From Nitzschia sp. pyKryTriq1 (lineage: Eukaryota; Bacillariophyta; Bacillariophyceae; Bacillariales; Bacillariaceae): a DNA stretch of 64,000 bases. Shown piece by piece: positions 1 to 64,000 of this stretch. How positions within the stretch are numbered: position 1 is the first letter of the stretch; each line of letters opens with the position of its first letter. The notes under the pieces are model-generated. The model saw nothing but the letters and a program-made list of their open reading frames with translations. It searched no databases and had not been told where the DNA came from. A program made the position numbers and the translations under genes. The stretch is taken from contig OY101125.1 of NCBI GenBank assembly GCA_956465555.1, positions 1,552,501 through 1,616,500 of the forward strand, read 5' to 3'.

Positions 1-451
1 GCGAGGTGAATGCTGCTCTATCAAAGACCTTGAATGATCGGCCCTCGTGCTGCCAAGAGACAATGTTCGTGAAGCCGCATCGCCCAGCGTCATTTAGCAT
101 ATCATGAAGTTGCCAAGGAAAAAGGGGTATTCCGGTGGGAGCTGTACTAAAAGTTCCGTCTTCCACGTTGTGGTTGTCGTCGTCGTCGTCGTTATGTGGC
201 GGTGGGGGGCTCGTTGGAACAATGTGGTCGACTCTCCTTGTGGTGACGGTGGGTGAGATTCTTGCTGTTGAACAAGCGAATGCCTTCTCACTTTCATCGC
301 TGCCGGTATTTCTTCTGTCGAAATACTGATTGAATGGAGGGTTCAATCGTTGCTCCGTTCGTCGTTGTTCAGCACGGTCAAGACTTGCGTCGTCGTCGTC
401 AGTGCTGGTAGTACCAGCAGTACTGCTGTTGTTCGACGAGGAGATATTCAT
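1..451 (-). CDS. HSF-type DNA-binding protein, 5' part (HSF copy A, cut by window edge)
   Basis: Reading the minus strand from an ATG at 451-449 gives about 150 residues that run off the left edge. The first ~100 residues are disordered (S/T/N/D-rich). After them comes the start of a heat-shock-factor DNA-binding domain, with the segments GIPLFPWQLHDMLNDA, FTNIVSW and GRSFKVFDR. These match the corresponding part of the other HSF copies in the window, closest to copies B and C (FPWQLHDML). The family binds inverted GAA repeats in promoters in the nucleus. The winged-helix recognition part and the conserved intron would lie outside the window. The start is the first in-frame ATG before the disordered N-terminus and is not proven. 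It is the most downstream member of a minus-strand array of six. Confidence 0.85.
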   Translation of the reverse strand, partial: MNISSSNNSSTAGTTSTDDDDASLDRAEQRRTEQRLNPPFNQYFDRRNTGSDESEKAFACSTARISPTVTTRRVDHIVPTSPPPPHNDDDDDNHNVEDGTFSTAPTGIPLFPWQLHDMLNDAGRCGFTNIVSWQHEGRSFKVFDRAAFTS

Positions 452-1960
452 TCTAGTAACAGAAGAGCACGAAGGAGGAGGATCTCTTGTTCGATTACTG
501 CGTTTTGTTGTTCAACGTCGTTTTGATCAGGAATGGCGATGTTTTGTCAATGATAATAATATGGTATAATAGTGCCGAATTAATAATTTGTGAGGCTGCA
601 ACACTTCTTTTGCTCATACAGCACTGGTACTACCACCCCGATGTCCTTCCTCTTCTTCTCGCAGTTAGGACTTCAACCTCGGAGCAAAAACTCCGGCAAC
701 ACGATAGATTTGGAATGAGGTGAGCTGGCGTGTGCGACCGAACGAGAAGTCCGCCGTACAACCAAAATTGATATTTGCGGAAAAACTAAACAATCTACAG
801 ATGTACAGTATTGTACAGGTTCTCGTAGTCTACCACTACCTGGTACTCTCTCTCTCTCTAACCTACCAGTACCTGTACTCTCTCTACCGGTACTCAAATA
901 GTCTACCGGTACCCGTACCGGTACCGGTACTACTACCGTACTACTACCGGTAGAGAGGAGTTGCTGTAGTAGTGTACCAAAGCGTTAGTAATCTCACTTC
1001 AGTATCTCATTACTACTACTACTAATACTACGGCGTAATAGATTGCGGTCGGAATAATAGGACCGAATCAGAAGCTTGAGGGTTCGGCTTCGACGGGAAA
1101 GATAAATAATAGTGAGATAGTAGACCGATTAGATAAACACAACAATAGCCAGACATCATCGTGGTCTTGCTTGCGAGCTGACCTCGGAAGTTTACGCATG
1201 GAAAGACGAACTTGTCTGAATTTTTGTTCCTTACTACTGGGTTCTCATTTTCAAACGTTATATGGTATAACACGTCGATTCTGTAAACGAATTGGATGGA
1301 CGCAACTTCAATTCTTATCATTAAGTGCTATGCCTCTAGTACAATCGAAATACCACCACATCTTTCTTAAGAACGACAAAACAGGACCCTCTACTAGTAG
1401 TGATTATGATAATTCTCCGAAGAAATCAGATCGTCTCCTCATTATTTACCACTATCTCCACGACGGGGAGGGCGGGTACTATTGTACCTCTACTACGCTA
1501 CCGGTACTGTTCCGGTTCCGTATTGTACATTACAGCATATTCTTTCGGTACGTACCGTACCGTACAGTACACTCGTACCGCAGTCACAAAACCCAAACTC
1601 TCAAGCTATTACTTTAGCTACCTAGTTCAATCTACTACGAGTAGAGGGCAGCGAGAATAGGCTGATGGAACGGTCGTTGGTTGCTCCAGATTATTCGTAG
1701 TAGAAGAAGTCTGATATTCACTCACTCGTTGGTGCTGTCTACTAGAGCTAGAGTGGGCCGTCCTTGGTGTTTCGAAATTTTCTTAATAGTAGTATAGGCA
1801 GTACTAAATAGTACTACTAGTAGTACAGGTACACCAAGAATTCGTTGTTGCGCTGCCACTGGTTCTCACGATATTTGACTACATGAATATTATCAAGTAG
1901 CGTGCCCCCTAGTAGGAGCAGTTATTGTCATTCTTGTTGTTGTTGTTGTTCCTCGTCTCC
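452..1960. other. Intergenic, TAC-rich palindromic low complexity
   Basis: No supported gene. The stretch is rich in TAC/GTA words, with ACCGGTACC clusters near 894-955 and 1500-1575 and several TACTAGTA and CTACTACTA runs. Short frames occur on both strands but have no recognisable protein character. Confidence 0.6.
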
Positions 1961-3106
1961 TCATGACGAAGGACAAGAGAGAAATGTCGTCATGATTTCT
2001 TCTGCCACACCTGCGGGCATCGCCATCGTCCTCATTATCATGCTGCTGGGGGGGCTGCGAACAATAGGTACAGGATGAGGACACGCCTTCCAACTAATGA
2101 GGTCATCGAGATCTTCTTCCGAAAAGGGAATAGGTTCAAATTCGTTGTCATATTGGCAGTCATCATAAGAGAATGGAGCCGGAATTGTCGCGCCAGAAGT
2201 AGTCCTCGTGTTGCTGCTGTTGTGAATTGGCTTCGAAGTATGTACAAGAAGAGGGGTTGTCGTCGAAGCATTGGGAATTTGATTGCTGTGCAGCATGTTC
2301 ATAAAGGAATCAAATGATTCTTCTTGGTGGTGGGTATTGGAGCAAAAATTATGATCTGAGAGTGAGAACCAGTCAGATGAAGAACTCTCCATAATATTTC
2401 GGACAAGATCCGATTTTGGAATGGATGAGACGACGATCGGTGCCTTCTTGTTGTCCTCCTTCTTGTTTCGCAAGATTGTCTCTCTATTCTCATATTTATT
2501 CTTTCGACAAGCAGGCACTTCTTCTCTCCTCTTGGTTTTCGAGGGCCCCAATGACGACAAGGATCGTCGTTTGTTGATGATGGTCGTATTATTATTGTGA
2601 TGCTGCTGCTGCAGACGATCACTCTTTGTCGTCGTCTTTGCCGTCTTGGAGGAGCGTGTCATGAAACGGCACAAGTCCGAATTACCACGGAATAAAAGAT
2701 CATGGGTATAAGCTCCCTTGTTCAGGGCTCTTGTAGCTGTCTCCATTTTGAAACCATACATGTTTACTGTCGTTCAAGAATAGGCGTATAAATTATCGTG
2801 AGTTCGGCACATCATATCTTCTTCTAATATTATCTTTGTATAGCACTTACATTGCCGTTGAAAGGATTTGAACTGCTTCTGCCCGTGAAAGTACTTGGGA
2901 ATAATCTCAGAGAGCGCATCCCTATCATGTACTCGAAAGGAGCGGCCGTCTTCATCCCAACATACAATATGGACGAAATGGCACTTCTCGGCGCCGTTGA
3001 GCATGTCGTGAAGTTGCCAGGGAAACAGAGGAATGCCCGTCGTGCAGGGTCTAATCTGCTCCACTTCTTGTTGCTGCTGTGTGCTCGATGGACCAAACAT
3101 CATCAT
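1961..3106 (-). CDS. HSF-type transcription factor (copy B)
   Basis: Two exons, 3106-2851 and 2766-1961, give 353 aa. The 84-bp intron (2850-2767) starts GTAAGT and ends ACAG, and splits the Leu codon of FQRQ-L-NMYGF, restoring the classic HSF wing sequence. The DNA-binding domain is at the very N-terminus: GIPLFPWQLHDML, then FVHIVCW, GRSFRVHDR, IIPKYFHGQ and FKSFQRQLNMYGF. It is followed by KGAYTHDLLFRG and LCRFM, the usual basic post-domain segment. The remaining ~200 residues are H/N/S/T-rich with an acidic FEPIPFSEEDLDDL stretch near the C-terminus that could be an activation patch. No clear heptad-repeat oligomerisation region was seen. Nuclear DNA binding at heat-shock elements is inferred from the family. 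Three ATGs lie in a row at 3106-3098. Confidence 0.9.
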
Positions 3107-4200
3107 GGACGGCTTCTAGCCTTCTTCCAAGGAGCGGAGGATACTTTTATGAGATGTAGTGTATATGCTTTGTGTTTGTTGTATCTTAGTTTACATTTTT
3201 TGGCCGATGGGTTACTGAACAGGAGGGTTGTTGCAACAAGAGACTTGGCAGACTTCTTGGTTACAGATCTGAGAATAAATAATAAAAGGGAACCGAAGCC
3301 TGAAGATCCACGAGGACTGCTATCCTTCTGGCTGACCTTTTGTGAATATGCCCCTGGCAGCTAGTGAATTATTGTTTCTTCAAATAAAATGCGAACTTCG
3401 ATCCACCACGCACGGCTGGTGTTCCGAATAGTTGCAATTTTCAATTATTGAACACTGTGGAAGTGCCTGAAGAACGCTTCTTACCAGAAAGACGCAAAGG
3501 CCGGGTTAATATTTATGAGATGTGCAACTCCGAATGGTTTGAGTTTCGTATGATGTACTTCGTACGAGTACTGAGTAGTGGACGAATAGTTGCAGATCTC
3601 GGGAGAATAGTTGCAGATCTCGGACAATACATTACTCTGAAGGGCTCTTTGAATCCGAAGCTTGAACTTTTTGTGAAAATGCCCTGGCGGGAATCTGGTG
3701 AGAATTGTTGTTTTTGCAAACATTAATAAAATGCGAACTTCGATCTACCACGCACGGCTTGTGTTCTGCTACTTGCGAAGTCAAAATTAATGAACCCGGT
3801 GAACGCTTCTTGCCAGAAAGACATAGGGGCGGAATACCAATAGAACAACGAGCGTCACATTTCGATACACCTCTACTACTAGCTCTTAGTAGGTCTACTA
3901 GAGAGTAGAATAGTAGAGGGAGAGGGAATGTTACGCGGAAGAAGTATACGGTATTGTTCGCTTGATTCGAACAAATTAAAGTATAAAGAGGAGTACTAGT
4001 AGATGGATAGTATGAAATGATTATTGAAAATGTACCCGCCCCCGCTGGTGGTGGTAATCCGACCTCCCTCCTTCTTGGCTTCTAGCTACTACTACTTCGG
4101 CGAGGTCTACAGCGCGATGGACTTTGTGTGATGCTGATGCTTTTCTTGTTTTGAGGTGCCGCGGCGGCGATAGTTGCTGTGGAGACAACAGCGATCGTCC
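3107..4200. repeat. Intergenic with a diverged direct repeat
   Basis: No gene recognised. A segment at about 3341-3505 recurs in diverged form at about 3669-3830. Both copies share an AATAAAATGCGAACTTCGAT core, a CCACGCACGGCT core and the end GAACGCTTCTT.CCAGAAAGAC. A small tandem repeat (GAATAGTTGCAGATCTCG, twice) lies between them at about 3583-3620. This could be two decayed copies of a short mobile or satellite unit. Confidence 0.55.
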
Positions 4201-5555
4201 TCACCACGCGCGGCACTGCTGCTCTTGTTCATAAACGAAGCGGATGGGCTCAAAGTCGTCCACCAAAAGGTCTTGTTCTTGTTTGTCGCCCATAGCAAAC
4301 AACGAAGAAAAAGAATGAGTAGTAGTAGCGGAATTGACCAAAATTGGCGTTACTTCTTCCATCTTGTCATCATCGCTGTCATTCATCTTGAAGAAAGCAT
4401 AGCACATTTCCATCTCGTCTTCGCCTATGGTGCCCTCGACTTGTAAAGCTTGCGTCTTCGAAGCCCCTTGTTGTTCGTCCATCATGACGGAAAGCGCGTT
4501 TTGACGCAGCTGGTGGTTACTATGAATAAAGGGACGTCCACTACAGTGGAAAGATGTGGACGATTCTGTTCTCAAGGCTCGGAAAGAATCAAGGATAGCT
4601 TTGCGAGAAGTCTGACTGCGCGACAATGATTGCTCAAGCGTTCTTGATGACGAGCCTGCACTGCTGCGGCTAATACAAGGATTTGGCATAGTGAAGATTT
4701 CGTTCCTGTTGGAACTAGATTCTGTGTTCCAACTATCCATCGGCGGTGGGGATCGATTGAGCATTCGGCGCAGTGCCAAGGGGCACGTTTCTGCGCGTCG
4801 AATACCACGTTGGATGTCGTCGCTGTAGTGACCGTGGTGGGAAGCGTATTGTTTGTTGTTGTAATGGCGGTGGAGGCGGCTGCTGCTGTGATCGTTTCCT
4901 TGCTCCAATCTCTTTTGTTGAAGGTTTTCCGAAGAAGCAGATCGGCCTTGTTTCTTGGCCGTGGCGCGCATCATGAAACGACAAAGGTCAGTCTTCCCGC
5001 GCTCCAAGAGGTCATGGGTATACGCCCCCTTTTGAGCTCCCGTTGTGAACATTTTAAAGCCATACATATTCACTATGACGATATTATGATAATGTCAGGA
5101 AAAGAACTCAAGAAAGGAGGACGAGAGATAGTTCCTCCAAGTGGTGGATCCTCGAACGAGTCCTTACTTACATTGGCGTTGGAACGACTTGTAATGTTTC
5201 TGGCCATGAAAGTAGCTGGGGAGAATTGTAGTAATGAACGCATTCCTGTCGTGCACCCTGAAAGATCTACCTCCTTCTTCCCATGATACTATGTCAGTGA
5301 AGCCATCCGCCTCGGCGTCGTGAAGCATATCATGGAGCTGCCAAGGAAAGACTGGAATTCCCGTGGCCTCCGTCTCATATCCGCTATGATTGATTGAGAA
5401 GGATGTTTCCGGTTCAATACTGTCTGCTGTAGAACAAAGAGGAGTGCATTTCGTTAGCAAGGACCAACATCACTCTCGCAGTACTCTAAAATGATCGTAC
5501 CAGCAGTATCCTCGATTTCGTCGTTTTGCTGCATCATGAAATAGCCTTCGCTCAT
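4201..5555 (-). CDS. HSF-type transcription factor (copy C)
   Basis: Three exons (5555-5501, 5426-5172, 5072-4201) give 393 aa. Intron 1 (5500-5427, 74 bp) has GTACGA, a CTAAC branch-like site and TTCTACAG. Intron 2 (5171-5073, 99 bp) sits at the position conserved in every complete HSF copy here, inside the Leu of FQRQ-L-NMYGF. Exon 1 starts at an ATG encoding MSEGYFMMQQNDEIEDT. Without it the domain exon has no ATG. The domain shows GIPVFPWQLHDML, FTDIVSW, GRSFRVHDR, ILPSYFHGQ and YKSFQRQ. After it come KGAYTHDLLERG and LCRFMMR, then a long S/R/Q-rich tail and an acidic end. Copy C is most like copy B, so the two probably arose by recent tandem duplication. The role as a nuclear HSE-binding regulator is inferred from the domain. 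Confidence 0.9.
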
Positions 5556-6784
5556 GCTGTTTGGAATGTTTGTGCGGTTGAATGCGTCTTCTTCACAGTA
5601 ATGCTCGTCCAAATTCTATTTTGTGACAGCTCGAAATACACAACATCCACTCATTTTTGTAAAACATGTTGATATATGATGCAGGACTTCTCATTCGGTT
5701 TCGCCTGTATGTACCTTCATTCCGAGCACACAGAAAGAACAGTAATCTAGTCTTCCGTCCGTACTGTCTTGTATGGCCTTTTTGCCTCCGTGACGCACGA
5801 GTACTTCTTTTATTGCGTCCAACTTTCGTACGACCAGTTTACTGTATCTTGTAGGGCCTTTTTGCGTTGGTGACGAGTACTTGCGTCCATCATCTACCAG
5901 TACCAGCCAGTACACTTGTACGCACGCACGACGAGGGGCGCGGGATAGATGATGATAGAGAGCATAAATGTCACATTTATTTCTTCGCCATTCTTCTTCT
6001 TGCTGCTTCGGTCCGTACGAACTATCGAACTTTCGAGAATGACTTTGACTAGTATTTCTTCGTTTAAATAAAAAGAGACGCCATTCTTCTTCTTGCTTCT
6101 CAGCTTCGGTCCGTTCTTTCGAGAATGACTTTGACTAGATACTCGTACCGGTACAGTAGTACGACGGTACATGCAGCGTTATGGTTCTTTGTTGAAGAGG
6201 GGTACCATACCGGTAGATTAGTCTACTTGGTGGGGAAAGCAGTTCAATTGAGAATTTACCCAGCCCCGCCAGATTCTCGTTCGTGATTACCACAATCGCC
6301 CCCCTTCTTCTTTGAGGCTTGAGCCTTGATGAGGCTTGAGGCTTGAGTAGGTCATCAGTCATCAGAGTCAGTCGTTGAGTCGTTGTCTCGTGACTGACCA
6401 CGACTGACTCACTCCGCAGTATCATAGCATCACAGCAGCACGCTTACGCCACCATCGTTGTCGAAGAGCATACCACCGGCTACCGGTACCGGTAAGATGA
6501 GTACAGTACAACAACAACATCGATGGACATCCAAACGGCCGTTTCCTCCTCCGACGAAACCCTCAATCCATCATTGCTGCCAGATTTCACTCTAGGGTCA
6601 TAATGCATGGTTGCAGTGGTTCATTTTACGACCTACTACCTAGTACTAGGTGTCGACTCAAGCTTGTTCCTGGATGAAGAACTAAAACGATGTACTAATT
6701 TTTAGCTATAGCTTATTTTATCACTCTTCGTACCACAAGCTACATGGCAAGTTAGTATATCATATGATTAGCATATTGCTGAAT
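5556..6784. repeat. Intergenic with two diverged tandem duplications
   Basis: No gene seen. Two local duplications lie here. GGCCTTTTTGC..TGACG...ACGAGTACTT occurs at about 5775-5815 and 5855-5890. A GCCATTCTTCTTCTTGCT...TCGAGAATGACTTTGACTAG unit occurs at about 5989-6051 and 6080-6139. The second unit carries the heat-shock-element-like site described separately. It is the upstream region of HSF copy C and lies beyond the 3' end of the hydrolase gene. Confidence 0.5.
6027..6039. promoter_or_regulatory. Three-unit heat-shock element
   Basis: The bases read GAA-CT-TTC-GA-GAA, a perfect three-unit HSE (nGAAnnTTCnnGAAn). It lies about 470 bp upstream of the start codon of HSF copy C. The duplicated unit near 6114-6125 keeps only TTC-GA-GAA, with GTT in place of the first GAA. 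HSEs are the known binding sites of HSF proteins, so control by an HSF is an inference. Confidence 0.5.
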
Positions 6785-8117
6785 TTAGGCGCGCTGCAAA
6801 ACCCAGGAGATGACACTGTCACAAACTTTGGACGTGACTTCGGGAACGTCTTGAAAGAGTTGATGATATCCTCCCGGTACAATCTCCAAGTCCTTGTCTA
6901 GGGACGAGGCGTCTTTTGCCAGTTGTTTTACTGCATTCGTATCGACGCGAGTGTCGTGTTCTCCCATGATAATTTTCAAAGGAACCTTTACCGAATCAAA
7001 CGATTGATTGATCTTGTCCATGGTTGTCAAAAAGGACGCGGCCATACCCAAACGGGGCGGGAGCTTGGCCGCTTCTTGGACAAACGGATCGTTCCGACTA
7101 GTCTGGGCCCATACTTTATCACCAAAGGCCAAATCAAACGTGGACATGAAATCCGTTCCCGGCATTTTTAACAGTGGAAAGAATTTTGCAAGAAAGCCAA
7201 GAACGAAAATCACTGGTTTGGGAGGCATCATTTCCGCTGTAAATATTTAATGTGGTTGCGGTGGTGCGGCGGTGGTGTGAGGAGTGAGATGGTGAGTTTG
7301 TTGGGAAGCATAATGTCTAACAAACATGCCGGTATACTATATATATCGCACTTCTGTAGTCAATATGGAGCAAGAACCTGGAAGTCAACGTACGCAGAAT
7401 CTTCACCGCCGGTCCTGTCAAAATGTATCCATCCGCCAGGTTCCCGTGTTCCAGTTTTTCTTGTTCCCGAAGCGACTGTGCCAATACCACAAATCCTCCC
7501 GCGGATTCCCCCATGGCAAACACCTTTTTGCCCGGAAATTCGTCTCGGACTTGTGTGAGAACTTTGGTAAAGTCGTCGCAGACGGTTTCAATGGAATCGA
7601 AATATCCTCGATGCATAATATTATTAAGGCCTTCACTGTACGAATATCCACTTCCAATTTGGTCGTAGGCTACCACGGCGATCCCTGCTTTCGACAGTGC
7701 CTGCCCCATGATATCCGAATATCCCGAATGGAATCCCGCACCGCCGTGAAGAAACAACACTACAGCTTTGACAGCATCAGCATCAGCATCAGTAGCAGCA
7801 GGAGATGATGATGATTCTTCCTCATCATCTCCTTCGCGGGGAGCCGGCGGCGGAAGCCAGCGACGGACAGCTAGCTTATACCCTTGGGTGGAGGTCGTAA
7901 ACTCTTCCGGTTTGCCCAAAAGAGGATAGTAGAGTTGTTGAAGCAGGCAGGTGTCACTGTTAGTACCGTCTGCCTCGTCGGGACTGCAATTGTTGCTGTT
8001 GCTGTTGCTGTTGTCATTCGCCAAGGAAGGAGCCGCCGCCATCATGCCGAGGATCAACAATAATGATAATGGCAAAATAATAGCAAACATAATACTGCCG
8101 GTAGTAATGCGTATCAT
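6785..8117 (-). CDS. Secretory alpha/beta hydrolase, monoacylglycerol-lipase-like
   Basis: Two exons (8117-7394 and 7236-6785) give 391 aa. The intron (157 bp) runs from GTACGT to TTTACAG. Residues 1-33 look like a signal peptide or anchor (long I/L core, then AAAPSLA). A disordered linker follows. The catalytic fold has an oxyanion HGG at 124-126, the nucleophile elbow G-E-S-A-G with Ser205, Asp336 in GEHD and His366 in GGYHQLF. This is the full Ser-Asp-His triad in the order of the Hydrolase_4 / monoacylglycerol lipase (serine aminopeptidase S33-like) family. The likely reaction is hydrolysis of a lipid or other ester; the substrate is unknown. It sits inside the HSF array with no obvious functional link to it. 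Confidence 0.88.
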
Positions 8118-8429
8118 AGCAGTGAGACTTGTCCTGATCTGCTGTTCATCGTCGTCGTCAACGCATATATATTATTTATATAAAAAACAGCGACAAGAAC
8201 AATTCAAGTATGTGGTCTCCTTTCTACTATTACAAGTACCAGTGCTCCGAGTGCGTGCCGTGCGTGGAGAAAAAAGGTCGTAATTCTCATCTTCTAATAA
8301 TATCGATAAGATACCAGCAGCAGCCAATCAACCTGTGGTCTTTGGTGTCTTCTTCTTGCGAATGCACAGAAAATATCGGTATGATACGTGTACTTGTTGA
8401 GTGCTAAGTACTGGTACTTCGTACCGGTA
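8118..8429. other. Intergenic upstream of the hydrolase
   Basis: AT-rich stretch near 8166-8190 (ATATATATTATTTATATAAAA), about 50-75 bp before the hydrolase start, could serve as a TATA-like promoter. No gene seen. Confidence 0.35.
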
Positions 8430-9620
8430 GGTACAGTGGCGACATGGGTTCGCCATCCACGATACAGTACCTGGTACTGATTGCTGTGGCACGAAAGAAG
8501 TCTCGAACCTGCTCTCGTAGATTTAGGCCGACCCTTATGCGCCGATCTGCCCCTGCCCCATGGATGATCCGCCGGTCAAAATTCTTGGCACGGTACACAT
8601 TTCTACAGGGGCCTACGGCAAATTGTCTCTGTACAAGCCTCGTATGCTCTGGTACAGGACGTCATCATTCTACGATCAACTTCGCGCCCATTCTTTTGGC
8701 TGCAGGTCGGATTCCAGCGATGTGGCGAAAACGATGCGACGATGATGATGATGATGATGATGACCGGAATTCATTCATTTCATTCATCCACGCCCATTGC
8801 CTCATCTTGAATGAGAGTTATCTAATCTATGCTCCTGTACCCGTACTTTATCATTGGAGACTCGATCGTTATTGGGAACATCGCGTGAATGCCTTTGACG
8901 AAAATCTCTTTATCACCATCCGTCCGACCGATTGGGTGCCAGGCCAAGACGCAATACCCGTTGTTGCTAGCATTTTAGACGCTACCTACACACGATCTTC
9001 CAAGTCCCAATCACCCAACGACAAGAGCACCCATGGGCCATGATTTCCAGGATTATGTCAGCACCTCCTTACCTTCTTGGGAACGTTCTCTTCTCGATGG
9101 TGTACAATTCACAACCTCTGCCACAGAACTGATGCATCAGCTACAATGCCACCCAACCAGTACACGGTTAATCCTCGTATCCAACGGTTCACAACGCGGC
9201 AACTCCATGAGTTTCGGCTGGTACTTTGGTACGAATCAAGAAGAAAAGCTCGCTACTAACTATGGCCCAGGATTCGGCGAGCCTAGTTCTCACTGCGCAG
9301 AAGCATGGTGCAAGTTGTCCGGCTACATTTTTATCCGTCATCTTCAACAGTACACCATGATGCAATTGCCGTCAAATTGACTGGACTTAGTAGCAGACAA
9401 CGAAGGTCTCACAACTCGGGTAAACCAGCGGAAACAGTACAAAGTCGTGTACGCAAATGCCTCTCTAGCTCCTGATTGGCACAATACCGAACAGATCCAT
9501 TCTACGGCCCAAGCACTATCCAAACCCACTCTCTTGGCTGTTGCTTTCTTGCTTGGCGGATCGGCCGTTAGCCATTTGCGATGACTGGCAGGCGTCCGAT
9601 CCTCCGGGCGACAATTCAAT
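8430..9620 (+). mobile_element. Retroelement fossil with RNase H-like region
   Basis: Broken remnant, plus-strand orientation. Conceptual translation shows an RNase H-like part near 9160-9450 (LVSNGSQRG, FGWYFG, CAEAWCKLSG, then VADNEGLTTRV), and an upstream linker with TDWVPGQDAIPVV near 8930. The order matches retroelements in which an RNase H domain follows reverse transcriptase. The class (LINE-like or other) is uncertain. Ends are approximate; several breaks and an embedded simple repeat suggest an old copy. It may belong to the same broad family as the fossil at 23.1-25.2 kb. Confidence 0.55.
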
Positions 9621-10070
9621 CTCCGTCTGTCCGTCCCATCAAGCTCGCAACTGGGACGCTCTCTGCTCTCTACTGCGTCTGCACGCGACAAGCTACTGTA
9701 GCCCAAAGGGTTTTCTCTCCGTTCAGTCTATTCTCCCATCACGAATTTACTGTAGTACTGCGATGCGGATCTTTCTTCTTCATCATGGGCACTGCGCGTG
9801 ATGTATCTGAAGACGACGCGACAATAATATGTCATGTTCAAGAACAACAACAACAACAACATCACCCTCCTATACAGCTGCTGGGATGCTGGAGGATGAT
9901 ACTGGTAGCATGGCGAAGTGCTGCTGGCACAACATGCTGGGCTTGCCTTGTTGTTGGTCAAAGTACAGCAGTACTCGTGGGACGAGGAGCCTCCCTGAAC
10001 TACTATATTCAGCAAACAACAACAAGATGAAATGTACTATTATATATTCGGTGATGATGATCATCCTTCA
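9621..10070. other. Intergenic between retroelement fossil and HSF copy D
   Basis: No gene recognised; several short frames on both strands are composition-driven. Confidence 0.4.
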
Positions 10071-11670
10071 CTACAAAGTGATGGTGCTGATGACGCTGAA
10101 CAAGTCACCATCACCATCTTCGCTGCTGCCAAAAATGGAATCGATATCCTCGATATCGCCGATATCGCCGATATCGCCGAGGATATCGAAATCAATATCA
10201 TCGTCCTGCTGGGGCTGCTGCTGGAATGGATGATGATAGACGACTTCTTGTTGAATACCACCACCAGAACTCATCGGAGGAGGGGGAGTGCATGCAGTGG
10301 AAGTGATGCCAGCTGCTGCAGTAGTAGTAGTAATAGTATCGTCCGACGGTGCGAACAACGACGGACAGTTCAGTGCTGTTGGGGCGAGGAGTAGCATCAT
10401 CCTACTACGAGGTGGTGTGCTGCTGAGATCATTCAGAGTGGATGCACTCAGAGCTATAATCTTCTCTGTGTATCGTTGTCTGTCAACTGTTGTCATGCAA
10501 GGCACAGCGCGTTGAAGCGCCTCGAGCATTTTCTTGGTACTGGAGAGGTCATGGTCCCGCCGTCTATTGATCATATGTTCTTCCAGGAGATTCACCATTT
10601 CGGTGGAATGATCATCTGACCAGCTTGCAGAAGATCGGCCACTGCCACTGCTGCTGCTGCTGCTTTCATTCGACCAAACAATATTTCTTGTCGAGACGGT
10701 GGGTGCCATCTGCTTACTGCTTGGATTTCCCACTGGCGTTGGGCGGCTGGGGTCATTTCTCACCAGTCCCTGGTGGTATTGCGTCTGCTGCTGTCCTTCT
10801 TGTTTTAGGACAGGAGCCGCCGACGGAGCGAAACGAGACGAAAAGGAGGACGATGACTGACGGTGCTGCTTCTGTTCTTGTTGTTGTTTTGTGCGGCATC
10901 CATCAACAACAACAACAACACGCTTGCTTTTGATCTTGGTACGAACCATGGAATTACACATGCTCGGTTTACCTCTGACAAAAAACTTGTGCGTGTAGCC
11001 TCCCTTGTTGGGCTCGTTGTTGATCCTTGTGAAGCCGTAAATATTCACTGAAGGATCATCATTGATTGGTTGGTTGGTTGGTTGGTTGATTGGTTGATTG
11101 GTTGATTGATTGATTGATTGATCGAGCAGTGAGCCAGTGTGGGAACAATACCAGGAACAAAAGGTGAGAACATCGCTATTAGTACTACACGGCTACTATT
11201 AGGAAACGAGCGAGGCATCATCACCAGTTCGGTATACGACAGCAGTAGTACTTACATTGGCGTTGGAAAGATTTGTACTGCGACTGCCCTCGAAGGTAAA
11301 TTGGCAGGATTTCATTAACAAAGTGATGCATGTCATGAACTTTGAAGGATTTGCAGTCGTCCAGCCAAGACACTACATGGGCGAATCCTTTGGGCTCGGC
11401 GTCATTCAACATATCATGGAGGCGGAATGGAAAGGCCGGGAGTTGTCCCGTGCTGATTGAAGCAGCAGCAATCTCTGCTGGTGGAAAAAGGAGTATCTTC
11501 GCCTCACACTCGGTTGAAACGATTGGGAATCGTCGCTCCGGCGATAGTGACAGTTCTTGTTGAATGCTTGTTTGAATGCTTGTACTAGTACTAGCACCAG
11601 CCAAAGTACCGAGGCTTCTTGGCTGATAGTACGGGCGCTGCTGATCTTGTTGACGATTCGTCTTCAGCAT
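10071..11670 (-). CDS. HSF-type transcription factor (copy D)
   Basis: Two exons, 11670-11256 and 11047-10071, give 463 aa. The 208-bp intron is again inside the Leu codon of FQRQ-L-NIYGF. Residues ~75-165 are the HSF DNA-binding domain (LPAFPFRLHDML, FAHVVSW, KSFKVHDM, ILPIYLRGQ, YKSFQRQLNIYGFTR), followed by KGGYTHKFFVRGKP. A second conserved block appears further on, MLEALQRAVPCM..VDRQRYTEKI.ALSASTL. It is shared with copies E and F and is probably a helical oligomerisation or partner-binding segment. The C-terminus is acidic, with a GDI repeat encoded by tandem GATATCGCC units (about 10140-10185) and likely activating. The intron carries an unusual (GATTGGTT)n-type repeat at about 11070-11122. 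Confidence 0.9.
11070..11122. repeat. GATTGGTTGGTT simple repeat inside HSF copy D intron
   Basis: A run of GATT/GGTT tetranucleotide units lies just inside the 3' half of the intron of HSF copy D, near its acceptor. It explains why this intron is the longest of the set (208 bp against 84-149 bp). Confidence 0.8.
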
Positions 11671-12547
11671 GATGATGATGTTGCGTTCAGTTTTGAGAGG
11701 AGAACCAATGTTCTTGCTGGTATCGAGTTTAATTTTGAATGGCGCCGCGTATTGACCATAATTTATGAGTCTTGCCGATGCGAACGTAATAGAAGCAGAA
11801 ACATTATTATCTCGTCTATCGATCGTCGCATCTTTTGGCTTGTTTTGCGCTTCTGGGAACGGAACTTTTTTCTGTTCGGCGTCTCTGGTGTTCTTTTTCT
11901 ACCCTGCATAGGCGAGGGATGAAGAACGGGCTGACAGCACTAACTGCAGGTTATTGTGCCATGGTAGACTTATTGTTGGTAGTCTCTCTCTAGCTAGTAG
12001 TAGCTAGTCGAGATAGGGACTACCGGTAGTAGTAGCGCCCCATCACTGGAGAAAGTTCAACATAGCTGGCCCAAGAAACTACTAAGTTTGGTGTTTGTTG
12101 TTTAGAGGATCAACCTCATTCATCATGTGTAGCATGTCCTCAAATAATGTCAACGAGGTTCCGAATAAATTCTCGATTCCTTTTCTTGTCAGACGCCCCT
12201 TCTCTCCCAGAGGTCCACAATCGCGCAACAATGGCTGTTTTACATATTCTATCAACTTAACGAAGTGATCTGGAGGACAAAAATGAAGTAAAACTTGGAA
12301 TTCCAAAATGGAAAATGGAATTCCAAAATGGAAAATGGAATTCCAAAATGGAAAATGGAATTCCATTTTCCAAAATGGAATCCTAGGGCTTATGTATTTA
12401 AATTGACACTTAGGATTTTCGGGTTCAACGGTTCGCTGCAATTCTGCCGATAGCCGGAGAAATCCCGAAATTACCGCAGGTTGCAGACGTCGGTTACCAA
12501 GGCAGGAGACCTGGTGGTACACTCGTACCGGTACGCAAGTACAGGTA
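11671..12547. repeat. Intergenic with a 20-bp tandem array
   Basis: Upstream region of HSF copy D. Three perfect 20-bp copies of TTCCAAAATGGAAAATGGAA occupy 12301-12360. They are followed by a 20-bp unit (12361-12380) that is itself a near-perfect hairpin, TTCCATTTT-CC-AAAATGGAA. A minus-strand frame across 12082-12621 has no recognisable protein character outside the repeat. The array lies ~170 bp from the left end of the pogo-like element. Confidence 0.6.
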
Positions 12548-13778
12548 CAGTCGGGTGTGCGATTTAACGGGGTTTTATTCCGTCTGGGGCACGATCTAAC
12601 GAGTGGATTCCCGCCAGTCATTTTTGTTCATGACTGAATCATGAGTCGGGACTCGGGTGTCTGTCGGTCCGTCAAAATATGTACTGTACGTACGGGACAC
12701 GGGACATACGTAAGCACCGGACATGGTGTAGCCAATGAAACCGGCGAAGAACATCAATAGGTGGGGGGTATGCCACACGACTTTTTACCGCATTTCCTCT
12801 CTACTAGTACCGGTAGAATTGTCATTGTTTCCGCTGCAGCAGCTGCCATGCCGCAACAACAACAACAACAACAACAACAATAACAACAACCATGAGTAGC
12901 AAACGACAGCGCTACAGTAATGCTGAAAAGGTTGAAGTGCTTGAGTATGATGCTATGGAGATTATGTCTCAAGTCTGGAGAAATATGAGTGAGGAGACAG
13001 TGGCTCGGTGCTGGATGAAAGCAGATATTTTGCCAATCACACAAACTGCCACTCTTGTACAACAGCATGGCAAAACAGCACCAACTTTGAAGGATCATCC
13101 ATTGGCCCCCAAGATTGAAGAGCTTGTTGTGATGCTCAAAGGTTTGAGAATCCCAAAGGATGCAGACGAATACGATCCAGTAGTTGAATCCGTCCGGCAC
13201 ATGATTGAAATGGTCGATTGTCAGGAGAAACCACTTGAGCACCACCTGGAGGAATGGGCCAATCTTGAGGCTTCGGAGGAAATTTCAGAATATCTCAGCA
13301 CTGAAAAGCTTGATGTCATCAATGCAACAACAATTAGTGAAGTCTTGAGTGATGAGGAAGAAGAAGAGATCAGTGACAATGATAGTGTGCAAGAAGAGGT
13401 GGAGGAGACTGCAGTTGATTATGCTGCGGTGACTGCCAAGTTGCTGGAGTTGCAGGAGTGTCTTGACTCTTCTGGTGCCACGGGTGCGGTCCTTTTCTTG
13501 AAAAAAGCGCGAGATGAAGTGTTTTCGCACAACCGCCGCGTCAAAATGAAAGAAGCGGAAGCCAAGAGTCGAAGCAGGCAGACGAGCATCAATGCCTTCT
13601 TTGGCCCAAAGTAGTCTAACCCACGCGCATGTCAGTACATTTTCTACGTGTTCCTTATTGTTTGCATTGTACGTAGAACCTAGTACATTTTCTACGTAGT
13701 TTCCGTTCATTATAGGGCGCGATTTAACGAGGAAGAAGCCGTTCTGACGTAGACCTCGTTAAATCGCACACCCGACTG
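12548..13778 (+). mobile_element. Short pogo/Tigger-like DNA transposon (Tc1-mariner group)
   Basis: The element is 1231 bp. Its ends are 22-bp perfect terminal inverted repeats beginning CAGTCGGGTGTG, each abutting a TA dinucleotide (12546-12547 and 13779-13780), the target duplication expected for pogo/Tc1-mariner elements. Both ends carry an extra inner copy of a GATTTAACGAGG-type word (about 12591-12605 and 13716-13733), typical of subterminal transposase sites. At the right end the outer and inner copies face each other and could form a hairpin. The only long frame (12892-13614) is a strongly shortened transposase, so this copy is non-autonomous. Perfect inverted repeats suggest a fairly young insertion between HSF copies D and E. 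Confidence 0.9.
12892..13614 (+). CDS. Internally deleted pogo/Tigger-like transposase remnant with C-terminal PIP box
   Basis: One open frame of 240 aa starting MSSKRQRYSNAEKVEVLEY, which looks like the first residues of a pogo-type helix-turn-helix. Almost at once it continues as the segment that normally follows the DDE core (MSEETVARCWMKADILP). The rest of the DNA-binding region and the whole DDE catalytic core are absent, so it cannot transpose by itself. The tail is acidic and coiled-coil-like and ends QTSINAFFGPK. QxxIxxFF is a PCNA-interacting (PIP) box; Drosophila pogo transposase is known to bind PCNA through such a motif. The frame is intact, so the protein may still be made. A CAA-repeat leader precedes the ATG. 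It could act as a DNA-binding or PCNA-binding repressor, which is speculation. Confidence 0.8.
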   Translation: MSSKRQRYSNAEKVEVLEYDAMEIMSQVWRNMSEETVARCWMKADILPITQTATLVQQHGKTAPTLKDHPLAPKIEELVVMLKGLRIPKDADEYDPVVESVRHMIEMVDCQEKPLEHHLEEWANLEASEEISEYLSTEKLDVINATTISEVLSDEEEEEISDNDSVQEEVEETAVDYAAVTAKLLELQECLDSSGATGAVLFLKKARDEVFSHNRRVKMKEAEAKSRSRQTSINAFFGPK

Positions 13779-14169
13779 TACGATAGGGCGAGGGCGTTCA
13801 GTGCGGGCAGTGCATGCCCTTGTAATTGACCAACTCGATCCACTAAAAGCGCTTGTAAAGATCTTTCCTTCCTCAATCTACCGTTATATTATGCTCCTAC
13901 AACTACACGATGTCTTATTATTATTTTGTTCAACAACACAACCAGCTGCTGCTAGAGCATGATACCTGCCACACAGTATAGGTAGAATGGAACAAAAATA
14001 TTTACTTTTTACATGCATTGACGTATACGGTACGGCACCCCCGATGTGCCGATATAATATGTGTGGTGATTATCATGGTGAACAAAACGACGAAGAACAA
14101 GCACTGCGTGATGTATGAGATGATGGGATGTGATATAATATAATTTACCGCGGTATGTGATGCGCAGTT
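13779..14169. other. Intergenic 3' of HSF copy E
   Basis: No gene seen; AT-rich with some trinucleotide runs. Confidence 0.4.
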
Positions 14170-15797
14170 TCAAAAATAATCGTCGCCAAGCCATCGGAAG
14201 GCTTGCTGACTCGGTGCTGGCGCAGCATGATCACCGGCATGATGATGATGATGATGATGATGATGATCAGCATCATTATTATTATCATTATCGACCATGA
14301 AAAATGAAGTAGTCTCGTCGAGATTGCCGACATCGCCGTCCATCATCATCATCATGCCGGAGTCAATGTCGAACAAGTCATCCGACACCATCATTCTTGC
14401 TGATGGTTTATTCAACAACGCTTGACTGGCAAAGCCGCCGTAGCCGCTTCCGCAGCCGCCCGCATTAGAACCATGGCAATGGACAGTGCTGTCTCCGGGG
14501 TAATAATATCGAGCGAAATCACCATCACCGGTAGCAGCAAAACAATCGACTTCTTCATTCGCTTGCTGCTGCTTCTGGATACTGTTAATCCTTTCCAATG
14601 TGGAGGAGCTCAGCTGCAGAATCTGCTCCGTGTATCGCTGCCTAGCGATGGCATTCATGGAAGGTCCAGTGCGCTGCATTGTCTCCAGTAGGTTTTTGAC
14701 CGATTGAAGAAGTTCAACGTGGTCCTTTGCTGCTGGTGCTGCTGCTGCTGGTGGTGGTGGAGCATCCCTCCTGATGCTGATGCTGATTCTGCTCGAGGAG
14801 GAGGAGGACATGGTCATGGCCGGCGAGTAATCATCATTATTGCGTTGTTGCCTTGATAGATCTGGGGACGAAACAACACTCGCCAAAGGATCATCGTTGT
14901 GGTGATGTGGTGTCACTAAAGAAGATAGATCCGGTGCGGATGCGCTCGTTTTCTTGCTTCTTCTTGCTGCTGCTGCTGCTGCTGCTGCTTCGTGGATCAT
15001 TCTCGGCGTGGTCGATGATGGCGATGTTGCTGATGAGCAATAAGACAACGCCGCCATGGAGCTACTACGAGAACGCCCCTTCATCTTGGTGTTGTTGTTG
15101 TTGTTGTTGTTGTTGTTTTTCACCTTGATGCGAACCATGAAGCGGCACAACGTGGGCTTGCCTTGGACAAAGAACTCGTGGGAGTAGCCCCCCTGCTCAG
15201 TGGGGCCTCCTTTCGTCAGTCTCGTAAAGTTATAAATGTTCACTGTCATGATCATACGGATTTAAATACGCGGACAAGGAAAAGGTGAAAAAGGCGAAAA
15301 GAAAGATAAGACTTGCTGTTCGGCGAAGACGAGGGGAACAAGGTGGAACTGTTGTACGAAGGTACTGTTCGACTACCGGTAATGTACTTACGCTGGCGCT
15401 GGAACGATTTGTATTGGGTTTGGCCTTCAAAGTAAATGGGAAGGATCTTTGTCGCAAACAAGTGTCGATCATGCACTTTGAACGACTTTCTGTCTTGCCA
15501 CGAGACCACATGCTCAAAACCCTTGAATTCGGCGTCATCCAACATGCGATGGAGCTGGTAGGGAAACGACCGAAGACCCGTCCCAGGGTTTGGCGCCCAC
15601 AACGACGAAGAAGACCGCAACGCGTCATCTTCGGTTTTGTACGGTAGAGACATCACGTCATCCTTGTCCTCCCCATTGTTGGAAGCAATCGCCGAGGATA
15701 AATTGCCGCTGTCGTTGTACTTGTGCTCATTCTTGTTCTTTTGTGGAACACCACATTGAGGATGATCGTCTGGTGTCACCATCGTCATGATTAGCAT
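14170..15797 (-). CDS. HSF-type transcription factor (copy E)
   Basis: Two exons (15797-15392 and 15242-14170) give 492 aa. The 149-bp intron (GTAAGT...ACAG) splits the same Leu codon as in the other copies. I chose the ATG at 15797; the frame stays open further upstream but has no ATG, only a TTG near 15926. The DNA-binding domain is near residues 70-140: LRSFPYQLHRML, FEHVVSW, KSFKVHDR, ILPIYFEGQ, YKSFQRQLNIYNFTR. It is followed by QGGYSHEFFVQGKP and LCRFMVRIKVK. A block LLETMQRTGPSM..IARQRYTEQILQLSSSTL is shared with copies D and F. The C-terminus is H-, N- and D-rich. A heat-shock element lies 133 bp upstream of the start. Confidence 0.9.
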
Positions 15798-17354
15798 ATT
15801 ATGTCTGGGTGGTACAGATAGTCTTCGATCTTTTTTATGCACCGTCGTCTGAATGTTGTTGCTATCAACTGAACAGGCAGCAGGTAAACTGGAAGAGGGC
15901 TTGCGGGAAAAGTGAGAACTTTGCAAGAAGAATTTTCGGGAGAATTCATTTGGCCCGATCGCTGTGCGGATACATATATTAGGAAGTTTCCTTCTGACTC
16001 AGAGAGTTAGTGCATTACTAGCTACTAGTAGTAGATTACTTGGCAATACCGTACAGGAGACTACCGGTACTCGTAGGAGTAGGGAATACGATCAAGTCGA
16101 CGGCAGCAGTAGGCCCTACAGTACCATTCTTTAATGGCAAGTTGCAAGTGGATAGGAGCGCTCTAGTTGAAGAACAAGAGGAGCGAACAACTAATAGTTC
16201 TGAATCTCCATCTTCCGATGGCTAGAGTGGAAGAAGCGTCCATCACAATGCATTATCAATCTGACGCAGCAGAGAACGCCGACCATCGGCTTCCTTCAAA
16301 CGCCGCAATACATAGTCTATTTGCAAATTCAAAAAACTGCATAAAACTTTTTCATCGATCCTATCCATCACCATTATTGCAGACCTTTAAAACACCCATC
16401 TTCATATATACAATCGACAATAATTATTATCAGTTATGGATTATTTGTGGTGGGTTCTCAGTAGTTCTCGCAGAAATTATTATTCTCCGCACAAGCCAAT
16501 AATTATCAGTTGTGGATTTCTAACAGTAATTTTTATTCTCCGCATGTATGTGTCAGGCATGTTCGCCATTTTTAAGTCGTACTTCTAGTTCAGGCCCTGA
16601 AACCGATTGCTTCTCTTTCAGCTTCTCTTTTTTTTTTTAAACTTTGCCGGTACCGGTACAGTACTGATGAACGAGTACAGTTAGCCGTACACGTACCAGG
16701 TTGTTGGATGAAGAAATTCCGCATACTAGTCCTATTAATCAAAAGAGTCATTATGACTTTCTTCCTTTCGCAGATCAATGTATCCAAAACCAAAAAACAA
16801 CGACCATGAAGAGATGAGAAGAAAGCTCACTTTGTTGCAAGAATTAGTCTACACCGTACCAACTACAGTACCGGTATCTACAACGTGTACGGATTGACGT
16901 CTGCCCGTCGTACTGAGTCAAAGTAGTCAATAGACATTGGCAGGGTTACCTTGGATCTTTTGACATCGAGCCATCAGACATCAGAGATGGATGGACCGTC
17001 GAGCAGTACCTGTGACTAACCCAACACAACAATCCGCCATCGACAATGGACGACGACTATCTCGACAGTTTAGCTAGGGATACGGCACTAGTAGAGCCGC
17101 TAAGGAGCCGCAACTCCAAACTATGATCACCGGACCACATCAGGTATCTTTTATCTTCTTTTCTTCGTAGTACCTTTAGTATGGGACCCTCTATTTGTTA
17201 TTCACATCGCAAACAACACAAGCAGCAACAACATCGTTTTTTTTAAAGGAATGATTACAATATAAAGCAAGTGTGGATGACTGCTGGGTCCGCGAAAGAA
17301 GAATGGTTGAACATAATATCATGAACAGCATCATAACACCATCGTCGTCGCTGC
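15798..17354. other. Intergenic between HSF copies E and F
   Basis: No gene recognised. It holds the HSE at 15930-15947. A small diverged tandem repeat at about 16422-16494 and 16496-16543 has the elements AATTATTATCAGTTATGGATT and TATTCTCCGCA in each copy. Several TACCGGTAC words occur near 16650 and 16870. Confidence 0.5.
15930..15947. promoter_or_regulatory. Four-unit heat-shock element upstream of HSF copy E
   Basis: Bases read GAA-TT-TTC-GG-GAG-AA-TTC: four alternating 5-bp HSE units with a single mismatch in the third (GAG instead of GAA). It lies 133 bp upstream of the start of HSF copy E, a normal promoter distance. Autoregulation by an HSF is inferred, since HSFs are known to bind this pattern. 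Confidence 0.65.
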
Positions 17355-18741
17355 TCATGAGAAGAAAAGGCTTGAAGATGATGCAGCACTTCTGTCGTCA
17401 GGAGTAAAATGATGCGTTGGGTTGGCCCAGAGTGCCGAAAATAGGCCATCAACTTGTCCTTCTTGTTGATCATGGAGATGATTGTCCTCGCCAAAATGAT
17501 CCCCATAATCATCAAAGAAGAGATCGTCGCCGAGATGAATCGATGCAGCAGAGTCGCCCATAAGGTTGGAAAAGCTTCCAGAATACTTCAAGAAGCTTTC
17601 GCGACGGAGCAGGTCAGTAGAATCACAAGGTGACTGTCGTGACGACAGGGGTAGAGCACAAGCGGCATGCTCGATCGTTCTTGCATGTTCTTCTTGAAAC
17701 AGGAATGCTGATGATGCATCGACTCTGGGACACGAGGATGCCAAGTTCTTCAGAGTTGAGGAGCTCAGCTCTAGAATCTTCTCGGTGTATCGCTTCCGAT
17801 CGACATCGTTCATCGTCGGCCCAGTGCGTTGGAGGGTTTCGAGTAGAGTCTTTACCGAGCGAAGAACAGTTTCAACCTTCATTTCATCTCTAGTGTTTCT
17901 TTGTGGTTCTCCTTGGGCCAGGGATCCTTCTTTGAACACACTTCTTTCGAGAGCACTGCTCAAGAAAATGTTCGAAACTGGTAGCACATCAGCACATCTT
18001 TGGATCGCGGCTGCCGCTAAAGAAGAAGAACCTCGCTTCTTACTCTTGATCTTGATGCGAACCATGAAGCGGCACATTTTAGGTTTTCCTTGAATAAAAC
18101 ACTCGTGGCTGTAGGCTCCTTTGTTTGAACCTTTCATATGTCTCACGAAGTTATATATGTTCACTGTAGATGTGTTTCAAAAGATGAAGGAGTAGCAGAC
18201 TTTGTGAGACTCGAACCAACAGAGGAGGGTTCTACTAGTAGTAGTACCTACTAGGACGATTTACGAAGCGACAGAAGATAGAAGACTTACGCTGGCGCTG
18301 GAAGGACTTGTACTTCGTTTGTCCTTCCAAATATCTAGGGAGAATCCATGTGGCAAACAAGTGCCTGTCGTGAATTTTGAACGACTTGCCACCGTCCTGC
18401 CAGGAGACCACATTAGTGAAGCCTTTCAGTTCGGCGTCATCCAACATTTCGTGAAGGCGAAACGGAAAAGCTTGAGCGCCGGTGACAGTAACCTCGGAAA
18501 GGAGCGGTGTTGGTTCCAGAAGCGGCTTCCAAGAATGATACTGTTTTTCAATGGAGCTATCTTCGAGGCTCCATGAGAAAGGAGCAGCGACCTCGTTGGC
18601 CTTTCTGCTGCTCGCGTTCTCGGGCGAGGAGCTTGCTTTGGGTGTCACAAAAGCGTAATCTTCTTTCGAGGAACAAGTCGTGGGTATCGATTGCGATACA
18701 GGCGTCAGATGATGAACAGTGGCACTCGTCTGGGATATCAT
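17355..18741 (-). CDS. HSF-type transcription factor (copy F)
   Basis: Two exons (18741-18291 and 18163-17355) give 419 aa. The 127-bp intron (GTAAGT...CTACAG) interrupts the conserved Leu codon. The DNA-binding domain is near residues 85-155: AQAFPFRLHEML, FTNVVSW, KSFKIHDR, ILPRYLEGQ, YKSFQRQLNIYNFVR. It is followed by KGAYSHECFIQGKP and MCRFMVRIKIKSKK. The block LLETLQRTGPTM..VDRKRYTEKILELSSSTL is the best-conserved version of the module shared with copies D and E. The acidic tail contains DDLFFDDYGD, a plausible activation region. It is the most upstream member of the array; the gene order A to F is collinear on the minus strand. Confidence 0.92.
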
Positions 18742-19859
18742 GTTCGAGGGTCTTCGGGTATGCGAGTATCGATTTTGATTGTCTGGTGCGATATTTTATG
18801 TCAACAAACAAATATCACTCATTTCTTTGGCATTGATGAAGAATAAAGTGGACACGCACAGAACATAATGATGTCGCACAACAAAGCTCCTGTGTTCGAC
18901 ACGGAACTCCCCAAACATTTGACATGCTGCCTTTAATTGCTTGTCGTCTTCATGGACGTTCCATTGTTCGACCCGGAGCTCCTCGACCTTCAGTTCCTCC
19001 GAAGGGCATATGCATGCACCGTTCTCATTCATAAAAGCAAGGGGGATTGAAGGTGAGCCGTGCTTCTCTTTTTCAGTAATATTCTGCTTGCTCGCTTGCT
19101 TGCTTCAACTTCAAACAACATGCCAGAATGGAATAGATAAAGATAGAGGGATAAAAAAATCGGAAATGAGAAGTTCAACAACGTGGCAGCAACGATTTCA
19201 AGTTCTTGCCTCTATTTGGATGGTCGAACAGTGCATTCTCTTCTGCAGCTTGTTTACTACTAGATAGTAGATTATGCCTCTTCTACTTTCTCCACCATTC
19301 TCTAACCTACCGGTACCGGTACGTACGATCTACTACCCAGTAGCCTCTGTACTGCTGCTTGAGTAGAGACTCGACTCTCTCTAGATAAAATGATAGAGAA
19401 CAACAACCATAAATCCTTTTCCATAAGAATTGTGGGCCAAGACAATCATTAAGTACAGTATGCGTCGCGGAATGCCACTAAAGTACAAGTACAGTACCTC
19501 CGTTCCCGGATCTCGCTCATACGGTACCTGGTACAGTAGATACAGTAGAATCAATCCCCCTTTTACAAACTGCATCATTGCAGTGTCCTGTCGACGTCAT
19601 CGGTCCGTCCGTCCCTCCCTCGACGTCATCCTGACACTGCGTGACGTCATAGCGTTCCTACTAGTCGTGACACCGCCGTCAATGACCAATGCATATCAAC
19701 TAGAGTCGATCCTTACTTCACAAACTTCACAAGACATCCAAGATCGCCATCACCACTACATTTATGATAAGTCGTTCGTGCCCCTGACACTTCACGACTA
19801 CCTTACGATTACAAAAGATTCATCTCTCAAAACAACCCAGAAAAATAGTCTCACTTCTT
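18742..19859. other. Intergenic upstream of HSF copy F
   Basis: No supported gene. A minus-strand frame at 18796-19032 has no family resemblance. TACCGGTAC words occur near 19310-19325. No convincing heat-shock element was found close to HSF copy F. Confidence 0.4.
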
Positions 19860-20310
19860 TTAATTTCATCTGAACGACATGCCGTGTCCGTTAATCGGCC
19901 ACCATGGCCACAACTCCAAAACATCGAAGCCGACACTCTCAGCCGCTACCCACGGACTGATGAAATAGCTCACTCTCTACTAACCAATCGTGTATCCAAT
20001 CCTGAACAAGCACGTACGAGTAGACTGGACTCGACCGCCGGCGCGCGTAGGCCCACGTAGCGCCAGTACAAATTTTGAAAGAATTGAAAACCGTGCTCGC
20101 AACCACGACAATGACAATACCTTTTTTGAACATTTCATTTTAACATACATATCAGAAGAAAAGGTAGAAAAGAAGTGCAATGACGGCCACGAACGAGCTA
20201 CTTGTTGTAGCAGTGATGTGAAATCGTCCTTTGCGGTCCCACTTCTCAATTATATTACTAGACCACCATTATTAAAAAGAAAGAGTACAGTCATGACCGC
20301 AATTCAATTG
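19860..20310 (+). mobile_element. Ty3/gypsy-like retrotransposon fossil (pol fragment)
   Basis: Translation shows IEADTLSRYPR, the motif found at the end of the RNase H region of Ty3/gypsy elements, followed by a region resembling the stretch before integrase. No terminal repeats were seen. It is a short, broken fragment with several breaks, probably old. Ends are approximate. Confidence 0.45.
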
Positions 20311-21097
20311 CGGTTCCAATGAGCGTAGTCACCTGCGCCAAAGTCCTATTGATCAAACCAGCATTGAAATAACCACCAGCATTGTGAACATCATCTACGG
20401 CGGTACTACTAGTACTTGTAGTACGTTCTTCGTACCAGTACGAGTCTACCAGTGGTAGAGGAGAATGGGTACTCTCGTAACCCCTCTCTGTACGTACAAG
20501 TATCGAACCAAGTAACCCCCCTCTATCGACGGGAACCAAGCCTTGGGGGGGGGGGGGGTACGAGTACCGGTAGCTGCCCATAGTAGTACCAATACAGCAG
20601 TGTGTACTCTACCCATCGGAGTCTGACGACTGACCCGAATGACCGTCTGGCTGGCTGTACAGGTACGTACGTCATTCATACGAGTACTGGTACGGTAGGA
20701 GGTTGAAGTTCATCATTATTATTTGATCAAGCCTTGATCAAGCTTCCGCCCGCGCGTTCGTACCGTACAGTACCTGGTACAAGGACAAGCACGCGCGTTG
20801 AGAGGCGAAGAACGAACGAATGAACGCACAGGCGATGATTAGCATGACTGGCGATCGATGTGACCAACTGACACCACGAGGAATACAGTAATAATAAAGG
20901 GCCCACACTCGCATGAGTACATTACCGGAACTACTACAAGTCGTGAAAAAAACGCGCACGAGTACCGGTCCTACTGTACGCGTAGTAACATCCGGTATCG
21001 CGGCGGTCTTTCTCAGGCAGTGCGTTGCACTTGCAGCGCTGTATTTCCTTTGCGTTTTTTCTTCATTGACTGCTGTGCATTGTGCATACTATTGACC
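20311..21097. other. Intergenic upstream of the bHLH gene
   Basis: No gene seen. It contains a 14-base G run (about 20545-20558) next to TACGAGTACCGGTA words, and a conspicuous density of GTAC palindromes between 20400 and 20980. Confidence 0.5.
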
Positions 21098-22653
21098 ATG
21101 GCAAACAGTAATCCGTCCAGCCCCTCTCATTTCGGCTTGGCTGGAAACTTTAGCCATGATGATCTCCAAGAACTCTTGGGTGCCATGACGGCAGAGCACA
21201 ACCATCATCATCATCATCATTCGAGAGGAGGAGGCGAAGACGACGCTTCGTCTGTCGATCGTCCGGGTGGTGGTGAAGATAACGATGACAATGAGATTGA
21301 GGATGAAGTCAGGGCCCAAGCTCGGTCTGAGCGCAAACGAAGTCGGGAAAAGCAACGGAGGTCCGATGTGAATCGCCAGTTTGCGGATTTGACGGCGCTG
21401 TTGAAGCAAATCGAGGCCGAAGAGGCTGAGGAGGATCAAACGGTGGCGCGGCTTGCCTTCAGTCCAACGAATCGGGTAGACATGATTGCTCGCACCATTA
21501 CTCATTTGGAGCGTCTTCGAGCCATCAACAAGCGGCGGAGGAAGGAGGTGGAGAGCTTGCAAGTGCAATTGGATCAAGCGAAAAAGGCGGGGGAAGACAC
21601 GGCGGCCAAGCTGAAGGAAGTCATGTTCAACCAGCCGGCGCAAAGCACCAAACAAGTGAGTGATGTGCACGTGCATATGATGTGCCTTTGTTCGTGGAAT
21701 GATGGGATGTATAATATTGATTCCACGCTAACGCATTTCTTCTCGCTCAGGTCATGATGATGGTTCCAATGATGCTCAATGCCGACGGCAGCGCTGCTTG
21801 CGGTGCTGGTGCTGCCATGTCGATGATGAACATGAACCCTATGGTGAACTCGTTCATGATGCCCCAACCATTCATGATGCCTCCTCCACCGGCGGCCGCC
21901 GCTGCTCCTGCCATGAACCCACAACAACAACAGCCCATGTTTTCGCCGTTTGCCATGGCGCCACAGGCTCAGCAGCAGCAGCAACATTTGCCGCCACCCG
22001 CCGCCGCTCAAGTCCCCTCTGCGACTGGTGGTGCACCACCAGCTCCAGCTCAGGCGTCGCAATCTCAATTTGCTACTACTATCACCGGCAATACTAACAA
22101 CCACCACCCCGCACCCGTTCCCATAATGCCTGCCAATACCAATCCATTTGCGGCTGCGTTTGCGTCGTCCCAGCAACAACAACAACAACAACAACAGGCA
22201 GCGCTGATGCAAAACCAAATGTCCTATTTCATGAATCAACAACAGCAACAGCATCATCAACCGCAACCCTTTTTGATGCCGACAAGTCACCAACAGCCAC
22301 AGCATCAACCACAAATGATGCAAGTGCCAGCCACCAACAATAACAATATGATGATGATGATGGCTCCAAGTAGTGGCGGTGCGGACGTACCGCCATCGGC
22401 AGCTTCGAGCAGTCATGCTCCACAAGCATCGGTGCCCGCCACCACCATCATGATGAATGGTGCTACTACTACTACTAGTAGTAGCAGTAGTGACCATCCG
22501 TCCTCAAGTTATAATAATGTCGCGGCTCCTAATATTTCTTCTGTGGGTGACGATACGGCTGCTAACGGCGGCAACGCTGGCGAATCGAAATCACCACCGC
22601 CGGGGCAACAACAGGGATTACAAGGGGGAAGCAATTTGGCGCATTGTGCGTAA
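21098..22653 (+). CDS. bHLH transcription factor with Q/M/P-rich C-terminal region
   Basis: Two exons, 21098-21655 and 21751-22653, give 486 aa. The 95-bp phase-0 intron runs from GTGAGT to CTCGCTCAG. A His run lies at residues 36-41. The bHLH domain spans about 76-145: the basic region ERKRSREKQRRSDVN carries the Glu and Arg needed for E-box contact, then helix 1 (FADLTALLKQIE), an acidic loop, and helix 2 starting NRVDMIARTITHLERLR. It continues into a Lys/Gln-rich helix that may be a short zipper. The second exon is almost entirely M, P, A and Q repeats, as in many activation domains. It most likely dimerises and binds E-box promoter DNA in the nucleus. The ATG at 21098 follows GACC; an upstream in-frame extension to 21020 looks like leader sequence. 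Confidence 0.88.
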
Positions 22654-23114
22654 CTTGTTAATAATAAATAATAATAATAATAATAATATGCTCATGGAAT
22701 GTGAATATTTCAAAATGATAATGAAAGGGATGATTCAATTGCAAATGTACTACATCAATAGAATGTGCTGGTACTACTTCCGTGCTGCTCTACCACTACT
22801 AGTTCTACTTTATCGTAAAGCAGTAGTAGAGTAGAGACGGCCACGCTTTGTGATAATAAACTAACTGTCGAGCAGTCTCAAGCATGACCTTCGACGACTC
22901 GACTACTTTTAGATGCCGTCGTCGTTCTTGATAATGTTCTTTGTTGAGAAACTCAACTTTCGTACTAGTCTAGTCTCAAGGTAATTGTTAATTTAGACAG
23001 TGCACTTTTACGCTGCTTTAGCTTAGTCTCTAGTCTAGTCTAGTCTACTAGTAGTTGCTCTCTAAATTTGAATGATAGAAGCACCATAATGCAACTCTAC
23101 TAGCTCTACCGGTA
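22654..23114. repeat. Intergenic with a partial dispersed-repeat copy
   Basis: A minus-oriented, partial, diverged copy of the 75-bp dispersed repeat (see 28488-28562 and 40093-40167) lies at about 22975-23025. Another TATCGTAAAGCAG word is at about 22811. No gene seen. Confidence 0.5.
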
Positions 23115-25244
23115 CTACTAGAGGCAGCCGGGTACTTTTCCACAAGTGGAGAACGCTGAAGTGCGAAAAACTTAGCTGTAGAAAGCCAGTAGGAATCCTA
23201 CGTAGAAATCTTACTACCATGACCACTCTAGAGACGACTGTTCCAGCGTACCCGAATGCGGAGTATGGTACCGGCGGAAAGGTGTACTCGTACGATCTCA
23301 AGATGGAGATAGGAGTCGAAGAAGGGATGTCAACCGTCCCCGTACCGGTGATTTTCAAGGATTTGATTAAAACTTTAACGGATGCCGCGGGCCATTCCCT
23401 TGTTATTCTCGATACCAAGGACCATCCATGATAGGATCCAAGTCCGCGATCCCGTCACAAACGCAATTATTCCCATCGCAGCCCTAGCACCCGACCAACC
23501 ACACAAAACTCTAGGTCACCAAAAAGCTCCCGCCAAACAGAAAGCTTCCCCGACGGCCAAACAGAAAACACAACTCCAGGTCCTCACCACCAAAGCTCGA
23601 CGCACAGCGACCCTCATTAGCACGAGCCCAATCACTCGGCACGGCGCCACACTGGCATATTACGGCATCTTCATTCCTCAAACCAAGTACCCACTCCCAC
23701 AATCATTCTTCACTAAGGCAGATCTCGACAAGGCACAATCATCAGTGATGGGACCCATCCATGCAAAATGCGGCTACCTGCGAACCACCTCTCACGCACT
23801 CTTATACGCACCGACGTCCCACGGAGGAGCGGGATCTTTAGACTGGTATACACTGCAAGGAGAGGGCCAGATAGCTAACTTTCTGAAACACTGGCGGACG
23901 GACTCCATTATTTCTAAGACACTACGTATCGATCTCGCTTGGAGCCAGTGGCAGTCCGGCCTCTTGCACCCTATCCTCGAAGACACTAATACCCCTCTCC
24001 CGTACCTCGAATGCCGATGGCTGCGGAGCCTCAGGGAATTTCTCGCCCACATTGGCGGTCAAATTCCAGTCTCCCAACCTTACTTACCTATCCTCGAACG
24101 CACCGGCGACATTGGTCTCATGGACCACGCCATCCACATGGAATGTTTTTCACCCGAAGACCTAGCAATTATCAATTATTGCAGATTGTATCTCCACATC
24201 ACTACCATGTCCGAACTTTTCGACGCATCCGGCACCAACATGATATTGCGACCAACCCGAGACCTTTTATCACCTGACCCAATGTAACAACCCTGTATCC
24301 TCTAAATACCAACGGCAACTACCCCAAGCAGTACGAGCCCTCTGCTCCAAATATGACGCCCCGGATAACTTTACATCCGCTTTCATCATTGCCATTGAAG
24401 ACAACCTACGACAAAAACAACCTCTTCAAGAACTACCTACACCAGACAACCTACACTCAGTCATACGGAGCCAATCAGAAATTGGATGGAATCTCTTCGC
24501 CAAGGGCTTCCTAGCCATCGAATGGACACACTACCTACAACAGGAACACTACAAGCGCCAGGACCGGCCTAAAACCTTTGACACTGGAGTCTTCATGACC
24601 GGACTTATCACAACCATATGGACCAGCCTCAGCACACTGTGGACTAATCATCTCAACCACGTCCATCAGAAAGCCGACAACATCCCATCCCCGGAGAAGA
24701 GACTCGAATTGCAGACCAAGATACGAATGCTACATCAACGCCGCCAAACCTGCCTAGCAGCACACAGAGAACGTTACTTCCACGACGATCTTGACGATTA
24801 CCTAGCGCAAGCAACCAACTCTCAAATGGAAACCTATATCAACAATTACGAACCCCGAATATACGCAAGCATAAAACAATCCCAGAACAACGACACATTA
24901 ACTAGCATCCTAGCACACACCGGCTTCACGCGAAGAGCACCGTCCGGCACCAACAGACCCCGCACCACGGCCAATAGTGACGTTCCAATACACCCCAAAC
25001 ATTCCCGATGGCGACCAACACCAAATCTTGTGGACCGATTCCGCAATTTCTTCAAACCCACCTAAACAACATCACACACCTAACCTCACTTCTCCCCGAA
25101 CAGAAACCGTGACGTCCCTGTCACCCCCGGGTTGTTAACGCCTCCCCGTAGATCTCTGCGATTGTCCACTCCTCTGGGAATGGCTACCAAAGGACTACGT
25201 AAAATAGATATTCATATTGCTATTGCTACTAGAGGCAGCCGGGT
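23115..25244 (+). mobile_element. Retroelement fossil flanked by a 19-bp direct repeat
   Basis: A remnant in plus orientation. It begins with a leader and a small N-terminal frame (about 23219-23431), then a long region (about 23440-24290) resembling the part downstream of reverse transcriptase (TLGHQKAPA, SPITRHGATLAYYGIF, YAPTSHGGAG, FLKHWR), and a further C-terminal region to about 25065. The sequence CTACTAGAGGCAGCCGGGT occurs at both 23115-23133 and 25226-25244 and may be a target-site duplication or terminal repeat. The class is uncertain (LINE-like is possible). The copy is broken at a few points and lacks most of the polymerase core. Long open stretches suggest moderate age. Confidence 0.6.
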
Positions 25245-25481
25245 GTCGTCTGCAAAGGGCTAGTACTAGTAGTAGTAGTAGTCGTAGTAGTTAGTAGCAG
25301 AACGGAGTAGTAAAGCAGATTTCAAGCGTCCATGGGCTGTGTCGTTCCAAGAATGAAATAGTGGTCGGAGCCATGTCTCGAGTGCATCCATGATGATTCG
25401 AAACAATGAATCATGATGCAACAAGAAGCAGTCTAGTACTAGTAGTACTCGATCCCGTCCCATCTCATGTCTCTCATGTCG

Positions 25482-27400
25482 TTAGAATGAAGCACGATAG
25501 TTCACACTCCCACCCCCGGCATGGCCGCTATGGTTCATGACACTTCCGTTGCTGCTAGTAGAAGTCGAGTGGTGGTAGGGATTGTTGGCAGCCGCAATCG
25601 TAGTCGTAGTGGCTGGTCTTTTGCTGGCAGTACGGTTCGTCTGATCCAAACCATGATGATGATTACTGTTGGTAGGGATTGAATTCAATGCCGGCCGTTT
25701 GTGTGCATATGGATGAGGAGGATGGCAATACTTCGAGGATGAGGCGGCGATAGCATCGGTGGTAGTATTTGTACTAGCAGTAGGAGTGACAAGAGGCAGT
25801 GGTTGAATAGGGACGCCATCTCCAATAGAAGTGCGACGAGCGTCGTTCACAGTTGGATTGAGTGCTGGTCCAGTACTACCGCTAGTAGTAGTGCTGATAC
25901 TAGCCTTGTTGTGTCCATACGAAGATCTTGGTCGAGAAGCTAGTGCTGGTGCCGGAGGTCCATTCCCAGCAAGCAGAGCACCAGCACGAGCAGTTGTTGG
26001 ACTGCTAGAACTCATCATGAGCATAATGCTAGTCGTTTCCTCTTCTTCCATCGACAGGCTAGCACTAAAGAGAGCACTGTTTCGAAGTGAATCCATGGGC
26101 GTTGGAGGCGGAAGCACAGGTCCATTGGTAGGTCGAAGAACGGGAGCTGGTACTGGAGCCACTGATCCCTTTGTCGGCTGCCGAGGTTGTTGGTGAGCGG
26201 AAGTACTAGAAGTACTGACATTATTGCTGTTCGGATTGTAAGCTTGAGCCGTTGCTGTCGTCCTCGAAGGAATAGAAGAAGAGGGCTGCTGATCCGGCCT
26301 ATTGCTACTGGTGTTGCTGCTCCACGAGGATTGGTTTCCATTCTGGCGTGGTTGGGCCACGGCTTGTGTGTTGCTAGATGATGAGGACGAATCGTTTTGG
26401 TTCACAGAGGAGGCGGATGCTGGAAGGATTCGACCACTATTATTGCTGATGTTGTTTTGAGCAGTTATAGCATGCGATGGTGGATTCGAAGCTGCAGTAG
26501 TACTTGGTAGGATCGGCTTCGTCTCCGCTATGGCTGGTCCTGCTGGTAATTGTTGCTGGTTCTGTTGCTGCTTGGTTGTTTGATCCTTTGGAAAGCCAAA
26601 CTTGCAATTAGCTCGTTCGATATCGTATCGATCCAGAGCGTCCTTGAGCGTGACCGGTGCCTTGCTGACGCTAAAGTTCCCTTGATACAGAGCTGGCGGT
26701 GCATCATATCAAATCACATCGTGTCGAAATCGTTAGTGATGTATGAGTACTCGTACGAGTAGACAGAGAAAGAAACAACACACCAGTAGAAGTCGCACTC
26801 ACAATTCCCCAACTTATCTCCAAAATGCCTAGCCGCCCGCTTCATGCCATCCGTAATACTCGCCTTCATAGCATTCGCCACGGCTGTCCCGTAAACCCGA
26901 TCCGTCGCATCCCCCGCTCCACAATCTTCCCGAAAGGCTCCCGTCGCCCGATGCGTCACTCGTACCATGGAAGTGTACGTGACACAAAACTTTCCATTGC
27001 TTTCATCCTTGATACAGTTCTCTCGTTCGGACTTGACAATTTCCAAGTTCCAACCTCCATATCCAAAGACATCATTCAAGGTTCGAGTCACTCCGTCTCC
27101 GGAAATATACGTCAATTTCTTGTTGCCAGGCCCCGGACGTGTGCTTAGTTCGCCTCGCAAGGGTTTGGTGGCGAGCAAACGATCGATCGAAACGGGGCGA
27201 CCATGATGATCGTGCAATACGCTTCCATCGACTGGGTTATAGACCCAATGAATAGGTTTGGAGGGCGGCGCGGACGACGGCGGGTGGTAGTTTCGCAGCG
27301 TTTCTTCTTCCAGCGAAGAGTGGTGTTGATGATTCTTCAACATGGCGTTGGCTGATGGAGGATGAGCATGAGCATGAGCATGAGCATGAGAATGATCCAT
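25482..27400 (-). CDS. RAD52: RAD52-like recombination protein
   Basis: Two exons (27400-26803 and 26692-25482) give 602 aa. The 110-bp intron (GTGAGT...GCCAG) falls in the codon after GN and restores GNSLYQGNF. Residues ~86-220 are the Rad52 N-terminal domain: RPGPGNKKLTYI, NDVFGYGGWN, NGKFCVTYTSMVRV, REDCGAGDATD, ANAMKASITDGMKRAARHFG. These match the ring-forming, ssDNA-annealing part of Rad52. The N-terminus is His/Ala-rich. The C-terminal ~380 residues are N/S/T/P-rich and carry no recognisable RPA- or RAD51-binding motif. It probably mediates single-strand annealing in homologous repair in the nucleus. The exon join was checked by frame: codons downstream of the junction run open to the stop. 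Confidence 0.9.
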
Positions 27401-27748
27401 GCTTGCGGGGTTGGACGTAGACTACAGTATATCGATGACTATGACGAGAGGAGAGAGCGAAGCAGAATAAAAGCGTGTCGCTTGTCGCCCACCATGGTCG
27501 ATCTCAACAAGAAACATTGCACTCTGTCCCCATCATCACTATCGATCCTGCATCGATACCGCGATGTTGTGGGCTAAATAATTCAAAATGTAGGTGGCTT
27601 GGCCGGCGTGTGATCGGTCGGACCGATCAGCGACGACCGATGCCCGATCATCGAGAATCAACCGCGTGCGCATCGCGCGGCCAGCAGTTGAAGTTGTCGA
27701 ACGGTCTGATCAATTCGAGCCTCCGATCAAGGCGACTTCTTCTTCTTC
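27401..27748. other. RAD52 upstream region with a 19-bp palindrome
   Basis: Contains the perfect odd palindrome TGATCGGTC-G-GACCGATCA at 27611-27629, about 210 bp upstream of the RAD52 start. More GATCG-type words lie around it (27600-27725). It could be a regulator site or an incidental repeat. No gene seen. Confidence 0.45.
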
Positions 27749-28275
27749 TTACTCGCACCAGCTCTGTTCGACGAGGAGTACAGAACGACTTTCGGCGGTA
27801 CTACAGCTAGCTACTCTACTATTAGCTACTACATGGGTTTCGCTTTTGCTCGTGGCTTGGTGGACGGGAAAGGTGCCGGTCAGGAGATCCTTTTTAATTA
27901 CCTTTTCTTCCTGTCCTTCGACTAGATCATTGACGAACTCTCGACCGCGGTAATCGATGACCACTACATCGTGTGGATGGGCGTAGAGCAGAGTGCTCAG
28001 GACGCTGGCCAGTGCGTCTTTTGCTTTAGTTTTGTCACTAATTTGGTTGAAACACCATTTGATGTTGATCTGAACGAATTCTCGTTCGTTTTTTCCGCTT
28101 CCGCCGCTGCAAACTGTCTTATCATCGTCTTCGTCGATCGTTGTTGCTACTTGGTGTTGTAGGGGGTTACCAGAGGTACGGTCTTGAGATACAAACATTA
28201 CTACTTGTCGTAGAGGCACGGCGCTGCTCCAGCGTCGCTACAAGGCTTCTACGTAGAAATCCTACTAGGATATGG
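27749..28275 (-). mobile_element. Retroelement 5' fragment, same family as the 23.1-25.2 kb fossil
   Basis: Minus orientation. The leader around 28245-28270 (AGTAGGA..TCTACGTAGAA) matches the leader at about 23190-23210 of the larger fossil, in the same position relative to the frame that follows. The translated part has a segment resembling the small N-terminal frame of that element. Only the 5' part is present. It is broken. The family name is not known to me. Confidence 0.45.
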
Positions 28276-28766
28276 GACAATCTTAAAGCACACCCGCCGA
28301 TAATGAATTACCGTTGCGAATATTCTCCAACGAAATTGTGAAAAGAACATAAAAAAGAACAATGAGTATAGAAACGCGGACGCTTTCTCCGCTGCTCTTG
28401 CCGTTACTCTTTGTTTCATTATCGTTTGTTGTGTCATGGGTTGCATGATACTACTACTAGAGTAGGAGGCTAGTAGTACTCCTACAGTATCGTAAAGCAG
28501 CGAAAAAGTGCACTGTCTAATTTAGTTGCTACCTTGACGGCTGAGAGCAATTAATCTCTCTCACAGTAGCGAGTACGACAAGCAAAAGTAGACTCTTCCA
28601 TCTCCAGCAGCTCAAATCAAAGTTTTGTATCATGGAATGAATGGCTATCCAACACTCTAAGTAGATTAGAATATAGCTAACATAAATGGAGTCGTACCAT
28701 TCGTTGTTGTCCTTTATTAAATTTGAAAGAAGGAGTACATAGAATCTTTTGAACATACAATGGTGG
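28276..28766. other. Intergenic 3' of the 766-aa gene
   Basis: No gene. It holds one of the two near-identical copies of the dispersed 75-bp repeat. Confidence 0.45.
28488..28562 (+). repeat. Dispersed 75-bp repeat, copy 1
   Basis: From TATCGTAAAGCAGCG to AATCTCTCTC. It is almost identical (two differences by eye) to 40093-40167, 11.6 kb away. Diverged partial copies lie at about 22975-23025 (minus) and 40740-40765. No coding capacity. Confidence 0.85.
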
Positions 28767-31067
28767 TTATTCCGCCGCAACATAACCATCGTCATCTTGA
28801 GTCGCAAACGACATGGCTTGAAGCAAGTCAGCCTTATCTACGCCAAGCTTTTGGGCCGTCAACTTGAATTTCGTAATGGCATCCAGCATTTCATGAAAGT
28901 CATGGGGGGTTACTCCAACATCCTCGGAAACACTGCCCAAGGGGCGTGTTTTTCGGTACGCTACTGCCGCAGGTGCAATTGGCATCGTTGGGGTACTAGA
29001 AGAGGATGGAGTAGCAGCTTCTTGGTTTCGGGGAGACTTGGCAGTGGCCGCCGCCTTGATGGCCGCCGTCCTGATTTTGGTAGTCGTATTGGGGGTGGTG
29101 CCAGTCGTTGTCGTTGTTGGGACGGGGGAGGGTGCTTGCTTGGTGGTAGTACCCCATCGAGTGAGGAGCGACTTGTTTTTTTTGTTAGAATTTGATGATT
29201 CTTTCTTTGTCGAGGACTTAGTGCGACCACTACTGGATGAGGTTTTCTCTGCGGCGACAATCTTTGTAGTAGTAGTCTTAGACTTTGATCTGGTGGGAGC
29301 CTTGGGGCGTCCTTCCAGAGTGGATCGAATGCCCTTGGGGGTAGCGGACAAGGCACATTCAGCGCCATCGATAATCAACAAGCCAGCATTGCCTGGATTC
29401 GATGTGAATGGGACCATTTCGATTCCATTGATATTGACTGGCGAGTCGCGAGAATTCTTGCTGTCTCGGCTCGATCGACCGGAAGCGGCTTGCTTCTTTT
29501 CAACGGTCTTGCTCCAAGTCAAGGGTGCCTGTTTCTTGGAGGATTCAGCTTTCTTGGTGGCAGCCACCACCACCTGTTGTTTCTTCCCAGTACTTGATGA
29601 AATGATAGGGTCTTGGTGAGCTCGTTCTTGCTGGCGGGGTCGAGACTTTGATCGAGAGCGAGGTCGGTCTTCTCGTGGTCGTGACTTGGAACGAGCATGA
29701 GTGGCGGTTTTGGCGGTGTTGTTGTTAGCGGTGTTGCTGCGTTTGCCTCGAGGTTGAGACTTGGAACGTGCTCGATTGTCTGTAGACCGAGTTTGTTGCC
29801 GTCCGCGAGCGTTAGTAGAAATGACAAAAACTTGTTCTTTGGAGTCCTTTTTGGCAGTGGCCTTGCTTGTTTGTTTTCGTGTAAACAAGGTCGATACTCC
29901 AAAATTCTTCTTCTCTGCAGCCGCCGTCGGGGTAGACTTTTGCTTTCCAGCAGATGCCAATTTGTCCTTCTTGCCGGCCATAATTCGGACACGGGGGGAA
30001 TCCAATTCCACCGACTTATCTTTCTTTGTCGCTTTTTCGTGACGTGAAGCGGCCGCGCGAGCTTCCTTCTTGCTCATTTCAATGCGGGGTTTGATGTATT
30101 CATGGAATGTATCGCCCATGGAGGAAACTGTCGAGTCATCAGAAGACGGATTCTTCGATGCGCTTCGAGATCGATGCTCTTTTTCCTCTTTTTGTTGGTC
30201 TCTTTGTTCCTCTTCAATTTCTCTTTCAATGGCTTGCTGTTCAGGCATGCAGTCTCGACCCTCCATGAAAGCCTCAACGAATGGAATCATGGTACGTCCT
30301 CGAGGACGTGGAGACGGAGAAGCTGATGTAGCCGCTGTCATTCTTTGTCTATTACCAGATCCGCCTTCGAACTGTTTCTGAACGACTTCTTCCATAGACT
30401 CCAAATGTTTTGTGACACCGCTCATGCCCATTTGCCATCCTTTCTTGAAAAAAGAGGAGAGTTGTACTCCGGCTTCCACGGCACTTGCTCCGGCGACGTT
30501 GGCCAATTCAGAGACTTTATTCTGGAATTGATGATCGCTAGCGCTTTGAGCGGATGGATCATTCTTTGACGAAAGCCCCAACGGAACTGCACCACCTGGC
30601 TGGACTTCTTCGTATTCTTCCTCACGGCTTTGATCAAGCGTAGAAGTACCGTCATGTCGCTCCTCGTCTACTCTGTCCAGTGGCTTTCTTCTGCCGCCAG
30701 CTCCCGATGACGACTTGTTGTTTACGGGTGTACCATATCGATCGCCGAGAGTCGAAATTGTACCATCTTCGCCTACGGTAGTGACACTGGCCGTCAAGGA
30801 CTCTGTCGCTCCGACATATACTCTTCCTGTGGGTGCTTGGGTATCGACAACGATCCCAGGGACAATACCGAAAGACGACTCGTCGTCACTACTATCGTCC
30901 TCGTCCTCCTCCTCGTCTTCTTCGTCTCGTGCTTCTTCTACTTGGTCTTCTTCTTCTTCTTCTTCTTTCTCCGACCCTTGGCTCGGTGTGGCATCCTGCA
31001 GAAACGGCATGGGCGCCCAATCATTTCGGGCACGAACGTCCCAGTCGTTGCAATCACGCTTCATCAT
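28767..31067 (-). CDS. Large low-complexity protein with C-terminal helical motif
   Basis: A single exon of 766 aa. I do not recognise the family. The N-terminal half has a long acidic run (residues ~33-65). A short globular-looking region at ~185-235 (KVSELANVAGASAVEAGVQ, FFKKGWQMG) follows. The middle is very basic and S/T/K/R-rich with RSKS and RSRSKSRPR repeats, then IEMVPFTS and LLIIDGAECAL. The last ~45 residues look folded: HDFHEMLDAITKFKLTAQKLG...LLQAM. That C-terminal motif recurs in the neighbouring 1848-aa protein, as does an IEMV box. RS-type repeats hint at phosphorylation or RNA/cytoskeleton association, but no function can be assigned. Start at the first of two Met codons (MMKRD). 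Confidence 0.85.
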   Translation of the reverse strand: MMKRDCNDWDVRARNDWAPMPFLQDATPSQGSEKEEEEEEDQVEEARDEEDEEEDEDDSSDDESSFGIVPGIVVDTQAPTGRVYVGATESLTASVTTVGEDGTISTLGDRYGTPVNNKSSSGAGGRRKPLDRVDEERHDGTSTLDQSREEEYEEVQPGGAVPLGLSSKNDPSAQSASDHQFQNKVSELANVAGASAVEAGVQLSSFFKKGWQMGMSGVTKHLESMEEVVQKQFEGGSGNRQRMTAATSASPSPRPRGRTMIPFVEAFMEGRDCMPEQQAIEREIEEEQRDQQKEEKEHRSRSASKNPSSDDSTVSSMGDTFHEYIKPRIEMSKKEARAAASRHEKATKKDKSVELDSPRVRIMAGKKDKLASAGKQKSTPTAAAEKKNFGVSTLFTRKQTSKATAKKDSKEQVFVISTNARGRQQTRSTDNRARSKSQPRGKRSNTANNNTAKTATHARSKSRPREDRPRSRSKSRPRQQERAHQDPIISSSTGKKQQVVVAATKKAESSKKQAPLTWSKTVEKKQAASGRSSRDSKNSRDSPVNINGIEMVPFTSNPGNAGLLIIDGAECALSATPKGIRSTLEGRPKAPTRSKSKTTTTKIVAAEKTSSSSGRTKSSTKKESSNSNKKNKSLLTRWGTTTKQAPSPVPTTTTTGTTPNTTTKIRTAAIKAAATAKSPRNQEAATPSSSSTPTMPIAPAAVAYRKTRPLGSVSEDVGVTPHDFHEMLDAITKFKLTAQKLGVDKADLLQAMSFATQDDDGYVAAE

Positions 31068-31881
31068 CGTGGTCGGTTAATATGTTATGAATTCGATTTG
31101 TACTTGACGGTGGTTGTGATGGTGGTGTAATAGAGTATTGTTAGTGTTTGTCTTGTTTGCAACAGCAGCAGGTCGAAAGAAATAGTGGATGGTGTGAGGA
31201 CGGGAGAATGTTCATCTTTCTTCCGTCGTTGTCGCAGTCGGTCGGATTCCACATGTATCAAAATAGAGTTACTTAGAATTGAAGCGATCGGTATTTAGGC
31301 AGCATGGTGTCACGCCGTTATTGCAGAATCTCCAAACACTCCGCTTTTCTCTATGTGCCGTCACCAAAAGCCCGCCTTGCTCGTTAAGTAAATTCAATTT
31401 TTATATGGATCTGTAGATGTTTAATACAAGTAACATAGTCGGACCTACGATATTATTTTTTGTTTGTTGCGAACCGACCTACTACCGGTACATACCGGTA
31501 GTGTACTACTACCAGTAGTAGTAGTACCTGGTACTCTACTGCCACTACTACTACTCCTACAGTACTACTACTAGAGATTCGGATCAGATGCAGATCCATC
31601 AATGTGACAGCATCAGGCAACGATGAGGCTTTCCGACGACACCACCTCATGTGCTCGCATTCGTGAATTCGAAATTCAAAAATGATGCGTTACAGTGTCG
31701 AACATTGAGGAATCTGTAAGAAGAGAGCAAGGCGGAAACGTAGTACTCTAGCTCGTAGCTAGTAGTAGTAGTACTACCTGGCAAACTACTACCGGCGTTG
31801 TCGTAGTAGTACGAACGGTCGTGAACTAGAGTATTGTAACGTTAGAATTACCCCCGTTTTAGATTAATGGTTCTATGCTTT
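31068..31881. other. Intergenic between the two giant genes
   Basis: No gene. TACCGGTA and TAGTAC clusters at about 31480-31560 and 31740-31815; otherwise unremarkable. Confidence 0.45.
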
Positions 31882-34800
31882 TCAATTGATACTTGACATC
31901 ATGCTCGATCCAGGACCGTTTGGTGCAAAGTAGTATTCGAACATTTGGACGAATTTATCACTCACAAGGTCGCCGCGGCCGTGCCCCCGTTCTTCATCAG
32001 CAACGAGTGATTTACTTCGAGAGACGTGAAGACTTCGGTCGTCATCGCGGACTGCTTCCATCAATTGCTTCTCATGTAGACCAAGACGCTTGGCATGATG
32101 CTTGAACCTCGCAATGGCGTTATTAACGTCGTTGATTGTATCCTCGGAAATCGATTTGGCAGAGTCGTCATCCATCTTTTGCGCTTCCCTGTATTGGAGA
32201 GCTAGCGTCTCGGTGGCGCTCAAGATGTCTTGCCACTCATCATCTCCAATAATCATATCACCACCATGATCAGCAATGTCGTTGCTAGACTGAGACGACA
32301 AGTCATCCCCGTGGATGGGCATTCGTGTTGTTGTTGTTGTTGTAGCTTTTGGTGCTGGAGTACTAGTATTCTGTTCCGCCGCTGGGATTGGGCCAAAAAA
32401 TGCAGGGAACATCCAGGACAAAAAGTCACCAACAGGAGCAATAGTAGTAGTACCTGCATTCGTATCATCCTCGGTCACAAAGGTGGCCGTATCGACAGCC
32501 GTTTCTGTTTCTTCTTCCATCATACGAAGGGACGAGCCAACGGATTCTTGAGCTGACATGGCAGTGCTACCAGGCTCGGCGGCATCCGTATCCAGAGAAG
32601 TGGAGAGCAAATCTTCAGTGTCCATGATAAGACTGTCAGAGTTTGGAGCCAATGGCTCTTTCTTTCGTCGAGCCGCGGGACTCTTGAGTGTGTCATTCGA
32701 GCCACGAGGCGTCGATCGCTTGTTGGCTGCTGCTGTTGGCCTTGAATCCTCAGGATCCATGGAGCTGGGCGATGTATTCTTGCGTTTGGGCAAAATCTTC
32801 TCCTTTCTGTAACCGGGACGAGCTTTCAGTACATGTTTTGAATTCCTATGGTGGTCCTTGCCGGAGCCAAACAGAAAGCCGAGAGGGCTCTTGCCTTTCT
32901 TGATTTGTAGAGGCCGAGCACGATTTCGGCCTGCTCCTCGAGACTGTTGGATGTTCTTCTTTCGCGAGCTTGATTCGGATTTGGCAGAGATCAATACAGT
33001 AGCATTCTGCCCACCCGTTGTACGATGAGTGACCATTTCAATGTTGTCGTTGCTGTTGGGAGGAGGAGACGGTGATTTCCGCCCACGCGATCTCTGTGGC
33101 GTCGCTTGCTTGCTCGTAGGAGATGCCCTCGTCACTTGCTGGACTTCCTGGTCTTCCTCGTCAGAGAAAGAGGAGGAGCCTGAGTATTCGGATGATTCCT
33201 CGCTTTTTTGCGTTGGCAAGCTTTGTTCTCGCTCTGCTTTTTTCTTTCGTCGGAAGAGAAAGGAGAAGAATCCCCTCTTTTTCTTTTCCACTGGCTCGGA
33301 TACGCTGCTGGCGGAAGAGTAGCTAGAATAGCTATCATCCGACTCATAATCTTCATGATCGAGAATCGGGGTAAAGCCTGATAGGACGTTGCTATCATCA
33401 GTTTCCTCGGATCCCATTGAGTCAGCCGCGAACTCATGAACAAACGCCAAGTTTTCCGAGAATGTAACTGCCTTTCTTGATTTGAGATTGTCTTTCTGTG
33501 CCATGAAGCCAAGTGTTGAGCAGGAATTGATAGGCTTTTCTCCGATTGCTTGATTCAGCGTAGTAGGCGTCTTCGGCTTGGCACTTGCCAAAGACAATGG
33601 TGTCGTCGCTGGGGACATTCGTGCCATGGATTGGCTCCCGGCGCCGCTGGCCGATGGCTGAAGAAACGCCTCTAGAATGTCGTCATTTTCTTCCTCGGCC
33701 TCTTCTGGTGCCTTCGAGATAGATTTGGTTCCACCGCCTTCCTTCTTTACTTCACTTTCCTTGCTGCCCCTGCTGCTCTTCGTACTCTTGCTGTCCTTGC
33801 TACCTCCACTCGATTTGCTCGTCCTGCTTCCACCCACAGAATGATCACGTCTTAGTTCAAGCTCCTTCTTTGATTCTACCGATGGAACGGGGCTTGCCGT
33901 CGTCTTCATGCGGACAGGTGGTGGGCTAGGCGTCTTCATTTGGACGGGTCCTGGGCTGGGAGATGCATTTGACGATGAAGCCGAAGAACGAGAGTCCACA
34001 GTTTCGACCACGATCGCGTCTCCATTATTCTTCGAAATAGCTTTCGTTGTATCTTGGACTGAGCCAGAATGATTGTGTAAAGCTGGAGCGGGCGATGTAC
34101 GTGAGGGAGGACCTATCACGGGACTATCTCCACTTGTATCCCAAGAAGAAGGAGAATCCCGAGAAGTGTTCCGTTCCGACTCCTTAAATCGAAGCGTTGG
34201 GAATTGGGATCTCTCGTTGGCTCTCAGCTTGATCATTCTCCTACCGGGGGTGGCGCTACGCTCTGGAGCATCTAATGGGTCTGCCGCCATGATTAGCGAC
34301 TTCGACTTGCGAATGGGTGATAGACTTCGTCGAACCGTTTGCAGCATCTTGTCAGTGGCCTTTCTCGGGGAGGACACTTTTTTGAACATGTCTGAGACGG
34401 CTTTCTTGGGCGACGAAAGTCCAGCCAAGAGTTTCTTCGTAGGCGACAGTACTCGACTAGGCTCGTTGTTCTTGTCGTAATAATGCTGATGCTGTACCAT
34501 GAGTACACTTCCCTCCACCGAGTCGACCATGTGGGTATCTACCTTGAGCGGAGCCTTTCTCATGGCTGGATTGAGACTCTGTCCTGGATCCAGTACCGCT
34601 TCGACTCCCATTTCTTCTTCTTCTACTTCTTCTTCTTCTTCAGAATGGTCGGATCCTAATCCTAGCGATCCAGTGGCTGAAGGAGCCGAGCTCCCACGTG
34701 ATGCTTGGATGCTAGGAGGTGCCGCCAAGCTTCCCTCAATACGCGTCCCGGCTTTGCCCGACTTGAGATTTTCGAGATCGATCATTTGGAGCATCTTGCT

Positions 34801-37428
34801 ATCCGTAGAACTATTTCGACTTGGCGCCGAAATCATCCTCTCGGCCTCTTGGTGAGGAGGAAGTTGGCCTTGTTGATAGCTTTCCAAGTCATCATCATCA
34901 TAGGAAGGAGCAGCGCGTTGTCGAGGAGGCGTTTTGTAGCTGAATCGCTGGAAGAATCCTTTCTTCTTCAAACGTTCACCACTGTTGTTGCTGCTGGCGT
35001 CCCTCCAGGAGGACTCCTCACTCGAGTGTATCGTGAGTGGTTCCGTTTCGATGACTTTTTCTAGTTCTTGTTGTCTTGGAGAGACGATCATTTTGCCGGT
35101 TAATGAACCTGTTTGATCTGTATGGATCCATCGTTTGGGACGACTGTCTAATCCACTTGATTTGAAATCTTGAAAGAGTTCTTCTCGTGTCACCAATTCA
35201 ATCGGCTGCTCTTTCTTGTTAGTTTTCTTTTTCTTGGAGGAAGATTGAGGCGGCGCGCCGGAAGAGGGTGATTTGGATTGGGTACTGTTGTTCTTCTTGT
35301 TCATACGGGACCACAATCCTTTTCCCTTCCCTTTGCTGCTGCCGCGATTTGAACGGCTCAACACACTGGTGCTACTGCTGCTCTCTTCTTCGTCTTCTTC
35401 GGTAGAGGTACATACCGTATCATCCACCAAGGATTTGATCACATGCCGTGGCGGCGGCATCACGGGAGAGAAGGCTGACTTTTCGGTGACGATTGAATCC
35501 TGAGCATCTTCTAGGACATCTGAAATGGTAGAAGAGGAACGAGGAGGATCGACGACGACGGCTTGCTGCTGTGGAGTTGATTCGAATGCTTCTACACTTC
35601 GTCGTTTCGGTGGTTGTAGTACAAGGGATCGGCTGTTGGAAGTTCGCATCGTCGGAGACAAAGACTGATGTGGCTGCTGCTGCTGCTGCTGCTGATGTTT
35701 ACTACTTGAAAGATGCTGATGTTGATGTTGATGCTGGTGGCGATCGACAGGATCCAAATGAGAAAGCAGAGGTAGATTCTTTCCTTCTCGTCGAGCCCTG
35801 GGTGGGGGAATAGGAATACCATCATCATCATCATTGTCGCCTTCTCCTTCTTCAATCGAAGCCATCGCCATATTACAAGTGGGAGAACGATGAGGGGTAG
35901 CAGGGGCTTGTCGTCGTCGTCGTTGTTGTTGTTGTTTTCCTTTGCCTCTTAGTTCGACAGCAGCAGCAGCAGCAGCTTCTGCTGCTGCTTTCTTTTGAAC
36001 ATATTGTTGGTGTTGTCGCTCCTTTTGTTGCATCATCTCTCGAATCTTTTTCTTTTTTCGCTGCAGCTCTTCGAAACGAGCACTATTCTTTGGAATATTA
36101 TTATTATTATTAATATTATTCCGTGCCGCTGGTGCCGGCTGAACACTGCTGGTTTGGGTGGTAATGCCGGAGAAGAAAGTGCTGCTTTCATCATCATCAT
36201 CGTCATCATCATCATCATGTCTACTCTCGCCGCCGGCATCGGAGGAAGATACAATCGAAGGTGCCACTGGTGCACGTGGAGCACGATACTTCTGTCGATG
36301 ATGATGATGATGGTGGTGATGCTTTCGATGTTCTTGCTGTTGCTGTTGCTGCGGCTGTTTCTTGTTCATGGTCTTGTGGTTCTTTTTGGGATGATGTATA
36401 ACTTGTTGCTTCTTGGCGGCCGCCAGCATTATGGCCCGTTTCTTGGTTATCATTGCATCGTCGTCGGTCCGCTGACGGTCGTTCTCAAAAGTAAACTCAC
36501 TGGGATCCAGAGTAAACGAAGTTTGATTCTCCCGCCATTGACTGTTCTCCTCATCCTCATCATCATCATCATCATAAACACCATCTTCTCCTCTTTTTGC
36601 TGGACAGTACGTGTAACTTTCGTCTTCGTCGTCTTGCGTCTGATACCGACGATGTTCGTGCTCTTCTTCTTCTTCTTCGACACTGTAGCTCATTGTCAAT
36701 GGAGAAGGCGGAGCTACAACTGGTACTAGTGGTTTCTTGTGCGTGCCTACCCATTTTTTGGTCCTTTTTGTTGTTGGTGGCGGTGTTCGTTGCGGTGTTC
36801 GTTGCGGTGGTTTTGCGGCTACCGCTCGTGGTGGTGGCGGCGGCGGCTCATAATATTCGTCCATGTCTCTGGTTTCCAACTCTTCGGAAGCAGCGCTCAA
36901 ATAATAATCATGCCTCATAAAATTCGCTGATGTTTTGGGATGATATCCGTGGTGATAGGGAGCAGCAGCTGCAGCAGCTGCAGCAGCAGCGCCGCCTTGA
37001 GCATCCGGTTGTGGTTCGTAGCGAGGCTCGTACGTTGGAACGAGTGTCTTGTATCGATCATCATTATTCTCTCGATGATTATTATTATTATTATTATTGA
37101 CGGAAAAGGAATCCCGTTTCATCCATTCTCCTCCGGTCGTAGGATCATATCCTTTGGCTTTTAATTCTTGGACCAATAGACTGGCGGGATCCCGTTGGGG
37201 TTGTTGCGCTTGCGGAACAAAATGTGGATCTCCCTGCCATCGGCCAGCACCACCACCACCACCAGCACCAGCAGCACCACGGTTGTTGTTGATAGTAGGT
37301 GCAAGTGCCGCTTTTGTTTTTGCTTTTGTTTTTGCGGGATGACTCGTATCCCCCTGCCACGGTCGTCGTCTAGTAGTAGTAGTAGCAGCAGCAGCAGCGG
37401 CGGCGGAAGTAGTCGTACGCATGGTCAA
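31882..37428 (-). CDS. Giant (1848 aa) low-complexity protein, paralogue of upstream-encoded 766-aa protein
   Basis: One uninterrupted 5.5-kb frame. The N-terminus is A/T/R-rich with two WQGD motifs and a possible small folded segment (SLLVQELKAKGYDPTTGGEW). The rest is mostly Q/H/E/S/D/K low complexity with many S-P and basic-S sites. The motif SP(R/T)K(A/K) recurs around the middle, with segments such as LSPTKKLLAGLSSPKKAV. FFSFLFRRKKK and SPLGFLFGSG are short basic-hydrophobic stretches that could touch membranes. Near the C-terminus, NAIARFKHHAKRLGLHEKQLMEAV matches the C-terminal motif of the 766-aa neighbour, and an IEMV box is also shared. No catalytic domain was found. Scaffold or chromatin/cytoskeleton roles are possible but not shown. 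Length and uninterrupted frame argue strongly that it is a real gene; antisense frames inside it are shadows. Confidence 0.85.
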   Translation of the reverse strand: MTMRTTTSAAAAAAATTTTRRRPWQGDTSHPAKTKAKTKAALAPTINNNRGAAGAGGGGGAGRWQGDPHFVPQAQQPQRDPASLLVQELKAKGYDPTTGGEWMKRDSFSVNNNNNNNHRENNDDRYKTLVPTYEPRYEPQPDAQGGAAAAAAAAAAPYHHGYHPKTSANFMRHDYYLSAASEELETRDMDEYYEPPPPPPRAVAAKPPQRTPQRTPPPTTKRTKKWVGTHKKPLVPVVAPPSPLTMSYSVEEEEEEHEHRRYQTQDDEDESYTYCPAKRGEDGVYDDDDDEDEENSQWRENQTSFTLDPSEFTFENDRQRTDDDAMITKKRAIMLAAAKKQQVIHHPKKNHKTMNKKQPQQQQQQEHRKHHHHHHHHRQKYRAPRAPVAPSIVSSSDAGGESRHDDDDDDDDDESSTFFSGITTQTSSVQPAPAARNNINNNNNIPKNSARFEELQRKKKKIREMMQQKERQHQQYVQKKAAAEAAAAAAVELRGKGKQQQQRRRRQAPATPHRSPTCNMAMASIEEGEGDNDDDDGIPIPPPRARREGKNLPLLSHLDPVDRHQHQHQHQHLSSSKHQQQQQQQPHQSLSPTMRTSNSRSLVLQPPKRRSVEAFESTPQQQAVVVDPPRSSSTISDVLEDAQDSIVTEKSAFSPVMPPPRHVIKSLVDDTVCTSTEEDEEESSSSTSVLSRSNRGSSKGKGKGLWSRMNKKNNSTQSKSPSSGAPPQSSSKKKKTNKKEQPIELVTREELFQDFKSSGLDSRPKRWIHTDQTGSLTGKMIVSPRQQELEKVIETEPLTIHSSEESSWRDASSNNSGERLKKKGFFQRFSYKTPPRQRAAPSYDDDDLESYQQGQLPPHQEAERMISAPSRNSSTDSKMLQMIDLENLKSGKAGTRIEGSLAAPPSIQASRGSSAPSATGSLGLGSDHSEEEEEVEEEEMGVEAVLDPGQSLNPAMRKAPLKVDTHMVDSVEGSVLMVQHQHYYDKNNEPSRVLSPTKKLLAGLSSPKKAVSDMFKKVSSPRKATDKMLQTVRRSLSPIRKSKSLIMAADPLDAPERSATPGRRMIKLRANERSQFPTLRFKESERNTSRDSPSSWDTSGDSPVIGPPSRTSPAPALHNHSGSVQDTTKAISKNNGDAIVVETVDSRSSASSSNASPSPGPVQMKTPSPPPVRMKTTASPVPSVESKKELELRRDHSVGGSRTSKSSGGSKDSKSTKSSRGSKESEVKKEGGGTKSISKAPEEAEEENDDILEAFLQPSASGAGSQSMARMSPATTPLSLASAKPKTPTTLNQAIGEKPINSCSTLGFMAQKDNLKSRKAVTFSENLAFVHEFAADSMGSEETDDSNVLSGFTPILDHEDYESDDSYSSYSSASSVSEPVEKKKRGFFSFLFRRKKKAEREQSLPTQKSEESSEYSGSSSFSDEEDQEVQQVTRASPTSKQATPQRSRGRKSPSPPPNSNDNIEMVTHRTTGGQNATVLISAKSESSSRKKNIQQSRGAGRNRARPLQIKKGKSPLGFLFGSGKDHHRNSKHVLKARPGYRKEKILPKRKNTSPSSMDPEDSRPTAAANKRSTPRGSNDTLKSPAARRKKEPLAPNSDSLIMDTEDLLSTSLDTDAAEPGSTAMSAQESVGSSLRMMEEETETAVDTATFVTEDDTNAGTTTIAPVGDFLSWMFPAFFGPIPAAEQNTSTPAPKATTTTTTRMPIHGDDLSSQSSNDIADHGGDMIIGDDEWQDILSATETLALQYREAQKMDDDSAKSISEDTINDVNNAIARFKHHAKRLGLHEKQLMEAVRDDDRSLHVSRSKSLVADEERGHGRGDLVSDKFVQMFEYYFAPNGPGSSMMSSIN

Positions 37429-37540
37429 TGCTTATTGTATTGTATTATACTGTATTTGATTCGCACTCCCCGTCATACGGGTACTGTAGCTGATATTGGT
37501 GTACTGTACCGGTACGGTATTTTTTAGAGAGATGAGGATA

Positions 37541-37571
<31 letters not shown>

Positions 37572-38296
37572 GGAGGGAGACGACGAGGACGAAAAAGTCG
37601 GCGATTTATTTTGTGTAGTATTATATTTTTATTTTGTGTGAGCGATCATCCGAGTGGAGGTGTACGCCCGGCGTGGCGTTTTATATAATATACCTACGTG
37701 ACTTTATACATAGAATTGAATTGAATGCCTAATACTGTACACACCTGCGAAGGAATATATATATACTGTATTCAGTTCTGTAGGTAGAATGGAATTTTGA
37801 GAGGATGATTGATGGATTCGCCAGATTTCGCGCGCCTGCAGGCAGAAGGTCGGCCGACGACTTACAGGCTGTGGGTGACGTACAGACAGTACCTCTACGA
37901 AGTTTGCGTGGAGCAAGTCGCCGTACTATGTAGTGTAGAATTTCAACGCAGTCTGGTGATTCGTGAGTCAGTCCGTGCGTCCTTCGGTCGTCCCATCGGG
38001 TTATGATCCTATTGCGATCCTCGCTCGCTCGAGAGAGTTGGTTGTTGCCAACTGGAGGTTGTGAGGACCGCGATCTTTTTGTGCTGGATTTGACTGACGA
38101 CGAAGGGTCGCGATCGGCCATCAGCATATGCCGTGATGATGATATGCATCAACGCATGAAACATCCAGCAAGCAAGTATTTCACCAACCACAGGTTATAC
38201 TGCACACCCTCCTGACTTCTAGTCTACAGTAGTCTATACTCTACAAGTATTACACTACTATCTACTTCCAGGTTCATCATCATCATCATCATCATC
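37429..38296. other. Intergenic, divergent promoter region
   Basis: Lies between the starts of the minus-strand giant gene and the plus-strand gene at 38297, so it carries both promoters. It contains a (TTG)n run at about 37540-37573, an AT-rich patch near 37610-37690 and TATATATATA at 37757. A minus frame at 37729-38127 has no family resemblance. Confidence 0.45.
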
Positions 38297-39662
38297 ATGG
38301 CTCGATTGTTGTCTGTCGCGTTGCTTTCCTTGAGTGTCGTCTTGGCCGCCGCCGCGGCATCACCATCACCATCATCATCATCATTACCAGTATCATCATT
38401 ACCAGTATCATCGGCTTATTTTCATCCAGCAGGAGTGATGGTTCATCATCATCATCATCATCATCACCATCATCATCGTCGGATGCCCTTTTGCATATCG
38501 CGGGGAGGGGAAAGTACTGCTACTAGTAGCAGTACTACTAGTACTGTTACGGCCATTCCTGCGGGAGGTGCCAGCAGCAGCAGCAGCAGCAGCAGTGCTA
38601 GCAGTAGCTATGCAGCCCAACTAGAAGCTGTCAAGGCGTCCGTCTTGGAGGCGGCAGCGGAATCAGTGAGTATCTATATACATGATACATGATACATGAT
38701 ACATCTTGAGGGAATGAGGATCATGACGATAATGTGAAGAATGTACCTGGTACTTCATCCCATCCATGCAATCCATCCCATCCATCCATATATTATCCAA
38801 TATGCTCACACCACGATCCCTTCCTTTCTCTTTCTCTTCTCTTCTCTTCTCTTTATTTATTTAGATTGAACAATTGAGACGTTCGATCATTACCGAATCC
38901 GCCATTGTCGAAGACTTTGGTACCAAGGCCGATACGATTTGCAACCAAGCTTTGGAGGCCTTTGTCAAGACGGCTCCGACTCCCGCGGATGGGAATAATG
39001 GTGAGGAGGATAGTAGTGATTCAACCTCATCGTCATCGTCATCTTCTTCCGTGTATTATGATCGGACCTTGGAAAGTTTGGAGGCCGCCTTGGATGCTCC
39101 TCTTCAAGTCTTGTATTTGAAACAATTGGCGCTTCTTCGAGAACAAGCTTTGCAACGTTATCGTGCCGCGACCAAAACATCCACATCGGGCACTTCGGAA
39201 TACGAAGCCATGTTGCAGGCCGATGCCCGATTTGTCCGAGAGGCCGAAGCGGCCACTCGTGCCGAAGGCGGGAGTAGCATTGGTAACTGGGACTATTCCA
39301 GCGAGCGCAGTTATTTGCAATCCGTCATGAATAGTATTGCCGAAAGTGGTAAAAAGGCTCTGGATGTACAACTCAAGAGCGCTCAACAACAACAAACGGC
39401 GATGCAATTTTTGCAACAACAACAACAAATGATTCAACAATTGCAAATGCAATTATATGGACAAACCTCACCCTGGAATATCGGTGTCGCGTATCGTATT
39501 CCCGATACCAACTTTAATTTGCAGGGCAGCTATCAGCAGGGCAAGGCCAATATTCAATTGTCGTGCGTCCCCGATGAATATGCACCCTTTTTGGGCCCCA
39601 ATGGATTTACCAATGGAGTCGGACCTGGAAATTTGGGTCTGTCCTTGAATTTGAGTGTCTAA
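38297..39662 (+). CDS. Secretory or plastid-routed coiled-coil protein of unknown function
   Basis: Two exons (38297-38665, 38865-39662) give 388 aa. The phase-0 intron is 199 bp, with GTGAGT and a long pyrimidine tract before TTTATTTAG. Residues 1-22 are a clear signal peptide (MARLLSVALLSLSVVLAAAAA). A low-complexity linker with an 11-His run follows. After the linker comes a helical region (~100-330) with EQLRRSIITESAIVEDFGTKAD, TLESLEAALDAPLQVLYLKQL and a Gln-rich helix near 290-325. The C-terminal ~65 residues look like beta structure (WNIGVAYRIPDTNFNLQGSY, LGLSLNLSV). The layout recalls the C-terminal part of some algal dynamin-like/atlastin-type proteins, but no GTPase motifs are present and I cannot assign a function. 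ER entry is likely; final location (secreted or plastid) is open. Confidence 0.8.
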
Positions 39663-41093
39663 ATATATATATATATATACAGATATATCTATATATGTAT
39701 AATAGACATCAAGAAGAAGAAATGTATGAATGAATGAAAATGGTAAGAATGAAAGAAAGAAAGAAAGAACGAATGAATGAACGATAATGAAAGTAGTATG
39801 GATCATGGAAGTATGGATGGATGGATTATTCACAAGTACTGCACTGTTAGTAGTAACTAGCGCTGATGGTGCGATAGCAAGTACACTCTAATACTACTAG
39901 CTCTACTTCTACTACTACTAGTAGCAATAGCAATATCTATATCTTTTTAAGATACATGTAGTACGTTCCAGTACCGTCGTACTCCGCACGAATACTGCTC
40001 ATATACAGCAGAGCATGAGGATGATGAGGATGATGATGATGGCGTCCTATTGCTCTACAGTACTACCAATAGCTCTACTACTACTACTACTATATCGTAA
40101 AGCAGCGAAAAAGTGCACCGTCTAATTTAGTTGCTACCTTGACGGTTGAGAGCAATTAATCTCTCTCCCGCCGGAACGATACCATCTAGTACGCCAGACA
40201 GTCTACTAGAAGTAGCTAGTAGTACTCTAGCTAGCTAGCCAGTAGAGGTACTACTACTACTACTCCGTATCGACTCGTCCTCGTGAGGAAAGAGGAAATG
40301 AATTCTTCTTGTTGAACTTGGAATGATGGAACAACCGGCGAATGAAATCATCAACGACGAATGATGAAGTAGATAGATAGATAGATAGATCGTAGTAGTA
40401 GAACCAAAAGTAGCACTAGCTACTCTCTAGTAGTGGAGTACAAAAAAATCACCAGAGAAAGTAGTGTTGTTGATTGTAAGCAGCACCTACTACTAGTAGC
40501 TAGTTGTACCGGTAGCACAGTACTACGCTTTCTTATTTGTACAACAAGCCGTCATGTACTCGTGCTGCTACTACTAGTAGCTAACTAGCTACTACTACGT
40601 CTAGCTAGTAGTAGTAGTAGTCTACGCTCCTACTAGTAGCTACCAGTAGAGCTACTACTACTACTACTACTAGCTCTACTGAGCGCAGCCTAAACTCTCT
40701 AGTAGATATTTATTCGATTCGATACTACTAGTAGTAGTATATCGTAAAAAGCAGCGAAAAAGTGGTAGAGATAGGACTCTAGTATCATCCTACACAAGTA
40801 GTGGTGGAACCGAAGAAGAAGAAGAATTCAATGCAACAAGTACTTCTACGCTCTCCCTCATGTCCTCCCACTACTGCTACAAGTACCGTAGTAGAGAGAG
40901 GAAAGCCGCCCAGCACGCTTTGTCTACTACTACTAGTAGTACTACTACTACATACAGCTATAGCGCTGTCCAGGTAGTCCGGTACGGTGGCGGTACAGTA
41001 GATCTACATACTGTAGACTATACTTATTCTGCCATTCAATTCAATTCAATTCAATTCAATTCAATTCAACTCAATTCAATTCATTTTTTACTA
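39663..41093. other. Intergenic, highly repetitive
   Basis: No gene. It has TA repeats just after the stop (39663-39700), a GAAA/GAAT repeat to about 39790, dense CTAGTAG/TACTACTA words (39890-40720), the dispersed repeat at 40093-40167 and an (AATTC)n tandem at about 41035-41085. That tandem lies next to the 3' end of the palmitoyltransferase gene. Confidence 0.55.
40093..40167 (+). repeat. Dispersed 75-bp repeat, copy 2
   Basis: Near-identical to 28488-28562. A truncated copy of its first ~26 bases occurs again at about 40740-40765. Both full copies are in intergenic DNA, in the same orientation, and abut TACTACTA-type microsatellite. Confidence 0.85.
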
Positions 41094-42230
41094 CTATACT
41101 TGCTTTTTCTTGGCCGCCGTCGACCGAGGAAAGAGTATTTCTTGAAAGTTGCGCCATACGCCCAAATCGTAAATGTTCTTGTTGTTGTTACGGGAGGGCG
41201 ACGTGCTGCTGCTGGTGGTCTTTGTTGTTGATGTTGTTGATGACGATGATGAGGATTCTATTAATGATGTTGAAGGTCCTCCTCGATATTGATGATTCGG
41301 CTGATTCTGCTTCTTGTTCTCCCATTTGTAATATTCATTGGTCGTCATCCCTCGTGCAATGTTACGTATATGAAAGGCCCAAAAGGCCAGCAACATGACT
41401 GCCACGACGTACAGTGCCCAAACTACCACTGCCAAGAGTGGATTATAATACGGATTCGCAGTAGAAGTAGCAGCAGCAATTGTCGATGTACTACTACTTC
41501 CACAAGATGCCCAAAAGATCCATCCCGTCATGATACTTCCATAAGCACACGCGAACGCATGGACCGTCAAAAAGGCGAGAAAATGCCGATAATTATCTTC
41601 TCCAATGGCTTGATTCAACCAACCGCAAAAATGATCAAATCGAGGGACTTGACGTTGGGTATACCGATCAAACTTGCTCCTTGCCAGTTTACGAATCTGG
41701 AGGGTAGGACAAACATGATCGTCGGAATACAAGACATTGTCGTACGCATAATTGTCATAGATGGAAAGAGTACCGGGAGTAATATCTCCGGGAGGAGCAA
41801 GAGATGCAATGATCCATGTGACGAGGCAGGATCCAAAGGCGATGTAGCCCAAGGTCCGATGAATGTCGGGAATCGTGTCATTATGAATGGCTTGGAGAGG
41901 ATAGAATCGGAGGAAAATAATGATCCAAACTCCGTAGACACCCAAAATATAAATGCACTGTTGCACACGTGGCGTTAGTTTCATCCTTCCCTTGTTTGTT
42001 TTATTGCTCCGATTTCCAGCGCTATCATAATAATCCAGATCCTCACCATCACCACCACCACCACTACTACTAATACTACTACCGACGTTTGTCTTGTTCG
42101 ACTTGGACGTGTTCTTGTTGCTATTATTCTTGCAGCACACCTTTTCCAATTGCACAAAGAGAAAGTAGCATGGATTCACAAAGAATTGACCCAAATCACA
42201 GGCATCATCAAAGACTTCATTTTCGTCCAT
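41094..42230 (-). CDS. Divergent DHHC-type palmitoyltransferase (DHFC core)
   Basis: A single exon of 378 aa. Predicted membrane segments lie at about 92-112, 128-146, 215-240 and 262-290, two before and two after a cytosolic core, as in zDHHC S-acyltransferases. The core has CPTLQIRKLARSKFDRYTQ followed by FDHFCGWLNQAIGEDNYRHF. The catalytic signature is DHFC (199-202) instead of DHHC, and most of the zinc-binding cysteines of the usual Cys-rich domain are missing. The catalytic Cys202 is kept. A TTxE-like site (TTNEYYKW) follows the last membrane segment, as in the family. It probably transfers palmitate to cysteines of membrane proteins; loss of zinc ligands leaves activity uncertain. ATG at 42230 chosen as the first in frame. 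Confidence 0.85.
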   Translation of the reverse strand: MDENEVFDDACDLGQFFVNPCYFLFVQLEKVCCKNNSNKNTSKSNKTNVGSSISSSGGGGDGEDLDYYDSAGNRSNKTNKGRMKLTPRVQQCIYILGVYGVWIIIFLRFYPLQAIHNDTIPDIHRTLGYIAFGSCLVTWIIASLAPPGDITPGTLSIYDNYAYDNVLYSDDHVCPTLQIRKLARSKFDRYTQRQVPRFDHFCGWLNQAIGEDNYRHFLAFLTVHAFACAYGSIMTGWIFWASCGSSSTSTIAAATSTANPYYNPLLAVVVWALYVVAVMLLAFWAFHIRNIARGMTTNEYYKWENKKQNQPNHQYRGGPSTSLIESSSSSSTTSTTKTTSSSTSPSRNNNKNIYDLGVWRNFQEILFPRSTAAKKKQV

Positions 42231-43098
42231 GCTGATCCTGCTTGTTCTTATCGCCTTTATTAGAATAATAATCTTGGTGTTGTGGTTGAAGAGAGCTAGG
42301 AGGAATGAGGAAGAGTGACAGTCGTACTAAACTACTTGTACCGGCGGCGTACTAATCATAGAAATGCTATCATCCTTTTGTTGTTTCTTCTTCTCCTCTC
42401 CTCCGTTTTCTCGTTGGTGGTCAAAAGCGCACAAAAAGTCGACGATCGCTCATCGCTCGTTGGTCGGTACGTAGTAGTCTCTACTACTAGTAGTGAGAGG
42501 AATGATGAGAAGTCGTCGTCGTCGACATGGCAATCGGAAGAGCCGGCACAAAATAAAGGCGAAGCTAAACCGGTCGGTAATAGCTAAAAACGAAGTTCGT
42601 TAGTCATCGTCCGGGGAAAAAGGACGAAGGAGGTCCCCGAGGTGTGTCGTTGCCGAGCGTGCAAAGCGTCGCCCGGCGCGTGTTCCTGATAACACGTGCC
42701 CTCGTGCATTATTATTATTGCAAGCAACGGTATGATACTGTAGTAAATAAGTAGCGCAAAATAATGCATGAGCCCGGATCGATGCCAGAGCGCAGGGTTC
42801 GCAAAATAATATGCATGAATCCTAAAGTACGTAAACGCGAACGCTGATGAATCTTTGCTTGTTGCGTCGAAGTTGATTGAAATTTTCAACAACAACAACA
42901 GCAACAGCAACAACAACAACAAAAATGGGAAACCGACGATCGACGACGAGCGACGACGACGGGAATTTTTCCTTCACCTCCTCCTTCGCACTATTCCTCA
43001 TCAAATCTTTGTTTGTTGTCGAAGTTGATTGAAAGTGTCAACAACCACAACAACAACAACAACAACAACAGCAACAAGAGCAAGTGAATAACAGCAAG
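42231..43098. repeat. Divergent promoter region with duplicated leader
   Basis: Lies between the palmitoyltransferase and ATPase starts. A segment GAAGTTGATTGAAA.T.TCAACAACAAC with a following CAA-repeat occurs at about 42868-42920 and again at about 43020-43080, a spacing near 152 bp. The ATPase leader thus appears to have been partially duplicated. No separate gene supported. Confidence 0.5.
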
Positions 43099-46000
43099 AT
43101 GGGAAAGAAGGAAGCTGAAAAAACGCCCGAGGTGGTACGTGAAGTGCCACCATGGCATTGCATGTCCAAGGAGGAGGTCTGCAAGGAAATGGGCCTCAGG
43201 GATGACATTCGACGCACAGGACTGACCACCGCCGAGGCCGCAGCGCGCCTGGAGAAGTACGGCGAGAACAAGATGACCGAGGCCGAGAAAGAGACTCTTC
43301 TGCAGAAGATCTGGAAACAAATCAACAACGTGCTTGTCGGCATTCTCGTCTTTGTGGCCATCATCTCGGCCATCTCTGCCATCGCCGGGATTGGAAATCC
43401 AGTGCAGAACTGGATTCAGGTTGGAATTATCGCTGCTGTCATCATGTAAGTACAAGTGTGGAAATTTTGACACAATCACAGGTGAATTGGTATTTGGTAC
43501 GATCGGCTCTCGCTCATCTCACGCTCTGAACCCCTCGATCCGCTTCATTTCGCCTTCAGCATCAACACCGCCATCGGAATCATCCAGGAGGGATCCGCCG
43601 AAGAGGCCGCGGCCGCCTTGAAGGCCATGCTTTCCCCCGATGCCGTCGTCGTGCGCAACGGTGAAGAGACCAAGGTGCCTGCCGGCCTTGTGGTGCCCGG
43701 AGACGTTGTCATTCTGTCCCTGGGAGACCGCATTCCTGCGGATATCCGCATGTTCGAGGTCAACAACATGGCATCGGCCGAAGCGGCCTTGACTGGAGAG
43801 TCGGTCCCCATTGAAAAGACCACGGCCGCCATTGTGCCCAAGGACGGACTCAACCCCAAGCAAGTCCCGCTTGGAGACCGTCACAACATGTGCTTCTCTG
43901 CTACCTTGATCGCTCAGGGATCCGGAGCCGGTGTGGTCATTGCCACGGGAGACTACACGGAAATTGGTACCATCAACAAGCTCGTCAGTCAGGTGGAAAA
44001 GAAAAAGACGGCTGTCTTGGAACAGATTGATATCGTCTCGACTTACATTGCCATCTTTGTTGGTACTGTCGCCATTTTCACTTTCTGTTACGGCTTTTTG
44101 ACCACCGACGAGGAATGGCTCGTAGCCCTCAACACTGCTCTGGTATGCGCCGTCGCCATGATCCCCGAGGGATTGGAGGCTATCGTTACCGTCTGCTATG
44201 CCTGGGCTGTCTCAAAAATGGCTGCAGAAAATGCCATCGTCCGTGCCCTCCCTGCCGTCGAAACCTTGGGATCCGTCACCACCATCTGCTCCGACAAGAC
44301 TGGTACTTTGACCACCAATGTCATGTCCTGTGTGGCCTTTGTTACCTCCAACGCGCACTACAAGAACAATCCTCATGCCAGCGAGCGCAATTCGAGCAAC
44401 TTTATCCGTGAGGATGAATACTTGGCCGAACGTGCCGACCACCTGAAATTGATCAAGGCCCGCGATATCATCAAGAAGGGACCAGGTGCCTCTCGTCACT
44501 CTCGCCACAAGAAGAAGAAGTCCCCCAACGACTTCCAATACACCATGAATGACGAAGAAGTTGACAAGGTCGCCGGAGAAGAAAAGACCGATGATGCCCC
44601 CGCCCCGGTATCTGGTGTCAAGATTTACTACCACGACGCCCTTCCTGTTCGTCAAGGTGCTTCCCCCGAGATGTCCTACTTCCGCCAAGCCCTTGCCACT
44701 GGTGTTTTGTGCTCCAAGTGTACTCTTGGAAAGAACGGAACCCGTGAAGGCGAGATTGGTAACCCAACTGAACTTTCCATTCTTCGTGCTGCTTATTGGA
44801 CTGGTGTCGACGTCAACGCCATGAAGACATCCTCGCCCATCATTGCCGAGGTCCCCTTTTCCTCAGAGTACAAGTTCATGGCTACTGTTCACGCATCCAA
44901 CCCTGAAAATGATGGCCCCGGTATGGAAAACAAGCTTATCATCCACGTCAAGGGAGCCCCCGACCGTATGGTCGCCCTCTGCAACAAGCAAGCAAAGGCT
45001 GGTTTGCTCAACGAAACTGAACCCATCGACAAGGAATACTGGCTCGAAACGATTGCTGTCCTCTCTTCGCACGGTCTCCGTGTCTTGGCTCTTTTGCGAG
45101 GAACTCTCGACAAGGGAGCCGTCACCGAAGGAGAGAACCTCAAGCCCGACTTTATCCGTGACAAAGAACCCTGGCTAACTTTGGTCGGCCTATGTGCCAT
45201 CATGGACCCTCCTCGCCCCGAATGTATTGATGCTATTGAAGAAGCCCATTCCGCTGGTGTCCGTATTGCAATGATTACTGGAGACCACAGGGACACTGCC
45301 CTCGCTATCGGAGCCGATCTCGGACTTGTAGACGCCAAGCACGCGCATGCCATCACTGGTCCCGAACTGGATGCGATGAGCGACGACGAAATGAAGGCTG
45401 CCGTCATGAAGTACAACGTCTTCGCTCGTGCCTCCCCGAGAATAAGATTCGCATTGTCAAGGCTCTACAAGCTCAAGGCGAAGTTTGCTCGATGACTGGA
45501 GATGGTGTCAACGACGCTCCCGCCCTCAAGGCCGCCGATATGGGTGTCGCCATGGGTAAGGAAGGAACTGATGTCGCCCGTGAAGCCGCCGAGATGATTC
45601 TCGCCGACGATAACTTTGCTACCATCATTGTGGCCGTTCGAGAAGGACGTGTGGTCTGGGATAACCTCCGCAAGGTCCTCATGATCAACACCCCTATCAA
45701 CAACGCCCAAGGTCTTTCCGTCCTCTTTGGTCTTGTCTGCGGTCTTCAAGACAATGCCCTCACTGGTATCCAAGTCTTGTACTGTAACTTGATCTGCGCT
45801 GTCACTCTTGGATTCGTCGCTGCCGTCGAGCCTGCCGAAGATGGTATCATGGACGTTCCTCCTCGCCGTGTTGGAAAACGTCTGATTGGTCGATACCTTT
45901 TTTTGCGAATCTTCATTGGTACTGCCGTCATGGTTGCTACCACTGTTGGTTCCATCTTCTGGTGCCAGGAAGTGTTCAAGAACGAAGGCCGCGAATACGA

Positions 46001-46493
46001 CGACTACCTTCCTTTGATGCGCTCGCAAGCCTCCAACACTTTGACCTTTGGAGCTTGCTTCATCACCATGTCCGCTCGTTTCTCCTACAACTCGGCGCTC
46101 CACCCCCGTATTTTCCGAGGAAACAAGTACGCGTGGTACTCGGTCGCTATCACCGGTGTTCTGCAATGTTTCATCACGTACGTTCCGGGTGTGAACAATG
46201 TTGTCTTTGAAATGGGTCCCATGGAAGGCTTCCAGTGGGGTATTGTTGCCTTGTTTGGCATGATTGTCTTTCTCACCATGGAAGCCGAGAAGGCCGTTCG
46301 TCGTACCCTCAAGCTTATGGGCAGCGACACGGACGATAAAGAATACGGATTTCTGGATACTCCTCCACAAAGACCAGTGACTTGGCATTGCCCAAGGGTG
46401 CGTCCCATCTCAAGCTCACCGAACTCAAGCAGTAAGTCTCAGACCTGGCTGCTCGATTATTTGATTGGAAAGCTTTACATGTATCAAGAATGA
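43099..46493 (+). CDS. P2-type cation-transporting ATPase, frame broken near the 3' half
   Basis: Exon 1 is 43099-43445; after a 114-bp intron (GTAAGT...TTCAG) the coding sequence resumes at 43560. Domains in order: cation-ATPase N-terminal region (~25-90), first membrane helices, actuator loop with TGES (194-197), M4 PEGLEAIV (318-325), phosphorylation motif DKTGTLT with Asp361, nucleotide-binding domain (KGAPDRMV), then [13 protein letters not shown]5-M6 ([20 protein letters not shown]) and the C-terminal helices. It pumps cations using ATP; M4 and M6 fit a P2 pump, but ion choice (Na, Ca or other) is open. The frame shifts by one base in the C run at 45434-45437, just before [10 protein letters not shown], where family alignment expects one more C ([13 protein letters not shown]). 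A second shift near 46360 is likely: another frame reads [15 protein letters not shown] to a stop at 46433-46435. Either assembly indels or a decaying gene. Confidence 0.88.
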
Positions 46494-47425
46494 ATGGTCC
46501 GTTATCGTTATCATTATCATTCTACAGTATAGTGTGTGATTGATCTATAAGGAAACAAAACGTAAATCGATCCTTGCCTCTATCTGTATGTACTTCGTAA
46601 AAGTGGAGTAGTAACGCTAGCATACACCGCGCGGTACCGGTACTGGTACCGGTACGTAACGGTACGGTAGGGGCGTCCAGGGGCTAGTTACTGGGGCGTC
46701 GTCTCCCACACCGGTATATCGGACGACGACGGACAGTACTAAGACTGTCTGTACCGGTATGTACCTTTGGCTAGGCTCTCTCTACTACCGGTACCAGCTC
46801 TATTACTACTCTAGTAGAGAGTAGACTCTACTAGTACATCGAGAGATTAGATGCAGCACCAACCAACAGAATTCCACGCACGGACGGTGGCCGGTGCTGC
46901 AGCTGACGAGTATCATTGGATTATGCTGATGTGGTGCAGAAGAGCTGGTGCTAGTACTAGTAGCAGTACGTGTACTACCTGTACTTCTTGTCTTACTGCT
47001 ACTACTACTACTACTTCTACAACTACAGATTGCCACCCCCGGCGGGGGCAACAAGAAACAGCAACAGCACAAGTAGTACTACTAGTACAGTAGTACTACT
47101 AGACGACTTCTAGTAGAGCCCTTCGCCGGAGGGACGAGGAGGGAGGAGGCTGGTGCTGGCGGATCAACCAACAAAGCGACGATAATAGACGAATTGGTAC
47201 TACTAGTAGAGTGGTGTGAGTAGTAGTCGTCGTCGTAGTCGTAGTCGGGTTGAGGCAATGGCTTCTTCCTCGTACATTAGTAGTACTTGTTGTTGTATCT
47301 CTCTTTCTAGTGTTGTTGTTGTTGTTGTTGTTGTTGCTCCTAGTAGTATAGTAGTAGATAACTTACCGCCGGTAGTCGTACTACTCTTTGTTTGCATATA
47401 TTTGATTATTTGTTTTATTTACTAT
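46494..47425. other. Intergenic between convergent genes
   Basis: No gene seen. ACCGGTACC/GTACCGGTAC clusters at about 46633-46670, CTAGTAGAGAGTAGACTCTACTAG (hairpin-forming) near 46811-46834, and (TTG)n near 47310-47335. Confidence 0.5.
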
Positions 47426-48385
47426 TTACTTGTAGCCCATGAATTGAATTCCGACGGTTCGATCATTTCGTGGTCCATCCAAATCGACCAACAATATACT
47501 TTGCCACTTTCCAATGACCATTTTTCCATTGACGACTGGAATACTTTCCGAACTTCCCAAGAGCATGCTCAATAAATGGGAATGCGCATTGATGGGTTCT
47601 TGATCTCTCCACTGTTGCAGAATTTCGGGATTATCAATATCCCATCCATTCTCCCGACATCGTTGCGCTTCTTCTTCTCCGTCGGGACGTTGATCAATAT
47701 CATTATGAAAATATCGACGTCCACCAGGTACCGCCGCTGCCGCCGCTGCCGTGTTTGCTGCTGCTGATGCTGATGCTGCTTCACTTCGTTCATCCGGAGG
47801 GGCCAAATCTTGAAGAAAAAACTGTTTCATATCTTGAACGAGCCGTTGTTCTCGTTCATTAATCGTAATGGCTGTGGTCGTATGACGAGAAATTACCGTG
47901 ACAGTCCCCTGTTGCATACCACTGCTCTGTAATAATTCCATAATGGTGCCCGTCAAGTCTTGGACAATCACGTCTTGTCGTGGAACAACGACGACGACGG
48001 CTTGTTGTTGTCCTTGCCCGCCAGCTTGAGCAGACGTCGTCGTCGTCGTCGTTGTCGTCGGAATGATGGTCACTTGATGATATTCACAAATGGGAGCACC
48101 CAACACAAACGACTGCTGCTGTTGTGCTGATGAATATGGGGATGATGATGATGATGAGGATGTTGCATGAATGTTCGTGAAGACAAGTCGCGAACACTGC
48201 GTCTGTTTTTGCTGCTGTGCTGGAGAAAACGACTCGGCCGAGGAAGTGATGGATGAAAGGATGAGGCCTACTCCGGCGAGTACCAGGTAAAAAGGAGATT
48301 TAGCTGGTGGACATTGTCGTTGTCCTCGTTGTCGTTGTCCTCGTTGTCGTTGTCCTCGTTGTCGTTGTCGTCGATCATGCCCCAT
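47426..48385 (-). CDS. YjbQ/UPF0047 family protein with organelle-type leader
   Basis: A single exon of 319 aa from the ATG at 48385. Residues ~100-319 match the YjbQ (UPF0047, secondary thiamine-phosphate synthase enzyme) family: VTVISRHTTTAITINE, YFHND, then AHSHLLSMLLGSS, VVNGKMVIGKWQSILLVDLD and a DR at 309-310. The conserved His, Asn and Glu positions are kept. The bacterial members are small (~140 aa); here the extra length is an N-terminal leader and a Q/A-rich insert. The leader has a basic RQRQRGQ repeat (2-24), a hydrophobic core (31-48) and then SAESFSP, which resembles the Phe at the +1 position of diatom plastid-targeting leaders. Plastid or secretory import is therefore likely. 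The true substrate of the family is not settled. An 18-bp tandem repeat (about 48307-48372) encodes the basic repeat. Confidence 0.88.
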   Translation of the reverse strand: MGHDRRQRQRGQRQRGQRQRGQRQCPPAKSPFYLVLAGVGLILSSITSSAESFSPAQQQKQTQCSRLVFTNIHATSSSSSSSPYSSAQQQQSFVLGAPICEYHQVTIIPTTTTTTTTSAQAGGQGQQQAVVVVVPRQDVIVQDLTGTIMELLQSSGMQQGTVTVISRHTTTAITINEREQRLVQDMKQFFLQDLAPPDERSEAASASAAANTAAAAAAVPGGRRYFHNDIDQRPDGEEEAQRCRENGWDIDNPEILQQWRDQEPINAHSHLLSMLLGSSESIPVVNGKMVIGKWQSILLVDLDGPRNDRTVGIQFMGYK

Positions 48386-49444
48386 GGCTAATATCAATAA
48401 TTCTACAAGTAGTGGTACCAGGTACCGGTATGTAGGAACAACAGAAAGAATACGAATAGGTTGCGGTGTTGTTGTTGTGTAAATGATATAGGTAGTCGAG
48501 TAGAGTAGAAGGAGTGTAAGTGATGGTACATTAGTTGGTCGCCACCGCCCATACTACCGGTATGCATAATGTTGTGGAAAATCTTCGTCTTTCGACGACC
48601 GACGACTGATGCTGTTTTGATTTTTGATTTTGACATTACGTACACGTACGTCATCGACGGTACACGTACCGGTACGTCACGTGTTCGACCTCTCCCGCCG
48701 CACGTATCGCGCTTTTTTGGGTCCGTCTGACCGTCTCCACGTTCAAGAGCTAAGCTCTACTCTCTACAAATGCTCTCTACTCTCTATTACTAGTAGCTCT
48801 ACTCTAGTAGTAGCTAGTAGAGAGTAGTACGACTACTACTACCGGAGTAGCTTCTCGAATAGAGTAAAAGAGTCTTCGTTTGTTTGTTAGTTAGAATAGT
48901 CTAGAGTAGTAGCGCGAGGGCGAAGAACTTTTGGGAAAATCATCATCATGATGAAGTCCTCATCATCAATCAATCTTCTTTTGCGAACCCCGACCGCCGC
49001 AGGAGAAAACAAACGAGAACGCCCACAGCTTCCACTGAAATGACATATGCCCGAGGCATATGTGGATACCTTTCGGGCTTATTAATATTTATATCTACTT
49101 CAAGAACGGGATTGGATGTTGTGGTGATGATGATGCCGCCGGATACTACACTATACTACGAAGTACGTAAGAGTGGTATTAGACCCACTCCCGCCTTTCG
49201 TTTCGTTGTATGATTTATGTTTGGCATCTACTAATAGCTCTTCGTCTTCAGCTCTGTTAGTTGTTGACACAACAACACCAAGTCCGCAATCGGATCGATT
49301 GCATAAATAATCAACAACAACAACACAAACATTATTCGGTACATCTCTATATCGATCGATCGATCGTTCGTTCGTTCGTCGAGTAGAATCGAATCGAATC
49401 GAATCGAGTCGTCAAACAACAACCACAGCAGCAACAACAACAAC
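48386..49444. other. Divergent promoter region
   Basis: No gene. GTACCGGTAC words near 48418-48430 and 48655-48676, CTAGTAGTAG near 48785-48835, and (TTCG)n/(ATCG)n repeats with (GAATC)n at about 49355-49410 just upstream of the next gene. Confidence 0.45.
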
Positions 49445-50866
49445 ATGCATCAGGCGGCCAAGTCACTCTCTCCGAATTTCTCGACGATTTTGGCTTCGTT
49501 TGGAAATGGCCACCCCGACAAAGAACAACAAGAAGAAAAGAAAGGAATAAAGAAGAAAGTATGTGCTGCGGGCAGTAGTGCCCGCTCTGTTCATATCTCA
49601 CCACCAAAGTCAGCAGGGAAGAACGGTAGTAGTACGAGAAGTCCAGCCACCATCACCAGCAAGGACTCGAAGCAGAATAAGATTAACAACAAGGAATCAA
49701 CACCATCACCACCACCATCATCACCATCATCGCAGAGCATCAAGAACAAGAAGTTTGGTGGTATGTTCGTACTACCTGTAATGCCGCCAAACCTTTCCCC
49801 GTTGACCAACAAAACCAACAAGAGGAGGAAAGATGTTCCACCAACAAGAACAAGCTTTTGGCCTTTGGCGCCGATCGATACCAAACAAGAGCAACATTTC
49901 AGAATGATACTACTACGACGAAAGAGTCGTCCTCCTATCGATCATCATGATTTTGCTGATGGGGTACTATTACTAGGACAACAACAGCACCACCATCACC
50001 AGCTCATGGTACTCATCCAGAGGAAGAATTCGGATGAAGTGGTCGCTGTTGTCGAGCGGTTGAGGGAAACTGCTGCTGCTACTGCTGCTACTGCTACTGC
50101 TGATGGTGGGAGTGGTGGCAAAAACAAGGTAGTGTCGTCTCTAGATCATTTCAATATTTGGGGAGACGCCGAACGAACCATTTTGATTGGTACTGTCCAG
50201 GAGATGGAAAGTCCAAACAACGATTCCACCGTTCCTGTCGCATTGCGATACACTCGACAGTACCGCATGTACAGTACCAAACCAATGTATCTAGGTCAAG
50301 CGAGAACCCGACACCGTCATACGAGTGGTGTTGTTGTTGCTGCTGGCGATGATCATCATCATCATGAACAGCATCCTCATCCTCATCCAGAGGACCGACA
50401 CAGCAGCACCAGCAGCAGCAACAAAAAATTCGATATCCTTTATCATTGTGCCGACATTACATCAAAGCCATCCGGCTTGTTGGGACGTCAACAAACCCAT
50501 CATATGAAATTTCACTTGTCAGAACCAAAACGCTGGGCGAACTATTACTACTCGACGACGACAACAGCAGCAATGAACAAGAGTGCAGCTGGTGGTGCTG
50601 CTGCTGGTGCTGGTGCTGGACGAACAACAACAACAACTACTACAACAAGCGGCAGCATGACCACAGCCGTAAAGTGTGAAAATAAGTTGTGCGCACAGGT
50701 GACAACGTTTGTTGCGTCACCAGATAAACATCAACAACAACAAGAAGAAGAAGAAGAAAAAGAGTATTGCGATATTGTGATACAACCCAAATTCGATCCC
50801 TTGGTGATATCGCTCTTCTTCGCAATCGCGACGGGGGATAGTTCTACTAGTAGTAGAAGCAATTAA
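49445..50866 (+). CDS. Disordered protein with possible tubby/LURP-one-like fold
   Basis: A single exon of 473 aa starting MHQAAKSLS. The first ~125 residues are basic and disordered. From ~145 on, short hydrophobic strands alternate with low-complexity inserts: HFRMILLRRK, LLLGQQQ, DHFNIWGDAERTILIGTVQ, VALRYTRQYRMY, KFDILYHCADITSKPSG, HMKFHLSEPKRW, VKCENKLCAQVTTFVA, then EYCDIVIQPKFDPLVISLFFAIATGD. A terminal strand followed by a buried helix with DPLVISLFFAIA is how tubby-C/LURP-one/scramblase-like barrels end, so that fold is a tentative suggestion. It would imply lipid or membrane binding. Poly-Q/H/T/AG insertions are encoded by triplet repeats. Function unknown. It is followed at ~0.5 kb by the first of the RIVNG-box genes. 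Confidence 0.72.
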   Translation: MHQAAKSLSPNFSTILASFGNGHPDKEQQEEKKGIKKKVCAAGSSARSVHISPPKSAGKNGSSTRSPATITSKDSKQNKINNKESTPSPPPSSPSSQSIKNKKFGGMFVLPVMPPNLSPLTNKTNKRRKDVPPTRTSFWPLAPIDTKQEQHFRMILLRRKSRPPIDHHDFADGVLLLGQQQHHHHQLMVLIQRKNSDEVVAVVERLRETAAATAATATADGGSGGKNKVVSSLDHFNIWGDAERTILIGTVQEMESPNNDSTVPVALRYTRQYRMYSTKPMYLGQARTRHRHTSGVVVAAGDDHHHHEQHPHPHPEDRHSSTSSSNKKFDILYHCADITSKPSGLLGRQQTHHMKFHLSEPKRWANYYYSTTTTAAMNKSAAGGAAAGAGAGRTTTTTTTTSGSMTTAVKCENKLCAQVTTFVASPDKHQQQQEEEEEKEYCDIVIQPKFDPLVISLFFAIATGDSSTSSRSN

Positions 50867-51337
50867 CAAAATAGTACTCTAGTAGTAGGTTGCTACTGCA
50901 CTACACGGCTACTAGTAGTAGAACAAGCAGTAGAGTGTAGCGTTTATACGATACTGTACAACGACGACAAGAAGGAGGGATTATTACTAATGTGGGGAAA
51001 TGACAAGGGCCTACTTTCTTTTGGCCTTATCATTATTGTTATTATTGTTCAGGCTATTATTCATTCGAAGAAGAAATCTCCACCACCACCAACAACAAAA
51101 CTACCAGTACTCCTACTCTACGGGTAGAGAGAGAGAGAGAGAAAGTAGTAGTAGTAGAGTCGTAGCAAATACTCTACTATATAGTCGTTTTGTCGCATCA
51201 GACGACGCGTTCTTTGTCGTAGTTTACGAGTAGTACTACTATTAGTGCTGCAAGGGTGCTGGTCTTTCCATAGTACAAGAATGTTGTTGCAACTTTTTCT
51301 CGTTGTTGTTGTTGTTGTTGTTGTTCTTCGTCGTCGT
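50867..51337. other. Intergenic between convergent genes
   Basis: No gene; TAGTAG and CTACTA clusters and a (GA)n run near 51126-51145. Confidence 0.4.
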
Positions 51338-52030
51338 CTATACTACATCATCATCATCCATGAGAAACACGCAAAATTGTTCGTCATCCGTTTCTTCCAG
51401 CAATGCGTGACGCGGACAAGTCGTCCTCGTTTTGGTACTAGTAGTAGTAGTAGAAGAAGAAGAAGGATGATAGTAGTATCGCTGCTCCATACTAGTACCT
51501 TGTTGTTCTTCGTGTTCTTCTTCTCCTTGTTCCTCCTCGATACTACTACTTCTAGGATTGGAATGACGGGTGTGGGTTATACGTTGAATGATGCTGATAT
51601 CGGGGTCCTCCTCCTCGCCGCTTGCAACAGCAGCAGTCTCACTTGTCGAAGAACTCATCGAGGAGGATTGCCGACCACGTAGTTGTCGTCGTCGTTCTCG
51701 AATTCCATTGACAATACGACAGTACATGCAGTAGTCTCGATAGTCGGCAGCAGCTTCAGCAGCCTCCCGCATGAGTTGTTCTTGTTGTCGTTGTTGCAAT
51801 TCGGAAGCTGGGGGCTTCATGGTTATGGTGGAATAGTAATTGCTAGTAGTAGTACTATTAGTACGACCACCAGCAGCAATTGGAATCGATTTTGTCGCCG
51901 ACACGACGGAGGAGGATCGAAGTCGTTGTCGTCGTGGCGGGTAGAAAGAATAATAGGCATCATCATCATCATCATCAGACGATGGAGACTGCTTGGTGGA
52001 AAGCTGCTGCTGCTCGTGGTGGTTCTTCAT
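51338..52030 (-). CDS. RIVNG-box disordered protein, paralogue 1 of 3
   Basis: A single exon of 230 aa. I do not recognise the family. Four short boxes are shared with the genes at 54011-55372 and 56837-57706: TKSIPI (46-51), ASELQ...AAADYRDYCMYCRIVNGI (75-110), ISIIQRITHTR (145-155) and the C-terminal VFLMDDDD (221-228). The rest is acidic or S/Q-rich. The middle box probably forms one amphipathic helix; the ends look like short linear interaction motifs. No signal peptide, membrane helix or catalytic motif is visible. A small regulatory or adaptor role is inferred only from this form. It is the shortest copy and has an insertion between the first two boxes. Confidence 0.75.
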   Translation of the reverse strand: MKNHHEQQQLSTKQSPSSDDDDDDAYYSFYPPRRQRLRSSSVVSATKSIPIAAGGRTNSTTTSNYYSTITMKPPASELQQRQQEQLMREAAEAAADYRDYCMYCRIVNGIRERRRQLRGRQSSSMSSSTSETAAVASGEEEDPDISIIQRITHTRHSNPRSSSIEEEQGEEEHEEQQGTSMEQRYYYHPSSSSTTTTSTKTRTTCPRHALLEETDDEQFCVFLMDDDDVV

Positions 52031-54010
52031 GATATGGTCGTTCTTCTTCTGGAGTCGACGACAATAAGTGAAATTGCGTCCTGGTGACCATCAGCGACGA
52101 CGACGCCGACGACGACTCTTTTTCAGGCTAAAAGCTCAGGATATTATCATCCAATTCCGCGATATTATGATGATGAACGATGTTTTATGAGCATGCGGTA
52201 GGTTTTGGCCTTTTGAGGCTATTCGAAACCACGGCCTATCCAAGGCCGTTGTTTACGCCTCCAGTTGGTACCTTTTCTGTATCAAACGTACGGTAGAATT
52301 TTGGGGTGTTTGTACGGACATTACGCAACGCCTCAACATACGTACTCGTACAGGCGTACAGAGCAGAGACAGCAGCACGAGCATCATCAGTCTATTTTCA
52401 AAATGACGTAGTTTCAATTCGCTGCTCCAAGCGAATTGTATTTACCGGTATGCTCCATGTTCTTCCACTTCTTACTTACCGTACCACACATACTGTACTT
52501 ATTGCGGCCGTTACAGTTATTTGACAACAACATAAGCAACGGACGGAGATGTCAATCCAATCGTGCATGCATGCCGGGGTGTCAGAAGGACCATGGCTCG
52601 GCCAATCAACATGCTTGATCAGATAGAAAGAATAAGGAAACAGAGAAAGAAGAAGAACCGACCGAATTATCATCAACGACACAAGACACAACGGACAACA
52701 ACGACGAACGACAGTATTTCCCCTTTGACTTTACCTACGGTAGCTACAGTACTACTATGTATGGCTGGTCTACGACTCTTCTACTGCTACAAACTACTAG
52801 TAGTAGTAAGAGAGAGAGAGAGAGAGAGAACGAGTATGTAGCTCTCTAGCTACCGGTACTACCGGTACTAGCTATTGCGGAGCTTCGTTGGTTGTGTCGG
52901 CGTCGTCGTCGTCCTCTCCGAATCTACTAGTACTCTACTAGATACTGTACGATTTAGCAGTAGAAGGCAGGCGGGAGAGTTTGTCTTCAGCGCGGACGAG
53001 CAGGACGACAGCTGATGACACCATCATCTGCTCTACTCTACTCTACCGTACTACTACTAGACGATCAATCGTGGGAAGTCAAGAAAATGAGGATGATGCA
53101 ATTGCAGCAGCATCATGATCTAAATAAGACTATTCTCTAGTTTTTAGAGTATCGGAAAGCAAGGTCACCAAGACCCCCCGGCGGGCAACAGAATTATCAT
53201 GATCGAGGACATCATCATGATGATCGACATCATCATCATCATCAATCAATCAATAACCGAATCTTCAATCAAATCTTTGCGTACGTACGTACGTACTCCT
53301 TGCAAGGAATCGAATCATCTCGTCATGCAGCAGCATCTACTACTACGTACTCTACTACTACTACTGCGGCTCCAACCAGCAGCTAATGTCCGGTTTGCTA
53401 TCATGATATACTACTCCTACTCCTACTCTCATAATAGACTCTTAGCTATATCGTACTCGTAGCTAGCTCTACTAGAGCTACTAGTACTAGTACTAGTATT
53501 TCTTGAGTTGAGTTGAGTCGACTCGAACCGTCCAACACAACCGATGGTGTGCTACAGTACTAGTATGCTGCTGCTGGTAGACCACTAGTAGACGTAGTAG
53601 CTAGAAGAATAGAAGTGCAGATACTAGTAGTGTCTCTATTAGTACTAGTAGTAGCAAGAATAGTGTGTGTTGTTTTCTACCTTTTGTTTTGGTGGTTGTT
53701 GACGTCCTCGCTAAGCGAGACTCTAGCTTTCTATGGTGGTGGTGGTGGTGGTGGTGTAGCGTCATGTCTATAGTTTTGTATTGTTGTTGCAAAACAGAAA
53801 TAGAGTAGTAGTAGCAGTAGTAGTAGTAGCAGCAAACAGAAAAATGGGCATATGATGTTGCTGTGTCCATCATCATCGTCGTGTTGTTCTGTCTGGTGGT
53901 GTTGGTGTTGGTAGCATCAGTCGATGATGGTCAGGATCGTTCTTGTTCCAGAGGGAGAAAGCGTGTAGTACTTCATGATCGAACATTCATTCATTCATTC
54001 CTTCGTTCGT
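52031..54010. other. Long intergenic stretch, repetitive
   Basis: No gene seen. Features include (GA)n near 52810-52830, TACCGGTACTACCGGTACTAG near 52852-52870, (GTAC)n near 53281-53296, a (GGT)n run near 53732-53755 and many CTAGTAG words. It also holds the promoter of RIVNG paralogue 1. Confidence 0.45.
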
Positions 54011-55372
54011 TCAGAGATCATCCATGACAAACACGCCATCCTCGACTGCATCGACTTCAGATGCAGCCCCATACGACGAGTAGCATCCCGGATGTTGTTG
54101 TAGCATAAGATTGCCGAGTCCTCCACCCCCTCCACTGATGCTAGTAGCAGTAGCAGTAGTAGAAGAAGGAGGCGGCAGCAGCAGCAAAGGTGCCATGATT
54201 GTCGGAGCGGCAAGCATTCTGGAAGCATTGGGGGAGGATGACGAGGATGTAGTAGTATCCTCGAAGAATGGATTAATAAGTTGCTGTTCTTGTTGTTGTT
54301 GATTGATCTTGTTGTTGGTAGGAGTTGGATGATGACGACGACTACTCGTCATGGTATTAGAGTGTCTTTCCAAACCTTCCTTCATGTAGTAGCTCATGTA
54401 GCTAGTAGAAGGTTGTTCTCCTCCTCCTCCTCCTTGAATAATCATGGGATCATCATCATGTCGGGTACGAATGATATGTCGAAGAATCGTATCATTGTCA
54501 CTACTACTTCTAGCGCGGCTGCTGCTGCTGCTGCTGACGGGCAATTCCGTCCAAGACCGACGTTGTTGTTGTTCATGAATCCCATTCACAATACGGGTAT
54601 ACATGCAATAGTCTCGATAATCAGCGGTAGCTTGATCTTCCAAGAGTTGCAATTCGGAAGCGGTACGTTTCATGGAATCGCTGTCAATCGGAATCGATTT
54701 GGTCACAGCACCACCACCACCACCACCAACCGCAGCAGCAGCAGTAGTAGATGCTGCTGGTAGTGGGGGAAAGGAATAGGACGAATTCTTGGATGCTATG
54801 GGACGCCACGTCTTGTGGTTGTTGTGGTTGTTGTTCGAATCGGTTTTGGATGGGTAGCTTTCTTTCAAGCTTTTCGATCTGCTGCTGTTGATGCTCCTAC
54901 TGGAGCAGGATGGATACTGTGTCACCAGGTCAGGCGTTCTAGTTCCCTTTTTATTAGTATTGCTGGAAGGAGAAGAAGAGGAGCCGCTACTAGTATGACC
55001 GCTGGAAGTTGAGTCCTTGGAAGAGTCCTTGAAGAATGAGTCCTTGGATGAGTACTTGGACTTGGACTTGCTTTGCTGCTCTGGTGGCTGTTGTTGTTCC
55101 GAATGTGGATAGCCTTGATGCAGTACCCAAGGAGATGGGTCCTCGAACAGCAGGATGCGATCACCAGTGCTGCTGCCGCGGCGAGAAGAACCACGCACTT
55201 GTACACGGCCATTGGACAGATCATCATGATCATCATCATCATGATGATTGTAGTACGAGTGGTACTCGCGAGACGTAGTACAAGACGATGATGGTTCGTC
55301 TCCTCGTCGTTCACCATTGCGATGGTTCATTCGCAACGGGGCAATCTTGGAGTCTAAAAGGCTTAGATTCAT
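54011..55372 (-). CDS. RIVNG-box disordered protein, paralogue 2 of 3
   Basis: A single exon of 453 aa from the ATG at 55372 (MNLSLLDSKIAPLRMN). The frame is open for another 135 codons upstream, but that part is made of GACT, ATCG and TTGGTG simple repeats and looks like untranslated leader. A start there would add a hydrophobic segment. Boxes: VTKSIPI (about 54687-54707), ASELQLLEDQATADYRDYCMYTRIVNGI (about 54575-54658), ILRHIIRTR (about 54468-54495) and the end DGVFVMDDL. Between them are long S/N/T/P-rich and G-rich runs. The order and rough spacing match paralogues 1 and 3. Homology to any named domain is not recognised; it is probably intrinsically disordered and nuclear or cytosolic. 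Confidence 0.75.
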   Translation of the reverse strand: MNLSLLDSKIAPLRMNHRNGERRGDEPSSSCTTSREYHSYYNHHDDDDHDDLSNGRVQVRGSSRRGSSTGDRILLFEDPSPWVLHQGYPHSEQQQPPEQQSKSKSKYSSKDSFFKDSSKDSTSSGHTSSGSSSSPSSNTNKKGTRTPDLVTQYPSCSSRSINSSRSKSLKESYPSKTDSNNNHNNHKTWRPIASKNSSYSFPPLPAASTTAAAAVGGGGGGAVTKSIPIDSDSMKRTASELQLLEDQATADYRDYCMYTRIVNGIHEQQQRRSWTELPVSSSSSSRARSSSDNDTILRHIIRTRHDDDPMIIQGGGGGEQPSTSYMSYYMKEGLERHSNTMTSSRRHHPTPTNNKINQQQQEQQLINPFFEDTTTSSSSSPNASRMLAAPTIMAPLLLLPPPSSTTATATSISGGGGGLGNLMLQQHPGCYSSYGAASEVDAVEDGVFVMDDL

Positions 55373-56836
55373 GGATTGACTGACTGACTGACTGACTGAT
55401 GATGATACTGATACTGATAATGATGATGATGATGGGAATAAGGATGGATGGATGGTGGGATGAATGAATGGATCGATCGTTTGATTCTTGTGGTGATGTT
55501 GGTGTTGGTGTTGGTGTTGGTGTTGACGATAGCAGGTTGTTCGAATCAATGAATGTAGGAAAGGAAAGAAAGAAAATGGATGGATAGGAAAGACGATCGA
55601 TCGATCGATCGAGCGAACGAACGAACGATATAATAATATGATGGCACAAATAAGAAGTGTTCCTAAAATCGGAATTTCTGCCTTCTTCCCGTCATCATCA
55701 TGCACGCGTGGTGATGGTGCAACCTTCAACCTTCCTTGTTGCTTGTGGTTCTCCATGCAATATCGCATCGCGCTCATATTTACCTAAACATCAATCGTTA
55801 CTAATAAATATTTCTTCCACGTGTCCCCGTACATGTTCTACGCGACAGGATCTTGACATGGACTTCGCGTCCATCCGCCACCACCATCACCACTTAAGGA
55901 AGTTTACCCCAACCACCGACCGTTGCTCATAATGTACCGTATGATGTACCGGTGGTACTGTACATACTCCCTCGTACCGGGGTACGAACTGTCGGGACGG
56001 AGAACACCATGACACGCTACAATTTTGTCCACACACGCACGCACTTTCTTCCGTGTGAAACCTGCGAATTTGTTACGAAAAGCAATAATATTCAAAACTT
56101 CGTGATGTTCCCATTCTCTTTCCCAAACTACTGTACTAAGCCCCATGTATATATATCCCATAAATGATCATTATATAGAAAGAGAATCCAGCGAGTTAGC
56201 GAGCATATTATTTTTTGTTGAACAACAAGACTAGACTAACGAATCATCATCGAATCTCAAACGGTACCGATATTATTATTTATGACCCCCCTGATGATAT
56301 CGATCAGCCGATCCTCGACGACTCGTACGACTTAATCTTGATTTTGGGGGTCGGGTTCCTCTCCTTGCCTTCCGCCGGGCGCCGGCCGGCAATCTTCCTC
56401 GAAGTAGTTCGCTGCGGTTCGCTGGTCGCGAGGAACACAAATTCCGTCGGTTTCTTGGTCTTTCGGAACTTGACCTTTTTTCATTGGAGGAGGCCTGTCG
56501 CATTGTTGTCAAGGACATCAGGAACTTCCCTTGCCTTGGGCGGAATTGATTTTGTGAGCCACAAAATAAAGTAATAATAATAAATCATTGGATGGATGGC
56601 GATGAACGTGTTGAATGAATCTTCCCCGCCCGTCGTCGTCGTCCTCCGATATATTGAAGTACTACTACCGGAATATGGTAATTATTTGAGAGCCGCTTTG
56701 TTGACACAACACACATATTGTAAAAACAACCATCCAATTTCCGCCTTTCCATCACGTCATCATCAATCACCACAACCATCACCATCAATCATCATAGACA
56801 ACATTACAAGTCAACTGCTACACCACCACCATAATA
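55373..56836. other. Intergenic between divergent RIVNG-box paralogues 2 and 3
   Basis: Holds the leader repeats of paralogue 2 (GACT, GATGAT, TTGGTG and ATCG units, 55375-55630). A GC-rich block at about 56310-56520 has open, basic frames on the minus strand but no recognisable family and no consistent start. Otherwise no gene seen. Confidence 0.4.
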
Positions 56837-57706
56837 ATGAGACCGATTTCAGAAACTCTTACATCATCATCATCATCATCGCATCGCATCCCTCTTACTT
56901 CTTCTTCTTCCGAACGAATGGCAGAGGAGAATACAAACAGCAGAATCCACCCGTCAAACCACAACAACAACCCTCATCCCTCCGACGCTACTTACCCGCC
57001 ATTATCATTGGATGATAATCAGCATAATCATCAGCATAATCATCAGCATCGTCATCAAACCCAGCACCAGCACCAGCATCCTGGCAGCAGCAACACCAGC
57101 AAAAACAAAAACAAAAACAACAACAACAACAACAAGTCCGCACCTATCCATATTCCAGGCTGTGTGAGACGAACTCCATCCGAAATTCAATTACGTGAAG
57201 ATGAAGCGATGGCAGAGTTTCGCGACTATCTCATGTTTGAAAGAATTGTCAATGGCATGACAAAGAACCACCACCAGCAGCAGCAGCAACAACAACAACA
57301 GCAGCAAATTCAACAAGCGCCGAATCATAACCAGCATCATTCCAATACTCATCATCAGCATCCGCACCAGCACCAGCGCCACCAAGATCCCACCGATTCA
57401 ATTGTACAGCATATCATTCAAACCAGGATTGATGCTCTTGGAGGTCCTGCTACTTTGGCAATGCATAGAGAACCGACGGAGAGGAGTGATCTCTACTTTG
57501 GTGCCTGGAACCAGCATATTGAACAACAGCAGCAACAACAACAACAACAACAACAGCAGCAAGTTCCGTCATCATCCTCAGGGGGAGGATCGTCTGCTGG
57601 CTACTACTACTATCATCCTTCCAATACAAGCATGGTCACGGAAGATGGCCAACCAGTGCCTCAGTCCAGAAACAATTCGGGTGTGTTTCTGATTGACGAT
57701 CTTTAA
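56837..57706 (+). CDS. RIVNG-box disordered protein, paralogue 3 of 3
   Basis: A single exon of 289 aa, starting MRPISETL; an internal Met (MAEENTNS) is an alternative. Boxes: KSAPI (100-104), RRTPSEIQLREDEAMAEFRDYLMFERIVNGM (111-141), SIVQHIIQTR and the end SGVFLIDDL. Between the first two boxes the spacing equals paralogue 2 to within one residue. Extra shared piece with paralogue 1: YYYHPS before the C-terminal box. Long Q and H runs are encoded by CAG/CAA and CAT repeats. It is transcribed away from paralogues 1 and 2, so the trio is an inverted cluster. Function unknown. Confidence 0.78.
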   Translation: MRPISETLTSSSSSSHRIPLTSSSSERMAEENTNSRIHPSNHNNNPHPSDATYPPLSLDDNQHNHQHNHQHRHQTQHQHQHPGSSNTSKNKNKNNNNNNKSAPIHIPGCVRRTPSEIQLREDEAMAEFRDYLMFERIVNGMTKNHHQQQQQQQQQQQIQQAPNHNQHHSNTHHQHPHQHQRHQDPTDSIVQHIIQTRIDALGGPATLAMHREPTERSDLYFGAWNQHIEQQQQQQQQQQQQQVPSSSSGGGSSAGYYYYHPSNTSMVTEDGQPVPQSRNNSGVFLIDDL

Positions 57707-57845
57707 AAACAACAGCTACAGCTACAGCTACAGCAGCTACTACAGCAGCTAGTACAGCTACAACTACTACAGCTACATCCACTACAGCTACATCCACTAC
57801 AGCTACATCCACTACAACTCCAACTACAACAGCCGCAACAGTAGT
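57707..57845. repeat. Minisatellite directly after RIVNG paralogue 3
   Basis: ACAGCT hexamers followed by 15-bp ACTACAGCTACATCC-type units start within a few bases of the stop codon, so the array probably lies in the 3' untranslated region. Confidence 0.75.
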
Positions 57846-59203
57846 AGACAACCATGTACCATATTATAAAACGCTAGCAATTCTACTACGAACAAGACCA
57901 AGTAGTTTCAACAAGAAGGAACGACTGTTACTACTGCTAGTAATAGTAATAGTAGGAAAGTAGCAAAGAATACAAAACCAAACGAAAAGAACGTGAAAAA
58001 CAATGCAAATCGGAAGTTGCTTGCACCCACCGTCTCTCTACTACGAGTAGTAGCACTACTACTACTACTAGAGTAGTCTACTAGTCTACTTGCTACTAGT
58101 AGCTACTAGTAGGTAGTTGTAGTAGTAGAGTAGTACCGATACTCGTCTACTACTACTGCTCTACTACTAGTAGAGTAGCTCTACAGGTATTAGGGGAGGA
58201 AACTAAGCCCAAACAGACCTACTACTAGCTACTACTAGAGTAGTAGTAGCTCTCAGCTCAGAGCACGCACGCATCGGTCGGTGGTACTACTACGGCGCGC
58301 TTGTTGTTCGGTCTGTACCGGTATGTATGTGGTGTCTGTATTTGCAAGAAAGAAGAACCGGGAAAGCGAATTTTGTCTTCTGATACAGCAGTGTTATATT
58401 ATTTTGTTGAAGCCCTGGCGGGCGGGCCTCTCTTTCACCACCACGCAGTAGTAGTAGTAGGATGTGGCCATCTGCTGCTGCCTGCTGTCTTCTCTACTCG
58501 TGGTACTCGTCTACTAGAGAGGAGATGACATGATGAGAACTCCTGTCATTGTCCTCGTCGACCAATGATTATTGGGTCTTCTATGATTGTTTGATTATTA
58601 TTATTATTATTTGATGACACCGTTGGTGTCAGTCGGATATTACTACTGCTGTACTACTATGGTGGAGTACTACTAGTAGATCATCAAAGAGGCACTGTAC
58701 TGTTACTCGTTGTTGTCATGCATCATGCATCATGGTCGTCGTCGTTCGTCGTCGCGTCGCTTGAATTGTCGTGCGTGTGGCCAGCGGGAACACTCACGGA
58801 AGGACGGACGACGAGAGGCGGCGAATCAAAAGCGAGAGACGTCCAGCCGACGCGCCGCGGATTTTTCGTGTTGACAGATTTCTGACATTATTTTTTGACA
58901 TGTGGTTCGCCATTTGATGCGACATCATCTCAGACACGACGTCCAGCCGACGCGCCGTTGATTTTTCGTGTTGACAGAATTCTGACATTTTTTGACATTT
59001 GGTTCGCCATTTGATGCGACATCATCTCAGACACGACGACGACGCTGCTGGAAACATCCATCATATCGATCGATCCATCTATCCTTGATCCATCCATCCA
59101 GAGGCGTCAACGATGACGTACGGAAATCGAAGTCGAACCAAAACATCCAAGACATGCATGCTGACATGGGCACTGCGAGTCTACTCCGAGTAATGTACGA
59201 GTA
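57846..59203. other. Intergenic with TAC-word clusters
   Basis: No gene. Very dense CTACTAGTAG/TAGTAC words (58040-58250), ATT repeats near 58595, CATGCATCATGCATCATGG near 58720 and a 100-bp tandem duplication described separately. Confidence 0.45.
58838..59037. repeat. Tandem duplication, 100-bp unit, two copies
   Basis: GACGTCCAGCCGACGCGCCG to CATCATCTCAGACAC is present twice with period 100 bp (starts 58838 and 58938) and only a few differences and short T-run length changes. It is a recent segmental duplication. No coding role seen. Confidence 0.85.
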
Positions 59204-60016
59204 CAGCCAGTTCTCGCTGAGAGTTACAGGTGGTATCTGGAGCTACCGTGTAACTCTTACTGAGAATGTAACTCTTACTGCCGACGGACAGACTCCACAC
59301 GTCATCACGAAATACGTTAGCGCGTGCGCCACAAGGTGCAGTAGGTACTGTACGTACTTTATATGGTACCGGTACACTGGACAGTCTACCAGTAGGAACA
59401 GTACAGTACTGAACCACTACTCTACAGTACAGTGCTGTACTGCACTGTATGGTGGGTTTGTCATTGGAATCATCATCTTCCGTGAAGAATGGCTACTCGG
59501 AGGGAGTAGCAACTGCCGTTGGCATCCTTGCCCATCCGATGCGTGTAGAGCGGAACAGCAAGCGGGCAGCAACCGGATCCCTCCTTGGGATGGGTTTTAC
59601 TCGTACGAAGAAGAAGAAAAATAAAAAGAGTGGGGAGGATGATGATGATTCTTCCGTGTCCGGAATCAAGCGATAGTAAAATTGATCCACATTGGATGAT
59701 CTATCTAAATAGCAATTAAATCTAGTGCATTTTCTGCCACAGGCATCTAGGTGCTTGGCAAAGGAGACGGAGGATCGTTTCTCCTTTGAGTTCTTCCTTC
59801 GAGCTTTCAATTTCATTAATGCGCCTCTGATGTTGAGTGATGATGATTCCGATCAAGTGACAAGTTCAGATTGACACCACGCGTTCTTTTTCGTCTGGCC
59901 GCCGCTCCTTTGGAGCTCGAGGTCACATGGAGAGGTCTGGGTGGTGTCGGGGCATATTGTGTAACTCTCCTTAGGAGTGTAACTCTCTCGTTGTAACTCT
60001 CAGCGAGAACTGGCTG
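59204..60016. mobile_element. Second TA/CAG inverted-repeat element (non-autonomous, Tc1-mariner-like)
   Basis: The element is 813 bp. Perfect 25-bp terminal inverted repeats begin CAGCCAGTTCTCGCTGAG, each abutted by a TA dinucleotide (59202-59203 and 60017-60018). Subterminal GTAACTCT words recur inside both ends (about 59249-59280 and 59961-60001), as expected for repeated transposase-binding sites. The interior has short basic frames on the minus strand, with no recognised transposase. The repeat sequence differs from the element at 12548-13778, so it is a separate family with the same architecture. Perfect repeats suggest a recent insertion. Confidence 0.8.
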
Positions 60017-60423
60017 TACTGTACGAGTGCGGTCGGTACTATCCGTCCAACCAAGGATAACGGTCCAACGAACAACAATAATGCCGTGCGTGTTCGACAA
60101 CTACTGCAATTGGATGGATGAGGGCATATCACGCACTGACGACACGCGCGCTCTGCTCTTATCCATCGATCCATCGATCATCCATCTACAGTGGTATGAG
60201 TACTACATATTAGTAGCAGCGATCCATTACAATTCCATCTTGCTTGGTTGCTGCGGTCGGCATTTGTTGGAATAAAGAACAACACATATCGCGGCTTTCG
60301 ACCATTGCATACCCATCCAGCACGCAGTAGTCATATTATAGTCAGCCTGTCATCATTCATTCATTTATTTTATTCACGAGAATAGAAGAAGAACGGCGAG
60401 AGCAGTACCAGTACCGTGTATCT
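60017..60423. other. Upstream region of the dioxygenase gene
   Basis: Contains ATCCATCGATCC-type repeats near 60163-60183 and an AT-rich stretch before 60370. No gene seen. Confidence 0.4.
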
Positions 60424-60749
60424 ATGAATCAGCTCACACCAGCACACCAGCACACCACACCACACCACACCATGCCGCCGCCGACGACGACGACGACTTC
60501 GACGACGACGGCCACTACCGAGGAGAGCATTTCGGCTAACACGAGTAATACCATGGTTATCCAAAGAACCCATGATGATGATGATGATAATTCATCCTTG
60601 ATCGATTACAATGACAACGACAAAAATTGCAGTAGCAACAACAACGGTGGTGATGGCGATGATGATGGTGATGGTGGTGATATTGATGATGATGATGATG
60701 ATAGTGTGACGAGTCAAGATGAGGCATTGATGGAAATGTTGGGACTAAT

Positions 60750-60780
<31 letters not shown>

Positions 60781-63369
60781 TCTCCATCATCATTATCATC
60801 CAGCATGATGGGGATGATCCGAGACGCCGTAGTACTAGTCGAGGAACAACTCGATGACAATGAGAACAAGAACGAGAACGAGAACCTATCAACCAGGCAA
60901 AGGATTGACGATGATGACGACGACGACGACGGCAAGGTAGCAGGGTCGCGTCCACATCCTTCTGCTCCTCCTTTGGCATCAGCACCAGCACCTTCAGCAC
61001 TTTCAGCACCTTCACAATCATCACCACCATCATCATTGCGTAGTTTCCACAAAATTCCACTCCCGCCAACCAAGAATGTATCGCGACATTTTCATTCTCC
61101 CGAAGATTGTTTTGCCATTATCATTCCCAATGTCTTGTCAGTCGAAGAGTGTCAACAATTGATTGCCTTGGGTAGTGGTACGGGTAGTGGTACGAGTAGT
61201 GGTAGTGGTGGCAGTGATGGTAGTAGCAGTGGCACTGCTGGTAGTGGTGATGGTAGCAGTGGTGACAACGGACGATCATCGTCGTCATCGCCATCGTCGT
61301 CATCATCATCATCAACGTCATTATCGTCGTCGTCGTCGTCGTCATTTCAATATATTCGACATGCCATGCATACGGCAACAGATGGAACGCAATACCGAGT
61401 CGAGCTTCAAAATCCCAATCCTCACAAATTATCCGTCTTTCAACAGGATGGTTGGGTGAATTTATTGTGGCAGCGTATCCAACCTATTCTTCTATCAGGA
61501 TCAGGATCATCAACATCAACAGCAACATCAAACTCATCATCAAACTCATCATCAAACTCATCATCGAACTCAACATCATCATCAAACTCAACATCATTAT
61601 CAAACTCAACAACATCATCCACAACACCATCAACAAACTCAACAACAACATCATCAGCATCAAACTCAACAACATTATCTTCGGATCGAACAACCAGAAC
61701 AACACCAGCAGCAAATGCCGCCAACCAACAAGGCGAACAAGACGAGGAAGCACAAGAAGCGGATACTAGTCACTACAAGTCAGAAGAGGAATGCTCCAGT
61801 GAGACGACGACGACTCTTCGAGCTACTACTACTACTAGTAGTGGCAGCAGCAATAATTATACGACCTTGCTCAAGGGTGATTCTGGTCGAGAGGATGTCT
61901 ACTTGAATAGCAACGATGACGATTCTGTTCCACAACGCTCCAAACACAATCCATCCGCCAAAGTACGATTCTCGCCTAAAGTCCATGTTCAGTCTATCCT
62001 TCATCATAGTGGCTACTCAGTTACGGAAAAGCAACGGCTTTGGATGACCCCGGCCGAGCTTTCCGAAATGACGCATCGTAATGTATTGGAATTCTGGACT
62101 GTGGAGCGACGGGATTGGCGTCAAGCGATTGAAGAATCGGACTTTGTACGACTAGTACAAGATGGAAGTCTCGTCCATCCGGCACACGTTCCATCTTTAC
62201 TACCACAACCACAACCACCAAACGACGAAGCATCCATATCATCATCATCATTATCATCATTATTTTTATTATCTTCCTTTTTAAAGCGAGAAAATGTACC
62301 ACCACCTACCGGATTGAATACTCGTCTGCGAGTATTAAAATACGATGCTACCGATCAAGATGAATTCCGTCCCCATTTTGATGCCACGACTCGTATGATC
62401 GGTGGCGGTGGAAATGGTAGTGTTGGAAATGGTGTTGGTGCAAATAATGGTAGTGTTGGAAATGGTGTTGGTGGAAATGGTCGAAGTCAAATCAGTCTCT
62501 TGACAGTCTTGGTGTATTTGAATAGTGGTGGAGGAGTGGATTTTGATGGTGGAGAAACGTACTTTTTGGATGCGTCCACCAATACTACCAACGCTGCTAC
62601 TGGTACTACTGCTACGGCTACTGCTACTACTGCTGCCAGTAGTAATAGTAGTACCAAGGTCGTGCCACAAGCCGGAAGTGTCGTGATATTTGAACATGAC
62701 TTGTTCCATTCGGGTCATTTGTTGGAGTGGGGAACGAAATATGTCCTTCGAACAGATGTCTTGTTTGAACTGTCGGAAGAGGAATGGGAACAACGTCCTC
62801 TCAAGGCTACGACTACTACCATTGAAGAAGGAACTGCTCCTCCTCCTACTGCTACAAGTAGTCCTATCATTCCAGTAGCAGCAGCAGCAGCAGCGACAAC
62901 AACTACCATTCAAGATCTCGTATCGACGATGAACAGGATGAGCTGCTGCTGGACGGAACATGAGCAATCCGTTGTCACAGCTGGACTGGATATGTTGGGC
63001 ATGTTGGAAGATTCCATTGAATCCTTCTGTACGCCAGGACGGTTTGCTCTTCAGCTCATGCTCCAAGATGTCCTTCGCCCGGCTACTACTACTTCTACTG
63101 CTTCTGGTTCTTCTACTGCTTCTGGTTCTTCTACTGCTTCTGCGACTACAAATAGCAACAACAACAACAAAGCTACAAGCAACAGTTCCGATGACGACGA
63201 CGACGACGTCCATGACGAGATACTTGCCAGCAACAGTAGCAGTAGCAGCGGCGGCGGCAGCAGGGGTCCTCGGGACTATCAGATTTTGGCACGAGAACTG
63301 ATTGATCAAGCATTCAAAAGCCTGCTACTACAACGACAGAGGCATCAACAACAACAACACCAACAATAA
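60424..63369 (+). CDS. Prolyl-4-hydroxylase-like 2OG-Fe(II) dioxygenase with large insertions
   Basis: A single exon of 981 aa. The N-terminal ~215 residues are T/D/N/S-rich. A P4H-type fold then begins: FAIIIPNVLSVEECQQLIALG (~220-240), a Gly/Ser insert, FQYIRHAMHTATDGTQYRVEL, a long S/N/T insert of about 160 residues, and NTRLRVLKYDATDQDEFRPHFDATT. Iron ligands are His651 and Asp653 (HxD) and His762 (FHSG); Lys772 in GTKYVLRTDVLF is the 2-oxoglutarate anchor, 10 residues after the distal His as in P4H. LTVLVYLNSG and GGETYF are also in place. It probably hydroxylates proline or another residue. No signal peptide at the annotated start, which argues against the classic ER form. A helical and Q-rich C-terminal tail (~840-981) follows. 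Confidence 0.88.
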
Positions 63370-63838
63370 TCATCATGATCGTAGAAGAATCAATCAATCT
63401 CTACCGCGGTAGTAAAGAAGAGAGTGCCAAACACAATAGCCGCCGGAGCCTGCTCTCCTCATTCTTCTTCATTCGCTCGCCAAACGAGTAGTAGTAGTCT
63501 ATTGGTAGTAGTACGATACCAGCAGGTACTTACTACCGGTACAGCATTTACACGAAGAAGCACACAGTAGTAAGCAATTAGATTCCACTTGTGACGTCAC
63601 GTCAGAAGTTTTTTAGTCGAAGAGATCAATCCTCATCATGACGAATGAATGATGAATAGCAATGAATGGATGAAAATGGAAGATCGACGATGATGATGAT
63701 GATGATGATGCCGATGATGATGCGATGCGATGCGATGCGATGATGTCTCGACTCTACCAGAACCCTACTCGACCACGCACTTCTTCTGCTCGTATTCCTC
63801 TACAACAGTATATCTATTATTATTTTATAATACTGAGT
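63370..63838. other. Intergenic between dioxygenase and PRP6
   Basis: No gene. GATGAT/GATGC trinucleotide and pentanucleotide runs at about 63690-63745 and an AT-rich stretch before the PRP6 start. Confidence 0.4.
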
Positions 63839-64000
63839 ATGGCGTCTCTTGGCTCAGCATCAGCATCATCAGGCCCATCAGTGGCACCATTACCGCCTGC
63901 CAGGAAGAGCAAATGGGGCGAGCCTCCCAAAGGTTACGTGCCCGGTTTGGGTCGCGGTGCCAGTGGCTTCACGACACGGAGTGATATTGGAAACATGGCA
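63839..64000 (+). CDS. PRP6: PRP6-type U5 snRNP splicing factor, N-terminal start (cut by window edge)
   Basis: The ATG at 63839-63841 opens a frame of 54 codons to the right edge: MASLGSASASSGPSVAPLPP, then KSKWGEPPKGYVPGLGRGAS and GFTTRSDIG. This is the PRP1_N domain at the start of PRP6/PRPF6 (P-x-G-Y-V-x-G-L-G-R-G-A-x-G-F-T-T-R-S-D-I-G), a HAT-repeat scaffold of the U4/U6.U5 tri-snRNP needed for spliceosome activation. The match is almost identical over ~25 residues. The rest lies outside the window. Confidence 0.9.
   Translation, partial: MASLGSASASSGPSVAPLPPARKSKWGEPPKGYVPGLGRGASGFTTRSDIGNMA

Follow-up and report, generated by a model that had tools for sequence, protein, structure and literature searches.

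The Sin3-interaction domain is an amphipathic helix that binds PAH2, and in Sin3-interaction helices a single short helix serves as the docking element, as is also proposed for the protein family described here. In yeast, acidic plus hydrophobic composition tracks activation, according to the part of the source drawn on here (PMC8137143). The core of the SUMO-interacting motif is given, in the portion of the work used, as [V/I]x[V/I][V/I] (PMC4476178). A literature search pairing two words from the conserved boxes described below with 'diatom' found no paper, and in a broader search (diatoms, disorder, gene families), judged by title and start of abstract, none was on this family; a further broad search likewise gave no paper.

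Three genes in the window and three elsewhere in the genome

The window is a stretch of 64,000 nucleotides from the diatom Nitzschia sp. pyKryTriq1. Three genes had been proposed in it from the bare sequence, and all three reading frames are open where they were placed: w1 (51338..52030, minus strand, 230 aa), w2 (54011..55372, minus strand, 453 aa) and w3 (56837..57706, plus strand, 289 aa). The open frames agree with the suggestion that each gene consists of a single exon. The frame of w2 stays open upstream as far as another ATG, which gives 588 aa. The proteins differ almost everywhere, as had been noticed (w1 and w3 share 29% and 35% identity with the w2 protein in alignment A3), and the four boxes were found in all of them in the same order.

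Further homologues with the identical box order were present in the same genome: a pair on contig C12 (c12a, c12b) and one gene on C17 (c17). Repeated protein searches of the genome returned these six members and no others. The genome also has 8 silicon-transporter and 72 antenna-protein matches, which mark it as that of a diatom.

The resemblance between the boxes exceeds chance. An HMM covering boxes 1 to 3, trained solely on the three out-of-window members, matched at E<=1 only w1 (E 4.5e-10), w2 (E 2.5e-18) and w3 (E 6.6e-12) among the 653 window ORFs of at least 50 aa, and the best value among 3918 shuffled or reversed ORFs, at equal database size, was E 0.09. A C-terminal pattern devised after all six members had been seen was matched by seven of the 855 ORFs of at least 60 aa in the window together with five regions of 10 kb, and six of the seven were the family. 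A second tail pattern found five of the six members among 864 ORFs, skipping w1, whose tail is longer. The tail is nearly exclusive to family members.

Consensus of the boxes

In the window, box 1 with its preceding lysine reads KSIPI in w1 and w2 and KSAPI in w3; the four residues after the lysine lie at 51878..51889 (w1, minus strand), 54686..54697 (w2, minus strand) and 57137..57148 (w3, plus strand). Outside the window the lysine of K-S-x-P-I is replaced by Q or P, and the form common to the six members is S-I/A-P-I. Box 2 reads SE(L/I)Q ... A(D/E)(Y/F)RDYxM(Y/F)xRIVNG(I/M) in the window trio; in w1 its putative helix core, placed by alignment, is ADYRDYCMYCRIVNGI (51701..51748, minus strand). 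Across all six members the box starts with T/P-x-S/E-E-x-Q/E and its core becomes A-D/E-Y/F/H-R/K-D-Y/N-x-F/M-Y/F-x-R-I/V/L-V-x-G-I/M. The residue directly ahead of the conserved E is S in five of the six proteins and E in the sixth, c17. Because w1 has an 8-residue insert, it was excluded from alignment A2 and from the helix-face statistics.

Box 3 had been given as I-x-x-I-x-x-T-R. This applies to the letter to w1 (IQRITHTR, 51566..51589, minus strand) and not to w2 (LRHIIRTR, 54461..54484, minus strand) or w3 (VQHIIQTR, 57404..57427, plus strand); the family form is I/L/V-x-x-I-x-x-T-R, and in w1, w2 and w3 an I stands one residue earlier. The C-terminal box V-F-(L/V)-(I/M)-D-D held for the trio, in which it reads VFLMDDDDVV ahead of the stop in w1 (51341..51370, minus strand, computed by hand from the ORF), VFVMDDL in w2 (54014..54034, minus strand) and VFLIDDL in w3 (57683..57703, plus strand); family-wide it is better written (V/I)-F-x-(L/I/M)-(D/E), and all six tails carry it intact right at the stop. 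The linkers between the boxes are of low complexity and vary in length among the six members. It is the box order and the tail, rather than overall identity, that carry the identity of the family.

Known domains and solubility

The statement that no named domain fits was borne out, none of the six full-length proteins exceeding any Pfam-A curated cut-off; the best sub-threshold values were E 0.025 in w3 and E 0.071 in c17. A Pfam scan of five of the six cores (w1 left out) gave nothing but one unrelated match at E 0.1. Among solved structures there was no PDB match at E<=1 with a profile of five of the six cores, and none at E<=10 with the c12b core. With the same kind of five-core profile, the one stretch fitting the pattern in viral contigs and the 51 in prokaryotic genome contigs all failed confirmation.

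The w3 value is a match to PF10471 (15.9 bits, E 0.025, residues 111-188), the domain of the APC/C subunit CDC26, and w3, like CDC26, has a basic-P-S/T followed by an acidic helix. The family might then be a diverged relative of CDC26 that docks into TPR grooves. The score is, however, under the curated cut-off of 24.5 bits, the match extends into a Q run, and the motif is internal in w3. PF10471 was reached at E<=1 by none of the other five full-length members and by none of the five scanned cores, that of w3 among them. Searched against the genome, PF10471 exceeded the cut-off at a single place, on C5 (25.6 bits, 22 positions, 78-aa frame), and a second match, on C12 at 1.61 Mb, fell short of it. 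Since both lie outside the family, kinship with CDC26 is largely refuted, and we regard it as the least credible of the readings weighed here.

A crude hydropathy scan of the six members pointed to soluble character: the maximum 19-residue mean was 1.18, and it lay below the threshold of 1.6 in all six, and the best N-terminal value was 0.14. The scan detected neither a signal peptide nor a membrane span of the kind expected of secreted or cell-wall proteins. An ER-retention-like tail was considered and set against this lack of an N-terminal hydrophobic stretch.

Predicted helix and disorder

AlphaFold2 models of two of the six members (w2 and w3), each built from 3-row alignments, are in line with the idea of mostly disordered proteins with one confident helix. 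In w2, 342 of 453 residues, and in w3, 183 of 289, are below pLDDT 50. The helix is predicted at residues 238-272 of w2 (54557..54661, minus strand), with block pLDDT of 93, 94 and 85 over residues 241-270, and at residues 114-158 of w3 (57176..57310, plus strand), where it ends in the Q run, with block pLDDT of 89-95 over residues 111-150 and 73 over 151-160 (both sets of coordinates computed by hand). Box 3 is predicted to form a second, weak helix, overlapping in w2 with a short helix at 295-301 and in w3 with one at 185-200, both of low confidence; the tail on its own is predicted to be unstructured.

The T-x-x-E and x-G-(I/M) that flank box 2 look like helix caps. In both models the helix begins directly after the T of T-x-x-E; it also extends beyond the supposed Gly cap, which counts against the adaptor reading put forward below. 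A plain amphipathic helix was tried and found unsupported by a shuffle test: in none of five members (w1 left out) was the helix moment significant, 202 to 1383 of 2000 shuffles attaining at least the observed value. A helix docking by one face is therefore not supported.

These results bear on a possible Sin3-interaction type of helix, one that would dock a repressor by binding PAH domains. PAH (5 matches) and TAZ (10 matches) domains occur in the genome, presence alone being no proof of binding, and the PAH matches favour this reading, as does the Leu/Gln/Ala/Tyr content of the helix, which is loosely like that of Sin3-interaction helices. Unlike these, the family helix has no significant amphipathicity in the five members tested and no match to such a family in the Pfam scans of members and cores, and its invariant D and R sit on different faces. 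We consider this reading quite improbable.

The start of the helix allows a different interpretation, in which the proteins are signalling regulators, disordered and controlled by a kinase or phosphatase, with the S/T of R-T-A/P-S-E as the switch and with box 1 or the basic residues preceding it docking the enzyme. An R stands three residues ahead of the S in four of the six members (w2, w3, c12a, c12b), c17 has E at the position of the S, and w2 and w3, judged by eye, fit basic-x4-hydrophobic-x-hydrophobic, a MAP-kinase docking shape. The basic site is nevertheless not universal, because w1 has K-P-P-A-S-E and c17 R-G-P-T-D-E-E, and helix capping explains T-x-x-E equally well. Such a regulator is unlikely.

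The C-terminal tail

By a score of our own for acidic plus hydrophobic character, the last 14 residues are among the top three windows in five of the six proteins; the w3 tail ranks 50 of 276 windows, which counts against a role as adaptor or co-regulator. Yeast-type acidic activation domains are likewise disordered, acidic and rich in bulky hydrophobic residues, and the part of the source consulted stresses composition, whereas the family tail has a fixed order at the very C-terminus (PMC8137143). Unlike acidic activation domains, w3 is without upstream acidity, and the family members are without a DNA-binding domain.

A hydrophobic stretch followed by acidic residues, present at the extreme C-terminus of all six proteins, also recalls SUMO-interacting motifs, which in the cited portion of the source place a short hydrophobic stretch next to acidic residues (PMC4476178), and the proteins might be SUMO-dependent scaffolds. 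By eye, however, none of the six tails fits the core as stated there; their second residue is invariably F, and three of the six have D as their third. We think this reading improbable. A PDZ-type tail was rejected by eye, position -2 being D, L or M.

A proposed two-site docking model

The reading that we tentatively prefer is that the six are soluble adaptors, largely disordered and confined to one lineage, perhaps transcriptional co-regulators. The disorder and the helix of the originally predicted adaptor or regulator are in line with the analysis, which also points to solubility, and the adaptor role is the best reading of them. The T-x-x-E and the conserved x-G-I/M would cap the helix, which would thus be preformed and provide the chief site of docking, with one partner gripping several of its faces. 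The acidic-hydrophobic tail would bind a second partner, the linkers would do no more than set the reach, and the protein would bridge the two. Most plausibly it would act in transcription as a co-regulator, its tail making contact with the surface of a coactivator; the TAZ and PAH matches in the genome speak for this reading. The S before the conserved E, in the first helix turn, could serve as a phosphorylation switch. A simple pattern for nuclear-localisation-like basic clusters matched none of the six members, which counts against the adaptor or co-regulator. The w1 basic stretches RRQRLR and RERRRQLRGR escape this pattern.

More speculatively, the family could be a diatom-restricted class of hubs, in which a doubly capped helix with a phosphorylatable first turn and the C-terminal V/I-F-x-L/I/M-D/E recognise two partners via surfaces not previously described. 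If so, diatoms would have a private regulatory docking code. Orphan disordered proteins tend to be discarded, and easily so because they barely align. The anatomy of this family (one helix, one tail and two lesser boxes) is defined and lends itself to mutation and to bait experiments, and it therefore offers a concrete handle on interactions perhaps private to diatoms.

Age, selection and neighbourhood

Since the bulk of each protein is of low complexity and aligns poorly, the genes might be decaying or non-functional orphan ORFs with residual similarity. This is very improbable: all six frames are intact, with the tail intact at the very stop, and dN of the core is well under dS. Judged by codon comparison, the 16-codon core carries a purifying pattern, with dN of 0.05-0.55 across 15 pairs and dS of 1.2-2.5 in seven of these, saturated and not estimable in the other eight. 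Synonymous sites are near or past saturation, which marks the local copies as old. The proposed local amplification holds in part: the six members are spread over three contigs, an old and scattered set rather than just a local cluster.

The surroundings of the outside members (20 kb for the C12 pair, 10 kb for c17) were compared, as translated frames, with the window extended by its flanks of 10 kb. No shared neighbour genes were found between these regions in this comparison, the matches consisting of the family members, two matches of 20-29 residues and one short repeat, common to C12 and the 10 kb preceding the window. The C12 pair is flanked on either side by kinase-like frames, two in number, that resemble each other.

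Six members of the family in the genome

The three open reading frames w1 (minus strand, 51338-52030), w2 (minus strand, 54011-55372) and w3 (plus strand, 56837-57706) and their four boxes were found where the original prediction had placed them. When the genome was searched with the w3 protein (E ≤ 0.001), the matches were w3 itself, w2 and a locus on contig C12; the box 2 (helix core) peptide of w2 detected six places. The cores of w1 and of the three members outside the window returned only the same six places or subsets of them at E ≤ 10 (six with one core, five with each of the other three); these counts are lower bounds, and introns could hide a member. Two of the outside members, c12a (183 amino acids) and c12b (178 amino acids when counted from its ATG), share a strand of C12 with about 4 kb between them, and c17 (up to 224 amino acids) stands alone on contig C17. 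The trio is clustered in the window as proposed, but the family as a whole consists of six dispersed, old copies.

S-(I/A)-P-I, the helix core and (I/L/V)-x-x-I-x-x-T-R occur in all six members, and all six end at the stop in a (V/I)-F-x-(L/I/M)-(D/E) tail (VFLMDDDDVV in w1, VFVMDDL in w2 and VFLIDDL in w3; IFDLEL, IFDLDL and IFDMEL outside the window). One small correction concerns box 3: w1 has the first I of I-x-x-I-x-x-T-R, but w2 has L at this position and w3 has V. The K preceding S-x-P-I, common to the window trio, is replaced by Q or P in c12a, c12b and c17.

The cores of the three members outside the window, covering boxes 1 to 3 without the tail, were used to build an HMM, which was run against the 653 stop-to-stop frames of at least 50 residues in the window. 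Exactly w2, w3 and w1 were found at E ≤ 1 (2.5e-18, 6.6e-12 and 4.5e-10, respectively), whereas the best E among 3918 shuffled or reversed frames, at equal database size, was 0.09. Since the profile was made without the window genes, these genes confirm it. When the window and five 10 kb regions were scanned with the tail pattern, which was designed after the fact, 7 of 855 frames matched; six of these seven belong to the family.

In the 16-codon core dN was 0.05-0.55 among the 15 member pairs, and dS was 1.2-2.5 in seven pairs and beyond estimation in eight; w1 and w2 are the closest pair (15 of 16 core residues). In this short sample of 16 codons, the values have the pattern of old copies held by selection on the protein.

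Relation to known domains

As anticipated, no named domain was recognized: no Pfam family scored over its cut-off in the six full proteins or in five cores. No PDB relatives were found for the cores searched, nor any relatives in viral or prokaryotic collections. A relationship to CDC26 is very unlikely: the weak match was sub-threshold and confined to w3, and the genome's over-cut-off CDC26 match is on contig C5, outside the family. The strict SUMO motif is present in none of the six members. Crude hydropathy indicated no signal peptide or membrane span, and a simple pattern, which misses two basic stretches in w1, detected no basic localization cluster.

With no match in Pfam, PDB or the literature text searched, the family is apparently undescribed, as had been suggested. 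Genomes of this type commonly contain orphan families of disordered proteins, so we regard the present family as a further example, set apart by its unusually clear anatomy, rather than as a system of a new kind. Other diatom proteomes likely contain unannotated relatives.

Predicted structure and possible function

AlphaFold2 models of w2 and w3, each from a three-row alignment of the window proteins, had mean pLDDT values of 48 and 53, and each contained the single confident helix that had been predicted: residues 238-272 in w2 (blocks 93, 94 and 85 for 241-270) and 114-158 in w3 (blocks 89-95 for 111-150). Box 3 was modelled with low confidence as a helix in both proteins, residues 216-238 of w3 formed a third helix, also of low confidence, over a Q run, and the tail was disordered in both. 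The confident helix starts directly after the T of T-x-x-E (T237 in w2, T113 in w3); this T is present in five of the six members (P in w1), the E in all. An invariant G before I/M closes the conserved core. T-x-x-E may be an N-cap box and the G a C-cap, although both models extend the helix beyond the G.

Significant amphipathicity of the helix was detected in none of the five members tested out of six, and the positions invariant in all six (E240, A250, D254, R260, V262 and G264 in w2 numbering) are spread over several faces. For these reasons we read the helix as gripped by a partner rather than forming a simple coiled coil.

What is conserved in the family is the helix and the acidic-hydrophobic tail, whereas the linkers vary both in how long they are and in composition. 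The most economical interpretation is a tether, in which the preformed helix and the tail would connect two partners. By our own score, based on acidic activation domain features among those described in PMC8137143, the tail composition resembles such domains in five of the six members, although the w3 tail fits poorly. Profile searches of the genome gave 10 TAZ and 5 PAH matches, potential coactivator or corepressor surfaces. Because of the activation-domain-like tails and these domains, a putative transcriptional co-regulator is our leading specific guess.

Neighbouring genes and genome setting

Ordinary neighbours in the window include Rad52 (26714-27421), a DHHC palmitoyltransferase (41094-42326), a P-type cation ATPase (43486-45495), UPF0047 (47426-48553) and a 2OG-Fe(II) oxygenase (60331-63369; score just under its cut-off). 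Two overlapping ORFs at 23379-25065 are retroelement-like by appearance, with no Pfam match at E ≤ 0.01. An array of heat-shock-factor-like genes occupies 1961-18176 (minus strand) and 8398-9690 of L029, the stretch just before the window. Segments 11221-11898 and 15252-15998 match PF00447, and the adjoining ORFs presumably carry the domain's second half (Y-G/N-F ... Y-T/S-H); 17355-18176 on its own had no Pfam match at E ≤ 0.01. A short inverted repeat is common to L029:2017-2722 and L026:3-729, the latter in the C12 region around the c12a/c12b pair; its main translated pieces (56-117 residues) are 79-98% identical, and its distance from c12a is about 8 kb and from w1 about 59 kb.

The window (positions 1552501-1616500 of contig C11) is part of a 40.65 Mb genome of 20 contigs, identified as that of a diatom by 8 silicon transporter (PF03842) and 72 antenna (PF00504) matches in whole-genome profile searches. 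Five of the eight PF03842 matches fall within about 240 kb of contig C1 (79892-317295). The top PDB match of one antenna protein was Fcpb7 of 7vd6, from Chaetoceros gracilis, a match on which a centric diatom seemed likely. The antenna genes at C1:4283352 and 4323268 have score-identical partners at C3:3144038 and 3186600; the identical scores and comparable distances (roughly 40 kb on C1 and 42.5 kb on C3) suggest a segmental duplication. Two further antenna matches of equal score lie in opposite orientation at C3:1940953-1943345; both are interrupted by a single TGA and a single TAA, reflecting either introns or broken frames.
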